A stretch of 56,841 bases of DNA from a virus, in IMG/VR virus record IMGVR_UViG_3300023116_000057, positions 1 to 56,841 of that record; one strand, written 5' to 3'. Positions 1 to 56,841 of the stretch are shown here, piece by piece; the stretch's first letter is position 1; each line of letters begins with the position of its first letter. The translations under genes were made by a program, and so were the position numbers. The notes beneath the pieces were generated by a model. The model did not search any database. It was not told where the DNA came from and saw nothing but the letters and a program-made list of their open reading frames with translations.

Positions 1-26
1 TGAAAAAGAAGTCTTTAGCAAAACAT

Positions 27-806
27 ATGAAAAAAAAAAAGATGAAACTCGAAACTAAAACTCTAAGAGAATCAAACAATGAAAGTCCGATAGACAGAGC
101 GATTAGAAAAGTCACATCTAACACTTTCATGCTTGACAAGTCGGCTCTTTCCTCCGCAATTTCACATGCAACCGAACAAACATCCAGTGCAATCAAAAAT
201 CAAGGCATAAAGACATTTAGAACAATGTCCGGCGACAAAGATCCCAACAAGATTGCAGACAACTCCATGAACAATTTTATTCGTATTGCTAAAGAACATT
301 ACAAGAATGCAGTTGATGGAGGATTAGAAAGAGAAGAAGAAAAAGTCTTGAGTGATATTTTGAACATTATTGCAGGGCAAGTAAGTTATTCTTTAAAGGA
401 GAGTAAAACAATGAAAAAGGTTAATTTTACAGAATACGATAGAAAAGAAGTTTTAAAACATTTAGAAAGTTTTCGAGATTATCTTTTCGCAAATGAAGAT
501 TCTCAGGCAATGGAATGTATGGATATTATCGCTCAAACATTTGCAGACTCAAAATACAACGAATTGTATGAAAAAACTTGGCATGAAGTTGAAGATTTTT
601 TCATAATTGGCGACCTTGAAGGTATGAATGAAGCAGTAATGGACTATTGGGATGAAACTGTAGAGGATGCAGAACTTGACCTTAATCAAGGAAATTCTAT
701 ACGTCCAGAAGCATACGAAGATGAATTAGAAGCATACGAAGATGAATTCTTAAACGAAAATTTATTTAAATCCGTCAAGAAAGCAATAATCAAAAGTTTG
801 AATTAA
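27..806 (+). CDS. Unknown phage protein (259 aa), possible two-gene fusion
   Basis: I do not recognise a family. The N-terminal half is basic and polar; the C-terminal half is very acidic (EAYEDELEAYEDEF) and ends in LFKSVKKAIIKSLN. The next gene begins with a near copy of that motif (LFESVKKAILKE), which suggests shared ancestry or a duplication. An excellent internal Shine-Dalgarno (AAAGGAG) stands before an in-frame ATG at 411, so a 131-aa product from 411-806 is possible. The ORF may be two former genes joined in frame. The position before the tail genes suggests a virion-related role, but that is inference. Confidence 0.7.
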   Translation: MKKKKMKLETKTLRESNNESPIDRAIRKVTSNTFMLDKSALSSAISHATEQTSSAIKNQGIKTFRTMSGDKDPNKIADNSMNNFIRIAKEHYKNAVDGGLEREEEKVLSDILNIIAGQVSYSLKESKTMKKVNFTEYDRKEVLKHLESFRDYLFANEDSQAMECMDIIAQTFADSKYNELYEKTWHEVEDFFIIGDLEGMNEAVMDYWDETVEDAELDLNQGNSIRPEAYEDELEAYEDEFLNENLFKSVKKAIIKSLN

Positions 807-839
807 CACAAGTAGATTTATTAATATGAAAATAAAACA

Positions 840-1184
840 ATGAAAAAATCAAACGATTTATTTGAATCCGTCAAGAAAGCAATATTAAAAGAAATAAGTG
901 GTAGAAATGAAAATTTTAAAGTGGGCAAAGGTTTAGAGGATGCTGACTTTTGGATTTATGCCACAGGGAGCGAGAAAAATTTAGGAAAGCCATTGAAAGA
1001 ATATGGAAAAAATAGAATTGGCGTTAAAGTTTTAAATACTGAGAGGATATTGCCTGCCTTCATGTATGGTTGGTTTCAAAATTTATACCAACAAGGTTTT
1101 TGGTCACAATACAGCAAAGGCTCAGTCATACAATTCATCACGGTCAATGATGTACGAGAATTGCTAAATGTATGGTTGGTTTGA
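840..1184 (+). CDS. Unknown small phage protein (114 aa)
   Basis: No family recognised. The N-terminus (DLFESVKKAILKE) nearly repeats the C-terminus of the preceding protein. The rest is a mixed alpha/beta-looking sequence with several aromatic residues (YGWFQNLYQQGFW). It is the last gene before a strong intrinsic terminator, so the first two genes end one transcription unit. The start has no strong ribosome-binding site and is chosen as the first ATG. Confidence 0.65.
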   Translation: MKKSNDLFESVKKAILKEISGRNENFKVGKGLEDADFWIYATGSEKNLGKPLKEYGKNRIGVKVLNTERILPAFMYGWFQNLYQQGFWSQYSKGSVIQFITVNDVRELLNVWLV

Positions 1185-1264
1185 TAATTTATAACAACAT
1201 CATCTTAGAAGAATATTGAAAATCTGCGTATTGTACGTTTACAAGTGAATAATTATTTATACGA

Positions 1265-1289
1265 GGCTGACATTGTTCAGCCTTTTTTT
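1265..1289 (+). terminator. Rho-independent terminator
   Basis: Hairpin GGCTGA-CATTGT-TCAGCC followed directly by seven T residues. It separates the two leading unknown genes from the tape-measure gene. Confidence 0.85.
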
Positions 1290-1308
1290 ATAAGAGAAAT
1301 TATAACAA

Positions 1309-3618
1309 ATGCCGTCACCAAATCAAATTTTAGAAGATTACAAGAAAAAAATACAAGAAATTAAAGACGAAATTAGCAAAATCACTTTTCCTCCAGAATG
1401 GACTGAAAGTATAGAAAAAAGCATACGGTCTCTAGAAATACAAAGCAGACACATTAGCGACATAATTGAAAAAGTCAACAATCGACAAGCAATCGAAAAA
1501 AAACGATTAGAACAATACGTTGAAATAGAAAACAATATGCAGAAAGAAATCAGAAATTATGACAAATTAAGCGAAAAATTAACAGAACTTAGAGATAAAA
1601 GAGCATCTTATTTGAGTATTTCATGGCCAGGAGACCCAAGAGTTGTCGAATTAAACTTGCAAATAGATTTAACAGAGAAACTAATAAAAAAAGACAAAGC
1701 CAGAATAGATGAATTTAAAAAACACATTAACGATGTCACAAGATTAAGAGAAGAGTTAGAATACACAACCGATTTGAAATCAAAAATTAACGAACTCGAA
1801 AAGAAAAACATTGAATATGGTCGAAAAAACATGGAACAGTGGTTTGGTTTGCGCCAATCTGCCTTCGACTTTCTAAATCATGCTAAAGATATTTCAGAAG
1901 TATTTGGCACTATTACTTTTAGTTTAACGAACATAGCAAGAGGTATGGCCGACATGGTAAAGCCAGGACAAATCATGGCTTTGATTTACGACCAAACCAA
2001 AAAACTTGTCATAGAACTTGAGAATCAAGCAGCAATCACCGCTGCTTTGACCGCAAGAGGAAGAATTTACACAAATGAAGTGTACAATGCTTCCATTGCA
2101 AATCGAGAATTCGCCATATCACTTACAGACACAAACAAGGCATTTGGCGATTTATACTCCAATATGCTTGGTTTCACCGAACTTACGCCAAAAGCAAGAC
2201 AAGAATTGACAAAAATCTCATCTCAGATGTCTTTATTGGGCGTTTCTTCTTCAACGAGTAGTCAGATACTAAACGACCTCACAAAAGGTCTTAGGATGTC
2301 TGCCAGTGCGTCTAGCGACACTCTGTTGGAGATAGCAAACCTCTCAGGGAAAATTGGAATACCAACTTCAAAATTAGCAGAAGAATTCAAATCCACTTTT
2401 TCACAGTTGTCCGTTTATGGAAAAAAGGGGATGGAAGTTTTCAAGGGTCTTGCTGCTGCTGCAAAAATAACAGGGATTTCTATTTCTAGATTAAATAGCT
2501 TATTTGGTGAATCGATGAACACATTCGAAACTTCTGCTGGTGTTGCTGGGAAATTAAATTCAATTCTTGGTCGAGACTTGTTGAATTCTGTAGATTTGTT
2601 GTATGCGTCAGAAGATGAAAGATTAAGGATGATAAAAGAATCTTTAGATGTTAGCGGAAGACAGTTCAAAAATATGAACAAATTTGAGCAAATGGCTATA
2701 GCAAATGCAGCAGGGATAACAGATATGGCAGAAGCCAATAAGATATTCAACATGTCTTTGAGTGCTTATGACGAAGCGAAAGAAAAAGCAAAACAAGCGG
2801 AAGCAAGTCAAAAGGCTTTTCGAAAGGCAATTGAGCCAACAGTAACATTCATGAATAAGTTGAAAGGTATGATGCAAAATTTTGCAATTGCTGTAACTCC
2901 GGTTACATATGTGTTGGGAGAAATAGTTGGATTTTTTTCGCAAGCATGGGCATATATCAATAAAACATCGGATGCAGTTGGTGGGTTTTTAGGTGGACTA
3001 TTGAGATTAACTCCTGTTCTTGCTTTATTTTTGGTGCCACTAGGATTAATGTTGGGAAAAGTAGTTTTAATTGTCGGTGCCATTAGTGGATTAATTGCTG
3101 CCATAGCATCTCTTTGGGGTTGGTTTCACAAATCTGGTTCACCACAATTTTGGGAAATGCCAAAACACATGGCAATGAACATGGAAGATTATGGCGATTC
3201 AATCAAAACAACTGTGCCCCACGTCAATCGCCTCGCAACACAATCTGAAGTCCTTCACAAAGTTCAAACAAAAAAAGGCAGTCCAGCATTGTGGGAAATG
3301 CCAACTGTCATGTCTGATGGGTTAAAATCCTATCGACAAGAATTAATAAAAACAGAACCAGAAATTAGAAAAACCAATATAAGTTCAAATATTCAAAAAA
3401 TGTCTGAAACAAACAACAGCCTGTATCAAAATAAAGTTTCAACGAAAAATGAAACAACAAACAATTTGATGAATAAAATCAGTGCCTTAGAGAAAAAAGT
3501 CAACACAAAAAGACAAACAAGTCCGATTAAAATCGATGTTAATTTTATGGATATAGAAGCAACAAAAAGAAACTTTCAGAATGCAGTTGAACGAGCAATA
3601 GAGGAAAAGTACGGATAA
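1309..3618 (+). CDS. Putative tail tape measure protein (769 aa)
   Basis: Probably sets tail length and is threaded inside the tail tube. Residues about 1-180 are charged and strongly alpha-helical/coiled-coil. The middle is Ala/Ser/Thr-rich and helical. Residues about 535-610 hold hydrophobic stretches (LGGLLRLTPVLALFLVPLGL, then VVLIVGAISGLIAAIASLWG) typical of tape measure proteins. The C-terminal quarter carries a repeated short motif (SPQFWEMPKHM and SPALWEMPTVM, about 43 residues apart) and then more coiled coil. It is followed by the baseplate genes with a TAATG overlap. At 769 aa it predicts a tail of about 115 nm by the usual 0.15 nm per residue rule. Assignment rests on architecture and neighbours. 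Confidence 0.75.
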   Translation: MPSPNQILEDYKKKIQEIKDEISKITFPPEWTESIEKSIRSLEIQSRHISDIIEKVNNRQAIEKKRLEQYVEIENNMQKEIRNYDKLSEKLTELRDKRASYLSISWPGDPRVVELNLQIDLTEKLIKKDKARIDEFKKHINDVTRLREELEYTTDLKSKINELEKKNIEYGRKNMEQWFGLRQSAFDFLNHAKDISEVFGTITFSLTNIARGMADMVKPGQIMALIYDQTKKLVIELENQAAITAALTARGRIYTNEVYNASIANREFAISLTDTNKAFGDLYSNMLGFTELTPKARQELTKISSQMSLLGVSSSTSSQILNDLTKGLRMSASASSDTLLEIANLSGKIGIPTSKLAEEFKSTFSQLSVYGKKGMEVFKGLAAAAKITGISISRLNSLFGESMNTFETSAGVAGKLNSILGRDLLNSVDLLYASEDERLRMIKESLDVSGRQFKNMNKFEQMAIANAAGITDMAEANKIFNMSLSAYDEAKEKAKQAEASQKAFRKAIEPTVTFMNKLKGMMQNFAIAVTPVTYVLGEIVGFFSQAWAYINKTSDAVGGFLGGLLRLTPVLALFLVPLGLMLGKVVLIVGAISGLIAAIASLWGWFHKSGSPQFWEMPKHMAMNMEDYGDSIKTTVPHVNRLATQSEVLHKVQTKKGSPALWEMPTVMSDGLKSYRQELIKTEPEIRKTNISSNIQKMSETNNSLYQNKVSTKNETTNNLMNKISALEKKVNTKRQTSPIKIDVNFMDIEATKRNFQNAVERAIEEKYG

Positions 3619-4523
3619 TGGCTAAATATAAAAAGTTAGATTTAAACAAAGAGGTCAATTCTATCTTAGACAGACCAGAGATTGCAAATTTAATCGAAGA
3701 AACCCTAACAATACAATCAGAAAGAGACCAACTTTTGTTGAGCCATCGAGAATCACTAGCCTCAACAGATAGTTTAGTTGAAGACATATCAAATAAAAAA
3801 AGATGGATGATTGAGTTTGAACATCTTGCAACTAGAAAGCGTGTTAATTTTCATGGCTTTGTTACTCAATGGGGTGATTCTTTTCAGTCTGACTGGAATG
3901 ATGAAGATGTTTTCGGAAGAATGGACCCTATTTCAATTTTTAAAAGCACAAAAAGAACGATGACTTTGGCTTGGTCCATTCCAGCATACTCGGAAGAAGA
4001 AGCAGTATTGAACACAAGGAGAGTCAACCATTTTGTTCAAATGTTGTATCCGAAATATCAACCCATAGATGTAGGGAATGTATCTATGCATGTAGGTAAA
4101 AATGGGAAGACAAGAAAAGCCCCCAAAAGAAAAGTAAAACAAATTACAAATAAGCGCAAACAAGCGATAACCAGAAACGCAGGCAAGTCTAACTATATTG
4201 TTTCGCCCCCTTTGCTTCGCGTTAGATTTGCGAACTTGATTCACAATTCTGAAACTGGACAAAAATCTGGGGTACATAAAGGTGGTTTGGTTGTCAAAGT
4301 TAACGGAAACTTGGGTGTCGAAGCGGATTTGGAAAATGGATTATTTGGAACAGACCCAGGCATGTTGTATCCAAAAATATGGAAGTTGAATTGTAGTTTT
4401 ACAGTTTTTCACACACATCCACTTGGTTTTCACAACAATGTGACATTTGGAAGTAAAAAAACGGTGAATAATAACTTCCCTTATCCTGTATTGTCTGTTA
4501 AAGACCCTGGAGAAGAAGGCTAA
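3618..4523 (+). CDS. Putative tail/baseplate protein (301 aa)
   Basis: Starts on the last base of the tape-measure stop codon (TAATG), so translation is probably coupled. A central block (VTQWGDSFQSDWNDEDVFGR, then MDPISIFKSTKRTMTLAWSIPA) resembles a domain I recall from tail-completion or tube-associated proteins of large marine myoviruses. A basic insert (about residues 155-185) follows, and the C-terminal part is beta-rich. It lies just before a LysM/gp53-like wedge gene, which fits a baseplate or tail-tube-end role. The exact function is not established. Confidence 0.65.
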   Translation: MAKYKKLDLNKEVNSILDRPEIANLIEETLTIQSERDQLLLSHRESLASTDSLVEDISNKKRWMIEFEHLATRKRVNFHGFVTQWGDSFQSDWNDEDVFGRMDPISIFKSTKRTMTLAWSIPAYSEEEAVLNTRRVNHFVQMLYPKYQPIDVGNVSMHVGKNGKTRKAPKRKVKQITNKRKQAITRNAGKSNYIVSPPLLRVRFANLIHNSETGQKSGVHKGGLVVKVNGNLGVEADLENGLFGTDPGMLYPKIWKLNCSFTVFHTHPLGFHNNVTFGSKKTVNNNFPYPVLSVKDPGEEG

Positions 4524-4528
4524 AGGCT

Positions 4529-4861
4529 ATGAGATATGCAAACAGAACAAAAAAAATTATAGACAGAAAAAGACACAAGCATTTGTTAAAAAAGAGAAAT
4601 TTAGATTTTGCGGAGATATATGAGTCTGCAAAGTTTAAATTTTTAACAGATGATGAAAAGTCTCTAATATCTTCGGATGTAATGATTTGGCAATTTGGTG
4701 ATAAAATGCACAAGGTTGCTTTAGAATATTATGGCAATATGGATGATTGGTGGGTAATTGCATTGTTTAACAATACTCCTACAGAACATCATATAAAGGC
4801 AGGAGATGAAATTTACATACCTTATCCTTTGCACCTTGTTAAAGAATTATATGGAGTTTAA
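4529..4861 (+). CDS. LysM-domain baseplate wedge protein, gp53-like (110 aa)
   Basis: The C-terminal half carries a LysM-type pattern: GDKMHKVALEYYGNMDDWW, then IALFNN and IKAGDEIYIPYP. T4 gp53-related wedge proteins of contractile tails have this combination of W/Y residues after a YYG motif and a GDEIYIP strand. The length suits a small wedge subunit. The ATG follows the preceding stop by five bases. It sits in a tight block with the tape measure and hub-like genes. Confidence 0.75.
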   Translation: MRYANRTKKIIDRKRHKHLLKKRNLDFAEIYESAKFKFLTDDEKSLISSDVMIWQFGDKMHKVALEYYGNMDDWWVIALFNNTPTEHHIKAGDEIYIPYPLHLVKELYGV

Positions 4862-4863
4862 CA

Positions 4864-7374
4864 ATGGCTAAGAAACCGCAAAAGTTTTTTACAGAAAAAG
4901 CAGAGATGTCTAAACAAGAAAGACTTCTTGCTCAATGCTTTCTTATCAAGAAAGTTGATAAATTAATAGAATCAAAAAGACAAGAAGGAAAAGAAGGTTG
5001 TTATAAAAATTTTCTTACTGTGCTAGATGATTCCAGTGCGTTTTTAGGAAGAGTTAGAAGAGATAGCAAGCATGAATTGCTCTTAGAAAGCATAACGCCA
5101 GCACAATTGTCTGCTCTGGTCCCAGAGATAAGAATTTTTAAAGTTGTATATGACAGTATAAATTCAAAAAGTTATACACAATATGAATTCAATTTTGATA
5201 ACGCCATGAACAAGTATGATGTTGAAGCGATTACTCAATCCAACAAAAACAGAAGCACAGGAGTTGGGATTAAAAACGTAAATTGGGAATTTATAGGTTC
5301 AAATCCTGCCGAATCAAAAAGGCTAATAAAAGTAAACATGAAAATATTTTTTGCTAGTATGCAAGACATGTTGAAAGAAAGCCAAAGTGGAATTACTTTT
5401 TTAGACCTAATAAAGCCACGTTCCAAAAGTTCACCAATAAATGATTTAAGCCCTGTAGACCATCAAGTGAAAATGGAGGTCGGATGGGCAACTCCAGAAA
5501 AAAATCATCCTCTTTTTAAAGGGCAAGAAGAATTAGTTGATGCAATATCTAGGTCTCGATATTCTATGTTTTTGTCTATTGTAAAGCATGATTTGAACTT
5601 CGAACAGGATGGTCGCGTAACCTTAGATGTTCAGTATTGGGGAAGATTAGAAAGTAGAATGGGTGGTGTTGGAGATTCTAAATTTGACATTCTAGATGTC
5701 ACCTGTGATAAAAAAGACAAACTTAAACAAGAACTTAAAAATAGAAGTAACGCGCTAAATGTATCAAAAAAAGAGTTAAAAGCTAGAATTAAACTTTTGA
5801 ACTGTATAAATAAAAAAGGCAAAAGAGATGTTTTTTTTAAGAGCGGTATGGAACTAGAAAAAAGAGAAATAAAGAAAAGAAGAAGAGAAAATATTGAAGA
5901 AGAAAAAAACATTATATCCGAAAGAAAAAAAAGATATGAAAACATAATGTTATGTTTATTAAAAAATAAAAAAATACATTATATCGGAGTTGACCAACAA
6001 TCGATTGGAATTTACGATGGAAAAGTAAAAACAAGTTTAGAAAACATTGATTCTATAAAAATTGGATGCAAAAACACAAAAGGTCTTGAAAGAAAAGCAC
6101 AAGAAACAATAACAAATTATATTAACATATCTTCTTTGGTTTCTAACAACAAAAATAAACTATCAGCAAAAAATCTATTAGATTCTCGACTTCCAGTTTA
6201 CGACAGCAAGTGCGTAATAATACATTATTTTTTCTTTGGAGATTTAATGGATGTAATACTTGACTATTTTTACAAAAATGAAGGCGAATATTTTACTCGT
6301 TTTTTGTTGGGTTCTGTGACAAATCCTAATGATAACTCTAAAAAAATACCATTAGCAGACATACCCATTTCAGTACAAAGATTTAGCGTCTGGTTCGCAA
6401 ATGCTGTAATTAGAAAATCAAAAGGCATATACCCTTTTAATGATTTTATTAGAGATATTATAGGTGGTTTAATTTCTCCTATAATGAACGAAGATTGTCT
6501 AGAAAATGTTCTTGAAAATCCAAAATCTAAGCAAATAAATTCTCGAATAAAGCCTAGAATTAGTTTGTTTAACTTACCTGGGGGTGGTATAAGTGGAAAA
6601 AGTGACCTTCTTATTGATGGAGGAAATAGCGCACCAAAAACTTACAAAGAGAGACAAAGAGGTACTGGAATTTCATTACATGATTTTTTATCTCCATCGT
6701 GTGTAAATTATATAAAATCAAAAGATGTAGTCACTCTAAGAAAAAAATACAAGAACTCAGGAAAAAACCCTTTATTTTCTTATTATTATATACATGTTAC
6801 AGAAGAATTACCGTACCGAAAGTCAAATTATCGAAAAGATATTGAAGACGGAATATATCACTTTTTTATTGGCACAGACAAAGGGTTGTTAAAAAATGTT
6901 TCATTTACTCAACAAAATCAACCTTATTACAAAGAAGCTATAATGAAAGGCACAGATCTAAAGTGGTTAAAAAGATTATACAATGCAAATATTGAAATGT
7001 TTGGTAACGCCACCTTTATTCCAGGGCAGAAAATATATATTAATCCGACATCAGTTGGACTTGGAGACCCAAAGCAACAAACTTCAATTGCTGGGGATAT
7101 GGGATTAGGAGGTTATTATATTGTTGTAAAAGTGACAGGAGAAATCGAATCAGGAAAATTCAACACTACTATCGAATGCGTGTGGGAATCCAAAGGTGAT
7201 GGCACTGGAATAAAATCAAAGTTTGACAATATTGATAAATGTTTTCAATCTTACAAAAAATCTGTCGGTGGGAAAAACAAAGGAAGATATTTTTACACCG
7301 ACAGTTCGACTGAATGGATAAAATCAATTAGAAGAAAAGGCTACCTTAGTTTTGTCCCCAAAAGGCTACCTTAG
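4864..7374 (+). CDS. Large virion protein, baseplate hub-like (836 aa)
   Basis: Probably a baseplate or tail-tip structural protein. Near the N-terminus, ITPAQLSALVPEIRIFKVVY resembles a conserved opening of large baseplate proteins in marine myoviruses. Residues about 280-360 form a very basic coiled segment. The C-terminal region (FGNATFIPGQKIYINP, then GYYIVVKVTG) is a beta-rich module often seen in hub-like proteins. The extreme C-terminus is altered. A 35-nt stretch at 7306-7340 is repeated at 7395-7429, and the present stop lies in the inserted sequence, so the protein now ends GYLSFVPKRLP instead of GFKR. Confidence 0.65.
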   Translation: MAKKPQKFFTEKAEMSKQERLLAQCFLIKKVDKLIESKRQEGKEGCYKNFLTVLDDSSAFLGRVRRDSKHELLLESITPAQLSALVPEIRIFKVVYDSINSKSYTQYEFNFDNAMNKYDVEAITQSNKNRSTGVGIKNVNWEFIGSNPAESKRLIKVNMKIFFASMQDMLKESQSGITFLDLIKPRSKSSPINDLSPVDHQVKMEVGWATPEKNHPLFKGQEELVDAISRSRYSMFLSIVKHDLNFEQDGRVTLDVQYWGRLESRMGGVGDSKFDILDVTCDKKDKLKQELKNRSNALNVSKKELKARIKLLNCINKKGKRDVFFKSGMELEKREIKKRRRENIEEEKNIISERKKRYENIMLCLLKNKKIHYIGVDQQSIGIYDGKVKTSLENIDSIKIGCKNTKGLERKAQETITNYINISSLVSNNKNKLSAKNLLDSRLPVYDSKCVIIHYFFFGDLMDVILDYFYKNEGEYFTRFLLGSVTNPNDNSKKIPLADIPISVQRFSVWFANAVIRKSKGIYPFNDFIRDIIGGLISPIMNEDCLENVLENPKSKQINSRIKPRISLFNLPGGGISGKSDLLIDGGNSAPKTYKERQRGTGISLHDFLSPSCVNYIKSKDVVTLRKKYKNSGKNPLFSYYYIHVTEELPYRKSNYRKDIEDGIYHFFIGTDKGLLKNVSFTQQNQPYYKEAIMKGTDLKWLKRLYNANIEMFGNATFIPGQKIYINPTSVGLGDPKQQTSIAGDMGLGGYYIVVKVTGEIESGKFNTTIECVWESKGDGTGIKSKFDNIDKCFQSYKKSVGGKNKGRYFYTDSSTEWIKSIRRKGYLSFVPKRLP

Positions 7375-7429
7375 TTTTTTTGTCCCCCGAAAAATCGACT
7401 GAATGGATAAAATCAATTAGAAGAAAAGG
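7306..7429. repeat. Segmental duplication at the 3' end of the hub-like gene
   Basis: A 35-nt sequence at 7306-7340 recurs exactly at 7395-7429 (period 89 nt). Between the copies, a 21-25-nt motif beginning GGCTACCTTAG and ending in a run of C occurs twice (7339-7359 and about 7364-7388). The second 35-nt copy still runs into the codons GGT TTC AAG CGA TGA, whose stop overlaps the next start codon. That copy is therefore most likely the original gene end, now out of use. Confidence 0.9.
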
Positions 7430-7438
7430 TTTCAAGCG

Positions 7439-8395
7439 ATGAAAAGATATGAAGAATCTTTGTTAGAATTAGAAGACGACAACAGCCTGTCTTTTCTTTT
7501 TAAACTAAACAAAGAAAAAAATCATTTATTCGAGCAAACAAAATTGGATAGCCAACTTGTAACAATAGAAAACCCCATTCTATTTGGAAAAGTGAATTTG
7601 CAAAACAATCCAATTTTGCCTAAAAAAGAACTTCTTGTTCCTCAAAGCGACATGATGGTTTTTTCTTTCGTATCAGAACTTATAGAAAAATTTAGAAACG
7701 ACATGAGTTTTGCTAGAATGAGAGGTGTTGTGTCTGACATGAATCCATCTCTATTTTTAATTGAAGTCAAAAAAGAATTTGTCGATGTCGAGCAAGAATA
7801 TGATAATCACATATCATCAATACTGCAAGCATTTAAAAAACGCTCTCGACATCAACACGTTGTATACAAAGGGTTTAACAAAACTAAGCAAGACGTAAAA
7901 AATAAATATTCTTTTTTAAAATTTGTTGAAGAGGAATTTTTTGTTGGCAATGTTTTAAATGATATGCCATTAACTGATTATTCTTATCACAAAAGCAATA
8001 TAAATTCAAATCTTTTTTCTGGAATTGTGTTTGAGATTGATGATGCTGAGTATGATGATGAACAATATAAGTTCGAAATGTATTATGACAATAGTGATTT
8101 TCAATATTTTATAAATTCTGCCAACAAATTTGGCTTTCGAATCGACAAAAATATCCCTTGGAGACTGTATGTTGACTTGAAATCTTCAATTGTTTCAGAA
8201 ACATTTCAAAAAAAATACCGACAGCCTATTGACAAAATCTTTTGTTCTCTGTATAATACTATTATAATAGATATAAATAATAATTTACTAAATGATTTAT
8301 ATAAATTAGCTAATAATTGTAATATTAATATATATTCTAATAAAGAAATACAAAAGTTTAATCATAGACTATACAATAAAGAAAATAATACTTGA
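7439..8395 (+). CDS. Unknown, probable virion-associated protein (318 aa)
   Basis: No family recognised. The protein is rich in Asp, Phe and Tyr with mixed alpha/beta character. It has a basic segment near residue 135 (FKKRSRHQHVVYKGF) and an Asn-rich C-terminus. The start codon overlaps what was probably the original stop of the hub-like gene (CGATGA), suggesting past translational coupling now broken by the upstream duplication. It is the last gene before a new promoter, which supports membership of the tail operon. Confidence 0.65.
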   Translation: MKRYEESLLELEDDNSLSFLFKLNKEKNHLFEQTKLDSQLVTIENPILFGKVNLQNNPILPKKELLVPQSDMMVFSFVSELIEKFRNDMSFARMRGVVSDMNPSLFLIEVKKEFVDVEQEYDNHISSILQAFKKRSRHQHVVYKGFNKTKQDVKNKYSFLKFVEEEFFVGNVLNDMPLTDYSYHKSNINSNLFSGIVFEIDDAEYDDEQYKFEMYYDNSDFQYFINSANKFGFRIDKNIPWRLYVDLKSSIVSETFQKKYRQPIDKIFCSLYNTIIIDINNNLLNDLYKLANNCNINIYSNKEIQKFNHRLYNKENNT

Positions 8396-8420
8396 CAAAA
8401 GAATATACAATGTGTATACT
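8392..8420 (+). promoter_or_regulatory. Sigma70-type promoter for the polA-like gene
   Basis: TTGACA at 8392-8397, 17-nt spacer, TATACT at 8415-8420. A leader and an AAAGGAG ribosome-binding site precede the ATG at 8453. Confidence 0.8.
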
Positions 8421-8452
8421 CTTTCTATATTAGAACAATAAAAGGAGTATAA

Positions 8453-9604
8453 ATGTATATACAAGTATTAGATTATCATGACAATCAATATATATTTTAT
8501 TACGACAATAAGATAAATATTGATACAAATCTTCCATCAGACGCTACTTGTACTTGGAATTATAATACTTTTTTGAAAGATTGCAATCTAAAATTTGCAA
8601 ATATATATGTTCAAGGTGCTGATTCTAAGGATTATTGTCCTGAAAGTTTGGCACATCACTATGATTTTTACTGCACAAAAATAGAAACCTATCAAAATAT
8701 TTATGAAAAAAGAAAAAATGCTCCAAATGCAAAAATTATTGATTTAATCAATCCGTCTATTTTGTTGGATTATTGTAAAATAAGAGAGCAAATCTGCAAC
8801 AATGTTTTGTCAAAAGTAGAAGAACCAAAGCATTATGCTATCATGTCCAAGATTATTAAAATAATAGAAACAATAAAGTTCCAAGATATTAACCTGGAGG
8901 ACAACTCCCCAGTGTCAAAATACGACAATCATATTTATTATAATCCTTGGAATGTGGTTACAGGGAGAATGGGATTGTACCCAAAACATTTTCCAATTAC
9001 AAACTTGTCAAAAAAACTAAGAAAACATGTTCTTTGTAAGAATTCATATTTTTATGAATTAGATTACAACTCAGCAGAAATAAGAGTGATATTGTCTTTG
9101 ATGGGTGTTGAAGTTGAAAGCAATAGAGACATTCATGATTATCACAACAAAATAAAATTTAACAACAATGCAACTCGCGACGAAGTAAAGAGGGATTTTT
9201 ATTCTTGGCTTTATGATGAAAAAAAACATTGTGACTTTTATGAGTCCTTGTATAAGAAAAAAAGCATTTTAAATTTGAAAAGCAAACATTATGTAAACGG
9301 AAATATACATACGGATTTTGGTCGAGTCATAAAGTGTGAAGAAAAAAATTGGTTAAATTATCTTGCACAATCAACTGCCTCAGATTTATTCTTTGAGCAA
9401 GTCTATAAAATATGGAAATTTATTTTGGATTCAAATTTAAAAACAGAGATTTCTTTTTTATTGCACGATTGTTTTGTTTTGGACGTCAAAAAAGAAGAAT
9501 CAGAAATAATAAAAGAAAATATTCCAAAAATATTTGCCAACAATCGTTATGGTGAATATATTGTAAATCAAAAAACAGGATTAAATTACGGGGAAATGAA
9601 ATGA
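8453..9604 (+). CDS. Compact family A DNA polymerase-like protein (383 aa)
   Basis: Template-directed DNA synthesis is the likely activity. The order of Pol I palm and finger motifs is intact. A TGRMGLYP segment comes first, then motif A DYNSAEIRV (D204). Motif B-like RDEVKRDFYSWLY follows (R242, K246). Next come TDFGR and AQSTASDLF, and finally motif C HDCFVLDV (H338, D339). The N-terminal about 170 residues match nothing I know; no 3'-5' or 5'-3' exonuclease motif is seen. E. coli Pol I is 928 aa and T7 polymerase about 700, so this is a minimal polymerase. It lies outside the replication block and has its own promoter, while DnaE at 26221-29664 could be the replicase. Repair or gap filling is possible. 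Confidence 0.75.
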   Translation: MYIQVLDYHDNQYIFYYDNKINIDTNLPSDATCTWNYNTFLKDCNLKFANIYVQGADSKDYCPESLAHHYDFYCTKIETYQNIYEKRKNAPNAKIIDLINPSILLDYCKIREQICNNVLSKVEEPKHYAIMSKIIKIIETIKFQDINLEDNSPVSKYDNHIYYNPWNVVTGRMGLYPKHFPITNLSKKLRKHVLCKNSYFYELDYNSAEIRVILSLMGVEVESNRDIHDYHNKIKFNNNATRDEVKRDFYSWLYDEKKHCDFYESLYKKKSILNLKSKHYVNGNIHTDFGRVIKCEEKNWLNYLAQSTASDLFFEQVYKIWKFILDSNLKTEISFLLHDCFVLDVKKEESEIIKENIPKIFANNRYGEYIVNQKTGLNYGEMK

Positions 9605-9789
9605 GTAAGAACGAGATGAAGGCAAGCGATATTACTATTTGGTTGGGCGTCATTGTAATGCTTTTGATAGCACTGTTTTATACTTTTTTTGGATTCTCTG
9701 CTGATGAAATAATGTTTTCTCAATTTATTATCTTTATAGTCGCAACATTCGTTAGCATCGTACAGATGAAGAAAGAATATAAAATGTAG
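9601..9789 (+). CDS. Small membrane protein (62 aa)
   Basis: Overlaps the polymerase stop by four bases (ATGA). Two hydrophobic segments (about residues 11-32 and 38-56) suggest a two-pass inner-membrane protein with a short charged tail. No family recognised. Confidence 0.6.
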
Positions 9790-9809
9790 ATTATCAGCGG
9801 AGAAATAAA

Positions 9810-10649
9810 ATGGGATGTGTTTATAGTTCAGAATCGCCAGTAGGAAAATTTTATAAGGGAATGTCCATATATACTATGGAAAAAAGGATGCGTGAACATA
9901 AAAAAAAGATGATGTCAGGTACAAATCATCCATTTTACAATGCTTTGAGAAAATATGGATGGAATAATTTTAAGTGGACTGTTCTATATGAATCTGAATG
10001 CATTGAGGATTTAGAACATGCTGAAAAATTTTATATCAAAAAGTTTAAGACTTACGATAGAAAATATGGATATAACTTGAGACTTGGAGGTGAGGGCGGG
10101 GGAAAACTTTCAGAAGAAACTAAAAGAAAGATAAGTGAAAGTCGTAAAGGTAAAACACTCTCAAAAGAAACGAAAAGAAAGATAAGTGAAAGTCGTAAAG
10201 GCAAAACACTCTCAAAAGAAACGAAAAGAAAGTTAAGTGAACTTAATAAGGGGAAGAAACATTCAAAAGAAACGAAAAGAAAGATAAGTGAAAGTCTTAG
10301 ACAAAATTCGAAGACAAATTGGAATATTGTAAATAATGTCAGACGATTATATTTGGAAGGTTTGAGTCGAAAAGAATTATCAGAGCAATTTAGTTTACAT
10401 TACATACAAATTTGCTTTATTATAAACAACAAAAATTGGTATGACCCAGATTATCAAATCTTTCTAGAAAGAAAGAAAAAAAAACAAGAAGAAATTATAA
10501 ATAATATAAGAAGGGAATTCAAATACATGTCACAAAAAGAATTGGCAACAAAATATAATATGAATACTAGCAATATAAGTAGAATTATAAATAATAAATT
10601 ATGGCATGACCCAAACTACACACCGCCCTCTAAGACAACCAAACAATAG
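9810..10649 (+). CDS. GIY-YIG homing endonuclease with NUMOD3 repeats (279 aa)
   Basis: A free-standing endonuclease of the T4 Seg type. The N-terminal GIY-YIG domain reads CVY...KFYKG, with the catalytic arginine in RMREH, the glutamate in [10 protein letters not shown], and [11 protein letters not shown] closing the domain. Four tandem NUMOD3 DNA-binding motifs ([17 protein letters not shown] and variants, about residues 98-165) follow. Two C-terminal helix-turn-helix-like segments, each ending in NN and WxDP, complete it. The NUMOD copies come from 51-nt DNA repeats. It sits between the polymerase-like gene and the FtsZ-like/tmRNA pair and probably moved in as a homing element. Confidence 0.88.
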
Positions 10650-10669
10650 ACCTAACAAAGAAAAAAACA

Positions 10670-11554
10670 ATGTATGATACAATAGTCGGACTTGGTAGAT
10701 TTGGCTCTCAAATCGCCTCTAAATTTAAATTTTTATTCAACACTGAGATTCTTATCATTGATGCAGATGATAAATGCAAAGAAAAGAGTTTCATTCGTGT
10801 GGAAAAGTGTGCAACTCACGAAGGATATGAAAAACTTGGGGTTGTTATCCCGAACAAACATGCGATGCAAGACAAACATGTTTTGTTCTGTGTGTGTGGC
10901 GTCAGTACAGTTTCTGGATTGACACTTAGTATCCTTGAACAACTAAAGAAAAACAATAATAAAATAAGCATCTTGTATTTTTATCCTGAGATGTCATTTT
11001 TACCTAAAGTAAAGAAGATGCAACACAATGTTGTTTTTGGTGTTTTGCAAGAATATACTCGTTCTGGCGTTTTTGATGAATTTCTGATTGTTTCGGAAAA
11101 AAAAATATCGAGTATAATTCCAGGCATCACTTTGGTAAACAAATATGATAAAATTGATGATTTTTTGTGTCAGACAGTCGGACAAGTTTTGTATTATCAA
11201 AACCAAGAACAACTGTTGATGGGGAACCACCCTCAGTTTACTGAGCATTATCGAATTGGCACTTTGGGCGTGATGAACCCTGAAACCGGAGAAGAATTTC
11301 CTTTCTTTGATTTGTCTTTAGTGAACGATTTGGACTCTGACAATGTTTTTGTAATGCCTGATGAAAAACATTATTATTACATTGTTCCGCAAAAAGAAGC
11401 TGAAGAAAACACAGAACTTAGTCAAAAATTGTTTGATTTGTTCGACAAAAAAGTCAAAAATAAAGAAAGAATCACATTCTCAGTCCACTCTTCAGAAAAA
11501 AATACTCAAGATTATTCATGCTTTATACATAAAACTTCGAATATTCAAAAATAG
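10670..11554 (+). CDS. Divergent FtsZ/tubulin-superfamily-like protein (294 aa)
   Basis: The order of elements follows FtsZ. A nucleotide-binding start (IVGLGRFGSQIASKF) is followed by a strand ending ILIIDADDKC, where FtsZ has its NTDxQAL segment. Then comes HVLFCVCGVSTVSGLTLSIL, where FtsZ has GGGTGTG. A ...PKVKKMQHNVVFGVLQEY block leads to FDEFLIVSEKKIS, matching the VDTLIVIPNDRL segment, and KIDDFLCQTVGQVL. The tubulin signature is degenerate (CGVSTVSG), so GTP binding or polymerisation may be lost or altered. Phage relatives include the PhuZ and TubZ filament proteins; whether this protein forms filaments is unknown. It lies immediately upstream of the tmRNA promoter. A generic Rossmann-fold protein is the alternative. 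Confidence 0.55.
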   Translation: MYDTIVGLGRFGSQIASKFKFLFNTEILIIDADDKCKEKSFIRVEKCATHEGYEKLGVVIPNKHAMQDKHVLFCVCGVSTVSGLTLSILEQLKKNNNKISILYFYPEMSFLPKVKKMQHNVVFGVLQEYTRSGVFDEFLIVSEKKISSIIPGITLVNKYDKIDDFLCQTVGQVLYYQNQEQLLMGNHPQFTEHYRIGTLGVMNPETGEEFPFFDLSLVNDLDSDNVFVMPDEKHYYYIVPQKEAEENTELSQKLFDLFDKKVKNKERITFSVHSSEKNTQDYSCFIHKTSNIQK

Positions 11555-11557
11555 TTC

Positions 11558-11585
11558 TTGACAAAAAAATAATTATTGTTATTAT
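11558..11585 (+). promoter_or_regulatory. Promoter of the tmRNA gene
   Basis: TTGACA at 11558-11563 and TATTAT at 11580-11585, 16-nt spacer, ending 11 bases before the mature tmRNA 5' end. Confidence 0.8.
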
Positions 11586-11596
11586 AGAGCGTAATC

Positions 11597-12008
11597 GGGG
11601 TTGCAAAGGTTTCGATTGTTTATGTGGATTCTAAAATGCACGTTGAGGTTCTAGGTGGCCTCATTAAAAACCTAGAAAACAATAAATGGCAAAACTTATG
11701 ATGCAAATCAAGTTTGGGATTTTAGTAACATTTTTGTAAACGATTGTGTTTTCCCAAGTATGAGCCAAGAAGTCGTCTTACAAGCATAAGACGCACCTCA
11801 AAATAATATCCTTTGATGTTTTGAGGTAATCTAAAAGGATAGTTGACAATTATTCTCTTTTGAATTGTCAATGAAGTTACAAAAGAGCGATTTCTAATCA
11901 AACCTTGTCTGTAAGGGAATTAGAAATTGTATTCAAATGTACAGAATAAGCGTGTAGAGTTTTTGATGATATATAGATAAGACGTGGGTTCGATTCCCAC
12001 CAACTCCA
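11597..12008 (+). ncRNA. ssrA: tmRNA (transfer-messenger RNA)
   Basis: Rescues stalled ribosomes and tags the nascent chain. The 5' end GGGGTTG pairs with CAACTCC at the 3' end, including the G3-U wobble typical of alanine identity. The T arm is GTGGGTTCGATTCCCAC; CCA is not encoded. Four pseudoknots can be drawn: PK1 (GAGG/CCTC with CTAGGT/ACCTAG), PK2 (ACCTCAAAA/TTTTGAGGT with ATCCTTT/AAAGGAT), PK3 (TTGACAATT/AATTGTCAA with CTCTTTTG/CAAAAGAG) and PK4 (ATTTCTAAT/ATTAGAAAT with CTGTA/TACAG). A helix-5 hairpin GTCTTA/TAAGAC carries the tag stop. It has its own promoter. Such a complete tmRNA in a phage is uncommon. Confidence 0.93.
11688..11789 (+). other. Likely tmRNA tag reading frame (33 codons)
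   Basis: The frame that reaches the TAA inside the helix-5 hairpin, the usual tag stop position, runs from about GGC at 11688, twelve bases after the last PK1 stem. It encodes about 33 residues: it opens GKTYDANQVW, includes VNDCVFPSMSQ and ends VVLQA. A neighbouring frame from GCA at 11689 gives a 16-codon tag that stops at TAA 11737-11739, far from helix 5. The long frame is preferred for stop position and the C-terminal alanine. Most bacterial tags are 8-12 residues and mycoplasma tags are under 30. Confidence 0.5.
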
Positions 12009-12056
12009 TATTTTCAAACAAAGAAAAATATTTTGAAAAAAAAACAAAAATAGTTC

Positions 12057-12084
12057 TTGACAAAATAACAAAATTGATTATAAT
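12057..12084 (+). promoter_or_regulatory. Sigma70-type promoter upstream of the SSB region
   Basis: TTGACA at 12057-12062 and a perfect TATAAT at 12079-12084, 16-nt spacer. It drives the 89-aa gene. Confidence 0.85.
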
Positions 12085-12159
12085 GTGTAAAGTAAGTGAG
12101 GGAACATAACAATGTTCAATTTTTTAAACAAATTTTTTTACAAAATGAAGGAGTCAATT

Positions 12160-12429
12160 ATGACAAAGAGTATTACAATCAAACAAGGCAATTACACAAA
12201 AAAGGATGGTACAAGTAGAGTTGTGAGGTTTCTTACACTAAATCAGATGGGACAAATGGGGATTCTACCCAAAACAATTTCTAGCACTGCTCCATCTAAT
12301 TTAAAAGAAGGACAAATCAAAGTTTGGGACTTCGACAAAAATGGAGTTCGAACTCTCAATACTCCACAGATTGACAATCTTGTGGAAGTAAATTATGATT
12401 TGACAGGTTTTCGAAAAAAATATCTCTAG
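12160..12429 (+). CDS. Unknown small protein (89 aa)
   Basis: Basic N-terminus (MTKSITIKQGNYTKKDGTSR) followed by a short beta-rich sequence; family not recognised. The start at 12160 has a strong AAGGAG. An in-frame ATG at 12112, 28 bases after the -10 box, would add 16 residues and has only a weak AGGGA site, so the shorter form is preferred. A promoter and a terminator bracket the gene, making it a single-gene transcription unit, probably strongly expressed. Confidence 0.75.
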   Translation: MTKSITIKQGNYTKKDGTSRVVRFLTLNQMGQMGILPKTISSTAPSNLKEGQIKVWDFDKNGVRTLNTPQIDNLVEVNYDLTGFRKKYL

Positions 12430-12431
12430 TC

Positions 12432-12455
12432 GGTGTAAAATTTACACCATTTTTT
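12432..12455 (+). terminator. Rho-independent terminator
   Basis: Hairpin GGTGTAAAA/TTTTACACC (tight or overlapping loop) followed by ATTTTTT, directly after the 89-aa gene. Confidence 0.8.
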
Positions 12456-12485
12456 AAACAAACTTAGATTCAAAGAGGTAATGTT

Positions 12486-13358
12486 ATGGATTTCATGCAA
12501 AAACTTAAGCAAAAGTACGAAAATTTTCAACAACACGGAACAACCAAAAACGTTGGAAGTTCTGATAGGGTTTGGCCTGAGTACAAAACAAAAGAGGGTG
12601 TTGTGGATAATGTGAGGATTTTGCTTTACCCAGATGGGGATGTTGCAAAAGAATTTGAAATTCTAGAAAGAATTGATGTTGAAGAAGTAGAGGGTTGGAA
12701 GTGGCCGAAAGACAACTTGCCTCTTTGTCCTCAAGGTAACTATGGAGAGAGAAGTGCAATTCAAGAATTTGCTTCCTCTCTTTATATTGATGAAAATGGC
12801 AATAGGATTGGAAAGGACGAAATCGACCCAGAAAGTAAAGAGTTGTTTCGTCGCTTGATGCCTCGCAGATATTGGGTTTTTCGTGTTATTGTTCGCGGAA
12901 AAGAGAGCGAAGGTCCAAAATACTTCAAGACTAAAAATCGAGAAGACTACGAGTATATCGTAGGAAAAATCATGGACCCAGACTTTTTTGAAACCGGAGG
13001 GTTCATCTCTCAAGAGCCAGAGCATACCGCTCACGACTTCAAAATGACTGGCAAGAAGAATGCCGGTGGCTACAAGATGAATGATTTTGATGTATCCATC
13101 AAGCCAACTGTTCTTCTTTCAAAAGATTTTGCATCTTCTTTCGAAGAAATGAAAACGCAAAAGACAAGTCCAGAAGAACTGTTTAAGAGAATTTCTTACG
13201 ATGAAAGTAAAGAAATCTTAAATAATTTTCTTAAAGGTTATTTTGAAGAAAAGGGTTTGGAAAGAGAAAACTTTGTGAAGTATTCCTCTTCAGATTCAGA
13301 AGAAGAGTCCGACCTTGACAAAAAAATGAAGTCCCTGAAGGAAAAAGTTAGCAAATAA
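12486..13358 (+). CDS. gp32-like single-stranded DNA-binding protein (290 aa)
   Basis: Probably coats ssDNA during replication and recombination. A basic N-terminal segment (MDFMQKLKQKYENFQQHG) could serve cooperative binding. The core (NVRILLYPDGD, RYWVFRVIVRGKESEGPKYF) is rich in aromatic and basic residues, as in phage SSBs. The C-terminus is acidic and Ser-rich (SSSDSEEESDLDKKMK), the usual protein-interaction tail. It sits between two terminators just before uvsX, as expected for an abundant SSB with its own mRNA. The canonical Cys/His zinc site of T4 gp32 is not evident, so this is a divergent member. Confidence 0.7.
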   Translation: MDFMQKLKQKYENFQQHGTTKNVGSSDRVWPEYKTKEGVVDNVRILLYPDGDVAKEFEILERIDVEEVEGWKWPKDNLPLCPQGNYGERSAIQEFASSLYIDENGNRIGKDEIDPESKELFRRLMPRRYWVFRVIVRGKESEGPKYFKTKNREDYEYIVGKIMDPDFFETGGFISQEPEHTAHDFKMTGKKNAGGYKMNDFDVSIKPTVLLSKDFASSFEEMKTQKTSPEELFKRISYDESKEILNNFLKGYFEEKGLERENFVKYSSSDSEEESDLDKKMKSLKEKVSK

Positions 13359-13379
13359 ATTCCTTCTTGGCTTGGTTAA

Positions 13380-13420
13380 GACACCCCCTTTGATGGCCGA
13401 TTCAAAGGGGGTGTTTTTTT
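13380..13420 (+). terminator. Strong Rho-independent terminator
   Basis: A stem of about 14 bp (ACACCCCCTTTGA pairing with TTCAAAGGGGGTGT), short loop TGGCCGA, then seven T. One of the strongest terminators in the window; it ends the SSB transcript. Confidence 0.95.
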
Positions 13421-13450
13421 ATCTATAGTTTATTTTACGGAGTAAAAAAA

Positions 13451-14575
13451 ATGAAAAAAACAGGAAAAATAAATATTTCAGATATTAAATCTAGATTGGA
13501 AAAGACTAACAAGTCTTTGAAGGGCTATTTTTTGAACGACGACAACATCACAGATGTTAAAGATTGGATTCCAACTGGCAGTCGTTGGTTAGATTCGATT
13601 ATTTGTAAAGGAAAAATTGCAGGAATTCCAGTTGGAAAAATAACGGAGATTGCTGGACTATCTTCTTCAGGAAAGTCATACATGGCAATGCAAATCGCCA
13701 TTAACGCACAAAAGAAGGGATATAACGTCATTTATTTCGATTCCGAAGTAGCACTCGACTCTGAATTTATTCAGCGTATGGGAGCAGATTTGAGCAATTT
13801 TTTGTATTATGCCCCTAGTTCAGTAGAAGAAGTATTAGAGACAATTGAAGAAATTTTGAAGCAATCCACTAATAACTTTTTTATTTGGGATTCGATTGCT
13901 TTTACTCCAGCAGAAGCAGACTTGGAAGGTGATTACAATCCTAATTCTTCTATGGCAGTGAAAGCTAGGATTTTGGCAAAAGGTCTGCCGAAACTTATGG
14001 TTCCTTTGGCTCAAAACGACAGTGCGTTACTTTGTCTGAACCAACTGAAAGAAAACATTCCGACTGGTCCTGGAGCCTTTGCGGAAAAAATGAAATTTCC
14101 ATATAAAACTCCCGGAGGTCTAGCACTTGTATATTCATATTCTTTGCGTATTTGGCTTACTGAGAGAATGGCAAAAAAAATGGACATTGAAAATGAAAAA
14201 GGTTTTAAAATCGGAAATGAGTTGAAAGTAAAATTAGTTAAGTCTCGCTTTGGAACTAAAGAGAGAGTTTGTGCTTTTCAGATTGTTTGGGGCGATTCAG
14301 AAAACATTGGCATTCTTGATGAAAAATCGTGGCTTGAAGTCATCAAATCGTCTGAGTATGTTACGGCTGGAGTTTGGTGGAAGATTTTAAACAAGAAAAA
14401 GCCGGAAGGAGACCCAGACTTTACCTTCAGAAGTTCAGAGTTTGAGAAGAAATTGAAAGAGGACAAGAAGTTTAAAAAAAGAGTTTTGCAGATTATGGAC
14501 GAAGAACTCATTGAAAGTTACGCGAAACAAACAAAAAGTGCTGATTTTTTCAAAAAACTTGAAGATGACAAATAA
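13451..14575 (+). CDS. uvsX: UvsX/RecA-type recombinase (374 aa)
   Basis: Catalyses ATP-dependent strand exchange in recombination-dependent replication and repair. Walker A is GLSSSGKS (residues 69-76); the catalytic-glutamate strand is VIYFDSEVALD; a Walker B-like strand is FFIWDSIAF. The RecA-type segment NDSALLCLNQLKENIP and a loop region rich in Gly and Pro follow. Length is close to T4 UvsX (391 aa). The start has GGAG eight bases upstream. It follows the SSB terminator and precedes a new promoter. Confidence 0.93.
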   Translation: MKKTGKINISDIKSRLEKTNKSLKGYFLNDDNITDVKDWIPTGSRWLDSIICKGKIAGIPVGKITEIAGLSSSGKSYMAMQIAINAQKKGYNVIYFDSEVALDSEFIQRMGADLSNFLYYAPSSVEEVLETIEEILKQSTNNFFIWDSIAFTPAEADLEGDYNPNSSMAVKARILAKGLPKLMVPLAQNDSALLCLNQLKENIPTGPGAFAEKMKFPYKTPGGLALVYSYSLRIWLTERMAKKMDIENEKGFKIGNELKVKLVKSRFGTKERVCAFQIVWGDSENIGILDEKSWLEVIKSSEYVTAGVWWKILNKKKPEGDPDFTFRSSEFEKKLKEDKKFKKRVLQIMDEELIESYAKQTKSADFFKKLEDDK

Positions 14576-14581
14576 AAACTA

Positions 14582-14610
14582 TTGACTTGTTGTTTTTTTG
14601 TATATATAAT
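14582..14610 (+). promoter_or_regulatory. Sigma70-type promoter
   Basis: TTGACT at 14582-14587, 17-nt spacer, TATAAT at 14605-14610, just after uvsX. It drives the small genes and uvsE. Confidence 0.85.
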
Positions 14611-14655
14611 GTTTTTATAGTTTGAAACGCCGTTATTATCCAAAAGGAGGAAAAA

Positions 14656-14892
14656 ATGTGGCATCTTGTTTTGTTCGTTCTTAAGTGGCTTTTTGTTGGC
14701 AAACCTAAAGTAAAACAATATTATTTTGTACTAAATGAACATAGTTTTTTAGATTTAGACAAAAAAATCAAAGAAGTTTTGAATACAAAAAAATGGGAAA
14801 TTGTTGACGTAAAGAGAGTTGATGTGACAGAAAGACCAGACAATCTTCGAAAACATAGAATTATTTTAACAATTAGACAAAAATATTATTGA
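14656..14892 (+). CDS. Unknown small protein (78 aa)
   Basis: Begins with a hydrophobic stretch (WHLVLFVLKWLFVG), then a basic alpha/beta sequence (YYFVLNEHSFLDLDKKIKEV). Possibly N-terminally membrane-anchored. An excellent AAGGAGG precedes the start. First gene after the promoter at 14582. Confidence 0.7.
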   Translation: MWHLVLFVLKWLFVGKPKVKQYYFVLNEHSFLDLDKKIKEVLNTKKWEIVDVKRVDVTERPDNLRKHRIILTIRQKYY

Positions 14893-14900
14893 GAAAAAAA

Positions 14901-14996
14901 ATGAAACATTGTAAGATAGATAAAATTTCCGTGACTTCTTTTTTTATGTTCGTAATTTTCATGACACTTACCGTTATGCCGTTTATTTGCGAATAA
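14901..14996 (+). CDS. Possible small membrane peptide (31 aa)
   Basis: A short ORF filling the gap before uvsE. It has a basic start (MKHCKIDKIS) and a single hydrophobic segment (FFMFVIFMTLTVMPF). The ribosome-binding site is weak (GAGAAAAAAA), so expression is uncertain. Confidence 0.4.
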   Translation: MKHCKIDKISVTSFFMFVIFMTLTVMPFICE

Positions 14997-15012
14997 ACAG
15001 AAAGGCTAGAAA

Positions 15013-15915
15013 ATGTTAGGCTATGCTTGTATCAACACAGAACTTCGAGCAAACAATGTTTTTACAAACAGAACTATGCGTAAAAAAACTTTCCTAGAGA
15101 AAGGTTTGCCTTATGTATCTCAACTGTCTCTACAAAACTGTAGAGACCTCCTAAGCATCCTTCAGTGGAATGAAGCAAACAACATACGTTTTTTTCGTAT
15201 TTCTTCAAATTTGTTTCCTTGGTGTTCAGAGTATTCTTTTTATGACTTGCCAGATGTAGATGAGATTTTTGATATTCTACAACAAATCGGCAAGTTTGCA
15301 AAAGAAAAGCAACATCGCCTAACATTTCACCCAGACCATTTTTGTAAACTTGCATCGCCCAAAGAAGAAGTGTTAATCAATACAATCAAAGAATTAGAGT
15401 TTCATTCTTTTTTAATGGATTGTATGGGCTTATCTAACACTACATACAACAAAATCAACATTCATGTGGGAGCGACATACGGTGACAAAGAAGAAACTGC
15501 AAAGCGTTTTTGTTTAAACTTTTGTAAGTTATCTTCCAACTTGCAATCTAGACTAACTGTAGAAAATGACGATAGAGCATCTTTATTTTCTGCATATGAC
15601 TTATATACAATGATTCATAAGTTTATTGACATACCAATTGTTTTTGACTATCACCATCACAGATTCTGCTCGTCTGACCTAAACGAAGTAGAGGCATTAG
15701 AAATGTCTCTTTCGACATGGCAAGATGTAAAGCCAGCAACACATTACAGTGACTCAAGACAAGTAGAACAAAACGATACAAAAATAAAACCACAAGCACA
15801 TTCTGATTATATTTTTACAAAAATCGATACTTACAACTTAGATTTCGACATCATGTTAGAGTCAAAAATGAAAGAAAAAGCGTTACTGTTATACAGGGAC
15901 AAAATACAATGTTAG
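15013..15915 (+). CDS. uvsE: UV damage endonuclease UvsE/UVDE (300 aa)
   Basis: Nicks DNA 5' of UV photoproducts. It has the TIM-barrel sequence of the UVDE family. The opening is LGYACINTELRANNVFTNRT. Then come FFRISSNLFPW, RLTFHPDHFCKLAS, INIHVGATYGDKEE, LTVENDDRAS, IPIVFDYHHHRF and KPATHYSDSRQ. These carry the His, Glu and Asp metal ligands. Length matches the family (about 300 aa). The gene overlaps a 39-aa membrane peptide at its stop. The annotation is very secure. Confidence 0.93.
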   Translation: MLGYACINTELRANNVFTNRTMRKKTFLEKGLPYVSQLSLQNCRDLLSILQWNEANNIRFFRISSNLFPWCSEYSFYDLPDVDEIFDILQQIGKFAKEKQHRLTFHPDHFCKLASPKEEVLINTIKELEFHSFLMDCMGLSNTTYNKINIHVGATYGDKEETAKRFCLNFCKLSSNLQSRLTVENDDRASLFSAYDLYTMIHKFIDIPIVFDYHHHRFCSSDLNEVEALEMSLSTWQDVKPATHYSDSRQVEQNDTKIKPQAHSDYIFTKIDTYNLDFDIMLESKMKEKALLLYRDKIQC

Positions 15916-16028
15916 GCTTTTTGTGGAAATTTGTAAGCAATATAGGTTGGGCATGGATATTTTTAGCAATGACTTGGTTTATTGGTTATTTTATTATAAA
16001 AATTATTTACACTAGAACAACAAAATAG
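15909..16028 (+). CDS. Small membrane peptide (39 aa)
   Basis: Starts inside the last codons of uvsE (seven-base overlap). It is almost entirely hydrophobic (FVSNIGWAWIFLAM, then WFIGYFIIKIIYT), predicting one membrane helix and a basic end. No family recognised. Confidence 0.5.
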   Translation: MLGFLWKFVSNIGWAWIFLAMTWFIGYFIIKIIYTRTTK

Positions 16029-16037
16029 GAGGCTTTT

Positions 16038-16274
16038 ATGTCTAAGTGGAATGATGTATCTAAGGAAGAAACTCGTTGTTATATTTTTTCTCAAAACGAA
16101 GACGGAACGGAGGTTTCATATTTAATTCACTCTCCTTCCAAACAAAAACAAAGTGAGAATGGGAACGAACTTGTTTACGATGATGAGGGAGTAAAACATG
16201 AAGTGAGAAATCATTGGTTAGCAATTAGAACTACACCAAAAAACAATAACGTATCAGTTAAGAAGGAGCAATAA
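16038..16274 (+). CDS. Unknown small protein (78 aa)
   Basis: Hydrophilic, Glu/Lys/Asn-rich protein with a beta-like core (RCYIFSQNEDGTEVSYLIHS). A strong AGGAGG precedes the start. Part of a run of small genes between uvsE and the IMPDH-like gene. No family recognised. Confidence 0.7.
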   Translation: MSKWNDVSKEETRCYIFSQNEDGTEVSYLIHSPSKQKQSENGNELVYDDEGVKHEVRNHWLAIRTTPKNNNVSVKKEQ

Positions 16275-16276
16275 AA

Positions 16277-16525
16277 ATGGAAGTTAAACTCTATCTATCC
16301 GCTGAAGATGTGGCAGCAACAATTGACGAATTAGAAGGAGAAGAAGAAATTGAGTCTTTTTACGATGATTTTGTTTTCTTCATTTCTGACGCTTTGAAAT
16401 CTCAGAATTCTACGGAATTGTATTCAAACATTATAGAAAAGTTGATTTTAGATATGGCTGTTTTGTCTTACGATGACACTCAAAATTTGTTGGAAGATGT
16501 TTGTGCTAAAATGGAGGGAGAATAA
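16277..16525 (+). CDS. Unknown acidic helical protein (82 aa)
   Basis: Acidic, mostly helical (DVAATIDELEGEEEIESFYDD). Two bases after the preceding stop, with AAGGAG upstream. No family recognised; no membrane segment. Confidence 0.7.
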   Translation: MEVKLYLSAEDVAATIDELEGEEEIESFYDDFVFFISDALKSQNSTELYSNIIEKLILDMAVLSYDDTQNLLEDVCAKMEGE

Positions 16526-16526
16526 A

Positions 16527-16919
16527 ATGAAAAAAATAAGTCTCTTCTTCTTTATGACTATCTTTATTTTTATATTTTCTTTGTCGCTGCCTAAGATTGT
16601 GGCTGGTGGTGAAAATAACAATGGCAATGTTCGTGTGTTTGTTTTGATTAGAACTTTAGAAAAAAAACCAAGGAAAATTTTTGGTCAATTTTTGTTAAAA
16701 AAAAGACTTGTCAGTGCGAAAGTGGTGTCTATAAGTAGAGTTAAGTTTTATAGGTATATCAGAATTGCGAGAGATAAACTTTTGAAAGGAAAAAATATTA
16801 GAACAAAGATTTATGCGTTTGTTGTTTGGAAAAACAAAAGATTAAAGTATATTAGGACAGACAAGAAACGAATTTATCTTTTGCTTCCAAAAGGAACATT
16901 AGGTGCAAAAATCAAATAA
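16527..16919 (+). CDS. Exported basic protein with signal peptide (130 aa)
   Basis: MKKISLFFFMTIFIFIFSLS, with a likely cleavage site after VAGG, is a signal peptide or N-anchor. The mature part is highly basic and beta-rich (RTLEKKPRKIFGQFLLKKRL). The start at 16527 overlaps the upstream stop region and has GGGAG nearby. It is probably a periplasmic or membrane-attached phage protein; the function is unknown. Confidence 0.65.
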   Translation: MKKISLFFFMTIFIFIFSLSLPKIVAGGENNNGNVRVFVLIRTLEKKPRKIFGQFLLKKRLVSAKVVSISRVKFYRYIRIARDKLLKGKNIRTKIYAFVVWKNKRLKYIRTDKKRIYLLLPKGTLGAKIK

Positions 16920-16961
16920 TCCAGCCACAAAACCCAGCATAAGACATAAAAGGCAAAAAAA

Positions 16962-18008
16962 ATGAAAAAAACAATGACTGATTCTTTAAAAATTGGTTTG
17001 TCATATGATGATGTGACAATTCAAGATACTTGGTCTACGATAAAAACTAGAGATGAGTGCAACATTGCAACACAATTCACAACAAACCACAGAATAAACG
17101 TTCCAATTATTGCTTCTCCAATGAGAACTGTTTGTGGTCCTGAGATGGCTATTGAATTGGCTAAGTTGGGTGCGGTTGGAATTCTTCATCGCAATGTTCC
17201 GATTGAAATTCAAAAAGAAACGTTTGTGAAAATTAGAAGAATGTATCCTGGCTTGTTGGCTTGTACCTCGATTGGAGTTCAAGATTCTGATATTGACAAA
17301 GCGTTGGAATTACGTCCTGACGTTTTGATGATTGATACAGCACATGCATCTTCTGACAGGACACTGAAGATTCTTAAAATTTTAAAATCAGATAGCACCT
17401 TTAAGTCTGATATTATCGTAGGAACAGTGGGTCATCCTATTGCAATTAAAATACTTCAGGATGCCGGTGTTGATGCAATAAGAGTGGGTATTGGAGGTGG
17501 AAGTCTCTGTTCTACTCGCGTAAAAACTGGTGTAGGTATCCCAAATGTTACTGCTTTGATGGAGTGTGTTGAAGAAGCGTGGGTTCCTGTACATGCAGAT
17601 GGAGGAATTAGAAGTCCGGGTGATGTTGCGAAAGCTTTATCTATCGGAGATAGAACAAACGGGGTAACTTGTGTTGTTCTTGGTTCTCTTCTAGCCGGAA
17701 CAAAAGAATCTCCAGGTCCGATACATCGAAGAGGTCAGTGGCCGAATCAGTGGTTGGTGAAAGAATACTATGGAGAGGCATCAGCAAAGGCTCAAGAAAA
17801 CAAAGATAGACCCAGAATCGAAGGTGAGTACAAAGAAATCATGTACAAGGGCAAAGTAAAAAGAATTGTCAATGATATTTGTGATGGGTTGCGCTCTTCT
17901 ATGTCATATGTTGATGCTAAAACTTTGAATCAATTTCGAGAGAATGCCAAATTCATTAGGAATACTCACTCATCGATTAAAGAAGGCAAACCTCACTTGA
18001 TTTATTGA
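16962..18008 (+). CDS. IMP dehydrogenase / GMP reductase family enzyme (348 aa)
   Basis: An NAD(P)-dependent purine nucleotide enzyme with a TIM barrel. The opening is KIGLSYDDVTI. Residues NVPIIASPMRTVCGPEMA, then HRNVPIE, DVLMIDTAHASSD and the active-site loop GIGGGSLCSTR (catalytic Cys183) follow, then VPVHADGGIRSPGDVAKAL. The CBS (Bateman) domains of standard IMPDH are absent, and at 348 aa it has the size of GMP reductase. The segment KTGVGIPNVTAL leaves IMPDH or GMPR undecided. It probably adjusts the guanine nucleotide pool during infection. Confidence 0.85.
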   Translation: MKKTMTDSLKIGLSYDDVTIQDTWSTIKTRDECNIATQFTTNHRINVPIIASPMRTVCGPEMAIELAKLGAVGILHRNVPIEIQKETFVKIRRMYPGLLACTSIGVQDSDIDKALELRPDVLMIDTAHASSDRTLKILKILKSDSTFKSDIIVGTVGHPIAIKILQDAGVDAIRVGIGGGSLCSTRVKTGVGIPNVTALMECVEEAWVPVHADGGIRSPGDVAKALSIGDRTNGVTCVVLGSLLAGTKESPGPIHRRGQWPNQWLVKEYYGEASAKAQENKDRPRIEGEYKEIMYKGKVKRIVNDICDGLRSSMSYVDAKTLNQFRENAKFIRNTHSSIKEGKPHLIY

Positions 18009-18022
18009 CGTAGAGAAAAAAA

Positions 18023-18994
18023 ATGAGACTCTTAATAATTGATGGGAACAATAGATTTATCAGTTGTTATATTAAAAATCCATCTATTTCTCCTGATGGA
18101 AAGCCAGTTGGTGGGATAGATGGATTTTTAAAGTCTCTCAATAAACTTTTGAGAGAGACAAAACCTGATAAAGTTTTAATATGTTGGGATTCTCCTGACA
18201 ATGCAAAAAAAAGAAGAAGAATAAACAAAAATTACAAATTAAATAGAAAATCTGCTAGATTAAACAGATTTGTTGAAGAAAAATCAGCAAAAAAGAATGA
18301 AGAAAATAGGAATTGGCAACTTTTGAGTTTAATAGGAATTCTGAATTATCTTCCAGTCTCACAGGTATGTTTGACAAATATTGAAGCAGATGATATTATT
18401 GCTTTTGTATGTAATAATTATAAAAACCACGATAAGATTATTGTGTCTTCTGATAAAGATTATTATCAACTCTTAGATGATTCGACCGTGGTTATGAGAC
18501 CCACTCAGAAAGAAATACTTACAAAATATGATGTGACTGAAAAATACAACATTCATCCAAACAATTTTCCTATTGCTAGAGCCATTGAGGGCGATTCTAG
18601 CGACAATTTAAAGGGGGTAAAAGGGTTAGGTATCAAAACTGTTTCGAAGTTGTTTACAAGGCTTAAGAATGAAGATTTTTTTGAACTAAAGGATGTTTTT
18701 AAGATTTGCGAGGAGAAAGTAAAAAATGAAAAGAATTGTGGTAAATCCATTCACAAAATTTTGGAAAACAAAGAATTGATAGAAGAGAACTATGTCCTCA
18801 TGCAGTTGCAAGTGACAAGAATATCAGTTCAAAATCAAAATGTTATACACTCGATTGTAGAACACAACGATTCCGACTTTAATCAAATATTCTTTTTGTC
18901 TGAACTTATCAATTGTGGGTTGGGCAAAAACAATGAATACGAAGAACTGAAGAAGAATTGTAGAATACTTTCTAACAAAAATTGGGAAGTATAA
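18023..18994 (+). CDS. FEN/T4 RNase H-type 5'-3' exonuclease (323 aa)
   Basis: Removes RNA primers and flaps on the lagging strand. The pattern is MRLLIIDGNN, then VLICWDSP, ADDIIAF, KIIVSSDKDYYQLL and AIEGDSSDNLKGVKGLGIKT. These supply the clustered acidic metal ligands and the helix-hairpin-helix of the FEN family. Length is near T4 RNase H (305 aa). It lies directly before the helicase. Confidence 0.85.
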   Translation: MRLLIIDGNNRFISCYIKNPSISPDGKPVGGIDGFLKSLNKLLRETKPDKVLICWDSPDNAKKRRRINKNYKLNRKSARLNRFVEEKSAKKNEENRNWQLLSLIGILNYLPVSQVCLTNIEADDIIAFVCNNYKNHDKIIVSSDKDYYQLLDDSTVVMRPTQKEILTKYDVTEKYNIHPNNFPIARAIEGDSSDNLKGVKGLGIKTVSKLFTRLKNEDFFELKDVFKICEEKVKNEKNCGKSIHKILENKELIEENYVLMQLQVTRISVQNQNVIHSIVEHNDSDFNQIFFLSELINCGLGKNNEYEELKKNCRILSNKNWEV

Positions 18995-19020
18995 ATTTAA
19001 AAGCGAGAGGCAACTAAAAT

Positions 19021-20403
19021 ATGTTTTTTAAATCCAAAAAAGATTTTTCAACGCTGGGAACATCCTTTCAAGAAAAATTAGTTCACATCATAGCAAAAGA
19101 TAGAAGTTTTGCCGACCAAATACAAGAAGTGTTGGATTATGATTATTTTGACTTGAAGTATCTGAGAAAGTTTGTAAAAGAACTGTACGATTACCGTAAA
19201 GATAATGATTTTTATCCAACTGAAGACATGATTGATATAATTCTGAAAACAAAATATTCGATAGCAGATGCAAAACCATCGAGTGTTAATGTCCAAATTC
19301 ACAATTTTTACGAAAATATTGTAAAAAATAAAGAAATCAAAAAGGAAGAGGTAAAGTTTGTAAAAGAAAAGTCTTTGGATTTTTGTAAAAAACAAAACTT
19401 TAAAAAAGCCATCGTCCAGTCTGAAAAACTATTAAATAGAGGCAGCTTCGATGACGTTCAAAGACTTGTTAATGAAGCACTGAAGTTAGGTTCTGAAAAC
19501 AATTTTGGATACGACTATCAACTTGATTTTAACGCACGTTATGTAAAGAACCATAGAGCAACTGTTCCTACTCCTTGGAAGGAAATGAATGATGTCGTAG
19601 GTGGTGGTCACGGAAAGGGGGAACTTGGTGTAATTATCGCTCCTACTGGATGTGGTAAGTCGATGATTTGTTGTGCGTTGGGCGCACATGCTGTAAAGTC
19701 TGGCTATAATGTCGTTTACTACACTTTGGAACTACAAGACACAGTTATTGGACAACGTTTTGATTCTTGTATAACAGGAATTGACTTGAATGACCTATTC
19801 GACAACAAGCAACAAGTTTTTGACACAGTAAAGAATATGCCTGGGAAATTAATAATCAAAGAATACCCAGCAAAAAGAGCATCAGTTACAACTTTGGAGA
19901 GGCATCTTGAAAAACTCATAACAACAGGCTTTGAACCTGACGTTGTAATAGTAGACTATGGTGATTTACTTAAGCCTGTTGGATACAACAATGAACTTCG
20001 TATAAGTCTTGGGCAAATTTATGAAGAATTGAGGGGTCTCGCTAAACAATTTAATGTCGCAATTTGGTCTCCAACACAAACCAACAGAAAGGGCTACAAC
20101 AGTCCAGTTGTTACGATGGAAGACATCAGCGAGGCTTTTAATAAGTGTTTCACGGCAGATTTGATTTTTTCTTTTTCAAGGACTGCTGACGACAAAAGTC
20201 AGGGGGGAGGAAGGTTCTTCTTAGGCAAAAATAGAAACGGTAGAGATGGAATACTTTTCCCAGCAAGAGTCAGGCTCGACAATATCTATTTTGAAATACT
20301 ACCTGCAACTCAAGAAACAATTGAAGACTTTCTCAAGAACGAAAGTAAAAAAAATCTATCTAGTTTGCAATCAAAATTTGAAAAATTCAAAGAAAATATA
20401 TAA
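19021..20403 (+). CDS. DnaB/gp41-type replicative helicase (460 aa)
   Basis: Hexameric 5'-3' helicase of the phage replisome. The helical N-terminal domain spans about residues 1-150. The RecA-like ATPase has Walker A APTGCGKS (residues 207-214), then YYTLELQDTVIGQRF, Walker B VVIVDYGDLL, and a sensor region WSPTQTNRKG. Length and domain order match T4 gp41 (475 aa). Context is FEN exonuclease upstream, RNR downstream. No separate primase gene is visible in this window. Confidence 0.88.
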   Translation: MFFKSKKDFSTLGTSFQEKLVHIIAKDRSFADQIQEVLDYDYFDLKYLRKFVKELYDYRKDNDFYPTEDMIDIILKTKYSIADAKPSSVNVQIHNFYENIVKNKEIKKEEVKFVKEKSLDFCKKQNFKKAIVQSEKLLNRGSFDDVQRLVNEALKLGSENNFGYDYQLDFNARYVKNHRATVPTPWKEMNDVVGGGHGKGELGVIIAPTGCGKSMICCALGAHAVKSGYNVVYYTLELQDTVIGQRFDSCITGIDLNDLFDNKQQVFDTVKNMPGKLIIKEYPAKRASVTTLERHLEKLITTGFEPDVVIVDYGDLLKPVGYNNELRISLGQIYEELRGLAKQFNVAIWSPTQTNRKGYNSPVVTMEDISEAFNKCFTADLIFSFSRTADDKSQGGGRFFLGKNRNGRDGILFPARVRLDNIYFEILPATQETIEDFLKNESKKNLSSLQSKFEKFKENI

Positions 20404-20416
20404 AGAGGAAAAAGTA

Positions 20417-22861
20417 ATGAAGAGGTACAACAAGGAGCAAGTCTTAGAGGCATCTATTGAATATTTTAATGGAGATAAACTTGCTGCGAATGCATTTTTA
20501 AAATATGCATTGCGAAAAGTGAATGACAAAGGTGAAGATATTTTTTATGAATTGACGCCGGAAGACATGCATCGAAGAATGGCCTGGGAGTTCGCAAGAA
20601 TCGAAAACAAATATCCATCGGAGAGCAAACTCACAGAGGAAGAGATATTTGAATTGTTTGATGGGTTCAAAAAACACTGTCCACAAGGCTCTCCTATGAT
20701 GGGAATTGGAAACAATCACCAGATGTTGTCGTTGGGAAATTGTTTTGTTGTGGATGCTCCAAAAGATAACATGTCGGATATTGTTGAGACAGGTAAAAGA
20801 ACAGCAAACCTTTACAAGCGTAGAGCAGGAGTCGGGCTTTGTGTTTCGAATTTGAGGCCAGATGGGGCCAAGGTTGACAATGCTGCTTTAAAATCAAGTG
20901 GTGCTTGGAGTTTTTGTGACTTCTTTTCCTACATAACTGGATTGGTTGGACAAAACAATCGACGTGGAGCAGAAATGCTGACTATGTTTGTCAACCACCC
21001 AGACATTTTTAAGTTTGTCGAGATGAAAAGTGATTTGGGTAAAGTAACAAACGCCAATGTTTCTGTAAAAATAATGAATCATTTTATGGAAATGGTAGAA
21101 AAAGATGGACAATACCTGTTGCAGTGGCCAGTTGATGTTCCTCCCGAACAAGCACAATATAAAGAAACGATTAAAGCAAGAAAACTGTGGAAGCATATTG
21201 TAGATAAAGCAACCAAGTATGCAGAACCTGGATTGCTATTTTGGGACAAAATTTGCGATTACATGCCATCGCATTCCTACGGAAAAAAATATAAAAATTT
21301 CCTGACGCAGTGTGTCAATCCATGTGGCGAAATCGCTATGGGAACAGACTCTTGTCGCTTGTACTCTCAAAACTTGAAGCACTATGTTATTCATCCTTTT
21401 ACAAACAATGCGTTTTTTGATTTTGACCAGTTTAGACAAGATGTTCGTAAAGCAATGCGACTGTCTGACGACATGGTTGATTTGGAAATTGAAAAATTAA
21501 ATAAACTTATTGACAGTGCAGATACTGAAGATGAAAGGCAAATGTGGAGGGAGTATTGCGAGACTGCCATTCAAGGTAGACGAACAGGCTTGGGTACTCA
21601 TGGTTTGGCAGATGCACTAGCCAGAATGTGTTTGAGATATGATTCCGAAGAATCAATAAATTTAATTGAACAAATTTATTGTACAATGAAAGTGGAAGCG
21701 TACCGTGAGAGTATAAATCTTGCAAAGGAAAGAGGTTCTTTCCCTATTTTTGATTGGGAGATAGAAAAAGACAATGACTTCATTCAGTCTTTACCAGAAG
21801 ACATTAAAAAAGATATTGCCACTTATGGTCGCAGAAATATTTCAATTTTAACTAATGCACCAACAGGTACAGTCTCTTTGTTGTCACAAGTTTCCTCTGG
21901 AATAGAGCCAGTCTTTAGAAATTCATATGTTCGTCGTGTCAAATTCAATCCTCACGATTATGCTAATAGTGTAACGCCGGACTATACAGACGATAACGGT
22001 GTTTCTTACAAAGAATTTGTTGTTTTCCATCACAATGTGGAAGAGTACATGAAGACTTTTGGAACAAAAGAAATACCAGATTTTTTTGTAACCAGTGATA
22101 TTATCGATTGGGAAAAAAGAATCGATGTACAAGCAGCAATTCAAAGACACATGGACCACAGTATTAGTTCAACAATCAACCTTCCAGAAGGCACAAAAAA
22201 TAGTGTCGTTGCAAACCTTTACATGAGGGCTTGGAAGAAAGGACTGAAAGGTGTCACAGTTTATGTCGATGGTTCAAGAAGTGGAATTCTTGTAAACCAA
22301 TCTACAACCAGTGAAGATAGTTTTGATTATTGCGATGCTCACAAAAGACCAAAAATTTTAGATTGTGATATACATCACTCTCGTTCGGGATGGATTTTCT
22401 TTGTTGGTTTGATTGACGGAAAGCCTTATGAAATTTTTGGAGGTCCAAGAGAAGACGTTCCGGTAAGTTTTCATACGAGTAAAGGAAGAATAATGAAGCG
22501 TCCAAATGTTTCTTATCGTCAAACTTCTTCTTATGATTTGTTTTTTATGAGAGGCAAAAAAGAAGTAAAAATAAAAAATATTAATCAGGCGTTTAACAAC
22601 CATTCTTATGTAGATTATACACGTTTAGTTTCTTTATCTTTGCGACATGGAGCGAAGCCAGGATTCATTGCAGATAGTTTGTTGAAAAACAGAGAAAGCG
22701 AAATGTTTTCTTTCCAAAAATGTATTTCTAGAATATTGAGAAAATATGTTGAGAATGGCGAACGTTCTGGAATTATGTGCCAAGAATGCAACGAAAAAAC
22801 AATGGTTTATGAGGGTGGCTGTTCTGTTTGTATGAGTTGCGGAAATTCTCTCTGTGGATAA
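20417..22861 (+). CDS. nrdJ: Class II (B12-dependent) ribonucleotide reductase (814 aa)
   Basis: Converts ribonucleotides to deoxyribonucleotides using adenosylcobalamin. It has an active-site cysteine region (SLGNCFVVDAP), a finger-loop area (QCVNPCGEI) and the C-terminal redox cysteines (MCQECN, CSVCMSCGNSLCG). APTGTVSLLSQVSSGIEPVF is the canonical RNR segment. No NrdB-type small subunit is present, as expected for class II. A longer ORF begins at 20246 inside the helicase gene, but ATG 20417 with GAGG upstream is the sensible start. It leads a nucleotide-metabolism block with thyX. Confidence 0.92.
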   Translation: MKRYNKEQVLEASIEYFNGDKLAANAFLKYALRKVNDKGEDIFYELTPEDMHRRMAWEFARIENKYPSESKLTEEEIFELFDGFKKHCPQGSPMMGIGNNHQMLSLGNCFVVDAPKDNMSDIVETGKRTANLYKRRAGVGLCVSNLRPDGAKVDNAALKSSGAWSFCDFFSYITGLVGQNNRRGAEMLTMFVNHPDIFKFVEMKSDLGKVTNANVSVKIMNHFMEMVEKDGQYLLQWPVDVPPEQAQYKETIKARKLWKHIVDKATKYAEPGLLFWDKICDYMPSHSYGKKYKNFLTQCVNPCGEIAMGTDSCRLYSQNLKHYVIHPFTNNAFFDFDQFRQDVRKAMRLSDDMVDLEIEKLNKLIDSADTEDERQMWREYCETAIQGRRTGLGTHGLADALARMCLRYDSEESINLIEQIYCTMKVEAYRESINLAKERGSFPIFDWEIEKDNDFIQSLPEDIKKDIATYGRRNISILTNAPTGTVSLLSQVSSGIEPVFRNSYVRRVKFNPHDYANSVTPDYTDDNGVSYKEFVVFHHNVEEYMKTFGTKEIPDFFVTSDIIDWEKRIDVQAAIQRHMDHSISSTINLPEGTKNSVVANLYMRAWKKGLKGVTVYVDGSRSGILVNQSTTSEDSFDYCDAHKRPKILDCDIHHSRSGWIFFVGLIDGKPYEIFGGPREDVPVSFHTSKGRIMKRPNVSYRQTSSYDLFFMRGKKEVKIKNINQAFNNHSYVDYTRLVSLSLRHGAKPGFIADSLLKNRESEMFSFQKCISRILRKYVENGERSGIMCQECNEKTMVYEGGCSVCMSCGNSLCG

Positions 22862-22889
22862 TCAAGATAAACAAGCAGGAGTTCCAGTG

Positions 22890-23144
22890 GTGAACGTAGA
22901 AAACAATTTTTGTTGGTGCGAAACTTGTAATTGTTTTACAAGTCACGAAATATTTTATTTTAGGACGCCATTGGACTCCGATGCTTCTTGGGTTAATGAA
23001 ATTTATAAGTCTTGGACGTGCGAAATTTGCTGCAACAATAGAAAATATAAAATTGATTGTATTGAAAAAAATCAAATTGATTTACGTTACAACCCTTTTA
23101 ATATAAACGGGAAATTTATACAAAAAAAGAAGAGGTCAAAATGA
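22890..23144 (+). CDS. Small zinc-ribbon-like protein (84 aa)
   Basis: Two Cys clusters (CWCETC and CEICC) separated by about 40 residues suggest a metal-binding ribbon; a basic tail (KKKRSK) closes it. The start is a GTG (22890 or 22887) chosen for the AGGAG at 22877-22881. Its stop overlaps the next start (ATGA). It may be a small regulator or an accessory to RNR; the function is unknown. Confidence 0.6.
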   Translation: MNVENNFCWCETCNCFTSHEIFYFRTPLDSDASWVNEIYKSWTCEICCNNRKYKIDCIEKNQIDLRYNPFNINGKFIQKKKRSK

Positions 23145-23410
23145 AAACAAAAAAGTACAAGCCAGTTCAAAATTATATTTTTGTGGAATTGGTAGAAGAT
23201 GAAGAAAAAGAAAGTATTGTTCTTACAACAAATAATAAAAAAATCAAAGATTATCAAGAGTGTAAGATTTTCGATTTGAGTCAAAATGTTGCAAAGGACA
23301 CCAATTATAAACCAGGAGATTACATTTTGGTGCATGGGTTTTCAATAGAAACATACAAAGATGTAAATTTTGTTAGTAGTCACAACGTAATTGCTCACTA
23401 CGAGGTCTAA
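23141..23410 (+). CDS. GroES/gp31-like co-chaperonin (89 aa)
   Basis: The sequence follows the GroES fold: KPVQNYIFVELVEDEEKE, then SIVLTT, where GroES has its mobile-loop entrance, then ...CKIFDLSQNV, YKPGDYILVHGF and HNVIAHYEV. The PGD turn and the final IA(H)YE strand are typical. Length (89 aa) is near GroES (97). The mobile loop is short and polar. A GroEL is encoded at 33161-34723, so the phage may have its own pair, although the two genes are about 10 kb apart. Confidence 0.7.
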   Translation: MKTKKYKPVQNYIFVELVEDEEKESIVLTTNNKKIKDYQECKIFDLSQNVAKDTNYKPGDYILVHGFSIETYKDVNFVSSHNVIAHYEV

Positions 23411-23412
23411 AG

Positions 23413-24192
23413 ATGGAAGTAAAATTTAAGAATAATGTTGTTCTGTTGGGTACTTATGGTGGAGACAAAACTCATTCGATGTCTGCTTGGTGTTCGACAT
23501 TTAAGGAATTTGGAATAGAGATACCAGACGAAATAGATGATAGAATTGATATAATTTTTGACTATATGATGCATACAAAAAAGAAAACCCCAGCAGAATT
23601 GCTGGAAATGCTTGCATCATCTAACCACGGCACACCTTTTGAAAAGTCTTTTATTCATTTTCAGATCGAGACAGATATTGCTTCTCACATTCATCTTTTG
23701 AAACACAGAGTCGGAGTCTCCGTGAATGCTGAGAGCGCGAGGTACAAACGACTGAGTGAACCAAAAATGTATGTTCCGTTCGATTGGCCCAATGAAGAAA
23801 TCGAGAAACATATCGGATATTGCCAAACAGCAATTCGCGAGTATCACAGAAGAATACCAGTGTTAGTGAAGCACTACCAAGAAGCACCATACAATATGGA
23901 GCGCAGCAAGGCGATTAAAAGAGCAAAGGAGACTGCTCGTTTTTGTCTTCCATATTCCAATCAAATTGTTTGTGATGTTTCTTTCAATTGGCGTTCGTTT
24001 TATCATTTTCTTGGCTTGAGATATTCTAAGCATTCACAAACAGAGATACAGCGTATTGCTGAAGAATGTTTAAAGCAATTGTATTTTCATAAATATGATG
24101 AATTCAAACACACAATGAAAGCTTTTGATTTGCTAACAGAGAGTGGTGAATTGAGAAGTCCATTCGCTGAATATCTTATAAAAGCACAATGA
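23413..24192 (+). CDS. thyX: Flavin-dependent thymidylate synthase ThyX (259 aa)
   Basis: Makes dTMP from dUMP using FAD and methylenetetrahydrofolate. The ThyX motif region is KHRVGVSVNAESARY (residues 97-111), a variant of RHRxxSxNxxSxRY with Lys for the first Arg. SSNHGTPFEKSFIHF before it and CDVSFNWRSFYHFLGLRYS after it are characteristic. Length is usual. Overlaps the next gene by four bases. Confidence 0.93.
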   Translation: MEVKFKNNVVLLGTYGGDKTHSMSAWCSTFKEFGIEIPDEIDDRIDIIFDYMMHTKKKTPAELLEMLASSNHGTPFEKSFIHFQIETDIASHIHLLKHRVGVSVNAESARYKRLSEPKMYVPFDWPNEEIEKHIGYCQTAIREYHRRIPVLVKHYQEAPYNMERSKAIKRAKETARFCLPYSNQIVCDVSFNWRSFYHFLGLRYSKHSQTEIQRIAEECLKQLYFHKYDEFKHTMKAFDLLTESGELRSPFAEYLIKAQ

Positions 24193-25037
24193 ATTTAAAA
24201 TATGAAAACTTAGTTTTGGGAAATTCCTTAGAATCCCTTATATACGCTGCAATAAACAATTATTTTGTAATTTATGTGAATTCTAGACGACCATTTTTCT
24301 ACGAAAGGTTTGATTCAAGCGATGACTTGTCGTGGTTTGGTATAAACAATATTTCGAAAGAAATGATAACTAACAAAAAAAAATATCATGCAGGACATAG
24401 CAAACAAATTTTTATGCACAAACTTTTGTTTGCTATGTCTTTGTCTGGTTTAGTTTTGAAAATCAAAAGTCAAGATTTTTTGAGTCAGAATGAAAAAAAT
24501 AATTTAATTTTGAGAGTAAAAAACAAAAACAAAGTACACTTTGTTTACGACAATATGTTTGTGTTCGATGATATTTTTATAAATCAATGCAGCACAGAGA
24601 GTGAAATCATAGAAGGTGTAAAAATTTATGACTTTTTAGAACTAAAAACTAGAGGGGGTGGACACAACTACGACTTGTTTCAATTTGATGATAATTTTGT
24701 GAAAAACGTTTGGTTTGGCAATTTTGACGTATATTATAAAAAAAACAAAGGAAGAAGGAAACACGCAATTGCGGTTTCTGAATTTCCAAAATATGACAAC
24801 AACTCAGATGATTATCACGAAGTTTATGTAAAAAATAAAATAGTAAAAGAATTTAAGACTTTAAAGTATCAAGAAAAGTATAATATTGAATATTATCCAA
24901 CAAGAAGACATTTAATCAAAAATAGAAAAGTACACTATGATTACGAAAACATGCACAAGGTTGATATGTGCATCCAAAGTTTGTTGAAACAAAGCCAGAA
25001 CAAACAAAAAAATAAAATAAATTTTTATATGGATTGA
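24189..25037 (+). CDS. Unknown protein after thyX (282 aa)
   Basis: ATGA overlap with thyX. The opening (YENLVLGNSLESLIYAAINNY, shortened here to its first part) resembles the first beta-alpha-beta of a nucleotide-binding fold, but the canonical glycine pattern is incomplete. The rest is rich in Lys, Asn, Phe and Tyr, with no catalytic motif that I can identify. A flavin- or nucleotide-related role is only a guess from position. Confidence 0.65.
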   Translation: MNLKYENLVLGNSLESLIYAAINNYFVIYVNSRRPFFYERFDSSDDLSWFGINNISKEMITNKKKYHAGHSKQIFMHKLLFAMSLSGLVLKIKSQDFLSQNEKNNLILRVKNKNKVHFVYDNMFVFDDIFINQCSTESEIIEGVKIYDFLELKTRGGGHNYDLFQFDDNFVKNVWFGNFDVYYKKNKGRRKHAIAVSEFPKYDNNSDDYHEVYVKNKIVKEFKTLKYQEKYNIEYYPTRRHLIKNRKVHYDYENMHKVDMCIQSLLKQSQNKQKNKINFYMD

Positions 25038-25044
25038 AAACATA

Positions 25045-25995
25045 ATGCATTATCTAGACGGACCACCCAGCAAATATAATATATATACTGCTGGCATCAT
25101 TCCTGCCTTTGATAACAAAAGCATCTCTCCTTTACTTAACCCTTGTGTTACTCTCCCCATTGCAGAAAACTTTACTCCTTTGCACAATAGTGTTTTAGAA
25201 TGTGCTATTGTTGGATGTAGCAATATTTGGATAGTGTGTCCAGGAGAACATGTTTATTTGTTCCGAAAAATAATTGGCGACCACATTCTTAATCCGAATT
25301 ATTCAATATCACAATCAAAAAATAGAGATTCAAATTCAATAAAGAAAGAAATTCCAATTTATTATGTGCCTATCAGACCACTTGACAGAGAAAGAAGAGA
25401 CTCTATACCTTGGACAATCATCCACGGCGCACGTTTAGCCCGATACACGTCGAAAAAACTGTCCAAATGGCTTGTACCTCACGTCTTTTATGTTTCTTTC
25501 CCTATGGGCTTGTATGACCCGTTTTTTTTGCTTTCACACAAGAAACATATAAATCAACATGCTGACAACAACCTCAGATTCTATGTTTCTTATGAAAATG
25601 AGACTGTAAGAGATGGAAAATACTTAGGTTTTAGTTTTTATACCTCAGATTTTTTTGATTTGAAAAAGAACATAGTTGACAAATCGACAAATATGTATTA
25701 CACTGACGCTGGACATACAACTAAGTTGTCTTTGGAAGACAGATATTCAGGGAAAAATCTTTCTTTGGAGGATGTTTTTGATTTTTTGCCCCTCGATAAT
25801 TCCGTTGTGGCAGAAACTAAAAATTATTGTTCTTTGAATTGTTGGCAATCATATCAAGAATATATGAAAAGTGACATGACGGAAATATTTTCTGAATATG
25901 GAAGATGGGCGAAGAAAGGAGAACTTCTTTCGAATTCGTTCTTTAAAAAAGAAAAAAAGGATTTCCAGATGAGACCTTTTGGGAGGAAAACATGA
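25045..25995 (+). CDS. Unknown, possibly nucleotidyltransferase-like (316 aa)
   Basis: The N-terminal third (AGIIPAFDNKSISPLLNPCV, ...HNSVLECAIVGCSNIWIVC) recalls the GT-A fold of sugar nucleotidyltransferases. Those use an AAG-type loop and then an alpha-helix/strand ending IWIV, but the signature G-x-G-T-R loop is missing. The rest has no recognisable motif. Confidence in the gene is high; in the function it is low. Confidence 0.65.
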   Translation: MHYLDGPPSKYNIYTAGIIPAFDNKSISPLLNPCVTLPIAENFTPLHNSVLECAIVGCSNIWIVCPGEHVYLFRKIIGDHILNPNYSISQSKNRDSNSIKKEIPIYYVPIRPLDRERRDSIPWTIIHGARLARYTSKKLSKWLVPHVFYVSFPMGLYDPFFLLSHKKHINQHADNNLRFYVSYENETVRDGKYLGFSFYTSDFFDLKKNIVDKSTNMYYTDAGHTTKLSLEDRYSGKNLSLEDVFDFLPLDNSVVAETKNYCSLNCWQSYQEYMKSDMTEIFSEYGRWAKKGELLSNSFFKKEKKDFQMRPFGRKT

Positions 25996-26192
25996 AATAC
26001 AAGAAAATAAAAACATTGCCTCAAAGGGGGGATATTAGTTTTATATCGGGAAGTAATATGATAATGCCGACTATAGAGTTAGGTTCTTTTGGATACATGT
26101 TCGTGAAAAATGGTAAAGTTATAATAAGGCGTTATACTAATTCCTACGAACCAGAGAAAGAACTTATGCTGTTCAGAAAAAACGACAGATGA
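25992..26192 (+). CDS. Unknown small basic protein (66 aa)
   Basis: Overlaps the preceding stop (ATGA) with GGGAGG just upstream. Basic ends and a beta-like centre. No family recognised. Confidence 0.65.
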   Translation: MKYKKIKTLPQRGDISFISGSNMIMPTIELGSFGYMFVKNGKVIIRRYTNSYEPEKELMLFRKNDR

Positions 26193-26220
26193 ATACAATA
26201 TATTAACTTGGAGAAGAATA

Positions 26221-29200
26221 ATGAAAAGAAAAACATCCCATTTGAAGTTTGTTGGCTTACATGCACACGATGGAATAGGTTCGCCTTTTGATGGGCTGGG
26301 TGAACCAAAAGAACATATGGAATATGCTTGGCAAAACGGAATGGACGCTTTGGCTCTAACAAATCACGGCACAATGACATCTTTCCCCTTTCAGTATTTC
26401 CACGCAAAACAAATGAATAAAGAAGGAAGATTCTTTAAGCCCATCTTTGGGATGGAGGCTTATTATATTGATTCAATCTCTGAATGGAGAAGAGATTTAG
26501 AAAAAGCGAAGGAAGACAAGAAAAGAAAAAAAGAATTAGAAAAAATACAAACAGGAATTGTCTTCGAGGAAGAAGACAGAGGTAAAACAGGACGTGTTAG
26601 AGGTAATTCACACTTCCTTCTGTTGGCTCAAAACAAAGTTGGTCTGTATAATTTATTTGAAATGGTTTCTGAGAGTAACAATCCTAAAAAAGATTATTTT
26701 TACAGAAAACCTAGAATTGATTTTGATTTGTTGAGAAAATATTCTGAGGGGATTATCTCTACGACAACTTGCATATCTGGTGTTTTCGCCAAAATTGTGT
26801 GGGAAAATCCAGAATTGAATCGATATGAACTTAAGGAACTTATGAGACCTTGGATTCACAAATTTTTAGAGATTTTTGGTACAGAGAGATATTTTGGAGA
26901 ATTGCAGTGGAACAATATTCCGCAACAACATGTGCTGAACCAGTGCATTATTGATATTTGCGAAGAAGAAGGTATGAAACTGATTAGTACTGTCGATTCT
27001 CACTATCCATCGCCTGAAAAGTGGGAAGCGAGAGAGTATTTGAAAAGGTTGGCTTGGTTATCTAGAGACAAAAAACCGGAGTGGATTACAAAAGACATCC
27101 CAAAGACAGTAAATGAGATTGGCTACGAACTATATCCAAAAAATGGAGACCAAATGTTTTCTGATTACAAGAAGTATGCAAACATTTGCGGTGTCCAATA
27201 TGACGACGATAAAATAAAAGAAAGTATTGAAAACACACATTGGATAGCGCACAATTTAATTGAAGATGTGGAGCCAAACACTAAAGTTTATTTGCCAGAT
27301 TTTGCATTAGAAACATCCAGTGAAGACAAAGAACTGAGAGATTTGTGCTTGAAATCTCTTGAAAAAATTAACAAAGATAATGACCAAATTTATTTGGATA
27401 GATTAGATGAGGAATTGAAAGTCATATCTGGAAGGAATTTTTCTAAATATTTTTTGCTAGTAAAGAAAATTGTAGAAAGAGCGAAGCAAGAAATGTTCGT
27501 TGGCACATTGCGTGGTTCTGTAGGTGGAGCATTGGTTGCCTATCTGTTGAATATTACTAAAATAGATCCGATAAAGTGGAATCTTTTGTTTTCTAGGTTT
27601 CTGCCTAGATATTCAACATCTTTCCCAGATATTGATTTAGATTTCAGTGACAACGATAGACTTAAGAAACTAATAATGTCAGAGTGGGGAGAAAACAATG
27701 TAGTTGCTATTTCAAACTACAACAAAATGAAAGTAAAATCTTTGCTGAAGGATGTTTGCAAATTCCATGAAATACCTTTTGTTGAGACAAATGCTGTAAC
27801 CAGAGTTATGGATGAAGAAGCAATTCCAAGAGCAAAAGAAAAAAATAATGTGGGTGCTGGAATGTACGTTCCAACATGGGATGAGTATGTTGAGTTTTCT
27901 CCGACACTAAGAAACTTTTTACAGACATACCCTTTTGTTGAAAAAATTGTACCTTCTTTGCTTGGGGAAGTTCGTTCTATTGGAACTCACGCAGCAGGTC
28001 TTGTGATTAGAGAAAATGTAAACAAGCACATGCCTTTGATTAGAAAAATTGATAAAAAAACCAAAAAGTCTTTTTGGCAGACTCCTTTTTCTGAAGGACA
28101 AGCAAACAGACACTTGGAGCCTTTGGGGTTTTTGAAGTTTGATATTTTAGGACTGGATGCTTTGGCGACAATGGAAGGGTGTATTCGGAGAATTTTGGTC
28201 AACAGGTGTGGCTATACAAACCCAACTTTCCAAGACGTTCAACGTTGGTACAATGAAAATTTAAGTCCAGACGTAATAGATTATAATGATTATAATGTTT
28301 ATGAAAATGTTTTTCATAAAGGGAAGTTTGTTGGAATATTTCAGTTTACAAACGCAGGAGCGCAAAAATTCTGTATGACAATCAAACCAACATCCATTAG
28401 TGACGGAGCAATTGTTACGTCAACATATCGTCCAGGTCCGATTGAAGGTGGTGTTTTGAAGAAATTAGAATTCAACAAGAACAATCCAGATGAAGTAATG
28501 TATGTCCACGCCATCGAGAAAGAAGTTTTAGAGGAAACGTATGGGTGTTTAATTTATCAAGAACAAGTTGCTCAATTGATGAGCAAATTCGGCAACGTAA
28601 GCCTTGACGAAGGAAATGAGTTTCGCTCTTTGTTAACGAAAAAAGGATTGTCTCAGGACAAGTTGGACAAACTTTCTTTCTACAAAGATAAATTTTTTGT
28701 TGGGGCGCAAGAGAAAGGTTTGTTCTACGAAGATGCAGAGAAGTTTTACAATGACATGGTGGCGTTTGCTCAGTACGGTTTTTGCAAATCACATGCGATT
28801 GGGTACTTCTTTATCTCTTATCAAAATGCCTTCTTGTCTCATTATTATGAGGAGGAGTGGTGTTGTTCGTTTTTAGACAATGAGCCGGAAAAAAATAAGG
28901 AAGAAGCTATTTCCAGTGTAAGGAGTTTAGGTTACAAACTTGTCTCTTCTTCTATAAACAATTCATGTGAAAATTGGAAAATAATGCCAAATAAGACGAT
29001 TTCTCAACCCCTTTCTTCTCTGAAAGGACTAGGAGGTGGGGCTATCGAAGAAATCGTCTTAAACGCTCCCTTTGGCTCGATAGATGAGTTGATTTTTGGA
29101 GACTCAATAGATAAAAGAAGGTTGAATAAAAAAGTCATATCAGCACTGGCACTTTCTGGTGCGCTAGACGAGTTGATTGATGACAGATTTGAAAACGACA

Positions 29201-29664
29201 AGCATTTTTATTTGTCTATTACTGAACCCAAACCTAAATCTTCTAAAGAATTAGAAAAAAACATTAATGAACATCGAGGATTGAAGCCTTTTACAAAGAA
29301 ACAAAAAATAGAAAACATTCTTGAAATTACGGGTCGCTACCCCTTTCATTTAGTAATAAATTCTGATACTTTGGAATCATTGGAAAAAGTAGATGTCCCA
29401 GCAATATCAAGGTTGAATAATCCAGATGGGGTAGTGTGGTTTATTGTAAAAAGTTTGAATAAAAAAAAGACAAAAAATGGGAAAGATTACTTCTTGTTGA
29501 ATGTTATTGACTCCTATGGTGTTTCGAATGTCATAAAATGCTGGGGTGTCTCCGATAGAGATACAGTAGAAATACACAGACCTATAATGTCGAAAGTTGA
29601 TTTTTCGGAAAAGTGGGGCTTTTCTATGAGAAATCTAAGACGTTCAATAAATTATCTTGACTAA
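26221..29664 (+). CDS. dnaE: DNA polymerase III alpha subunit, DnaE type (1147 aa)
   Basis: Family C replicative polymerase. The N-terminal PHP domain has HAHDGIGS (residues 14-21) and ALTNHGTMTS. The palm has LRGSVGGALVAYLL, and the catalytic aspartates lie in FPDIDLDFSD and KFDILGLDALATM. The fingers segment TSTYRPGPIEGGVL follows, then YGCLIYQEQVAQLM and a helix-hairpin-helix region. Near the C-terminus an OB-fold (VWFIVKSLNKKKTKNGKDY) is present. No separate proofreading exonuclease motif is obvious. Length is close to bacterial DnaE (about 1160 aa). Together with the gp41-type helicase and gp32-like SSB it indicates an autonomous phage replisome. Confidence 0.94.
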   Translation: MKRKTSHLKFVGLHAHDGIGSPFDGLGEPKEHMEYAWQNGMDALALTNHGTMTSFPFQYFHAKQMNKEGRFFKPIFGMEAYYIDSISEWRRDLEKAKEDKKRKKELEKIQTGIVFEEEDRGKTGRVRGNSHFLLLAQNKVGLYNLFEMVSESNNPKKDYFYRKPRIDFDLLRKYSEGIISTTTCISGVFAKIVWENPELNRYELKELMRPWIHKFLEIFGTERYFGELQWNNIPQQHVLNQCIIDICEEEGMKLISTVDSHYPSPEKWEAREYLKRLAWLSRDKKPEWITKDIPKTVNEIGYELYPKNGDQMFSDYKKYANICGVQYDDDKIKESIENTHWIAHNLIEDVEPNTKVYLPDFALETSSEDKELRDLCLKSLEKINKDNDQIYLDRLDEELKVISGRNFSKYFLLVKKIVERAKQEMFVGTLRGSVGGALVAYLLNITKIDPIKWNLLFSRFLPRYSTSFPDIDLDFSDNDRLKKLIMSEWGENNVVAISNYNKMKVKSLLKDVCKFHEIPFVETNAVTRVMDEEAIPRAKEKNNVGAGMYVPTWDEYVEFSPTLRNFLQTYPFVEKIVPSLLGEVRSIGTHAAGLVIRENVNKHMPLIRKIDKKTKKSFWQTPFSEGQANRHLEPLGFLKFDILGLDALATMEGCIRRILVNRCGYTNPTFQDVQRWYNENLSPDVIDYNDYNVYENVFHKGKFVGIFQFTNAGAQKFCMTIKPTSISDGAIVTSTYRPGPIEGGVLKKLEFNKNNPDEVMYVHAIEKEVLEETYGCLIYQEQVAQLMSKFGNVSLDEGNEFRSLLTKKGLSQDKLDKLSFYKDKFFVGAQEKGLFYEDAEKFYNDMVAFAQYGFCKSHAIGYFFISYQNAFLSHYYEEEWCCSFLDNEPEKNKEEAISSVRSLGYKLVSSSINNSCENWKIMPNKTISQPLSSLKGLGGGAIEEIVLNAPFGSIDELIFGDSIDKRRLNKKVISALALSGALDELIDDRFENDKHFYLSITEPKPKSSKELEKNINEHRGLKPFTKKQKIENILEITGRYPFHLVINSDTLESLEKVDVPAISRLNNPDGVVWFIVKSLNKKKTKNGKDYFLLNVIDSYGVSNVIKCWGVSDRDTVEIHRPIMSKVDFSEKWGFSMRNLRRSINYLD

Positions 29665-29685
29665 ATCACAAAGTATGGTTATAAT
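29657..29685 (+). promoter_or_regulatory. Sigma70-type promoter at the end of dnaE
   Basis: TTGACT at 29657-29662, exactly 17 nt, TATAAT at 29680-29685. The -35 lies in the last codons of dnaE. Drives the membrane/dUTPase cluster. Confidence 0.85.
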
Positions 29686-29700
29686 TGAAGAGAGTAAGAG

Positions 29701-29856
29701 ATGGTTTTAATGATTAGATTTTTATGTGTTACTGCAATATTTTTACTACTAATTATTTTTCTTCAAAAAGGAGTCGAGTTGCAGAATTTTATTTATCTTT
29801 TCTTGTCTGTCAATGTCTTGTTTTATACTAAATTCTTTAAAAATAAAGACTTTTGA
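29701..29856 (+). CDS. Small membrane protein (51 aa)
   Basis: Two hydrophobic segments (IRFLCVTAIFLLLIIFL, FIYLFLSVNVLFYT). Starts about nine bases after the predicted transcription start. A later ATG at 29710 is possible. No family recognised. Confidence 0.5.
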   Translation: MVLMIRFLCVTAIFLLLIIFLQKGVELQNFIYLFLSVNVLFYTKFFKNKDF

Positions 29857-29871
29857 AAGAAAGGTTGCAAA

Positions 29872-30192
29872 ATGTCTTCGCAAATTAATAAAAAAAATGA
29901 TGTCAAAAATCAATACTCAGAATTTAAATCTCAACACCTGAAAGGTGTAATTTTAGATGATACAATGAGAGAAAGTGAAGAAAAATATTACAAAAAAATA
30001 AAAAACTTAAATGAAGAGAACAATATCTTAAAAAATATTATAAAAAAAAAAGAAGAACAATTGAAAGATTATGACTACGAGATGTGTATTGCTCTTGCTG
30101 CCATCGGCAAGTTGGCGCAGGAAGTAAGATTTTATTTTTGTATGTCTGTGTTTGCCTTGTTCCTCTTGCTTGTGATTACTATTATTTTATAA
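29872..30192 (+). CDS. Coiled-coil protein with C-terminal membrane anchor (106 aa)
   Basis: Residues about 25-70 form a Lys/Glu-rich coiled coil (NEENNILKNIIKKKEEQL). The end is a single hydrophobic helix (YFCMSVFALFLLLVITIIL). This topology suggests a tail-anchored inner-membrane protein; a similar but larger one is at 40358-41515. AAAGG precedes the start. Confidence 0.65.
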   Translation: MSSQINKKNDVKNQYSEFKSQHLKGVILDDTMRESEEKYYKKIKNLNEENNILKNIIKKKEEQLKDYDYEMCIALAAIGKLAQEVRFYFCMSVFALFLLLVITIIL

Positions 30193-30205
30193 AGGAGTAA
30201 AAAAA

Positions 30206-30490
30206 ATGTCACAAAAAACTTACTATCATGCCTTATGGCATAAATTTCACGGTGAGATTTTGAAAAATCAAGCCGAATTGTCCACTTACATTAACACGCC
30301 AGTTGGCGTGGGAGAACACTCTGATATTCTTGAAGAAATTGAAACAAAAGTTAAAAAAATAAACGAATATGAAGGCTATTTGGACACTCTTAATACTATT
30401 TTTTCTGAACATTTTGAAGACCCATTCAGAGAATTAGAAAAAGAAATCGTAAAACAATTAGAAGAAAACTCTGAAGTAGAAGAGGGGTAA
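30206..30490 (+). CDS. Unknown helical protein (94 aa)
   Basis: Mostly helical and acidic towards the C-terminus (KEIVKQLEENSEVEEG); YYHALWHKFHGEI at the start. AAGGAG precedes the ATG. Two bases before dut. No family assigned. Confidence 0.7.
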   Translation: MSQKTYYHALWHKFHGEILKNQAELSTYINTPVGVGEHSDILEEIETKVKKINEYEGYLDTLNTIFSEHFEDPFRELEKEIVKQLEENSEVEEG

Positions 30491-30492
30491 AC

Positions 30493-30942
30493 ATGTTAAC
30501 AGTAAAATATCACCTTGAGACAGAAGAAGCAAAAAAGCCGACAAGAGCCGACAATCTATCTTCAGGTCACGACTTGTATGCAGCAGAAGAAGTTTTGTTA
30601 ATGCCTAATCAAAGCAAACTTATTTCTACCGGGGTAAGAATTCAAATGCTGAGTTCAGGTGACAAATTATACGAAGCGCAAGTCAGACCCAGAAGTGGAC
30701 TTGCACTGAAGCATGGAATTACTGTCCTCAACACTCCTGGAACAATTGACCAAGGCTACACAGGTCCAGTTGGAGTTATCTTGTATAACACATCGCTTCA
30801 GCCGTATACTGTGAATGTTGGAGATAGAATTGCACAACTTGTTTATGTAAAAGTTGAAGTTCCAACTTGGTTGGAGGTCGATTATCAAGAATTCTCTGCC
30901 ACAGAGCGTGGTGGTGGTGGCTTTGGAAGTTCTGGCAAGTGA
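30493..30942 (+). CDS. dut: dUTPase (149 aa)
   Basis: Hydrolyses dUTP to dUMP, feeding ThyX and keeping uracil out of DNA. The five trimeric dUTPase motifs are present: GHDLYAA (25-31), RPRSGLA (65-71), NTPGTIDQGYTG (80-91), GDRIAQLV (about 117-124) and the Gly-rich C-terminal RGGGGFGSSG (139-148). Normal length. Its stop overlaps the next gene's GTG. Confidence 0.95.
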   Translation: MLTVKYHLETEEAKKPTRADNLSSGHDLYAAEEVLLMPNQSKLISTGVRIQMLSSGDKLYEAQVRPRSGLALKHGITVLNTPGTIDQGYTGPVGVILYNTSLQPYTVNVGDRIAQLVYVKVEVPTWLEVDYQEFSATERGGGGFGSSGK

Positions 30943-31334
30943 ATGATAAACAAAAAATGTCTGAAAATTTTTCTGAAAAATTGAAAGACAGGTTTAAAGA
31001 CAAACAATTAAAGAAAATTCAATTCTTCGATACGGACATAAGGTTCGCTCAGTTTATTTTGTTTCTTTATAACTATCAAATAAAACTTGGCGATTTCTTT
31101 AGGTCAGTAATAACCGCATGTAACGAAAAGGACGAAGATTTTTGGAAGTGGTTGAATAAACATAAAAGTCAAAATCAAAATAGAGTCGGCAAAGTTACAA
31201 AACAAATTAAAAAAGAGATAGAAACAACCTCAGAATTACTTCGTCTTTACAGTGGAGAAACATTACATGAAGAAGAAATAAACGAAATTTATTCCATTTT
31301 AGAAATGGAAAATGACACAGAAGAAGAGTGGTAA
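30939..31334 (+). CDS. Unknown helical protein after dut (131 aa)
   Basis: Hydrophilic helical protein with a central hydrophobic patch (RFAQFILFLYNYQIKLGDFF) and an acidic tail. The GTG at 30939 overlaps the dut stop (GTGA), a junction this genome uses repeatedly; ATG 30957 is an alternative with no clear ribosome-binding site. It is adjacent to a sigma-region-4-like gene and might be a transcription or replication accessory protein, but nothing in the sequence proves that. Confidence 0.6.
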   Translation: MNDKQKMSENFSEKLKDRFKDKQLKKIQFFDTDIRFAQFILFLYNYQIKLGDFFRSVITACNEKDEDFWKWLNKHKSQNQNRVGKVTKQIKKEIETTSELLRLYSGETLHEEEINEIYSILEMENDTEEEW

Positions 31335-31338
31335 AGAA

Positions 31339-31566
31339 ATGGAGTGCGTTAAAAAATGTATAAAAAAAAATAACACTTGTGTTGAAAAAAAATGTAGACA
31401 CTGGATTGACTTCCCTAAAGACTTAAATTGCTCGTTAATTTCTATTCAAAATAATAATTTCAAAGGCATGACACTAAAGGAAGTTTCAGACAGGTTGGGC
31501 ATCAGCATTGAGTCAGTAAGAAAAATAGAAAAAAAAGCTTTTATAAAAATAAAAGAGAGAATATAA
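31339..31566 (+). CDS. Sigma70 region 4-like HTH protein (75 aa)
   Basis: The N-terminal half has a Cys cluster (CVKKC, CVEKKC) with a WIDFPKDLNCSLI segment. The C-terminal half (MTLKEVSDRLGISIESVRKI, then EKKAFIKIKER) matches the helix-turn-helix of sigma70 region 4, which reads the -35 box. The protein is too short to be a whole sigma factor. It is probably a DNA-binding regulator that mimics or competes with sigma region 4. Start 31339 chosen as the first sensible ATG. Confidence 0.7.
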   Translation: MECVKKCIKKNNTCVEKKCRHWIDFPKDLNCSLISIQNNNFKGMTLKEVSDRLGISIESVRKIEKKAFIKIKERI

Positions 31567-31623
31567 AACATTTATCGTCTATTTACTCAAAAATTTGCAA
31601 ATTTTAAGGAGTAAAATAAAAAA

Positions 31624-32247
31624 ATGAAAAAGAATTCGCGAAACAAAGCCCTTCTCAATGAAAAAACTTACCGAAGGTGGGGCAAAATTGCTAAGTTGAA
31701 TCCGTTGTTAGTAGAAAACTTTGTTCATAATAAAATTTTTGAACAAGATGAGGTTGACAAAGATTTGGAAAAAGACATGGATGTTGATATGCCCGACATG
31801 GACGCTGATATGCCCGACATGGACGCTGATATGCCGGATATGGATGACATGGACACTGATATGCCGGATATGGATGACATGGACACTGATATGCCGGATA
31901 TGGATGACATGGACACTGAAGCGACTGGTGGTGAGGTTGAAATTTCTGGCAAAGAAGCAGAATCCATTGGTGATGTTATCAATATTCTGCAACAATTGCA
32001 AGATATGGCAGACGAATCTCCAAATGACATGCAAGAGTTGCAAGAAATGAGTACAAGTGCTGCAATGGAAGGTTATGGTTCTAAAGGAATCAATGAAAAA
32101 TCATGCTCTAGCGTAGATGAAGAAATTGCAGAAGAATTGGCAGAAAGTTTTATTCGTAATTTGGTCAAAGAAGAGCGTAAACGGTCTATTAACCCGGATA
32201 GACTGTCGAGGCGTCTTACTAAAGTTTTGAAAAACTATGTTAAGTAA
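31624..32247 (+). CDS. Acidic Met-Asp repeat phage protein (207 aa)
   Basis: The basic N-terminus (NKALLNEKTYRRWGKIAKLN) resembles a short motif opening several virion proteins of marine myoviruses. Residues about 52-98 are tandem DMPDMDxD repeats with no aromatic residue and very high negative charge. The C-terminal half is helical and again acidic. A terminator follows at once, so it ends the dut transcription unit. It may be a virion or DNA-mimic-like protein; neither is shown. Confidence 0.7.
   Translation: MKKNSRNKALLNEKTYRRWGKIAKLNPLLVENFVHNKIFEQDEVDKDLEKDMDVDMPDMDADMPDMDADMPDMDDMDTDMPDMDDMDTDMPDMDDMDTEATGGEVEISGKEAESIGDVINILQQLQDMADESPNDMQELQEMSTSAAMEGYGSKGINEKSCSSVDEEIAEELAESFIRNLVKEERKRSINPDRLSRRLTKVLKNYVK
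31786..31919. repeat. In-frame tandem repeats encoding DMPDMD units
   Basis: Two copies of a 21-nt unit (GATATGCCCGACATGGACGCT) written here as start 31788, then three copies of a 30-nt unit starting GATATGCCGGATATGG, all in the acidic protein gene. Unit lengths are multiples of three, so slippage changes length without a frameshift. Confidence 0.85.
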
Positions 32248-32283
32248 TTAGAGATGTAGTATAAATAATGCTATACTCATAGA

Positions 32284-32314
32284 CCCATGTTAAACTTTTA
32301 ACATGGGTTTTTTT
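32284..32314 (+). terminator. Rho-independent terminator
   Basis: Hairpin CCCATGTTAAA / TTTAACATGGG with a three-base loop and at least seven T. It ends the transcript that starts at 29657. Confidence 0.93.
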
Positions 32315-32330
32315 ATAGGTGAAAGATATT

Positions 32331-32429
32331 ATGAACGAAACAATCAACGAATTAATAAAAAAAGAATTAGAGAAAAAAACCTTTAATTTATCCAAGAAAC
32401 AAAAAACAGTTAGAAGATGTAATGTCTAA
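32331..32429 (+). CDS. Possible small basic peptide (32 aa)
   Basis: A Lys-rich ORF (MNETINELIKKELEKKTFN start) after the terminator, with AGGTGA upstream, ending just before the protease gene. The opening resembles ends of other phage proteins here (KKAI-type helices). It may be a remnant or a real micropeptide. Confidence 0.35.
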   Translation: MNETINELIKKELEKKTFNLSKKQKTVRRCNV

Positions 32430-32448
32430 GCAAAAAAAAGGAAAAAAA

Positions 32449-33141
32449 ATGATAAAGAGTAAGCGATGGAATCAACCAAAAAATCACATTTTGTGTGGTG
32501 AGAATATTGAATTAGAAAAAGAACAAAATGAAGAGCCTGCAAATTATGAATTCATTCAAGATGAAAAATTATTTTTAATTACATTGTATGGCGATTTAGA
32601 CGAAGAAAAAGCTGAGAACACAATCAACGAATTGTATTCTATTAAAGAGTATTGCAGGCAAATGTGGGAAGAGTGGAATGACAGGGAAGAAGAAGAGGAA
32701 GTAGAAGAAGAAGAAGAGTATGAAAAGCCAGTAGTTCACTTGATTCTTTCCACTTTTGGAGGTTCAGTCCACGACATGTTCTCAATTTATGATTGTATGC
32801 AAAAGTTGAAGCAATATTGTGACATTTCGGTTGTTGGTTTGGGCAAAGTGCAATCTGCTGGGGTGGCTCTTTTGTGTGCAGGAACCAAAGGTCTTAGACT
32901 GTTAGGTCCACATTGCAGATTGATGTTGCATCCAGTGATGTTTCAGTCTTTTGGAACAGTCGATGATGTTTCTATCGAACATAAAGAAACCAAAGTGATG
33001 AGCGATTTGTATGAAAAAATATTGGTCGAAAATACGAATATGACTAAAAGACAAGCAAGAAAATATATTAAAAAAGATAAAAATTATTATTTTGATTCTG
33101 AAAAAGCAATTGAGTTTGGAATTGCAGATCGTTTATTCTAA
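32449..33141 (+). CDS. ClpP-family serine protease (230 aa)
   Basis: A Ser-His-Asp peptidase of the ClpP/crotonase fold. The core has LILSTFGGSVHDMFSIYDCM (the GGS oxyanion strand). Nucleophile Ser136 is in KVQSAGVALLCAG, His161 in LMLHPVMF, and FDSEKAIEFGIADRLF follows. The N-terminal extension contains an acidic run (about residues 79-92). ATG 32449 with AAGGA is preferred over 32422. Phage ClpP-like enzymes are often head maturation proteases. Being next to GroEL it could also act in protein quality control. Confidence 0.85.
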   Translation: MIKSKRWNQPKNHILCGENIELEKEQNEEPANYEFIQDEKLFLITLYGDLDEEKAENTINELYSIKEYCRQMWEEWNDREEEEEVEEEEEYEKPVVHLILSTFGGSVHDMFSIYDCMQKLKQYCDISVVGLGKVQSAGVALLCAGTKGLRLLGPHCRLMLHPVMFQSFGTVDDVSIEHKETKVMSDLYEKILVENTNMTKRQARKYIKKDKNYYFDSEKAIEFGIADRLF

Positions 33142-33160
33142 AAAAAAATGAGAGGAAAAA

Positions 33161-34723
33161 ATGACAGTACGTTATAAAAACAAATCGGAATTGTACAAAG
33201 AATTGCTGCAAGGTTCGGAACTTCTATCTGAAAATGTCGGATCAACTCTTGGACCAAGAGGACACACAGTGCTTATTGGAGAGAAGGGAAAGAGACCAAT
33301 TATTACAAAAGATGGCGTCACAGTTGCACAGTTTGTAAAGTCTGACAATCCATTTGAACAACTTGCAATTGACGTTATCAAACAATCTTCAGTTCAAACA
33401 AACGTCGAGGCCGGAGATGGGACAACTACTTCTACAATTATTGCAAATGCGATTTTCAAAAAATCACAAAAATACTTGGCAACAGGGGTTCACCCTTTTG
33501 TTCTTAAAAAACAATTTGAAGACGCACTGAAAAAAGCACTCGAAGAGGTTGAAAAAATCTCTTCTCACGTCGATTCTGCGAACGATATAGAGAGCATTGC
33601 ATATATCTCATCCAATGGAGATAGAATCGCCTCTAGAATCATTCGGGAGGCTGTTGAAAGCGCAGGTCAAGATGGAGCAATCACCATCGATGAGTCACAT
33701 TCTAAGGTAACTAAACTTGATGTTGTAGAAGGCTTCTCGTTCCGTTCTGGATTGTTCAATCAGGCTTTTGTGACAGATGAAAAAAGAGGAGTTGCTAAAC
33801 TAGACAATCCTTTTTTGTTGGTTACAGATAAAAAAATATCAAGTTTGGACGAAATCATGGGTGTTTTAGAGATTGCTGCAAGAGCAAACAGACCCTTGGT
33901 TATGATTGCCGAAGACTTTGAAGGAGAAGCGTTTGGTGCATGTATGTTGAACCAAACGCAAGGAAACATTAAGATCTGTTTGATAAAGGCTCCAAACTAC
34001 GGAGAGGAAAGAAGGAATGTGTTGGAAGATTTAGCAATTTCTTCGGGTGCTAAATTTTTTCGAAGAAGCAATTCGGACGATATATCCAAGGCTGACTTAA
34101 GTTCGTTAGGGACTGCAAAATATTTAGAGAGCAACAAATTTGCGACTATTATTGTTGATTTGAAAGGCGATTTGGACAAAGTCAATCAAAGGATTGATTT
34201 GTTAAAGGAAGAAATGAAGGAAATCGAAAGCCACGAAGAATGTAAAAAAATACAAGAAAGGATTGCTAGGCTTGCCTCGACAGTTGCAATTATAAAGATT
34301 GGTGCTGATACTGAAATCGAAATGATAGAAAAGAGGCATCGTTACGAAGATGCCCTAGAAGCGGTAGTGGCAGCGCAAGACAAAGGTTATGTCCCAGGTG
34401 GAGGTGTCACTCTTTTGAGAATCTCCAACAAGTTGAGAAAAAATAAATTACCTGGGTTTCAAGTTTTTTGCGAAGCCATTGAAGAACCTTTCCGAATTTT
34501 GTGTAAAAATTCGGGAGAAAACTTTCATTCTTTAAAACAAAAAATACTCAGAAAAAAAGATTTCTTTTATGGCTATGATTTTAATAAGCAAAAATATGGC
34601 AATATGGTAGAACTCGGTGTTATAGACCCAACAAAAGTTACAATTGGGGCGATAAAAAATGCTACAAGTTCTGCTTCTACTTTGCTCACAACATCTTATT
34701 CAATCGTTACAGAAGAGGATTAA
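33161..34723 (+). CDS. groEL: GroEL-type chaperonin (520 aa)
   Basis: Folds proteins in an ATP-driven double ring. Conserved motifs include TLGPRGHTVLI (about residues 29-39), ITKDGVTVA, the nucleotide site GDGTTT (85-90), RYEDALEAVVAAQDKG and VPGGGVTLL. Compared with E. coli GroEL (548 aa) the C-terminal GGM tail is missing, and the end is TTSYSIVTEED. The segment after GGGVTL is shorter and diverged. It is a full-length group I-like chaperonin, probably serving a large capsid or replication protein. A GroES-like gene lies at 23141-23410. Confidence 0.94.
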   Translation: MTVRYKNKSELYKELLQGSELLSENVGSTLGPRGHTVLIGEKGKRPIITKDGVTVAQFVKSDNPFEQLAIDVIKQSSVQTNVEAGDGTTTSTIIANAIFKKSQKYLATGVHPFVLKKQFEDALKKALEEVEKISSHVDSANDIESIAYISSNGDRIASRIIREAVESAGQDGAITIDESHSKVTKLDVVEGFSFRSGLFNQAFVTDEKRGVAKLDNPFLLVTDKKISSLDEIMGVLEIAARANRPLVMIAEDFEGEAFGACMLNQTQGNIKICLIKAPNYGEERRNVLEDLAISSGAKFFRRSNSDDISKADLSSLGTAKYLESNKFATIIVDLKGDLDKVNQRIDLLKEEMKEIESHEECKKIQERIARLASTVAIIKIGADTEIEMIEKRHRYEDALEAVVAAQDKGYVPGGGVTLLRISNKLRKNKLPGFQVFCEAIEEPFRILCKNSGENFHSLKQKILRKKDFFYGYDFNKQKYGNMVELGVIDPTKVTIGAIKNATSSASTLLTTSYSIVTEED

Positions 34724-34726
34724 AAA

Positions 34727-35209
34727 ATGGATAGCGATGTGAAATGGAATGGAGAAGATAACTTTAAAGAATATGTGACAAGAAAAGAATTTGAAATGTC
34801 ATCGAATCAAACAAGTAGTCTTTTTCTGATGATCGAAAAAAGTTTACTTCAAATACAAAAAGATATAAAAGAAATAAATAAAAAAAGTGAGACTTTCGAT
34901 AGAGAATTCCTGGACAAGATGCATCAACATGAAATCGAAATTACTAAATTAAAAACTAAACAAAGTGACCCTTCACTGTCTATGGTCAATGAAGATTTGA
35001 AAAACATAAACAACGAATTGATAAAAATCAGAGAAGACTTCCAGCAAAAAATTTATGATTTAGATAAGAACGTAGAAGTTTATAATTTAAAACAAGACAA
35101 AGAGTTTGCTCATGAAAAAGGCAAACTTCATGTTTGGTATATGCTGGGAGGTCTGATTGTAGGTTCGATGATTACTGGTTTAATTCAAACATTTGTTAAG
35201 AAAATTTAG
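34727..35209 (+). CDS. Coiled-coil protein with C-terminal membrane helix (160 aa)
   Basis: Residues about 35-120 are coiled coil; the C-terminus has one hydrophobic helix (WYMLGGLIVGSMITGLIQTF) and a basic tail. Three bases after the groEL stop, so co-transcribed. It could tether a complex to the inner membrane. No family recognised; holin-like lysis accessories share this general topology. Confidence 0.65.
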   Translation: MDSDVKWNGEDNFKEYVTRKEFEMSSNQTSSLFLMIEKSLLQIQKDIKEINKKSETFDREFLDKMHQHEIEITKLKTKQSDPSLSMVNEDLKNINNELIKIREDFQQKIYDLDKNVEVYNLKQDKEFAHEKGKLHVWYMLGGLIVGSMITGLIQTFVKKI

Positions 35210-35258
35210 GTTATTTGTTGAAATTTGTTTAAAATTATAATAAAATAAAGGTGAGAAT

Positions 35259-35534
35259 ATGTTTGTAAAGTTAGTAAAAGTGAAAAAAAACGACAATAAA
35301 TATGTTTTGGAAACAATTGTTGTAAACTCTGAAAAAGTGATTAAAGTTTTACCAATAAACGGAATTTTTAGTGGGCTGGATGAATCTCAAACCCCTCTAG
35401 GATTGGACAAAAATCACAGTTTTTCAGAAATTCACATGCAAAATGGAACCAACGATGAATTTTGTGTGGTGGTTGGTTCTGTTAGTTCAATTAAAGAAAA
35501 ATTAAATTCAAGAAAAAAACTATTACTAGATTAA
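35259..35534 (+). CDS. Unknown small protein (91 aa)
   Basis: Beta-rich start (FVKLVKVKKNDNKYVLETIV); GGTGAG upstream. A TATAAT-like sequence lies before it (35236-35241), but no good -35, so a promoter is not called. No family recognised. Confidence 0.65.
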   Translation: MFVKLVKVKKNDNKYVLETIVVNSEKVIKVLPINGIFSGLDESQTPLGLDKNHSFSEIHMQNGTNDEFCVVVGSVSSIKEKLNSRKKLLLD

Positions 35535-35556
35535 ATTTTTATTGTTGGGAGTTATT

Positions 35557-36105
35557 ATGAATTTACGAATTAGTCAGTATGTAAAGAAAGTTAAACTAAA
35601 AAATCCACATTGGAAAAGTAATTCCAGGATAATCGGTGAAGCGATAGAAGAGTGGGCTTGCAACAATCTTTTGTGTCCAAAGTGTTCTGCTGGAAAATGC
35701 GAAAAGTGCGCGAGACCATCTTTAACAAAACTTCCAAACAACTTTAAATCTGCTGACTTTCGTTGTTCTTTTTGTAACACTCTCGTACAAGTAAAAGCAA
35801 AGAAAGAAAGTTTTTTTACAAACAGTGGAGAAATGAAAAAAATTATCGGAGCGGAATACAAAACCACAGTAAATTCTTTAAAGACAAAAAAAATTCATTA
35901 TTATTTGATAGCTTATAGTAATGATTGTGTGCGCGAAATATACCATGTGGAGCCTAAGAGTTTAAAATTTGAACAAATAATTCCTAGAAATCCTTTGCAA
36001 AAAGGCAAAAGGATTGGCTGGCAGGGATGCCACATAAAACTTGAAAAAAGTACTTTGAAAAACAAGATGCCACCTATTCAATTAAACTTTTGGAACAAGA
36101 CGTGA
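35557..36105 (+). CDS. DpnI-like restriction endonuclease domain (182 aa)
   Basis: Aligns by eye to the catalytic domain of DpnI, which cuts methylated GATC. Shared features are WKSNSRI, EEWACNNLLCPKC, NNFKSADFRCSFC, VKAKKESF, YYLIAYS, IIPRNPL and RIGWQGCHIKL. PD-(D/E)xK residues would be D67, Q78 and K80, with DpnI spacing (D-x10-[E/Q]-x-K), Gln replacing Glu. Cys40, 43, 70 and 73 form the zinc ribbon. The winged-helix domain of DpnI (254 aa) is absent. GGGAG precedes ATG 35557. The stop overlaps the next gene's GTG. It could attack methylated host DNA or a competitor's DNA. Confidence 0.8.
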   Translation: MNLRISQYVKKVKLKNPHWKSNSRIIGEAIEEWACNNLLCPKCSAGKCEKCARPSLTKLPNNFKSADFRCSFCNTLVQVKAKKESFFTNSGEMKKIIGAEYKTTVNSLKTKKIHYYLIAYSNDCVREIYHVEPKSLKFEQIIPRNPLQKGKRIGWQGCHIKLEKSTLKNKMPPIQLNFWNKT

Positions 36106-36950
36106 ATAAAAAAATAAAAGTTATCATCGCCGGAGCAGGAGCGTTATACCCAATTTACCTTGGTTCGCTCTTGGCTTTGGTGGAAGAAGGATATGAAATA
36201 ACATCTGTTGCTGGTACGTCTGGGGGAGCGATTGCAGCAGCAACTTGGTCGCTTTCAGACGTAGAAAAAAAAATGGAGCCTTTGAAAAAATTTGTTGTTG
36301 AGACTTTGCCGACTAACAATAAAGGAGTGATTTCGTATTCTTTTTATAACTTCGTTAAGAAGTGGGGCTTTATAGATGGATTTTATTTAGAAAAGTTGTT
36401 TGAAAGAATTTTTTACGAAAAGATGTCGGATGCTAAAATACCTACGTTTATATATGCTTCCGACATTGATAGACGAAAAAGCATAGTATTTTCTTCAGTA
36501 GAACATGGGGATTATCAAACAAAGAAAGTTGTAAGAGCAAGTTGTTCAATCCCTCTGATTTTTACACCGACAAAGATAAACGACAAACTGTATGTTGACG
36601 GTGGCTGGTCTCATTTTTTTCCTCTGAGCGATTTTGAATGTTTGGATGGAGAAAACATAATAGGAATGAGAATCGTAAAATCAAACGAAAAAACAATAAA
36701 AAAAAATATAATTGAATATGCTCAAGGCGTCATGTACAGCAAGATTATTGACGACATAAGACAGCAAGAACTCCCAGGTTTTTTCAAAACAATTGATTTT
36801 GTCAGCAATTATAGCAGAGCCAATCTTGGCAAAACAACAAATGAACAAGCAAGCGATATAATTATAGAAGGATATAAACAAACTAAGGAGACTATTGAGA
36901 GGTGGACTATAGAAAACAACACAAAAGATTTATCTTCAACACTTTGTTAG
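36102..36950 (+). CDS. Patatin-like phospholipase (282 aa)
   Basis: A lipid acyl hydrolase with the Ser-Asp dyad of the patatin family. The oxyanion loop region is AGAGALYPIYLGSL, nucleophile Ser40 is in AGTSGGAIAA (GxSxG), and Asp166 is in KLYVDGGW, preceded by the typical RASCSIPLIFTP. No signal peptide. It overlaps the DpnI-like gene by GTGA, so the two are almost surely translated together. Bacterial defence effectors such as CapV share this fold. Possible roles are host-membrane attack, lysis timing or exclusion of other phages. Confidence 0.85.
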   Translation: MNKKIKVIIAGAGALYPIYLGSLLALVEEGYEITSVAGTSGGAIAAATWSLSDVEKKMEPLKKFVVETLPTNNKGVISYSFYNFVKKWGFIDGFYLEKLFERIFYEKMSDAKIPTFIYASDIDRRKSIVFSSVEHGDYQTKKVVRASCSIPLIFTPTKINDKLYVDGGWSHFFPLSDFECLDGENIIGMRIVKSNEKTIKKNIIEYAQGVMYSKIIDDIRQQELPGFFKTIDFVSNYSRANLGKTTNEQASDIIIEGYKQTKETIERWTIENNTKDLSSTLC

Positions 36951-37282
36951 AGAGCGAGAAAAAGAAAGAAGACAGATTTATTTACAAAATTACCTTAAAT
37001 CTTAGTGTAAAAAAAGAAATTGGTGGCTTTGAGGCTATGGTCAATGATTTGTTGAACGACATAAGAGCGTTGACTAGAGTTACAGTAGTGCAATCTCTGG
37101 AATCTTTCGTGGAAAAAGATAACAAATACATGTCTATAAAAATTAAGTTTAACGTAAAAAATCTCAAACACGAAGGGTATCTAGATATAGCCGATTTCGT
37201 AGAGCAATTCCTCCTACCAACAATTACCAAATTAGAAGCCAAACCAAAAATCCTCAATGTCTCTAACGTCACACACGTCTAA
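36902..37282 (+). CDS. Unknown phage protein (126 aa)
   Basis: Overlaps the end of the phospholipase gene by 49 bases if the GTG at 36902 is used. The central part (IRALTRVTVVQSLESFVEKD, then MSIKIKFNVK) resembles a small conserved protein of marine phages whose role is unknown to me. The overlap makes a later start possible, but no better codon with a ribosome-binding site was found. Confidence 0.6.
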   Translation: MDYRKQHKRFIFNTLLESEKKKEDRFIYKITLNLSVKKEIGGFEAMVNDLLNDIRALTRVTVVQSLESFVEKDNKYMSIKIKFNVKNLKHEGYLDIADFVEQFLLPTITKLEAKPKILNVSNVTHV

Positions 37283-37357
37283 AAAACTTCTTGACACTCT
37301 TTGTTGTTTGTAATATCTTGACAAAAGATGGTTTTGCAATTTCACAGGAGGTCTATA

Positions 37358-37594
37358 ATGCAAAAAAATTTTCAAAATGTATCATTTCCAGAAGGCAGAT
37401 ATAAATCTGGCGATTTGATTTTATCAAAAGCCGGAGTTTTTATTGCCATGAAGTGTAGAACACTGTGTATATTTAGACTCGACTATTTGGCAGACAATAA
37501 AAAAAGATTGACGATTAGCGATGCGTTCCTTTACAACGAAGGTCTTCCTGTCCTATGCAATAATGTTTTCAGAAAAATAAAAAAAACTTCTTGA
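37358..37594 (+). CDS. Unknown small protein (78 aa)
   Basis: A perfect AGGAGGT precedes the ATG at 37358. Beta-rich (YKSGDLILSKAGVFIAMK). Two TTGACA boxes (37291 and 37318) lie upstream without a well-placed -10. No family recognised. Confidence 0.65.
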   Translation: MQKNFQNVSFPEGRYKSGDLILSKAGVFIAMKCRTLCIFRLDYLADNKKRLTISDAFLYNEGLPVLCNNVFRKIKKTS

Positions 37595-37618
37595 CATGTA
37601 AAAAAAATTGGCTATGAT
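37591..37618 (+). promoter_or_regulatory. Sigma70-type promoter for the MoxR/VWA cluster
   Basis: TTGACA at 37591-37596, 16 nt, TATGAT at 37613-37618. The -35 overlaps the end of the upstream gene. First gene served is at 37670. Confidence 0.75.
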
Positions 37619-37669
37619 ATACACAAGTGGCCGAGATAAAACCTTTACAGCAGAAAAAGAGGAAAAAAA

Positions 37670-37969
37670 ATGAAAAAGGCGACAACAAAAATCTTTGTTT
37701 GGAATTTTGGAGAAGGAACTTACCGATTGCAAGTCGAAAATATCGACGGAAGGAGAATCAAGACTTTAAAAAAGACTCTTGGCGCAAAAAATTGGGAGTT
37801 GGTTGCAGAATCTTGGGGTGGCAATGGTAAAAAATATATATTTTCGAAAGACTTCGAAACAGAACAGGAGGTAAAAAGAGAAACAAAAACACTAGAATTT
37901 CCAGTGTTTTACGAGACTCTTCAGTTGAAGATTAGACCTTGGAATAAACTTGCTAAGTCTTTACGCTAA
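37670..37969 (+). CDS. Unknown basic protein before the MoxR gene (99 aa)
   Basis: Basic, beta-rich (KIFVWNFGEGTYRLQVENID); GAGG ribosome-binding site. First gene of the operon with the MoxR ATPase, twelve bases upstream of it. No family recognised. Confidence 0.7.
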   Translation: MKKATTKIFVWNFGEGTYRLQVENIDGRRIKTLKKTLGAKNWELVAESWGGNGKKYIFSKDFETEQEVKRETKTLEFPVFYETLQLKIRPWNKLAKSLR

Positions 37970-37980
37970 AAGGGAAAAAG

Positions 37981-39207
37981 ATGAAAATTAAAGATTTTTT
38001 GAATATAGCTCACTTTATTCTTGGACCTCCGGTTCGGAAACATTCTGATAAGCCTACGGGATACCCTCTTATGATGAAAGGACACACCGGGATTGGCAAA
38101 TCTGAAATCGCCAAACTTTTGGCTGATTCATATCAATTGCCCATTGTCGAGAGAAGGGTTTCTCAAATGACAGAAGGAGATTTAATTGGCCTTCCAGAAT
38201 TAAACGAAGGAGTAACTTCCTGGTGTCCACCAGACTTTTACATGAAAGCGTGTGAAACTCCTGTTATTTTGTTTTTAGATGAATTGGACAGAGGTGTACC
38301 AGAGGTGCGTCAAGGATGTTTCGAGTTGGCTGACAGTCGAAAATTAAACGGACATACACTTCATCCCGGAACAAAAATTATATGTGCTATAAATGGTGGC
38401 TTGGCAGATAGTTCAAGTTACCAAGTTTATACTATGGATCGTGCAGAATTGGCTAGATGGTGGTCTGTTGAAATCAAGCCTAGTGTAGATGACTGGCTCA
38501 GTTGGGCCTCTGAATCTACAAAAGATAATTCGACAAAAAAGCAAATTCAAGACTCTTTGAAGGAACTAACTATTTCTTATAGAAAGAATCAGATCGAAAC
38601 GAATGTTCACTTTTTTTTCTATGATTTTATTGCTCAAAACCCGGAATTTTTAGAACATAACGGCCCAACTGAGCCGAACAAAATTTATCCAACAAGGCGT
38701 TCTTGGAAGCGTTTGAGCGACACTATGACAAAGGCCGGTCTTTTGCTGTCCAAAGAAAATATTGATTATGGTACGCTACAATCCCTGTCTCAAGGTTTTG
38801 TTGGTCTTGAGGCGTCCCTTGCACTGCAAAAGTTTTATATTGATTATGACTTTTTGTTGGACCCTGAAGATATGATTGCAGGAGAAGGAAAAGATAGGAT
38901 TAAAAGATTCAATATTAACGACCATTCCCTCTTTATCAAAAAATTTGACAACAAAAAAATCCTAACCAAAGAATTGACGAGCGACGAAATCTTTCATCTT
39001 GTAGACTATGTTGCTTGTTTACCGCAAGAATTACTGCTCAGTTTCTTCACTCTCATGGGAACAAAAGACATCGCCCAGCAAAATATTATTCATTTATTCA
39101 CCCATTATATGCCAAAGTGGTCGGAAGCAGGAAAGAAAAATTATTCTGTTGGCGAATATTACGCAGAATGTGTTGAAGAGTCTGAACTGGAATTAACAAA
39201 AACGTGA
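37981..39207 (+). CDS. MoxR/CobS-type AAA+ ATPase (408 aa)
   Basis: Remodels protein complexes, usually with a VWA-domain partner. Walker A is GHTGIGKS (residues 34-41). Walker B is VILFLDELDR (D100, E101). Between them is TEGDLIGLPEL, the MoxR-type insert. The sensor strand is KIICAINGG, and TMDRAELARWW includes the arginine-finger area. The stop overlaps the GTG of the DUF2201 partner gene. Phage relatives are often labelled CobS or MoxR; nothing shows a cobalamin role. Confidence 0.85.
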   Translation: MKIKDFLNIAHFILGPPVRKHSDKPTGYPLMMKGHTGIGKSEIAKLLADSYQLPIVERRVSQMTEGDLIGLPELNEGVTSWCPPDFYMKACETPVILFLDELDRGVPEVRQGCFELADSRKLNGHTLHPGTKIICAINGGLADSSSYQVYTMDRAELARWWSVEIKPSVDDWLSWASESTKDNSTKKQIQDSLKELTISYRKNQIETNVHFFFYDFIAQNPEFLEHNGPTEPNKIYPTRRSWKRLSDTMTKAGLLLSKENIDYGTLQSLSQGFVGLEASLALQKFYIDYDFLLDPEDMIAGEGKDRIKRFNINDHSLFIKKFDNKKILTKELTSDEIFHLVDYVACLPQELLLSFFTLMGTKDIAQQNIIHLFTHYMPKWSEAGKKNYSVGEYYAECVEESELELTKT

Positions 39208-40331
39208 AAACAATGAAAAAAAATAACTTCGACTTAGACAAATATTTAGTTACTTTGGTCAAAATTGAGCCTTTTTTCGCTTACTTCAGTCAGTGCATAA
39301 GCAAAGTTGTTGATTATAGTATCCCGACGATTGGAGTTTCAATCAACGATAGAGGTTATTATCAAATTCATTATAATCCAGATTATATGTCAAAATGGCC
39401 TCCAAAAATTGTTGTCGGCATACTAAAGCACGAATTCTACCATATAATATTGGAGCATATTGACAAACGATTGATGGGCGAGAGCATTACAAAAGATTGG
39501 AATGTTGCGACAGATTTGAGTATAAATTCTTACTTGGTGGGAGAACTCCCACCCCAAGCACTCTTCCCAGGAGAGGGGGAATTTAAAGACTTAGAACCAT
39601 TTAGAATGGCTGAATACTATTATCATAAGTTGCCGAAAAACAACAATCAAGAACCTTTTGATTCGCATGGCATGTGGGGCGACGATAATAAATTTAAGGG
39701 AATTGCTGCCGAAAGAGCGAAGCAAGCTTTGGAAGAAGCGGTAAAAGAAAGCGTTTCTACGAACGGCTGGGGTTCTATCCCAAAGCAAATTCAAAGGCAG
39801 ATTGAAGATTCAATAACAAAAAAATTAGACTGGAAGAGTGTTGTAAAGTTTTTTTGCCAAAAAAGCATTAGAGGTGATAGAGTTTCAACCAGAAGGCGAA
39901 GAAACAGGCGTTATGGGTTAGTTCATCCAGGAAGTCGAAGAAACAGATATGGAAGAATTGCTATTGCGAGGGACGAATCAGCCTCAGTTTCGGACTCTTT
40001 TTGGGCAGAATTGACTGCCGAAATGAGAGGTCTTGCTGAAATAATAGAGTTTACAGTGATACCTTTTGATACAGTCGTGCAAGAAGAAAATGTTTTTGTT
40101 TGGAATAAAAACCAAAACATAAAGTCAACAAGAAAACATTGTGGAGGAACTAACTTTAATGCGCCGACAGAGTATGTGAACGAAAGGAACTTCGATGGTC
40201 TGATTATTATGACAGACATGGAGGCTCCAGAACCAATAAAATGCAAAGTCCAAAGACTTTGGATAACGAATAGAAAAGGGTTAGATAGTCATAATTTCAA
40301 AAATAATGAAAAAATTATTTCAATTGACTGA
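39204..40331 (+). CDS. DUF2201-type metallopeptidase-like/VWA protein (375 aa)
   Basis: Partner of the MoxR ATPase. The N-terminal domain has the putative metal site HEFYHIILEH (H76 onward, HExxH). Two of the three catalytic-like positions are visible. The C-terminal VWA-like domain has a MIDAS-type DESAS (D257) in RIAIARDESASVSDSFW, and IIEFTVIPFD and FDGLIIMTDMEAP supply further ligands. The linker is rich in Arg (STRRRRNRRYG). The start is GTG in a GTGA overlap; ATG 39213 is an alternative. Substrate unknown. Confidence 0.8.
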   Translation: MKTMKKNNFDLDKYLVTLVKIEPFFAYFSQCISKVVDYSIPTIGVSINDRGYYQIHYNPDYMSKWPPKIVVGILKHEFYHIILEHIDKRLMGESITKDWNVATDLSINSYLVGELPPQALFPGEGEFKDLEPFRMAEYYYHKLPKNNNQEPFDSHGMWGDDNKFKGIAAERAKQALEEAVKESVSTNGWGSIPKQIQRQIEDSITKKLDWKSVVKFFCQKSIRGDRVSTRRRRNRRYGLVHPGSRRNRYGRIAIARDESASVSDSFWAELTAEMRGLAEIIEFTVIPFDTVVQEENVFVWNKNQNIKSTRKHCGGTNFNAPTEYVNERNFDGLIIMTDMEAPEPIKCKVQRLWITNRKGLDSHNFKNNEKIISID

Positions 40332-40357
40332 TATTTACTTTAAAAAGGATTGAAAAA

Positions 40358-41515
40358 ATGAAAGATCTAGAAAGAATTGAAAGTTTACTCAGGAATCTTC
40401 TTTATGGTGAATTCCCAAAAATAACGAAGGTTAAAGTTTTAAAGGAAGACAATGATATTTTACAAGAAAAAGTAGCGACATACAAAGATACAGTTCAAAG
40501 GCAAGCAGAAAACATTAGTCAACTGTCTAATGAAATCAAACGCATACACGAATTTTACAAAGAAAAAGCGAAAAAGTCTCACGCGAATAGTCAAGAATGG
40601 ATTGATAAATACGGAAGTTTATTTCAAGAGTCATCTGAAATTTTGGAAAAAATGCAAAATTTAGAAAAAACTTGCAAAAGACAAGAAAAAATTATTGAAG
40701 ATTTTACTGTGGAATCCTTGCGTTTGATGGCTGAAGTTCAAAGTCTTGAAAACAAAAATGATTTGTTCTCCAAAGATATTTCGGAACAATCTACGACTAT
40801 AGATAATTTGAAAAGCGCACTAGAAGAGTGGAAACATTGTGCCACGCGCTCAAAGGAAGATTTGAACACTTTGCGAAAGACTTGCGAAGACTTGTTGGAG
40901 ATTGTTGGTAAGAAAGAGGAGAAAATTATTGCTCTAGAGAACACAGAACTCCAAGCAAAAAATGATTATGTGACGAAAGAGAAGAAATACAAAAAAGACA
41001 TTGAGAAGTTGAAGCATATTGTGCGCTCTCAAGGGGCCAGTGCTGCTGAATTGTCTAAGACGTTTGGGTGCTTGAAAGAACAAGTTGAGAGACTTTACGA
41101 AAAAAATAATTCTTTGAAAGAAAGTTTGTGTTTGAAAGAAAAAGAAGGGGAATATGTTGCTGAACATATCAGGAATTTAGGCAATCAAGTTTTTCTCTTG
41201 AAAAGTTTGATTTATTTGACTACCAGTGTTGAACTAGAAAATGTTGAAAAAATCACTATCAATGAAAAGTTTGAGTTGATGATGAACAGCCTTCCCCTTG
41301 AATTCACAAAGTCATTGTCCGGCATTGAAATGGAAACTAGGACTGAACAACTTGCTGCCTACCATGTGAACTATAAAGAAGGATTGTCGCCCCTTGATAA
41401 AAAAGAAAAAGACGAATTATATGGCGATACGTTGTCAAATCCGAAGAATTGGGTTCGTGCAATGATTTTGTTTATTACTTTGTTTTGGGTTTGCACGATG
41501 ATGTTGCCGAAATAA
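40358..41515 (+). CDS. Long coiled-coil, tail-anchored protein (385 aa)
   Basis: Almost the whole protein up to about residue 290 is coiled coil. A C-terminal hydrophobic helix (WVRAMILFITLFWVCTMML) anchors it, and the last residues are PK. It looks like an inner-membrane tether with a long cytoplasmic rod. It follows the MoxR/VWA pair by 26 bases and may belong to the same unit. No homologue recognised. Confidence 0.7.
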   Translation: MKDLERIESLLRNLLYGEFPKITKVKVLKEDNDILQEKVATYKDTVQRQAENISQLSNEIKRIHEFYKEKAKKSHANSQEWIDKYGSLFQESSEILEKMQNLEKTCKRQEKIIEDFTVESLRLMAEVQSLENKNDLFSKDISEQSTTIDNLKSALEEWKHCATRSKEDLNTLRKTCEDLLEIVGKKEEKIIALENTELQAKNDYVTKEKKYKKDIEKLKHIVRSQGASAAELSKTFGCLKEQVERLYEKNNSLKESLCLKEKEGEYVAEHIRNLGNQVFLLKSLIYLTTSVELENVEKITINEKFELMMNSLPLEFTKSLSGIEMETRTEQLAAYHVNYKEGLSPLDKKEKDELYGDTLSNPKNWVRAMILFITLFWVCTMMLPK

Positions 41516-41528
41516 CAGAGGTCACAAG

Positions 41529-42101
41529 ATGAAAGTTTATTGTGATATGGATGGAGTTCTTGTTGATTTGGAATCTTATTGGCTTGAACGATACAATTTA
41601 GATTTCGACGACAATTTGAAAATTGAAGATTTGACTGATTATGATTTTACAAAGTTTGTCAAAAGCCCAAATGTTTTCCTAAATTATTTGAAAGAATCTG
41701 GTTTTCATGGACCTGAGCGCAAACCTCTGGGAGACTCTATCGAGATTTTTACTAAAATTTACTCAGAGGTGGCGAATTTGTTTATTTTGACTTCGCCATA
41801 CAAAAATTCAGAAACATGCATTAGAGATAAAAAAGAATGGGTGAAGAAGTACTTGTCGTTTTTTCCTCCTGAAGATATGATATTTTGCCACCACAAACAT
41901 CTCTTGTCCAGACCTGGAGATGTGTTGTTAGATGACAAACCGACTTCTTTGAAGAGGTGGAGTTCCAATGGAGGAATTTCTGTTTGCTACAAAAGACCTT
42001 GGAATGACAATTCAGGGGCAAATTACGAAGTGAAAGGATGGCACGACTTTTATTGGCTCTTAGAAAGAATCAAAGAAGGTACAGCAGACATTCAATTGTG
42101 A
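41529..42101 (+). CDS. 5'(3')-deoxyribonucleotidase, HAD family (190 aa)
   Basis: Dephosphorylates deoxynucleoside monophosphates. The HAD motif I is DMDGVLVD (residues 6-13). Motif II lies in LFILTSPYKN, and a lysine follows near CIRDKKEW. Motif III is the acidic VLLDDKPTSL. Size and motifs match the phage/eukaryotic NT5C group. GAGG ribosome-binding site upstream. Confidence 0.85.
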   Translation: MKVYCDMDGVLVDLESYWLERYNLDFDDNLKIEDLTDYDFTKFVKSPNVFLNYLKESGFHGPERKPLGDSIEIFTKIYSEVANLFILTSPYKNSETCIRDKKEWVKKYLSFFPPEDMIFCHHKHLLSRPGDVLLDDKPTSLKRWSSNGGISVCYKRPWNDNSGANYEVKGWHDFYWLLERIKEGTADIQL

Positions 42102-42121
42102 AATAGGATTAAAACATCACA

Positions 42122-42769
42122 ATGTTTGACGTTTTTTTGGAAATATTGAAAGGTTTGAGTGGTATTTTTTTTGGCTTTGTCATCGCAACCTTGGTGGGTT
42201 GGTGGCAATTGAAGAAAGGCCATTTCTGGGGGAGAGTTACTTTCACACACGCATCGTTAACAAAAGATATGAATTTGTGTTTTGATACGATGCTTGACAA
42301 AAGAGCGATAGACGTTTGGATTGACAATTCTGTTCTTAGAAATAGAATCAGAGTGAAGGCAGAAAAATGCAGCAACAAAAAGCCTTTTGTTTGCTTGGAG
42401 AACGCAGAAGACAATCACAAAATATATACTGGTATACGCAATCAAATATCAGCACACTTTTCTAGGGGAATTGTGTACAAGGCATTCCAAAGAAATGTTG
42501 GTGAATGCATTTTCTACTTTTCTTTTTGCTCTCTCAATTCGCCTTCCGACAAGTCAAAGAAACTTCATGTTTTGATATATACTGCCGATTTTATGGAGAA
42601 ATTGATGGCATACAAAAATTTGATTTATAAAAAAAACCCTAGCAAAAAGGAATTAATCGACATCTTTGTCCATTTGTGTGAAAACAAAGCGGAGTCAAAT
42701 TATGTGAGAATTTACTTGCCGATAGACGACATAACAAACAACTATTGTACAATTAATATTGTTGATTGA
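42122..42769 (+). CDS. Membrane-anchored unknown protein (215 aa)
   Basis: One N-terminal hydrophobic helix (LKGLSGIFFGFVIATLVGWW) followed by a cytosolic or periplasmic mixed domain. Cys and aromatic residues are frequent (CIFYFSFCSL). No family recognised. Confidence 0.65.
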   Translation: MFDVFLEILKGLSGIFFGFVIATLVGWWQLKKGHFWGRVTFTHASLTKDMNLCFDTMLDKRAIDVWIDNSVLRNRIRVKAEKCSNKKPFVCLENAEDNHKIYTGIRNQISAHFSRGIVYKAFQRNVGECIFYFSFCSLNSPSDKSKKLHVLIYTADFMEKLMAYKNLIYKKNPSKKELIDIFVHLCENKAESNYVRIYLPIDDITNNYCTINIVD

Positions 42770-42773
42770 AAGT

Positions 42774-43031
42774 ATGAAAAAAAGAGAAAAATGGAAAATT
42801 TCTATAACAAAGCATGGACCCGCTCTTTTCGACGGCGAAGGTAACTGTCATGGTTCTCTAACAACCCTCTCTCAGTGCGAAAGAAATGGTAGTGTTAGAG
42901 AGTACCTGCAAGCATATTGCGAAAAAAAGAAAAAGACAACAGTCTATTTAGATTTGTCAGAAATAATTGAATTACTTGAGTTTGACGAAGATAATGTGAA
43001 GAAACTTTTCTTTTTTGAAAAAAGGATGTGA
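42774..43031 (+). CDS. Unknown small protein (85 aa)
   Basis: Basic N-terminus (MKKREKWKISITKHGPALF), acidic helical C-terminus. The ATG at 42774 is preferred over upstream TTG codons. No clear ribosome-binding site; four bases after the preceding stop. Confidence 0.6.
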   Translation: MKKREKWKISITKHGPALFDGEGNCHGSLTTLSQCERNGSVREYLQAYCEKKKKTTVYLDLSEIIELLEFDEDNVKKLFFFEKRM

Positions 43032-43033
43032 AA

Positions 43034-43300
43034 ATGAAAAGAAAGAAAATAAATTATGACGACATCTTTGGGAAAAACAAAACACACGGAGTATACAAAA
43101 GCAAACCCTATAATAGCGTTAAGATTGTAAAGCAATACAATGGGCTGAAACCTGGAACGATTGTTCAAGTTCTATCAACCTCTCGTTACGATGCTTACAA
43201 TTTTGCAGAACACAGAAAATACGTTCAAGCTGTTGACCCTAGTGGAAAAAACATCAATATACCAACAACTCATTTTGATATTTTTGATTTAATTTCTTGA
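43034..43300 (+). CDS. Unknown small basic protein (88 aa)
   Basis: SH3-like spacing of beta strands (VKIVKQYNGLKPGTIVQVLS). ATG 43034 has AGGA seven bases upstream and is preferred to the GTG overlap at 43028. No family assigned. Confidence 0.65.
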   Translation: MKRKKINYDDIFGKNKTHGVYKSKPYNSVKIVKQYNGLKPGTIVQVLSTSRYDAYNFAEHRKYVQAVDPSGKNINIPTTHFDIFDLIS

Positions 43301-43325
43301 CAACAGCAGCAAGTGCCACTACTGT
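43297..43325 (+). promoter_or_regulatory. Possible promoter
   Basis: TTGACA at 43297-43302, 17 nt, TACTGT at 43320-43325 (weak -10). The ATG of the membrane gene is at 43349, with AGGAGG before it. Confidence 0.5.
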
Positions 43326-43348
43326 AAAAAACAGGAGGAAAAAGCAGA

Positions 43349-43642
43349 ATGAAAACAAAAAATATCAACATTGTAATTTTTGTCATGAATATATTTGACG
43401 CATTGTTGACTATTTTTTGGGTACTGAGCGGTCAAGCGGTAGAATCCAACCCCTTTATGAACTTTTTTCTTCAAGTTTCTCCAACGTTGTTTTATGTTGT
43501 GAAAATGGGGATGGTCGGATTTGGGTTGATTTTTCTTGAAAAATATAACAACTTCTTTGTCGCAAAGAGTGGCACTTTTGCATGTTTTTTCTTTTATTCT
43601 TGGGTGATGTGGATTCATTTTAGTTATGCCGTGGGAGCATAA
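43349..43642 (+). CDS. DUF5658-like membrane protein (97 aa)
   Basis: Three hydrophobic segments; the first carries IFDALLTIFWVLSG followed by ESNPFMNFFL, which resembles the D...T...E.NP pattern of the DUF5658 membrane family. A strong ribosome-binding site. Role unknown. Confidence 0.65.
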   Translation: MKTKNINIVIFVMNIFDALLTIFWVLSGQAVESNPFMNFFLQVSPTLFYVVKMGMVGFGLIFLEKYNNFFVAKSGTFACFFFYSWVMWIHFSYAVGA

Positions 43643-43643
43643 A

Positions 43644-43841
43644 ATGACTGACTTTTATGAAAAATTGGCAAAAGCCTTAGAAGATTATCATCTTTCAATC
43701 AACGAATTACGGAGAGAAGATGTTGAAGATGCAGTTGAGCAAGCAGAATTATATGGCAGAAGCGTTGCAGATGTAGCAGCAGGTTTGCATCTTTTTCATG
43801 TAGGACAAAGTTTGTTCAGCGAATATTTACAGGGAGAATAA
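43644..43841 (+). CDS. Unknown small acidic protein (65 aa)
   Basis: Mostly helical and acidic (EDYHLSINELRREDVEDAVE). ATG 43644 has GGGAG upstream, so the longer ORF from 43626 is not used. No family recognised. Confidence 0.65.
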   Translation: MTDFYEKLAKALEDYHLSINELRREDVEDAVEQAELYGRSVADVAAGLHLFHVGQSLFSEYLQGE

Positions 43842-43893
43842 TTCTCTAATTATAAACAATTTAGTTTGATGAAAAATAAGGAGTTAAAATGAA

Positions 43894-44547
43894 ATGCTTG
43901 AGAAACAAATAGAAAGGCTTAAGGCAGAGTTGAAAAAAGCCAGGAAAAACAACAATGAAAAGTTAGAGTCTGCCATCATGGGCAAACTAAGAAATTTAAA
44001 CCATCAATTATACTCCCAGCGAGAGCATTCTGGGAAAACAACCGATGAACTGAAATCAGAACTTGCTGAACTTCGAAAAAAATTAAAAAAAGCCCAAAAA
44101 GAAAATAATTCTCATTTAGAGATTGTTTTAATGGCTAAAATTCGAAGAATCAATGCTGCGATGAGGTCAGCAAAAGAACAAATTGAGGAGACAAAAGAAA
44201 TGGATTGGGATTGGAATTATAAATCTAATAGGTTCGAAAAAGAACCACCACTGGAACCAGATTGGGATTACGAATGGGAGGCGTTTTATGACGAAGCCAC
44301 TGACAGACTATTAGATTTTGAAGACTACGAAGACTATTTTAGCATGAGTTGGGGAGGACATGATTTGTACACTTATGTAGACCGCGACTCTGACCCAGAT
44401 GTTGTTGCCAAAAAACTCTGGCGCGACTATCAAGACAAAAAAGCGAAGGAACCTGGGGATGACCCTAGTGATTTTTATTCATACTCGGATTTTGATTTGA
44501 GTGAAAACAAAAAAACAAAAATTCGGTTGAAATTCATCAAAGGCTAA
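43894..44547 (+). CDS. Coiled-coil / acidic protein (217 aa)
   Basis: Two similar basic coiled-coil segments at residues about 1-35 and 48-90 (LKAELKKARKNNNEKLESAI and LAELRKKLKKAQKENNSHLE) indicate internal duplication. The rest is Trp/Asp/Tyr-rich and acidic (DWDWNY, DWDYEWEAFYD). A tiny out-of-frame ORF (MKCLRNK, 43889-43912) starts closer to the AAGGAG; the ATG at 43894 is ten bases from it. The function is unknown. Confidence 0.7.
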   Translation: MLEKQIERLKAELKKARKNNNEKLESAIMGKLRNLNHQLYSQREHSGKTTDELKSELAELRKKLKKAQKENNSHLEIVLMAKIRRINAAMRSAKEQIEETKEMDWDWNYKSNRFEKEPPLEPDWDYEWEAFYDEATDRLLDFEDYEDYFSMSWGGHDLYTYVDRDSDPDVVAKKLWRDYQDKKAKEPGDDPSDFYSYSDFDLSENKKTKIRLKFIKG

Positions 44548-44800
44548 CAATATCAATGATTTCGCTTATGAAAGACCTTACATTTTAACCTACAAATCTC
44601 AACCCACTATAATCTATAATATATCCTATTTTTCACAATATTTTTCCGAAACAACCGCACTTTTTGACAACAAGAGGTAGTTAAATGCTTGTTTTTGTTT
44701 GATTTTCGAGTTTTTTAATTTTTTTTATTTTATCTTCACATTGTAAGATTCAAAAATTTGCTGTAAAAAGTCTAACTTTCTACACATTTGGAGTGAAAAA
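44548..44800. other. AT-rich intergenic stretch
   Basis: 253 bases without a convincing ORF. T-rich on the + strand. One TTGACA at about 44666 lacks a recognisable -10. Nothing else supported. Confidence 0.5.
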
Positions 44801-45121
44801 ATGCGAGAAATAATCAAAGAGATAGAAAAGTTCATTGTAGCAATCGGAGTCAGCCGGAAAACAAATGCGAAAATAGAAGTATTTTTTGATGGTCCGAAAA
44901 GTAAATTGAAGAAAATTATAGAACTAATATCCCCCACAGAGTGCGTACAAGAATCACCAAACTATGACTCAGTGTACCCAAAAGATGGTTGCATCAAACA
45001 AGAATCCGTCAACATCTCAGGATACAACCGTGAAGACCCATTAGAATATATAGATTGGGAAATTAAGGTTGTTTTTGAAACTCCGCAAGAAGATAAAGCA
45101 GAAGACATAATATGGATATAA
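44801..45121 (+). CDS. Unknown small protein (106 aa)
   Basis: Basic first half (IVAIGVSRKTNAKIEVFFDG), acidic second half ending EDIIWI. Mixed alpha/beta. GGAG ribosome-binding site. Family not recognised. Confidence 0.65.
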   Translation: MREIIKEIEKFIVAIGVSRKTNAKIEVFFDGPKSKLKKIIELISPTECVQESPNYDSVYPKDGCIKQESVNISGYNREDPLEYIDWEIKVVFETPQEDKAEDIIWI

Positions 45122-45125
45122 AACT

Positions 45126-45344
45126 ATGAAATTATATTTTGACATCGGTGGTATGGCCTGGATGGAAACTTACTCTCACGCTGACTGGCAAGTATGGCAT
45201 GAAGGGAAATTCTTTCGACAACTCAATTATGAAGAACTAAAGAAAATAGGAATACTTCATCCCATGCAAGCACCTCAAAAAGTTGTTGAAGAAAAAATGC
45301 CAACGAAAACAAGCGTTTACGCTTTTTTTCAGAAAGAAACATAA
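45126..45344 (+). CDS. Unknown small protein (72 aa)
   Basis: Tryptophan-rich N-terminus (GGMAWMETYSHADWQVWHEG). Four bases after the preceding stop. Last gene before the promoter at 45352. Confidence 0.65.
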   Translation: MKLYFDIGGMAWMETYSHADWQVWHEGKFFRQLNYEELKKIGILHPMQAPQKVVEEKMPTKTSVYAFFQKET

Positions 45345-45351
45345 AAAGGTG

Positions 45352-45381
45352 TTGACAGGCGAAGCGCAATGAGTATATTAT
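45352..45381 (+). promoter_or_regulatory. Sigma70-type promoter
   Basis: TTGACA at 45352-45357, with TATATT (45374, 16-nt spacer) or TATTAT (45376, 18-nt spacer). Unlike the later promoters there is no 5' stem-loop. Confidence 0.75.
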
Positions 45382-45392
45382 AGCCATACACA

Positions 45393-45494
45393 ATGTCCGA
45401 ACTTACGACGCTTGAGCAACGAGCAAAGAAGTCCGGCTGTCAAAGCATTCTTAACCTTATTGAGTCTGTATTGGAGAACAAAATCAATGAGTAA
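45393..45494 (+). CDS. Possible small ORF with near-leaderless start (33 aa)
   Basis: The ATG lies 12-15 bases after the -10 box, so any mRNA leader is only a few bases. The peptide starts MSELTTLEQRAKKSGCQS. Its end overlaps the next ATG (ATGAGTAA), as in the coupled genes here. No Shine-Dalgarno; it could equally be an untranslated leader. Confidence 0.4.
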   Translation: MSELTTLEQRAKKSGCQSILNLIESVLENKINE

Positions 45495-45768
45495 GCACAT
45501 CCCAAGAGTTTTTATTTGCTGGGTCTCAAGTTCAAGTCACGACCATATCATGTCCCTGACCTACAACAACGGAATGGGGCTTGTCCGAGTCTATCAAAAA
45601 GACCGTTATGACAGTAGGCTCAACTTGGGCCGAACTGAGCCACTTCCTTACTTCGATGAACCGAGTGAGGCTTACATTTGGATGAAAAAAAATCCCGACG
45701 AACAGTGCCAGTGCAATACAAAAATTGCCCCTAGTCTGGGTTGGAAACGAAGCGAACTGGATCTCTAA
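45487..45768 (+). CDS. Unknown protein (93 aa)
   Basis: Basic, beta-rich start (MSKHIPRVFICWVSSSSHDH). ATG 45487 with GGAG ten bases upstream is preferred to a TTG at 45412. Contains CQC and several aromatic residues; family unknown. Confidence 0.6.
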   Translation: MSKHIPRVFICWVSSSSHDHIMSLTYNNGMGLVRVYQKDRYDSRLNLGRTEPLPYFDEPSEAYIWMKKNPDEQCQCNTKIAPSLGWKRSELDL

Positions 45769-45869
45769 GACAACAACTGCGACGGTCACGTTTTTGATTA
45801 TCGAAAGACAAACAACACAAGAAACATTCCCTACAGAGGATGTAACTGTTAATTTTATCGGAGGAAAAA

Positions 45870-46148
45870 ATGGAAGACGAAAAAAAAGAAAAAAACATCG
45901 AGCAAGAAATCCCATTCGAAGAGTTCATGCAAGTATTAACAATGCTTGTAATCAAAGACTCAGAAAATGTTTTAGAAGACGAAAACTGTTCTTGGTTTGG
46001 AAACTACAGCATACTGACGACATTTACGAGCCTTTGCAGGCTATACCTCCCCAAAATTGAAGATTTTTACAACAATTCAGAAGAAAATAAGGAAACAAAA
46101 GAAGAAATCAAAGATTATTTGTTTGACCATAGCAAATATGATGCATAA
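45870..46148 (+). CDS. Unknown acidic protein (92 aa)
   Basis: Very acidic ends with a more hydrophobic centre (WFGNYSILTTFTSLCRLYL). A strong GGAGG ribosome-binding site; an overlapping ORF from 45725 in another frame lacks one and is rejected. Confidence 0.7.
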   Translation: MEDEKKEKNIEQEIPFEEFMQVLTMLVIKDSENVLEDENCSWFGNYSILTTFTSLCRLYLPKIEDFYNNSEENKETKEEIKDYLFDHSKYDA

Positions 46149-46157
46149 GGATTGAAA

Positions 46158-46661
46158 ATGAGACAATATATGATTGACGACCACAACTTATTCCCTTACA
46201 CAATTGAAGTAGAACGAGATAACCAACGTGAACTCGGACCAGGAATTTTGAAAGCGAAATACAAAGAAGAAATATTGGAAGAGTTCAAAGTTATTACTGG
46301 TGGTAAAACTTTGAATTCGACAAATTATGGGGGAATTACACCACCTATAACTTGGATGCCTGTAGAACCCTTTGTAGAAAGGTCGCCGGACGGAAATCGA
46401 CCAACCATGCGAATGTCGCGGATTGTTCCAGTTTATCGTAGTTATGCAAATTTGTTTTACCCAAAAAGGACTTTCGCTCTACCACCAGAAAGAAATGACC
46501 CGTTTATGATTCACCTTGGAGAAGCAACTCTTGGAGCCTCGACAGGATGCATCGTGGTGACAGAAAAAAAAGAAAAGTTTTTTAGTTTATTTTACGAAAT
46601 GCAGATGCAATCCAAAGTTTTTGTCCCAATACATGTTCGAAATTATGAAGAAGAAGGATGA
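46158..46661 (+). CDS. Possible L,D-transpeptidase/YkuD-like protein (167 aa)
   Basis: The C-terminal part has FMIHLGEATLGASTGCIVV, resembling the IHG...S.GCI catalytic region of L,D-transpeptidases, where His and Cys act on peptidoglycan. The first part has beta-strand character with a long loop (ITPPITWMPVEPF). There is no signal peptide. ATG 46158 has AAGGA upstream. It could modify the cell wall or be a structural derivative. The match rests on one motif. Confidence 0.45.
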   Translation: MRQYMIDDHNLFPYTIEVERDNQRELGPGILKAKYKEEILEEFKVITGGKTLNSTNYGGITPPITWMPVEPFVERSPDGNRPTMRMSRIVPVYRSYANLFYPKRTFALPPERNDPFMIHLGEATLGASTGCIVVTEKKEKFFSLFYEMQMQSKVFVPIHVRNYEEEG

Positions 46662-46667
46662 AGAAGG

Positions 46668-46883
46668 ATGAAAAAAGTTGTCCATGACCTTGAATACCAC
46701 GATTTTAACGAAATGGAAGATAAAATCTATAAAATGTATGACATTTGCAAAGAACTAGCAAATGTAGAAGTAATCCCTGGGTGCGATGAACATCTTGCGC
46801 GACTCAAAGAAGAATCAATTCAAGTCTTGAAGAAGATAGAAACTTGCCCTTCTTCTTATCGAGGTAAACTTCTAATTTGGTAA
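46668..46883 (+). CDS. Unknown small helical protein (71 aa)
   Basis: Helical, with HDLEYHDFNEMEDKIYKMYD near the start. A duplicated AGAAGGATGA (46650-46670) spans the upstream stop and this start and supplies the AAGGATG ribosome-binding site. Confidence 0.65.
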   Translation: MKKVVHDLEYHDFNEMEDKIYKMYDICKELANVEVIPGCDEHLARLKEESIQVLKKIETCPSSYRGKLLIW

Positions 46884-46902
46884 TTGTTCGTAGGAGGAAC
46901 AC

Positions 46903-47331
46903 ATGAATAATATAGAAAAAATCTCTGACAAGTTACTCGACAAAACGATTGATTGCCTTGTCGAAATCAGAAAAATCACTTCAGATGTTCCTATCTCAAG
47001 GCTAGAAGAAATTCTCTGTCTTGAGTGGAGGAAGCGGTATCCAAACACTATAGCACCATGTCTATACAGACGAGCGAAAGAAAAAGGTGGATTCCCACCA
47101 TGCTACAAAGGACCAACAGAAACCGTCAACATCTATGAGAACGATGAAAGTAGAACCTTACTCGAAGAAATCGAAGAATACCAGGTACACAAACGTGCAA
47201 TGGATCGATTTGCTGCCATGAGTGATGAAGAGAAGTTTCGAACCTTCGTCAAGGCAGGCATCTACACAGAAGAAGGCGAACTGACCGAGAGATACGGAGG
47301 CTCTGCTCCCAACCCTGAGAACGGTCAATAG
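46903..47331 (+). CDS. Unknown helical protein (142 aa)
   Basis: Helical N-terminus with CLVEIRKITSDVPISRLEEI, then a basic Cys-containing loop and an acidic end. AGGAGG precedes the ATG. No family recognised; higher GC than earlier genes. Confidence 0.65.
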   Translation: MNNIEKISDKLLDKTIDCLVEIRKITSDVPISRLEEILCLEWRKRYPNTIAPCLYRRAKEKGGFPPCYKGPTETVNIYENDESRTLLEEIEEYQVHKRAMDRFAAMSDEEKFRTFVKAGIYTEEGELTERYGGSAPNPENGQ

Positions 47332-47346
47332 AGTCCACCGCAGGGG

Positions 47347-47466
47347 ATGATTGATATGCTTGCTCCCCAGCCCTTACTCCCAACACCACACCAACTCGGC
47401 CTCGCCTTTCGCATGTTTCAAACTCAACCAAAGGCAGAGTTTGGGCTTTTACTATCATCGAAATGA
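47347..47466 (+). CDS. Possible small ORF (39 aa)
   Basis: Pro/Leu-rich peptide (MIDMLAPQPLLPTPHQLG start) in the gap after the 142-aa gene. AGGGG lies nine bases before its second ATG (47356). Hydrophobic at both ends. Expression uncertain. Confidence 0.35.
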   Translation: MIDMLAPQPLLPTPHQLGLAFRMFQTQPKAEFGLLLSSK

Positions 47467-47490
47467 ATTGAACTTAGAAAAGGACACCAA

Positions 47491-47577
47491 ATGCAGCAAA
47501 TGACAGAAAAAGAAATTCAAGAATTCATCGAGAAACACAAAGATAAGGCGAAAAGCTCCATATTTTCAAACACATAA
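47491..47577 (+). CDS. Possible small peptide (28 aa)
   Basis: Acidic and basic helical peptide (MTEKEIQEFIEKHKDKAK core) with AAGGA upstream. Ends just before the promoter at 47596. Confidence 0.4.
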   Translation: MQQMTEKEIQEFIEKHKDKAKSSIFSNT

Positions 47578-47595
47578 AAAAAAGAAAAAAAATAC

Positions 47596-47624
47596 TTGAC
47601 ATTCTAAGCCAGATTCACTATCTT
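47596..47624 (+). promoter_or_regulatory. Promoter of leader-cassette type
   Basis: TTGACA at 47596-47601, 17 nt, TATCTT at 47619-47624. Nine bases later the leader hairpin begins. Confidence 0.8.
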
Positions 47625-47633
47625 CAAAACATC

Positions 47634-47649
47634 GAGGTAATGATGCCTC
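47634..47649 (+). promoter_or_regulatory. 5' leader stem-loop
   Basis: GAGGT-AATGAT-GCCTC: five pairs with a closing U-G, six-base loop. It starts near the expected +1. A CCTCC-CA-GGAGG palindrome covers the ribosome-binding site downstream. Confidence 0.65.
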
Positions 47650-47672
47650 CCACAACCTCCCAGGAGGAAAAA

Positions 47673-48131
47673 ATGTCAAAATCTTTCTTCGAAGACGCTC
47701 AAACCATCAAATTTTTCCAACCCCACGTTGACGAGTACAACAAACAGATTGAATCTCTTGTAGAAAGACTAAATCACACGAAAACTCACGATTTGAGAAA
47801 CCATGTACAATGGTTCTTGGACAACCCATCCTCAGTCGAGTTTATCGTTGGTTGCCTCTACAAACAAAAAGGAGGTAGACGCAGAAACCAAATCCCAGCC
47901 AAGAAATTTCCAAAAAACCAAGATTGGAACCTCTCTCGCGTTGTATGGGAACGAGCGCAGTGGCACAACATTATTCCAGGTGGAAGTGCTTCTCTGTGGG
48001 GTCCAATGATGTCAATTGGTCGCATCCCAAAAGAAGACATGGACCGCATCGACACACTTTTCTGCGGTATCGCTGCAATGCATGGATTGTACACTGCAAC
48101 ACACCGATGGAAAGAAGCACTCGGAATGTAA
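47673..48131 (+). CDS. Unknown protein (152 aa)
   Basis: Helical N-terminus, a basic central segment (KQKGGRRRNQIPAKKFPKNQ) and a Trp-rich stretch (WERAQWHNIIPGGSASLWG). Clear GGAGG before ATG 47673. Own promoter with a leader hairpin. Function unknown. Confidence 0.7.
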   Translation: MSKSFFEDAQTIKFFQPHVDEYNKQIESLVERLNHTKTHDLRNHVQWFLDNPSSVEFIVGCLYKQKGGRRRNQIPAKKFPKNQDWNLSRVVWERAQWHNIIPGGSASLWGPMMSIGRIPKEDMDRIDTLFCGIAAMHGLYTATHRWKEALGM

Positions 48132-48148
48132 AAAAATAAAAAAAACAC

Positions 48149-48177
48149 TTGACAACCCAAAACACATTCGTTATCTT
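48149..48177 (+). promoter_or_regulatory. Promoter of leader-cassette type
   Basis: TTGACA at 48149-48154, 17 nt, TATCTT at 48172-48177. Leader nearly identical to the one at 47596. Confidence 0.8.
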
Positions 48178-48186
48178 CAAAACATC

Positions 48187-48202
48187 GAGGCAATGACGCC
48201 TC
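48187..48202 (+). promoter_or_regulatory. 5' leader stem-loop
   Basis: GAGGC-AATGAC-GCCTC, perfect five-base stem and six-base loop, nine bases after the -10 box. Confidence 0.7.
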
Positions 48203-48225
48203 CCACAACCTCCGAGGAGGAAAAA

Positions 48226-48552
48226 ATGGCTTATAAATGGGTAATAACAAAGGATGTCGTCGAGTGCGGAGAATGCGAGGGTGTCATGAACATGTACCCT
48301 CGCCTAAACGAAACCCTAGCAGACGTTGAAGTCTCTGCCAAGGGTGCAAGAATAATGTCAAAACTGTCGAATTCGCAATGGGAATATGTGCGATGGAAAG
48401 CATACTGCGGTGATGGTGAACTCATGTACGAGGGCAAGATGATTATGAGTCCTAGTGCAGACGGCTTCGAGCCATTAGATGACTTCTGTATGCCAAATGC
48501 AGGCGCAACAAGTCTAAAACTATGTGAAAAGGGAAAGTGGTCCTGGTTGTAA
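48226..48552 (+). CDS. Unknown protein (108 aa)
   Basis: Two Cys near the start (VECGECEG) and a beta-rich body (KAYCGDGELMYEGKMIMSPS). GGAGG before ATG 48226. Followed at once by a palindromic terminator-like hairpin. Confidence 0.7.
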   Translation: MAYKWVITKDVVECGECEGVMNMYPRLNETLADVEVSAKGARIMSKLSNSQWEYVRWKAYCGDGELMYEGKMIMSPSADGFEPLDDFCMPNAGATSLKLCEKGKWSWL

Positions 48553-48572
48553 AAATTGAACGGTTCAATTTT
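48552..48572 (+). terminator. Terminator-like palindrome
   Basis: AAAATTGAAC-G-GTTCAATTTT directly after the stop. The core TTGAACGGTTCAA recurs at 48997, so a protein operator is an alternative. Confidence 0.55.
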
Positions 48573-48595
48573 AAGGGGCGTGGGCGCTATGCGAC

Positions 48596-48616
48596 GTAGA
48601 ATAGACTACCTGTATT
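48596..48616 (+). promoter_or_regulatory. Conserved 21-nt upstream element
   Basis: Starts GTAGAATAGACTACC and ends TGTATT; an identical copy lies at 49050-49070. It contains TAGAAT, a possible -10, and a GTAG/CTAC dyad. No TTGACA is suitably placed. Confidence 0.5.
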
Positions 48617-48657
48617 CAAGTGGCGTCAACAACAACTCGAAACAAGAGGTGAGAGCG

Positions 48658-48990
48658 ATGAAAAATTATGTTTCTTCAAAAGGACTCAAGTTCAACAAAA
48701 AACACATTGTGAACCCTTCAGATTATGACCCCAGTGGGACTTGGACAAAGGCATTTTTGCTTCACAATGAATTTGGAACAATTTGTGTTGTCTTTGCGAG
48801 TCATCTGCAAGATGCGCTGGAGATTGCGGTTGATGAGGAAAGGTTTGAATGTCAACGCATCGAAGAGTGCTCTAAGGAGGAGGAGGAATACTACACCCGG
48901 TTGGGGAATTACGGGGATCTCTATGACCTGACTTATGTCGGGTTTGATGTCGTGGATACTCCATTCACAGCAGCGTCGAAACCTTGCTAG
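48658..48990 (+). CDS. Unknown protein (110 aa)
   Basis: Beta-strand-rich (KAFLLHNEFGTICVVFASHL), then an acidic helical part and many Tyr residues. ATG 48658 with GAGGTGA is preferred to the long ORF from 48556, which begins inside the upstream palindrome. Function unknown. Confidence 0.65.
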   Translation: MKNYVSSKGLKFNKKHIVNPSDYDPSGTWTKAFLLHNEFGTICVVFASHLQDALEIAVDEERFECQRIEECSKEEEEYYTRLGNYGDLYDLTYVGFDVVDTPFTAASKPC

Positions 48991-48996
48991 TCTCGC

Positions 48997-49032
48997 TTGA
49001 ACGGTTCAAGAAATTGAACCGTTCAATTTTTT
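48997..49032 (+). terminator. Rho-independent terminator built from TTGAACGGTTCAA arms
   Basis: TTGAACGGTTCAA, loop GAAA, TTGAACCGTTCAA, then six T. Each arm is itself nearly palindromic. Confidence 0.9.
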
Positions 49033-49049
49033 GTGCTTCGGGTGGTCTT

Positions 49050-49070
49050 GTAGAATAGACTACCTGTATT
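49050..49070 (+). promoter_or_regulatory. Conserved 21-nt upstream element, second copy
   Basis: Identical to 48596-48616. It precedes the gene at 49114 by 43 bases. Confidence 0.5.
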
Positions 49071-49113
49071 GAGAGAGCGTAACGACAAACTTCAAAACAC
49101 GGAGAACAAGACA

Positions 49114-49404
49114 ATGATTTTCTCAAAGCCTGTGCCTTTTTCTGGAACTGCAACTTGTTCAGCGCATCTCAAGATCGGGATTTCTCCGGCTGGGACTCGC
49201 TATAACGTCTTTACCGAAGACAAAGAACCCGACGAGGTTCGCATGTACGTTGATGCTTACACGGCAAAACTTCATCGCCTTTGGTCCTCTCACTATGAAA
49301 GATGCTTTTCTCTGGAAAAGAAAGCGAGAAGAGAATCAGCGATGAACCAAGAAATTATCAAAAGTATCAGCGAGTACATTGATAATTTCTCGTCGATTGC
49401 TTGA
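49114..49404 (+). CDS. Unknown protein (96 aa)
   Basis: ATG 49114 with GGAG. N-terminal beta part (SGTATCSAHLKIGISPAGTR), C-terminal helix. No family recognised. Confidence 0.65.
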   Translation: MIFSKPVPFSGTATCSAHLKIGISPAGTRYNVFTEDKEPDEVRMYVDAYTAKLHRLWSSHYERCFSLEKKARRESAMNQEIIKSISEYIDNFSSIA

Positions 49405-49434
49405 AAGTGTGAAAAATAGGAAATAGGAGGTAGT

Positions 49435-49683
49435 ATGTTCGGAATGAAAGATGTGACAGCGTCCCAGTCTCTAGCCGACATTCTGAGGCACTATAAAGCC
49501 ATTGGCAATATACAGGGCAGAGAGAGGCTTCTTTCTCGAACTCTAGACTCGCTGAGGTTTGATTATGGGATGAATTATCCCACAATCTTTGCGATGGCCC
49601 AGCGACTGTCTCCCGGTCTGACCATTGCAGATTGGGAAAACTTAATGATGGAGTTTGAAGATTGGGAGTCGGAATCACGCTAA
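49435..49683 (+). CDS. Unknown small protein (82 aa)
   Basis: Helical, with an acidic C-terminus (MEFEDWESE). AGGAGG before the ATG. No family recognised. Confidence 0.65.
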   Translation: MFGMKDVTASQSLADILRHYKAIGNIQGRERLLSRTLDSLRFDYGMNYPTIFAMAQRLSPGLTIADWENLMMEFEDWESESR

Positions 49684-49704
49684 CAAAACACGGAGAACAA
49701 AACA

Positions 49705-50166
49705 ATGAAAGAAAAACAAAAAATCACTCGCTTCTGTCAAGAACAACTTGATAAATGGAATCTCAGTCAAGAAGGTTGGACACTCAAGTGGAACAAACGA
49801 CGAAAGTCTTGGGGTCTCTGCTGCTATCGAACAAAAACTATTCAACTCTCTGAAAGGTTTTTGTGTCACGGAGAGCAACTGTACGATACGGTTCTCCACG
49901 AAATTGCACATGCTCTCGCTGGACAAAGAGCAGGACATGGACCAATTTGGAAAAGATACGCAAGACAAGTTGGAGCAAACCCATCTAGGACAAAGTCAGC
50001 AAAAAGAACCAAAAAGTTTATGAAAAACATGGACTACAAATATCAATATTCCTGTAATGGGTGCGATAACACCGGAGGATTCTCCAGGCTCACAAACAAA
50101 TGGACTGAAGAAAGAGTCATCTGCACGAAATGTGGCTCTCGCGTTTCTTATCGACAGAGGCGATAA
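49705..50166 (+). CDS. SprT-like zinc metalloprotease (153 aa)
   Basis: The active-site motif is HEIAHALAG (H65, E66, H69) with a third His in AGHGPIW (H78). The C-terminal zinc ribbon has CNGC and CTKC. The domain order matches SprT/Spartan proteases, which act on DNA-crosslinked or DNA-bound proteins. It is short but complete in motifs. GGAG ribosome-binding site upstream. Confidence 0.85.
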   Translation: MKEKQKITRFCQEQLDKWNLSQEGWTLKWNKRRKSWGLCCYRTKTIQLSERFLCHGEQLYDTVLHEIAHALAGQRAGHGPIWKRYARQVGANPSRTKSAKRTKKFMKNMDYKYQYSCNGCDNTGGFSRLTNKWTEERVICTKCGSRVSYRQRR

Positions 50167-50180
50167 GGGACCAAACAGGC

Positions 50181-50246
50181 ATTCTAAGAGCGTTTTGTCT
50201 TGCGCGAGTATCAAGACAAGGCTCAAAGACAAAACGCTCTTAGAAT
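50181..50246. repeat. Long inverted repeat (21-nt arms)
   Basis: Arms 50181-50201 and 50226-50246 are perfectly complementary; within the 24-nt loop, GTCTT/AAGAC can form a competing inner stem. It follows the protease gene; a run of T lies 14 or more bases later, so a simple intrinsic terminator is not certain. Confidence 0.75.
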
Positions 50247-50271
50247 TGCTCTAAATTTGTTATTTTTTTTC

Positions 50272-50300
50272 TTGACATTTTGAAATGAACTTGTTACCTT
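50272..50300 (+). promoter_or_regulatory. Sigma70-type promoter
   Basis: TTGACA at 50272-50277, 17 nt, TACCTT at 50295-50300. The leader has no conserved stem-loop. Confidence 0.75.
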
Positions 50301-50328
50301 GGATTCTCAAGGAAAAAAGGAGTAAGCA

Positions 50329-50535
50329 ATGAAAAAAACAAACGTAGCAATTTTCGAAATCTTTGTTGGACTAGCCATCGGGCTAGTTCTAGCAATCATC
50401 ACACAACTATGCTGGAATAGCAGCATCGCTCCATTAATCGGAGCAAAAAGTTGCAGTTTCTGGCAAGCCTTCGGCATGAATGTCTTCGGCTCAATCGTTT
50501 TCAAAGACACCGTTACTCTCAAAAAGGAATCCTAA
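50329..50535 (+). CDS. Small membrane protein (68 aa)
   Basis: One long N-terminal hydrophobic segment (VAIFEIFVGLAIGLVLAIIT) and a second weaker one near the C-terminus. AAGGAG ribosome-binding site. No family assigned. Confidence 0.65.
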   Translation: MKKTNVAIFEIFVGLAIGLVLAIITQLCWNSSIAPLIGAKSCSFWQAFGMNVFGSIVFKDTVTLKKES

Positions 50536-50536
50536 G

Positions 50537-50803
50537 ATGAAAAAATTGCTAGAAGCAATACGAGAAGACCAACTGGTGGGAATAGGAAGTTGCTCGTCCA
50601 TCTCAGAAGCATATACAGACGAGGAAATCCTGGAATGCTTGGAAGAAAAAAACATCACAACAAAAAATGGTGCGCTGAAATGGGCGCACGATACCGAAGA
50701 ACTGTTTTTGTCATGCCTCACAACCAATTTTGACCTCTACGATGAATCCACGGTCAAGACTTTTTTTGAAGCAAGAAAAAAATATAACTACGAAGAGGAG
50801 TAA
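50537..50803 (+). CDS. Unknown acidic helical protein (88 aa)
   Basis: Helical and acidic (YTDEEILECLEEKNIT). ATG 50537 has AAGGA upstream; the longer ORF from 50480 overlaps the membrane gene and is not used. Confidence 0.65.
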   Translation: MKKLLEAIREDQLVGIGSCSSISEAYTDEEILECLEEKNITTKNGALKWAHDTEELFLSCLTTNFDLYDESTVKTFFEARKKYNYEEE

Positions 50804-50806
50804 ACA

Positions 50807-51169
50807 ATGAGCATCAAAAATCTGGAAATCAGAGAGTCCGAAATGTGTCATATCAACCAAATTGACCACAAATGGCAAAATAGAATGGAATTCCTTCTAT
50901 ACCCAGATGACATAAAATGGGAGTTCGCTGGACATGACCTCGGAGACATTGTCATCGAAAGACTTGCACACCTGCTGTTCGAAAATCCTACAAAATCTTG
51001 GTACTCAAACCACCCAGCGCAAACCGAAAAATTTCGCCAATCCTTCCTTGAGCAGTTCGAAGAAGCACTCTCCAAGTGTACACTACTAGATGATGACTTC
51101 TTCAATAAGAAAAAAAATCTCTCCCTCTTCCTAACCTTCACACCAAGACTTCAAAACCTAAGCTACTAA
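50807..51169 (+). CDS. Unknown protein (120 aa)
   Basis: Mixed helical sequence with HINQIDHKWQNRMEF and a conserved-looking AGHDLGDIVIERLAHL segment. GAGGAG ribosome-binding site. Last gene before the promoter at 51216. Confidence 0.65.
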   Translation: MSIKNLEIRESEMCHINQIDHKWQNRMEFLLYPDDIKWEFAGHDLGDIVIERLAHLLFENPTKSWYSNHPAQTEKFRQSFLEQFEEALSKCTLLDDDFFNKKKNLSLFLTFTPRLQNLSY

Positions 51170-51215
51170 AAACATTGAAGAATAACAATTCCCTCCAAAA
51201 AAAAGAAAAAAACAC

Positions 51216-51244
51216 TTGACTCCGCGCCACACAATGTGTACCTT
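51216..51244 (+). promoter_or_regulatory. Sigma70-type promoter
   Basis: TTGACT at 51216-51221, 17 nt, TACCTT at 51239-51244. The leader is unstructured. Confidence 0.75.
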
Positions 51245-51286
51245 CATAACAAGGCAACAACAACCCACAAACAAAAGGTGAAAACA

Positions 51287-51511
51287 ATGAAGTTTGCAAT
51301 CCTCTACGTTCCACACGATACCGAAGAAGAACCCTGCATCTGCGGTATCTTCAAAAATTGGAGAGCAGCACATGATACGCTCCTCTCCAAAGGATACACA
51401 AACATCGTAAAGCAATCTGGTGAATTCTATACCTCACCAGACCCCAACGAAGATGGCCTCTACACCACAACCAGCATTCCAACAGAAGAAAATATCTTCG
51501 ACCCCATTTAA
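51287..51511 (+). CDS. Unknown small protein (74 aa)
   Basis: Beta-rich start (KFAILYVPHDTEEEPCICG). ATG 51287 with AAAGGTG. Acidic; no family recognised. Confidence 0.65.
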   Translation: MKFAILYVPHDTEEEPCICGIFKNWRAAHDTLLSKGYTNIVKQSGEFYTSPDPNEDGLYTTTSIPTEENIFDPI

Positions 51512-51565
51512 GTTACCAAAAATCACAAGACAACAAAAAAAAAGAAAAAAACACAGGAGAACAAT

Positions 51566-51877
51566 ATGTACAACACATACTATGTCGGACCTTACCTCAC
51601 ATTCAAACACGCCAACAAAGAATGCTACGGCAATTCATACATCGTCGGCATAGCATACGCATTCGACGCATATGGACTCATCGGACCAGAACATAACGGC
51701 ATTTTCGTACTCGACGATACACACAAAGAAGTCGTACTCGACAGACACTCAGAATCAACAACATTCAGAAATGAACCAACTACAACACAACTCGACGAAT
51801 TTAAACGCATCATGAAAATGAATCAAGACGAATTCATCATCTTCATCCAGCAAAACCCACGCTCCAGACTTATGTGA
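51566..51877 (+). CDS. Unknown protein (103 aa)
   Basis: Aromatic N-terminus (YNTYYVGPYLTFKHANKECY), then a helical part. AGGAG before the ATG. The following 210-nt gap holds only a small hairpin (GGGGGT/ACCCC near 51956-51972) and the next promoter. Confidence 0.65.
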   Translation: MYNTYYVGPYLTFKHANKECYGNSYIVGIAYAFDAYGLIGPEHNGIFVLDDTHKEVVLDRHSESTTFRNEPTTTQLDEFKRIMKMNQDEFIIFIQQNPRSRLM

Positions 51878-52008
51878 TAAAATGTTCACAACGCCAAACA
51901 AATAATAAATGAAAAAAAAGAAAAAGTTTTTTCATGGCGTTTCTGTAATTGTTGTGGGGGTTTAAGACCCCTACACACACAAAAGTTACAGAAAATTGAA
52001 AAAAAGTC

Positions 52009-52037
52009 TTGACAAGATGCCCCAGGTCGGTTATATT
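52009..52037 (+). promoter_or_regulatory. Promoter of leader-cassette type
   Basis: TTGACA at 52009-52014, 17 nt, TATATT at 52032-52037. The spacer (AGATGCCCCAGGTCGGT) is nearly shared with the promoter at 52564. Confidence 0.8.
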
Positions 52038-52047
52038 CAAAACATCG

Positions 52048-52063
52048 GAGGCAATAACGCCTC
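52048..52063 (+). promoter_or_regulatory. 5' leader stem-loop
   Basis: GAGGC-AATAAC-GCCTC, perfect stem, six-base loop. Confidence 0.7.
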
Positions 52064-52070
52064 TCAAAAA

Positions 52071-52090
52071 CGTCACAGGAGTTTGTGATG
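52071..52090 (+). promoter_or_regulatory. Start-codon hairpin
   Basis: CGTCAC pairs with GTGATG (one G-U pair); the loop AGGAGTTT exposes the Shine-Dalgarno and the stem includes the ATG of the next gene. Confidence 0.6.
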
Positions 52091-52321
52091 ACTAAGAAAG
52101 AAATGGTTCGACAGTTCGTTCAAAAACAATTCAACAATAATCTGACTTTCGTTACAACCGATGAGGTCAGGCTCAACGTTCCCAGTGTCGCAAAATGGAA
52201 GGATTATCAGATTAAAAAATGCGTACTCCAGGCTGGGGGTTGGCCGAGTGGAAAAGTCATCCTCAGTGTGAAAAACGAGGCTCAGAAAACTCGCGAAAAG
52301 TGGCATTACAAGCGCAGATAA
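52088..52321 (+). CDS. Unknown protein (77 aa)
   Basis: Helical start (MTKKEMVRQFVQKQFNNNLT), basic C-terminus. ATG 52088 lies in the start hairpin. No family recognised. Confidence 0.65.
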   Translation: MTKKEMVRQFVQKQFNNNLTFVTTDEVRLNVPSVAKWKDYQIKKCVLQAGGWPSGKVILSVKNEAQKTREKWHYKRR

Positions 52322-52341
52322 GGCGAGTTGACATCTCACCA

Positions 52342-52425
52342 GTCTCTGTGGTGGAACTGGCAGACACGACAGACTTAAAATCTGTTGCCCTAAAAGGCGT
52401 GAGGGTTCGAATCCCTCCAGAGACA
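52342..52425 (+). tRNA. tRNA-Leu (anticodon TAA)
   Basis: Acceptor GTCTCTG/CAGAGAC, anticodon stem ACAGA/TCTGT with loop CTTAAAA, a class II variable arm, and T arm GAGGGTTCGAATCCCTC. CCA is not encoded. It reads UUA codons, common in this AT-rich genome. Confidence 0.95.
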
Positions 52426-52563
52426 TTCCAAACTTTCTACACGTTGAGCAGTTTTGAGACAAAAAGCAAAGCTCAACGTTTTCAACGACTTAGTTAAACC
52501 TTCTCTATAAGAGAACAACAAGCAGCAGGTTCCAACTTTTTTCACGCAGAGCGACAAAAAGTC

Positions 52564-52592
52564 TTGACAAGATGCTCCAGGTCTGTTATCTT
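52564..52592 (+). promoter_or_regulatory. Promoter of leader-cassette type
   Basis: TTGACA at 52564-52569, 17 nt, TATCTT at 52587-52592. Confidence 0.8.
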
Positions 52593-52602
52593 CAAGGCAT
52601 CG

Positions 52603-52618
52603 GAGGCAATAACGCCTC
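52603..52618 (+). promoter_or_regulatory. 5' leader stem-loop
   Basis: GAGGC-AATAAC-GCCTC, perfect stem, six-base loop. Confidence 0.7.
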
Positions 52619-52625
52619 TCAAAAA

Positions 52626-52645
52626 CATCACAGGAGTTTGTGATG
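52626..52645 (+). promoter_or_regulatory. Start-codon hairpin
   Basis: CATCAC / GTGATG perfect six-base stem, loop AGGAGTTT. Confidence 0.65.
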
Positions 52646-52852
52646 CACTACACATTTGTTAGAGAATTCATTGATACAAACCCAAACCTACTCTCCAAAG
52701 TCATCCGTCTTGTCGAAGACGGAGATTTTGAAGAGTTTGACCGACTCATATTCCACAGACTCTTTTTTGAGGGAGTCTTGAGTGCTGCGTTGTCCCAAAG
52801 TTTGTTCGAACAATACCAATACGAAATTAAAGAAGGTATATTGCCAACATAG
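52643..52852 (+). CDS. Unknown small protein (69 aa)
   Basis: Helical, acidic (RLVEDGDFEEFDRLIFHRLF). Start ATG 52643 in the hairpin. No family recognised. The tRNA-Met gene follows 13 bases later. Confidence 0.65.
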   Translation: MHYTFVREFIDTNPNLLSKVIRLVEDGDFEEFDRLIFHRLFFEGVLSAALSQSLFEQYQYEIKEGILPT

Positions 52853-52864
52853 TCTCAGAAAATC

Positions 52865-52938
52865 GGACCCGTAGTTCAGATGGTTAGAACTCCCGGCTCA
52901 TAACCGGGTGGTCCTCGGTTCGAATCCGAGCGGGTCCA
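52865..52938 (+). tRNA. tRNA-Met (anticodon CAT)
   Basis: Acceptor GGACCCG/CGGGTCC, anticodon loop CTCATAA, T arm CTCGGTTCGAATCCGAG. The G1-C72 pair indicates an elongator rather than an initiator; a tRNA-Ile2 with modified CAT remains possible. CCA is not encoded. Confidence 0.95.
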
Positions 52939-52944
52939 CAAAAC

Positions 52945-52991
52945 GCTCCCCTTTGCTGGTAAACTCCTAAAAAAACAAAGCAAAGGGGAGC
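52945..52991 (+). terminator. Hairpin after tRNA-Met
   Basis: GCTCCCCTTTGCT pairs with AGCAAAGGGGAGC over 13 bp; the following run is AATTTCTCTC, so termination or tRNA processing are both possible. Confidence 0.6.
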
Positions 52992-53006
52992 AATTTCTCT
53001 CTCAAC

Positions 53007-53160
53007 ATTCCAAACTTTCTACACGACAAGCGATTTTCCTCCAAAAAGCAAAGCTCAATATTTTCAACGACTTAGATAGACCCTTCCCATAAGAGAACAA
53101 TAAGCAGCAGGTTTCAACTTTTTTCACGCGGAGTGAAAAAAAGTGTTGACAAGACACCCC
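53007..53160. repeat. tRNA-linked promoter repeat, copy 2
   Basis: Related to 52427-52600: shared CCAAACTTTCTACACG, AAAGCAAAGCTCAA, TTTTCAACGACTTAG and AAGCAGCAGGTT segments in the same order. Confidence 0.7.
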
Positions 53161-53174
53161 AGTTTGATTATTGT
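53146..53174 (+). promoter_or_regulatory. Promoter of leader-cassette type
   Basis: TTGACA at 53146-53151, 17 nt, TATTGT at 53169-53174. Confidence 0.75.
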
Positions 53175-53183
53175 TGAATTCAC

Positions 53184-53199
53184 GGAGCAATGACGCTCC
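53184..53199 (+). promoter_or_regulatory. 5' leader stem-loop
   Basis: GGAGC-AATGAC-GCTCC: same shape as the others with a different stem sequence. Confidence 0.7.
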
Positions 53200-53218
53200 C
53201 AAATGAAAGGAAAAAACG

Positions 53219-53425
53219 ATGAGACAACGAAAACTGAACAGGACAAGCCTGGGCTGGGCCGTCCACAACCTGATCGCACACCCTCTATCTGAGATGTTGT
53301 GGGTGTGCGCGTTCGTCCTGGAGGCACTCTGTCTGCCGAATCTAGCAGACAGAACCGAGGATCTGGGCCATTGGGTCCACGACGTTACTGTACCTGAACA
53401 CGAGCCAGGCACAGGAAGAGGGTGA
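53219..53425 (+). CDS. Unknown small protein (68 aa)
   Basis: Contains GWAVHNLIAHPLSEMLW, a motif I recall from small phage proteins of unknown role, with a hydrophobic centre. AAAGGA ribosome-binding site. Higher GC than most of the window. Confidence 0.7.
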   Translation: MRQRKLNRTSLGWAVHNLIAHPLSEMLWVCAFVLEALCLPNLADRTEDLGHWVHDVTVPEHEPGTGRG

Positions 53426-53430
53426 CGACG

Positions 53431-53505
53431 ATGACATGGTTCTACTTTTGGGAGTGGCTCTTCAGCCTCTTGGCAGCAGGTTTCAACTTTTTTCACGCGG
53501 AGTGA
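53431..53505 (+). CDS. Possible small membrane peptide (24 aa)
   Basis: MTWFYFWEWLFSLLAAGFNF start, ending FHAE. The ORF runs into the second copy of the 120-nt repeat. GAGGGTGA stands upstream. Possibly real, possibly chance. Confidence 0.4.
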   Translation: MTWFYFWEWLFSLLAAGFNFFHAE

Positions 53506-53514
53506 AAAAAAGTA

Positions 53515-53543
53515 TTGACAAGACACCCCAGTTTGATTATTGT
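53515..53543 (+). promoter_or_regulatory. Promoter of leader-cassette type
   Basis: TTGACA at 53515-53520, 17 nt, TATTGT at 53538-53543. Confidence 0.75.
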
Positions 53544-53552
53544 TGAATTCAC

Positions 53553-53568
53553 GGAGCAATGACGCTCC
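53553..53568 (+). promoter_or_regulatory. 5' leader stem-loop
   Basis: GGAGC-AATGAC-GCTCC, copy of the one at 53184. Confidence 0.7.
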
Positions 53569-53587
53569 CAAATGAAAGGAAAAAACG

Positions 53588-53782
53588 ATGAGCAAATGGT
53601 ATTTTGGGTACGTTGTTTGTCATGATGCGGAAATCATGACGTGGGATGTAAGCCTGAAGATGGCAGCGGAATACATTGAAAGTTCCGATTGGCATCTAAT
53701 CGATGATGGCAGCGAGGTCCACAAAGATGACCTTGATATTATGCCAATCGAAGAGTATGAAATGCTCTTTGGTCCAGGGTGA
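53588..53782 (+). CDS. Unknown small acidic protein (64 aa)
   Basis: Compact sequence (WYFGYVVCHDAEIMTWDVSL start region), acidic C-terminal half. Start and leader come from the duplicated promoter cassette, but the protein is unrelated to that of the first copy. Confidence 0.65.
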   Translation: MSKWYFGYVVCHDAEIMTWDVSLKMAAEYIESSDWHLIDDGSEVHKDDLDIMPIEEYEMLFGPG

Positions 53783-53853
53783 AAAGAGTAAAAAGAGGTC
53801 TCCACAGAGTTTCCAGGTACAAGTCCTAATCTTTCTTATAAAAAGGAATAAAA

Positions 53854-54009
53854 ATGAAGAAGTTAACAGGCATGATAGAGTCCCTTGTAACTGCAATGGA
53901 AACTTTTTTATTGGTCACTGTAACAACGTTGTTTGCGATTGGAATCGCAACTCCGTTCGGATTGCTTGTTTATGCCATATGGCGATATTTTATCGTTATT
54001 GTCTTGTAA
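53854..54009 (+). CDS. Small membrane protein (51 aa)
   Basis: One long hydrophobic region (FLLVTVTTLFAIGIATPFGL) and a second C-terminal segment (YFIVIVL). AAAAGGA ribosome-binding site. No family recognised. Confidence 0.65.
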   Translation: MKKLTGMIESLVTAMETFLLVTVTTLFAIGIATPFGLLVYAIWRYFIVIVL

Positions 54010-54034
54010 GGTGAAAAAAAAAGAAAAAAAAGTG

Positions 54035-54063
54035 TTGACAAGAGGCTCCAGGTTGATTATTGT
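54035..54063 (+). promoter_or_regulatory. Promoter of leader-cassette type
   Basis: TTGACA at 54035-54040, 17 nt, TATTGT at 54058-54063. Confidence 0.75.
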
Positions 54064-54072
54064 TGAATTCAC

Positions 54073-54088
54073 GGAGCAATGATGTTCC
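54073..54088 (+). promoter_or_regulatory. 5' leader stem-loop
   Basis: GGAGC-AATGAT-GTTCC: compared with 53184 the changed base keeps pairing as G-U. Confidence 0.65.
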
Positions 54089-54092
54089 CAAA

Positions 54093-54114
54093 CATCACAA
54101 AGGAGAAAGTGATG
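54093..54114 (+). promoter_or_regulatory. Start-codon hairpin
   Basis: CATCAC / GTGATG stem, loop AAAGGAGAAA; the ATG of the helicase is in the stem. Confidence 0.65.
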
Positions 54115-55599
54115 AAACCATCGAAATACCAGGAAGCAATCGCCAACGCCATCACCACCAACACAGGGAACCTGCAAGTCGGGGCCGTCGCAGGTTCCGG
54201 CAAGTCAACCACCTTGGCTCAAGTAGTTGCTCCCAGACTTTCCGGGACAACCTGTTTTCTGGCTTTTAACAAAGCCATCGCGACCGAATTGGGCAACAAA
54301 CTGCCCAAAGGAACAGAGGCGAAAACAATCCACTCACTCGCCTATGGTCCTGTGAGAAGGAGATACAAGCAAACAAAGGTGGAAGGGCGTAAATACGCCA
54401 CGATCGTGGGGGATTTTTTGGAGCATCTTCCAGGTGCATCTGCTTCTGTTGTCAATTTAATTGACAATGGAGCCGACTTGCGCTCCCCGTTGGTCAAGAT
54501 GATCGATTTGGTGAGAAATACTCTCACCAACCCAGAGGACGACAAAGCAGTGATTAATCTCGCAAATCACTACGATGTCGAAATGCCAACAGGGAGTCTG
54601 TTGGAGTATTTTTTCGTCGCTCTGAACAAAATCCTGGCTGCCGGTCGCGCAGAATCAAAATTCTGGCTGGATTTTACCGACATGTTGTGGCTTGCTGCCA
54701 CTGACCCAACAATCCAGCCCAAAAAATACGACTGGCTACTTATCGACGAGTGTCAAGACTTGTCAAAGGCGCAACTGGCTGTTGTCTCAAAGGCTCTTAA
54801 GCCAGGAGGTCGAGCAGTTTTTGCTGGGGATGCTCGACAAGCCATTAATGGCTTTGCCGGGGCCGATTGTGACAGTTTTATGAACATTCACAAAGAAATG
54901 GATACCACCATCCTGCCTCTGACCATTTGTTACCGCTGCGATGCCTCCATCATCCGGGAGGCTCAAAAGATTGTCCCGGAAATCGAGGCTCGCGAGGGCG
55001 CAGCAGAGGGAAGTGTCTCCAGCATTTCAGAGGAAAAATTCAGCCCTGTTGAGGGTGACATGGTTCTCTGCCGAACTAATGCTCCCCTCGTAAGCCTTTG
55101 TTTTCGCTTGATTTCAGAGGGCAAGCCTGCTCGAATCAAAGGTCGTGACATCGGCGCAGGTCTCATCTCAACAGCAAAAAAAATAACAAAAAAACGAGGG
55201 TTTGCTGCTTTGGGTTGGGAGAACTTTGGCGAGGCTGTTCAGCAATGGCTCCAAGCCGAGCGTGTTAAACTGGAAAAGAGAAAAGCCGACGAAGGTCGTT
55301 TTCAGGCTCTCTCCGACAGAGCAGAGTGCTTGACGGTCATCTGGTCGTCTTCGACAATAAACACGCTTAGGGACTTCGAGAAGACTGTTAAAGGCATTTT
55401 CTCTGATGACCGTCCCGGCATCCAACTGTCGAGTGTACACCGCTCCAAAGGTCTCGAAAACGAGCGTGTATACATTATCCGTCCTGAACTACTCCCCGGA
55501 CCCTGGGCAGAGGAAGGAACGTGGCAGTATGAGCAGGAAATCAACCTGAAATATGTCGCGATAACAAGAGCGAAACATGAACTCGTTTGGGTTCGCTAA
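54112..55599 (+). CDS. UvrD/Rep-like superfamily 1 helicase (495 aa)
   Basis: ATP-dependent DNA unwinding. Walker A is GAVAGSGKSTT (about residues 24-34), then TFLAFNKAIA-like motif Ia region, motif II LLIDECQDLSKAQ, FAGDARQAINGFAGAD (motif III), CYRCDASI (motif IV), and the C-terminal IQLSSVHRSKGLENERVYII and YVAITRAKHELVWV (motifs V and VI). At 495 aa it is smaller than UvrD (720 aa), lacking much of the 1B/2B insertions. GC content is clearly higher than in the left part, suggesting a different origin. It has its own promoter, leader and start hairpin. Confidence 0.9.
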   Translation: MKPSKYQEAIANAITTNTGNLQVGAVAGSGKSTTLAQVVAPRLSGTTCFLAFNKAIATELGNKLPKGTEAKTIHSLAYGPVRRRYKQTKVEGRKYATIVGDFLEHLPGASASVVNLIDNGADLRSPLVKMIDLVRNTLTNPEDDKAVINLANHYDVEMPTGSLLEYFFVALNKILAAGRAESKFWLDFTDMLWLAATDPTIQPKKYDWLLIDECQDLSKAQLAVVSKALKPGGRAVFAGDARQAINGFAGADCDSFMNIHKEMDTTILPLTICYRCDASIIREAQKIVPEIEAREGAAEGSVSSISEEKFSPVEGDMVLCRTNAPLVSLCFRLISEGKPARIKGRDIGAGLISTAKKITKKRGFAALGWENFGEAVQQWLQAERVKLEKRKADEGRFQALSDRAECLTVIWSSSTINTLRDFEKTVKGIFSDDRPGIQLSSVHRSKGLENERVYIIRPELLPGPWAEEGTWQYEQEINLKYVAITRAKHELVWVR

Positions 55600-55604
55600 C
55601 CTCC

Positions 55605-55760
55605 CTCCCAGCATCCTCCCAGCATCCTCCCACAATCCTCTCCAGAAAATCCTCTCCAGAAAATCCTCTCCAGAAAAACGAGCCTCCAGAAAATTGTCTC
55701 CAGAAAAACGAGCCTACAGAAAAACCTCCTCAGAAAAACGAGCCTCCAGAAAATTGTCTA
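55605..55760. repeat. Tandem repeat array (left)
   Basis: Degenerate repeats of CATCCTCCCAG, then TCTCCAGAAAATCC and CCAGAAAAACGAGCC, beginning just after the helicase stop. Homologous to the array at 56164-56280. Confidence 0.85.
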
Positions 55761-55808
55761 GCAAAATCAAGCTCTTGAAAGTTTTTTCTCCCCCAGGTGC
55801 ATTTTTTG

Positions 55809-55837
55809 TTGACAACCTCCGCTGGCTTTGATATGCT
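55809..55837 (+). promoter_or_regulatory. Promoter of leader-cassette type
   Basis: TTGACA at 55809-55814, 17 nt, TATGCT at 55832-55837. The sequence before it (TTTTTCTCCCCCAGGTGCAT) recurs before the promoter at 56335. Confidence 0.75.
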
Positions 55838-55845
55838 TTGAACTC

Positions 55846-55861
55846 GTCGCAATGTTGCGAC
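55846..55861 (+). promoter_or_regulatory. 5' leader stem-loop
   Basis: GTCGC-AATGTT-GCGAC: stem sequence completely different from the others but still five perfect pairs around a six-base AAU loop. Confidence 0.7.
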
Positions 55862-55866
55862 CCAAA

Positions 55867-55888
55867 CATCACAAAGGAGAACGTGATG
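55867..55888 (+). promoter_or_regulatory. Start-codon hairpin
   Basis: CATCAC / GTGATG stem, loop AAAGGAGAAC. Confidence 0.65.
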
Positions 55889-56161
55889 AAAAGAGGAACG
55901 CTTTACCTGCTTCATTTTTCCCGACCCCTCAGCCATGCCAAGCACTACCTTGGCTTTACCACACGAACACCCGAAGACCGTCTTCGAGAACACCTCGAAG
56001 GCAAAGGCTCACCACTGGTTAAGGCAGCGGTCGAGGCAGGAATCGACGTGACCATATCTCGCACCTGGCGAGATAAAACACGCTCCGACGAGCGTTCTCT
56101 GAAAAACCAAAAAAACGGCCCCAGGCTCTGCCCCTGCTGTAACCCTCGCCTTAAAGAGTAG
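55886..56161 (+). CDS. Small GIY-YIG domain protein (91 aa)
   Basis: The GIY-YIG core is visible: GTLYLLHFSRPLSHAKHYLG, then RLREHLEGKGSPLVKAAVEA, and TISRTWRDKTRSDERSLK, with CPCC near the end. It resembles the single-domain UvrC/YhbQ type rather than the homing endonuclease at 9810. Catalytic Arg is probably in RLREH. The gene lies between two homologous repeat arrays. Confidence 0.75.
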   Translation: MKRGTLYLLHFSRPLSHAKHYLGFTTRTPEDRLREHLEGKGSPLVKAAVEAGIDVTISRTWRDKTRSDERSLKNQKNGPRLCPCCNPRLKE

Positions 56162-56163
56162 CA

Positions 56164-56280
56164 CCCTCCCAGCATCCTCTCCAGAAAATCCACTCCAGAA
56201 AAACGAGCCTTCAGAAAATCCACTCCAGAAAAACGAGCCTTCAGAAAATCCACTCCAGAAAAACGAGCCTTCAGAAAATT
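56164..56280. repeat. Tandem repeat array (right), 30-nt units
   Basis: Three 30-nt units (56191-56220, 56221-56250, 56251-56280) starting CACTCCAGAAAAACGAGCC, the last differing by one base, preceded by a partial unit. Confidence 0.9.
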
Positions 56281-56334
56281 GTCTAACAAAATCAATGGCT
56301 TGCAAGTTTTTTTCTCCCCAGGTGCATTTTCTTC

Positions 56335-56363
56335 TTGACATTTTGGAGAAACGCCTTTAACTT
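56335..56363 (+). promoter_or_regulatory. Promoter of leader-cassette type
   Basis: TTGACA at 56335-56340, 17 nt, TAACTT at 56358-56363 (weak -10). Confidence 0.7.
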
Positions 56364-56371
56364 GGGTGTTC

Positions 56372-56389
56372 CGAGGTAATAACGCCTCG
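56372..56389 (+). promoter_or_regulatory. 5' leader stem-loop
   Basis: CGAGGT-AATAAC-GCCTCG: six pairs including one U-G, six-base loop. Confidence 0.7.
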
Positions 56390-56393
56390 CAAA

Positions 56394-56415
56394 CATCACA
56401 AAGGAGAACGTGATG
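56394..56415 (+). promoter_or_regulatory. Start-codon hairpin
   Basis: CATCAC / GTGATG stem, loop AAAGGAGAAC. Confidence 0.65.
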
Positions 56416-56643
56416 GTCTCAATCATTCAGTTTTCTGTCCTATTCTTTGCAGCAATCGCTGCCTTCATCTTCATCGGGGTGACAATTGCATTCATTCCCG
56501 TGGGAGGTCTAGCAGCGCCCCTGCTGGCTCTTTTCCTCATCGTGGGATCGGCCTCCTACCTTTTGGTAGAGGCCATCATACATAATCCCCGGTTTTTTCT
56601 AGCATCCGGCGTGGGGTGTGTCGCCTTCTTTGTGGGGGTGTAA
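56413..56643 (+). CDS. Small membrane protein (76 aa)
   Basis: Three hydrophobic segments (IIQFSVLFFAAIAAFIFIGV; GGLAAPLLALFLIVGSASYL; FFLASGVGCVAFFVGV). ATG 56413 in the start hairpin. No family recognised. Confidence 0.65.
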   Translation: MVSIIQFSVLFFAAIAAFIFIGVTIAFIPVGGLAAPLLALFLIVGSASYLLVEAIIHNPRFFLASGVGCVAFFVGV

Positions 56644-56644
56644 A

Positions 56645-56713
56645 ATGCTCCTCTTCCTTCTTTGTCTAGCCTGCTTTGTTGGCAGGCTTGCCAGGTTAGA
56701 CGGTCAATTGTAA
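56645..56713 (+). CDS. Possible hydrophobic micropeptide (22 aa)
   Basis: MLLFLLCLACFVGRLARLDG start, one base after the preceding stop. It could be a lipoprotein-like or membrane peptide; the ORF ends at the edge of the terminal repeat. Confidence 0.35.
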   Translation: MLLFLLCLACFVGRLARLDGQL

Positions 56714-56841
56714 GCACACCTCACACCTCAGCAGAGCACACCTCACACCTCACACCTCAGCAGAGCACACCTCACACCTCACACCTCAGCAGAGCACACC
56801 TCACACCTCACACCTCAGCCGAGCACACCTCACACCTCACA
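56714..56841. repeat. 29-nt tandem repeat running off the window end
   Basis: Repeats of a unit starting GCAGAGCACACCTCACACC (29 nt), built from CACACCTCA sub-repeats; one copy has GCCGAG. The array is cut by the window edge. Confidence 0.9.

Follow-up and report, generated by a model that had tools for sequence, protein, structure and literature searches.

The stretch of DNA analysed here, called the window in the following, is the linear record IMGVR_UViG_3300023116_000057 of an uncultivated phage at its full length of 56,841 bases (35.9% GC), which is probably a fragment of the phage genome. It encodes a DnaE-type DNA polymerase, a DnaB helicase, a UvsX-like recombinase and GroEL, together with a tmRNA and two tRNAs. 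The closest named matches of the polymerase and the helicase are approximately 29% and 40% identical, respectively. A megablast comparison of the region from 36 to 56.8 kb with 50,697 named phage records yielded no match, and no near relatives were found among viral contigs via the helicase. The hairpin elements reported here are located in the right-hand region with its many small, mostly nameless genes.

Promoters and leader hairpins in the window

Nine promoters of the form TTGACA-N17-TANNNT lie between 47.6 and 56.4 kb on the + strand (Table 1). All of them are present where the original prediction had placed them, with 17-nt spacers and with 9 to 11 of the 12 consensus positions matched. 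Each is followed by a hairpin with a stem of 5-6 bp and a six-base loop, and the stem begins 8-9 nt past the -10 box in nine out of nine cases, within the 8-10 bases that had been proposed. The hexaloop is AATRAY in eight leaders and AATGTT in one; in the AATGAT and AATGTT loops one extra A-U pair is possible, which would leave a tetraloop. The hairpin windows fold with -6.7 to -9.5 kcal/mol compared to a local mean of -2.3. Five further promoters (8392, 14582, 29657, 50272 and 51216) had been described as lacking the hairpin and indeed lack it, folding at 0. GC-rich hairpins with an AATRAY-type loop occur in the whole window at these nine sites only; the other eight matches to the loop type possess weak AU/GU stems, with a Markov null model averaging 4.7. 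If the leaders are folded from a predicted, typical +1 at 7 nt after the -10 box, two to three unpaired 5' bases followed by the hairpin are obtained for all nine.

One must keep in mind that the nine leaders are not independent, as they form groups by sequence (47596/48149; 52009/52564; 53146/53515/54035), and 53146 and 53515 are near-identical duplicated cassettes over more than 80 bases. This leaves about five independent stems: GAGGY/GCCTC, GGAGGC/GCCTCT, GGAGC/GYTCC, GTCGC/GCGAC and CGAGGT/GCCTCG. In seven of the nine leaders a second hairpin is predicted that contains the Shine-Dalgarno sequence and/or the start codon.

Table 1. Promoters, predicted hairpins and one named gene in the right-hand region of the window.
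Feature	Position	Strand	Sequence	Remark
Promoter	47596..47624	+	TTGACA-N17-TATCTT	group A
5' hairpin	47634..47649	+	GAGGT(AATGAT)GCCTC	
Second hairpin	47656..47667	+	CCUC(CCAG)GAGG	fold; Shine-Dalgarno paired
Promoter	48149..48177	+	TTGACA-N17-TATCTT	group A
5' hairpin	48187..48202	+	GAGGC(AATGAC)GCCTC	
Second hairpin	48209..48220	+	CCUC(CGAG)GAGG	fold; Shine-Dalgarno paired
Promoter	52009..52037	+	TTGACA-N17-TATATT	group B
5' hairpin	52047..52064	+	GGAGGC(AATAAC)GCCTCT	
Second hairpin	52071..52090	+	CGUCACAG(GAGU)UUGUGAUG	fold; contains Shine-Dalgarno and start codon
Promoter	52564..52592	+	TTGACA-N17-TATCTT	group B
5' hairpin	52602..52619	+	GGAGGC(AATAAC)GCCTCT	
Second hairpin	52626..52645	+	CAUCACAG(GAGU)UUGUGAUG	fold
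Promoter	53146..53174	+	TTGACA-N17-TATTGT	group C
5' hairpin	53184..53199	+	GGAGC(AATGAC)GCTCC	
Promoter	53515..53543	+	TTGACA-N17-TATTGT	group C; duplicate of the 53146 cassette
5' hairpin	53553..53568	+	GGAGC(AATGAC)GCTCC	
Promoter	54035..54063	+	TTGACA-N17-TATTGT	group C
5' hairpin	54073..54088	+	GGAGC(AATGAT)GTTCC	one G-U substitution
Second hairpin	54093..54114	+	CAUCAC(AAAGGAGAAA)GUGAUG	fold; Shine-Dalgarno in loop, AUG in stem
UvrD/PcrA-like helicase gene	54112..55599	+		downstream of 54035 leader; Pfam UvrD-helicase 1.1e-17, phrog_1967 5e-97
Promoter	55809..55837	+	TTGACA-N17-TATGCT	group D
5' hairpin	55846..55861	+	GTCGC(AATGTT)GCGAC	
Second hairpin	55867..55888	+	CAUCAC(AAAGGAGAAC)GUGAUG	fold
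Promoter	56335..56363	+	TTGACA-N17-TAACTT	group E
5' hairpin	56372..56389	+	CGAGGT(AATAAC)GCCTCG	
Second hairpin	56394..56415	+	CAUCAC(AAAGGAGAAC)GUGAUG	fold

We searched Rfam 15 at gathering and at relaxed thresholds and found no match at the elements; only the tRNA and tmRNA genes reach threshold. A terminator scan of the + strand found none at the nine sites. The reading as an intrinsic terminator, or as the stem-loop of a PeSL cassette, was rejected, the 3' arm being followed by CCACAA, CAAAAA or CAAATG and not by a U-run. Likewise rejected was the Start Associated Sequence of cluster K phages, as the stems differ and the position tracks the promoter.

Recurrence and position in other phages

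To describe the occurrence of the arrangement elsewhere we scanned a collection of 2.9 million viral contigs with the pattern TTGACA-N17-TANNNT-N11-16-CAATRAYG. Among the matches listed, 28 out of 111 distinct sites possess stems of at least 5 bp, compared to 4 out of 92 sites among the matches listed for a control scan with a permuted loop. The first scan listed at least 120 matching stretches, and only the fractions are compared since the two scans may have covered different parts of the collection. The stems of the viral scan range from TATAGGC to GGGTCGGC, on contigs with 31-72% GC. The strict pattern with a GGC-AATRAY-GCC core occurs in 66 viral contigs, while approximately one is expected from base composition if the collection is estimated at roughly 60 Gb. 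Bacterial and archaeal genomes totalling 257 Gb gave 23 matches to the same pattern, with about four predicted. By a loose test, a Shine-Dalgarno-like stretch and a start codon follow within 70 nt at 49 of 52 distinct viral sites compared to 13 of 21 genome sites, and stems of at least 5 bp are present at 26 of the 52 and 3 of the 21, respectively. The succession of promoter, 5' hairpin, Shine-Dalgarno sequence and ATG is thus common to unrelated phages and not peculiar to the phage of the window.

Individual named phages reuse the element. In Actinoplanes phage phiAsp2 the hairpin is found at six out of ten promoters, with mostly unrelated stems, in Aeromonas phage A18P4 at four out of five promoters in the stretch examined, and in Aeromonas phage BUCT551 at all three promoters in the first 50 kb. 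No convincing element was found in Salmonella phage Chi, which belongs to the same family as BUCT551.

The position relative to the promoter was surveyed in 5 Mb of phage loci from which the selection sites had been removed, using 263 strong promoters with a Shine-Dalgarno sequence and an open frame. A hairpin starts 3-13 nt after the -10 box at 37 of these promoters (14%), a rate that is owed to the phages surveyed having been chosen for possessing one element. At downstream control offsets the count drops to four (20-30 nt) and six (31-41 nt), corresponding to 1.5-2.3%, and the upstream control windows gave four just before the -10 box and 20 at -60 to -50. For the part of the sample that was not chosen for the element, the hairpin is present at 2 out of 41 phage promoters compared to 4 out of 106 bacterial promoters. 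As the rate in unselected phages resembles that of bacteria, the notion that all phages do this is not supported, and we regard the hairpin as specific to lineages and not universal: certain phages have adopted it and then reuse it at repeated promoters.

Covariation of the stem and preference in the loop

Covariation in the window was assessed by direct pair counts on seven distinct rows. All stem cells of these rows (100%) are standard pairs compared to 83.7% after shuffling, and the covariation score is 0.686 compared to 0.287 for shuffled rows and 0.02-0.28 for slid structures. Two-sided change is seen at two out of five pairs, a number that taken alone does not exceed the shuffles, 178 out of 500 of which reach it.

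A further argument arises from 80 relatives of one small protein in marine phages, which were gathered by protein similarity alone and not by structure. Many of the promoter-bearing members possess a hairpin 5-8 nt past the -10 box, and some lack it. Their stems include AATCATC/GGTGATT, CTGCAC/GTGCAG, CTACAC/GTGTAG and TATCAC/GTGATA, with loops of four to eight A-rich bases. One subgroup of four sequences has two-sided change at three out of six pairs and is 100% paired, compared to 4-50% for slid controls; another subgroup (alignment A3) has G-U changes only and no two-sided changes. In Pelagibacter HTVC008M, Mosig and HTVC115P homologous genes are present and the element is absent. In the window, in the marine family and in phiAsp2, structure is conserved rather than stem sequence. 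The proposal that selection acts on an RNA hairpin at the presumed 5' end of the transcript is supported by the covariation, which is seen both in the window and in a second, independent family of homologs, and by recurrence and position.

The loop had been described as AAURAY-type. Eight of the nine leaders in the window agree with this, but surveys that fixed the stem and left the loop open reject AAURAY as the exact loop and suggest that it is only a subset of AAYNNY, mostly AAYNMY. For stems RGGGC/GCCCY, AAYNNY occurs at 19 out of 48 unique sites with 0.75 expected (for example AACAAC, AACTAC, AACACC, AATCCC, AATAAC and AATGAC), and for stems SYGGC/GCCRS in 8 out of 47 hexaloops. If the loops are clustered by promoter sequence, with full pairing required and uniform bases as the null model, AAYNNY accounts for 7 of 24 (p ~6e-8) and 7 of 39 (p ~2e-6) clusters of C-G-closed stems, with approximately 0.4-0.6 expected, compared to 1 of 46 clusters of G-C-closed stems. 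Because the preference is found in C-G-closed but not in G-C-closed stems, the closing pair seems to be part of the preferred motif, which then reads C-[AAYNNY]-G, mostly with AAYNMY. Other lineages use other loops, e.g. GATGGAC in four copies in L604, and ACAGG and AACGG in actinophages. Loops also drift on a constant stem (GGGC-AATGAC-GCCC in BUCT551 and GGGC-AGTACC-GCCC in AhMtk13b), and AACAAC, AATCCC and AAACCC all occur within one phage. C-AAYNNY-G, including AAURAY, could represent a distinct cap-like hexaloop class at the 5' ends of phage mRNAs, either recognized by a conserved host factor or unusually stable, which unrelated phages of low- and high-GC hosts adopted independently; we consider this a tentative and rather doubtful idea. 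We searched the open-access literature for a described phage 5' hairpin with a C-AAYNNY-G-type loop and found none.

Possible role of the 5' hairpin

Among the options raised in the original prediction, a 5' stabilizer appears to be the best supported. We propose, with a probability of roughly 0.55, that the elements are 5'-terminal protective stem-loops of the ompA/papA type that were re-evolved by many phages, because the fixed distance from the promoter, the free stem sequence, the short overhang and the lack of a U-tract would all fit. A strong, sigma-70-like promoter of host type would start the RNA two to three bases ahead of the stem and thereby keep the triphosphate 5' end beside a duplex. 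Unpaired 5' ends are favored by the host pyrophosphohydrolase RppH and by nucleases that sense the 5' end (RNase E or, depending on the host, RNase J); these enzymes would then act poorly, and the reduced attack on the 5' end might prolong the life of a short early mRNA. The loop stays small and A/C-rich, with C-AAYNNY-G in one large class, and the Shine-Dalgarno sequence follows 10-25 bases further on, in the phage of the window often within the second hairpin. Architecture, position, covariation and the recurrence in unrelated phages are observed, while we infer the exact start site, the blocking of decay by the hairpin, and this block as the reason for its retention. According to a review (PMC3997798), a 5' hairpin hinders the conversion of the 5' end by RppH and stabilizes bla mRNA, and RppH of B. 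subtilis requires two or more unpaired bases at the 5' end; protection of transcripts by 5' stem-loops has also been described (PMC7509114). Against the proposal, an overhang of 3 nt may still permit some action of RppH, the preference for C-AAYNNY-G exceeds the needs of a passive end-cap, and unselected phage promoters are not clearly richer in hairpins than bacterial ones.

The constraint on the loop leads to a different reading, in which the C-G closing pair and the A-rich hexaloop are bound by a protein, either phage-coded or a conserved factor of the host, through which the translation or the stability of a set of early genes is regulated. The restriction of the constraint to C-G-closed stems would agree with such a site, freely varying stems would suit a recognition of shape plus loop, and the hairpin operators of gp43 in T4 and RB69 have a -UAAC- loop sequence (PMC3014915). 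We nevertheless regard this as unlikely, since close relatives change the loop and keep the stem (AATGAC to AGTACC), no gene common to the carriers was found, many carriers have a single copy in the stretch examined, and the polymerase in the window, a record that is probably a fragment, is of the DnaE type and not of the T4 type. An action on translation is less probable still: the hairpin could insulate the Shine-Dalgarno sequence from varying 5' sequence, or tune access to the start site together with the second hairpin. While the second hairpin in seven leaders favors this, as does the 3' arm GCCTCC of group A, which could pair with GGAGG too, the leaders at 53146/53515 and most other phages keep the 5' hairpin and lack the second one, and the position of the former tracks the promoter and not the start codon.

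Its location within the first approximately 20 nt, always coupled to a strong promoter, might also hint towards transcription, with the hairpin acting as an early pause, an anti-backtracking element or a put-like antitermination element. This we hold to be very unlikely, as a U-tract is missing, stem and loop vary too much from host to host, and the hairpin is smaller than the put RNA of lambdoid phages, which comprises about 70 nt and two hairpins. The attenuator suggested in the original prediction is likewise unlikely given the missing U-tract and a hairpin that precedes the gene's own Shine-Dalgarno sequence. Plainly duplicated cassettes such as 53146/53515 could finally suggest that the element is a mere by-product of copied promoter cassettes, or else a palindromic repressor site in the DNA. 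We give this hardly any credence, as the half-sites GAGGC, GGAGC and GTCGC are too unlike for a single repressor, compensatory and G-U changes indicate RNA, and unrelated phages have the same architecture without sequence identity.

Protective 5' hairpins are known from a few mRNAs; here many phage lineages possess such a putative hairpin, repeated and coupled to promoters, and its loop rule is testable. If it is protective, host decay from the 5' end would represent a pressure to which phages respond in cis and without a protein, and the elements would serve as ready-made stabilizing leaders for laboratory expression.

The phi10 leader of phage T7 also opens with a 5'-terminal hairpin right at +1, whose A/C loop is small and which precedes a strong ribosome site, but it belongs to one lineage, is transcribed from a T7 RNA polymerase promoter and possesses the pentaloop ACAAC, in contrast to the host-type promoter, the hexaloop and the many lineages reported here. 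The gp43 operator of T4 and RB69 is similar as a hairpin of 16-18 nt with UAAC in a loop that is only partly alike (PMC3014915); it serves one gene, is located some 40 bases ahead of the start, where it overlaps the ribosome site, and has the DNA polymerase of T4 as the protein that recognizes it. Actinophages of clusters K, EF and EG possess short Start Associated Sequences and inverted repeats, in many copies, before the starts of small non-structural genes (PMC3203893, PMC7302621); the cluster K version, which is absent from the host genome, is an invariant stretch of 13 bp located at the ribosome site. The sequence of these elements is fixed and tied to the start codon or to the ribosome site, while the hairpins reported here have a free stem tied to the promoter. 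The PeSL cassettes of T4-like phages couple a promoter to a stem-loop and are duplicated or shuffled as a cassette, but, as indicated by the title of an article from 2014 that PMC4503421 cites, their stem-loop is a terminator, while the hairpin in the window is downstream of the promoter, transcribed and without a U-tract. The actinophage elements and PeSL are nearest in style among described phage elements, and neither fits. With E. coli ompA, papA and the engineered bla transcript the elements share a hairpin within a few bases of the 5' end (2-3 nt from the predicted +1) that precedes an independent Shine-Dalgarno sequence and for which in principle any stem sequence works. They differ from these in their reuse at many promoters per phage, their presence in unrelated phages and the preferred C-AAYNNY-G, and the protection is putative here.

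Second hairpin of the leaders

At seven sites in the window the Shine-Dalgarno sequence and/or the start codon sits within a second leader hairpin, which takes the form CAUCAC-AAAGGAGAAC-GUGAUG, with variants, or CCUC-NNNN-GAGG. In the group A leaders (promoters 47596 and 48149) the Shine-Dalgarno sequence could also pair with the first hairpin, through the latter's 3' arm, and a translational switch is therefore possible. An ATG at 54079, inside the hairpin loop of the helicase leader, is in frame with the downstream helicase start (54112), but it is probably not used as a start because no Shine-Dalgarno sequence lies ahead of it.

Coordinates of features in the window
Feature	Positions
Second leader hairpins	47656-47667, 48209-48220, 52071-52090, 52626-52645, 54093-54114, 55867-55888, 56394-56415
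AT-rich inverted repeats	53115-53145, 53484-53514
Long intergenic inverted repeats	50180-50255, 51935-51995, 52940-53000
Short tandem repeats	55600-55760, 56160-56310, 56710-56841
tmRNA	11597-12011
GroEL-like chaperonin	33161-34723

Other genes and repeats

The phage encodes a GroEL-like chaperonin and a tmRNA, the tag peptide of which is predicted (ARAGORN) to be unusually long with 33 residues. The short tandem repeats are of the CTCCAGAAAAT/ACGAGCC type, with CCTCACACCTCAGCAGAGCACA at the end of the record. The long intergenic inverted repeats are near-perfect, with arms of about 15-22 bp, and are possibly terminators or small RNAs.

Related architectures

In L604, another phage sequence with the same promoter/5' hairpin architecture, four promoters (5297-8559) share an identical stem and heptaloop, GCGGC-GATGGAC-GCCGC, which is a further loop class within this architecture. 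Identical copies of the AT-rich inverted repeat AACTTTTTTCAC-GCGGA-GTGAAAAAAAGT lie immediately upstream of the -35 box, and abut it, at the window promoters 53146 and 53515. The element order of these two cassettes, stem-loop then promoter, resembles that of PeSL, the promoter-stem-loop cassettes of T4-like phages.

Follow-up and report, generated by a model that had tools for sequence, protein, structure and literature searches.

In the genome of an uncultivated phage, five unrelated genes start with a near-identical inverted repeat (hp2) that is predicted to fold with the Shine-Dalgarno (SD) sequence in its loop and the AUG in its stem. We propose that hp2 belongs to a promoter-leader cassette that has been duplicated, and that as the ribosome-site part of this cassette it would provide portable, self-insulated translation initiation. 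We assign this reading a probability of roughly 0.4, our confidence being limited because all evidence on the cassettes is in silico and comes from a single genome. The window, that is, the whole stretch of DNA analyzed, is a 56,841-nt (56.8-kb) fragment, IMG/VR record IMGVR_UViG_3300023116_000057. It comes from a large phage with a DnaE-like polymerase, a ribonucleotide reductase, a UvsX-like recombinase, and a phage-encoded GroEL chaperonin (33161-34723; phrog_5725, E 2.9e-127). ARAGORN also called a candidate tmRNA at 11597-12008 with an unusually long tag of 33 residues. The fragment closes with a 29-bp tandem repeat (56715-56841; 4.4 copies, 98%) that runs past the contig end and may be the cause of the assembly stop.

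Exact copies of CATCAC-N8..10-GTGATG are present at four positions on the + strand (52626, 54093, 55867, and 56394), against a mean of 0.02 expected from dinucleotide shuffles of the window. A fifth copy at 52071, CGTCAC-AGGAGTTT-GTGATG, has G52072 opposite U52089, a G-U wobble instead of A-U. Each 3' arm ends in the ATG of an open reading frame (52088, 52643, 54112, 55886, and 56413). Two copies have a half-site spacing of 8 and the other three a spacing of 10. The five genes with an SD loop between CATCAC (or CGTCAC) and GTGATG that the original prediction had listed are thus confirmed as four exact copies and one variant.

52071-52090, + strand: hp2 of the AGGAGTTT type, G-U variant (ATG 52088-52090)
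52626-52645, + strand: hp2 of the AGGAGTTT type (ATG 52643-52645)
54093-54114, + strand: hp2 of the AAAGGAGAAA type (ATG 54112-54114; the gene encodes a UvrD-like helicase)
55867-55888, + strand: hp2 of the AAAGGAGAAC type (ATG 55886-55888; weak GIY-YIG match, below Pfam's cut-off)
56394-56415, + strand: hp2 of the AAAGGAGAAC type (ATG 56413-56415)

The wobble at 52071 does keep the pairing, as had been claimed. Since this single G-U is the only change in an otherwise invariant stem, hp2 has no compensatory support, and because the stem hardly varies, its identity by descent or gene conversion is conceivable; the covariation sits in a neighboring hairpin. The downstream proteins are unrelated, as stated originally: when those of all five hp2 genes and of four genes behind sister cassettes were compared, the best pair among the nine gave an E of 0.04 over 19 residues. 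The recurrence of hp2 on unrelated genes therefore holds for the coding sequences, which are unlike, but not for the independence of the copies, which are parts of duplicated promoter-leader cassettes. The same limit applies to the statistics. The CATCAC arm goes strictly with a GTG before the ATG (5/5 versus 0/4 cassettes; Fisher 0.008 for copies that are not independent). Such an arrangement is found at about 2% of SD-preceded ATG open reading frames in the background (2/93 elsewhere in the window, 6/326 in a distant relative, and 72/3382 in other viral loci among the matches listed, with seeded hits removed) versus 5/9 cassettes. The broad viral pattern listing gives one match per contig and was used as background only. 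A binomial value of 5e-7 for the 5/9 cassettes is overstated, since the hp2 copies share ancestry.

The cassettes, nine in number, are related to one another and lie within 47.6-56.4 kb of the window before unrelated, mostly small genes. In each, TTGACA, which often follows A-rich sequence, is separated by exactly 17 nt from a -10 element; about 8 to 10 nt further on come a first hairpin (hp1), a short spacer, and a ribosome-site element. All nine promoters read TTGACA-17-TAnnnT, with the -10 variants TATATT, TATCTT, TATTGT, TATGCT, and TAACTT. The original prediction had included neither this shared promoter, nor the covarying hp1, nor the four further cassettes that are without hp2.

47596-47624, + strand: promoter of cassette c47, TTGACA-17-TATCTT
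48149-48177, + strand: promoter of c48, TTGACA-17-TATCTT
52009-52037, + strand: promoter of c520, TTGACA-17-TATATT
52564-52592, + strand: promoter of c526, TTGACA-17-TATCTT
53146-53174, + strand: promoter of c531, TTGACA-17-TATTGT (cassette without hp2)
53515-53543, + strand: promoter of c535, TTGACA-17-TATTGT (cassette without hp2)
54035-54063, + strand: promoter of c541, TTGACA-17-TATTGT
55809-55837, + strand: promoter of c558, TTGACA-17-TATGCT
56335-56363, + strand: promoter of c564, TTGACA-17-TAACTT

Three forms of the ribosome-site element follow these promoters: SD in the loop and AUG in the stem (five cassettes, hp2), SD in a stem arm (two), and open (two). The open form, AAATGAAAGGAAAAAACGATG, belongs to c531 and c535. 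The SD-in-stem form, CCTCCC...AGGAGG, in which the 3' arm carries the SD AGGAGG, belongs to c47 and c48.

47646-47667, + strand (listed on the - strand): alternative ribosome-site hairpin of c47, SD in the 3' arm; the c48 counterpart lies at 48199-48220

Judged by eye, hp1 could offer its 3' arm as another partner for the SD of c47 and c48 (47596-48226), an arrangement given a low weight of 0.03 in the model. Several other elements share this region. Two cassette genes are immediately followed by genes for tRNA-Leu (52342-52425) and tRNA-Met (52865-52939), for which the cassette promoters may serve. A further repeated leader (48590-48660 and 49045-49120) places GTAGAATAGACTACCTGTATT before two neighboring genes, and ACGGAGAACAARACAATG precedes the genes at 49114 and 49705. 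When 47400-56841 was searched with the Rfam covariance models, only the two tRNAs reached the gathering score, and no known leader family was found.

The first hairpin, hp1, is a 16- to 18-nt element 5' of the ribosome-site element in all nine cassettes.

52047-52064, + strand: hp1 of c520, GGAGGC-AATAAC-GCCTCT (identical copy in c526, 52602-52619)
53184-53199, + strand: hp1 of c531, GGAGC-AATGAC-GCTCC (identical copy in c535, 53553-53568)
54073-54088, + strand: hp1 of c541, GGAGC-AATGAT-GTTCC
55846-55861, + strand: hp1 of c558, GTCGC-AATGTT-GCGAC
56373-56388, + strand: hp1 of c564, GAGGT-AATAAC-GCCTC (within a 6-bp stem that begins one base earlier)

A 5-bp stem is formed by all seven distinct hp1 sequences, with 100% of the cells paired and six changed on both sides. 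Two pairs vary on both sides, one as AU/GC/UA and the other as GC/AU/CG. Covariation amounted to 0.686, compared with 0.286 in shuffled sequences (0/500 reach the observed value; the shuffles ignore the relatedness of the copies) and at most 0.276 in slid-partner controls. Three-way compensating changes of this kind are hard to obtain through descent alone, and covariation gives good support for an RNA structure at hp1. Its loop begins with AAU in 9/9 copies (AAURAY or AAUGUU). If transcription starts about 7 nt beyond the -10 element, the predicted mRNA enters hp1 within 2 to 3 nt of its 5' end. In this, hp1 resembles the T4 gene 32 leader, which, as cited in PMC8948821, has a stable hairpin near the mRNA 5' end, but the hp1 loop is an AAURAY-like 6-nt loop and not CUUCGG, and the position of hp1 comes from predicted starts. 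A T4 gp43-type operator was also considered, prompted by the UAAC in some hp1 loops (AAUAAC) (PMC3014915), and was rejected; the polymerase here is DnaE-like.

Pairwise comparison of the cassettes showed that their parts differ in kinship. Between c558 and c564 (genes 55886 and 56413), the 100 nt 5' of the promoter are 83% identical. The promoter (48%) and the hp1 region (44%) are at background level, like the coding sequences (45%), while the hp2 region is identical at 25/25 positions (Fisher 1e-5). In c526 and c531, identity is 86% upstream but only 48% in the ribosome-site element; c541 resembles c531 in the promoter (86%) and in hp1 (81%) but has a different ribosome-site element; and a stretch of about 120 nt in c531 recurs in c535 at 99%. 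Because the ribosome-site forms do not track the rest of the cassette, its parts appear to have been exchanged separately or held by selection at unequal rates, so that either way hp2 would be separately identifiable; from their sequences, the elements look mixed among genes. Upstream of c558 and c564, a 157-nt block (88%) is duplicated, which contains 30-bp tandem repeats (CCAGAAAA/CGAGCC units) at 55634-55754 and 56182-56279.

This arrangement recalls the promoter early stem-loops (PeSLs) of T4-type phages, which are promoter-terminator composites (Arbiol 2010, Comeau 2014, as cited in PMC4503421). In the account given in PMC4503421, PeSLs are likewise short units of promoter and stem-loop; they recur among the small genes of a plastic region, where they seem to have been shuffled. 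As described there, they differ from the cassettes, in which the hairpins lie in the transcript leader and the unit extends to the ATG; the likeness is one of description. The nine TTGACA-17-TAnnnT promoters correspond to the repeated sigma-70-type promoter of PeSLs and are presumably early; a terminator stem-loop was not found, as hp1 and hp2 lie 3' of the promoter and have no terminator-like U-tract on the + strand.

Searches in IMG/VR, GTDB genomes, and phage records found no relative of the cassette. Exact leader patterns identified no leader in the IMG/VR and GTDB genomes, and some of the IMG/VR matches had unrelated upstream sequence and mostly were not gene starts. Blastn of three leaders against phages gave chance-level pieces only. 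The polymerase has six relatives in IMG/VR, one contig at 100% and five at 45-46%. The coordinates of the 100% contig stop short of the cassettes, those of the near-identical contig L243 do not extend to the cassette region, and a 205-kb distant relative (polymerase 46%) contains neither the hp2 pattern nor the leader. A helicase search of the relatives was empty. Other phages may have a repeated SD hairpin of different sequence, as the broad scans cover the matches listed.

All folding was computed for 37 °C from transcription starts that are guesses, and everything said here about function is likewise in silico. Isolated hp2 has a ΔG of -7.1 and -7.5 kcal/mol in the AGGAGTTT type versus -4.9 kcal/mol in the 10-nt-loop type, and it folds more stably than shuffled sequences (z -3.3 to -5.1). 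In the AGGAGTTT type, the stem lengthens to 7 to 8 bp (by an A-U and then a G-U pair), so part of the SD can pair, its first base in the stem and the next in the G-U. In a further model, the leaders were joined to the initial 45 nt of each of 72 genes in the window. With the native 5' arm, the GGA of the SD was free at 0.72-0.84 and the AUG was 93-97% paired, compared with 0.34-0.38 and 53-58% when the arm was shuffled, a rough control, as shuffling may itself add pairings. Pairing between the SD and the coding sequence, 0.06-0.16 with the native arm versus 0.36-0.43 with the shuffled one, accounts for most of the lost SD freedom. The model agrees here with the original prediction of an exposed SD and a hidden AUG, a state that is predicted in 2% of 55 other genes. 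Because deletion of hp1 left folding of the hp2 region unchanged, the two hairpins would act apart. In the native context, hp2 of c564 has a probability of 0.0 (another pairing is predicted) and that of c541 0.48; since one pairs otherwise and the other is half folded, the effect of hp2 is statistical only.

We hypothesize that a host-type sigma-70 RNA polymerase initiates a few bases 5' of hp1, and the mRNA would thus start with a stable hairpin that is probably a 5'-end protector. The hp2 element would fold locally, exposing the SD in its loop and pairing the hexamer that ends in AUG with CAUCAC. Because this 5' arm travels with the cassette, it would insulate the ribosome site from the downstream coding sequence, making one leader suitable for any gene. 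The 30S subunit could then dock on the looped SD, melt the weak stem (-4.9 to -7.5 kcal/mol), and reach the AUG. The sequences, the cassette kinship, the hp1 covariation, and the predicted folds on which this scheme builds were observed or computed; we infer from them the transcription starts, folding in vivo, the behavior of the ribosome, and an advantage of insulation. Against insulation as a general property, two cassettes are without hp2 and two have the SD in the stem instead. Locking of the AUG should also carry an initiation cost, which counts against the insulation reading. A wider version, which we regard as tentative and on balance doubtful, is that the phage holds a kit of interchangeable leader parts (a promoter, a 5' protective hairpin, and three ribosome-site forms) mixed between genes, in which the SD-in-loop/AUG-in-stem form would be a dedicated ribosome loader independent of the coding sequence, possibly read by a phage RNA-binding regulator of the whole gene set.

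The main rival to insulation is that hp2 is recognized by a shared RNA-binding regulator, which is possible, if rather doubtful. A phage or host protein would bind the GGA loop and stem as an RNA operator and shut off translation of the gene set in a timed manner, as do CsrA/RsmA, T4 RegA, gp32, and gp43. A near-identical hp2 on five unrelated genes suits a common trans-acting factor, and its primary sequence is kept beyond what pairing alone would need. Like CsrA/RsmA operators of the hcnA and glgC type, hp2 is a start-region hairpin whose loop contains the GGA/SD, the classic layout of a CsrA target (PMC7652899). GGAG is present in 5/5 hp2 loops, although in the AGGAGTTT type one of the G residues may be G-U paired. 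The CsrA consensus is only partial, however. ANGGA occurs in the 10-nt-loop type and is absent from the AGGAGTTT type, and neither an ANGGAN hexaloop nor the RUACARGGAUGU consensus (PMC7652899) was found, the one type having ACAGGAG without the R and the other a 10-nt loop. The loop sequences of the two hp2 types are also unlike. A search for the CsrA protein in this incomplete record and two related ones, in which the positive control responded, found none; for a partial record without an assigned host, this absence counts only weakly against a regulator. For T4 RegA, the operator is an unstructured A+U-rich site with the AUG (PMC3014915), while hp2 is predicted to be structured; the search for the RegA protein had no responding control and was uninformative. 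The RegB cleavage context GGAGRAYARAA (PMC3014915) is not matched by GGAGAAMGUGA or GGAGUUUGUGA, and a RegB protein search gave no match, with its control likewise silent.

Alternatively, hp2 could be functionless, a relic of one ancestral leader that recent duplication or recombination carried along with the cassette. Kinship among the cassettes is evident, as between c531 and c535, hp2 shows no compensatory change, and no relative was found in which its conservation could be compared. We nevertheless consider this unlikely. The c558 and c564 cassettes hold hp2 intact with promoter and hp1 at background, both arms are kept in two loop types despite differing loop length and sequence, and the 5' arm is not otherwise required for initiation.

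The predicted pairing of the AUG over the 72 coding contexts would also suit a simple brake, by which hiding the AUG lowers translation of strongly transcribed genes with no insulation. In T4, too, the efficiency of initiation is set by local helices, which either include the start codon or the SD or occupy the interval between the two; such structures are inhibitory in genes e, soc, 49, and I-TevI and promoting in 38 and 25, and that of gene e is missing from transcripts of nearer late promoters (PMC3014915). Each of these T4 genes has a structure of its own, whereas here one element lies on five genes, 3' of its own promoter. A brake appears improbable, as the SD is exposed rather than hidden, -4.9 kcal/mol is a weak barrier, and strong repression should place the SD in the stem, which is the arrangement of c47 and c48. 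Finally, a perfect dyad about +26 to +46 from the predicted start at five promoters could act as DNA, as the operator of a dimeric repressor just 3' of the promoter, but this is very unlikely because the half-site spacing varies by 2 (a rotation of about 70 degrees), and the change at 52072 breaks the DNA symmetry while keeping the RNA pair, and in all copies the arms enclose the SD and the repeat terminates precisely with the ATG.

If the insulated-start reading is true, the hp2 cassette would be a natural standardized translation start that gives equal ribosome access whatever gene follows. It would be relevant to the uptake of new genes by phages with no retuning of individual ribosome sites, and to whether an SD exposed in a loop can overcome a paired AUG.
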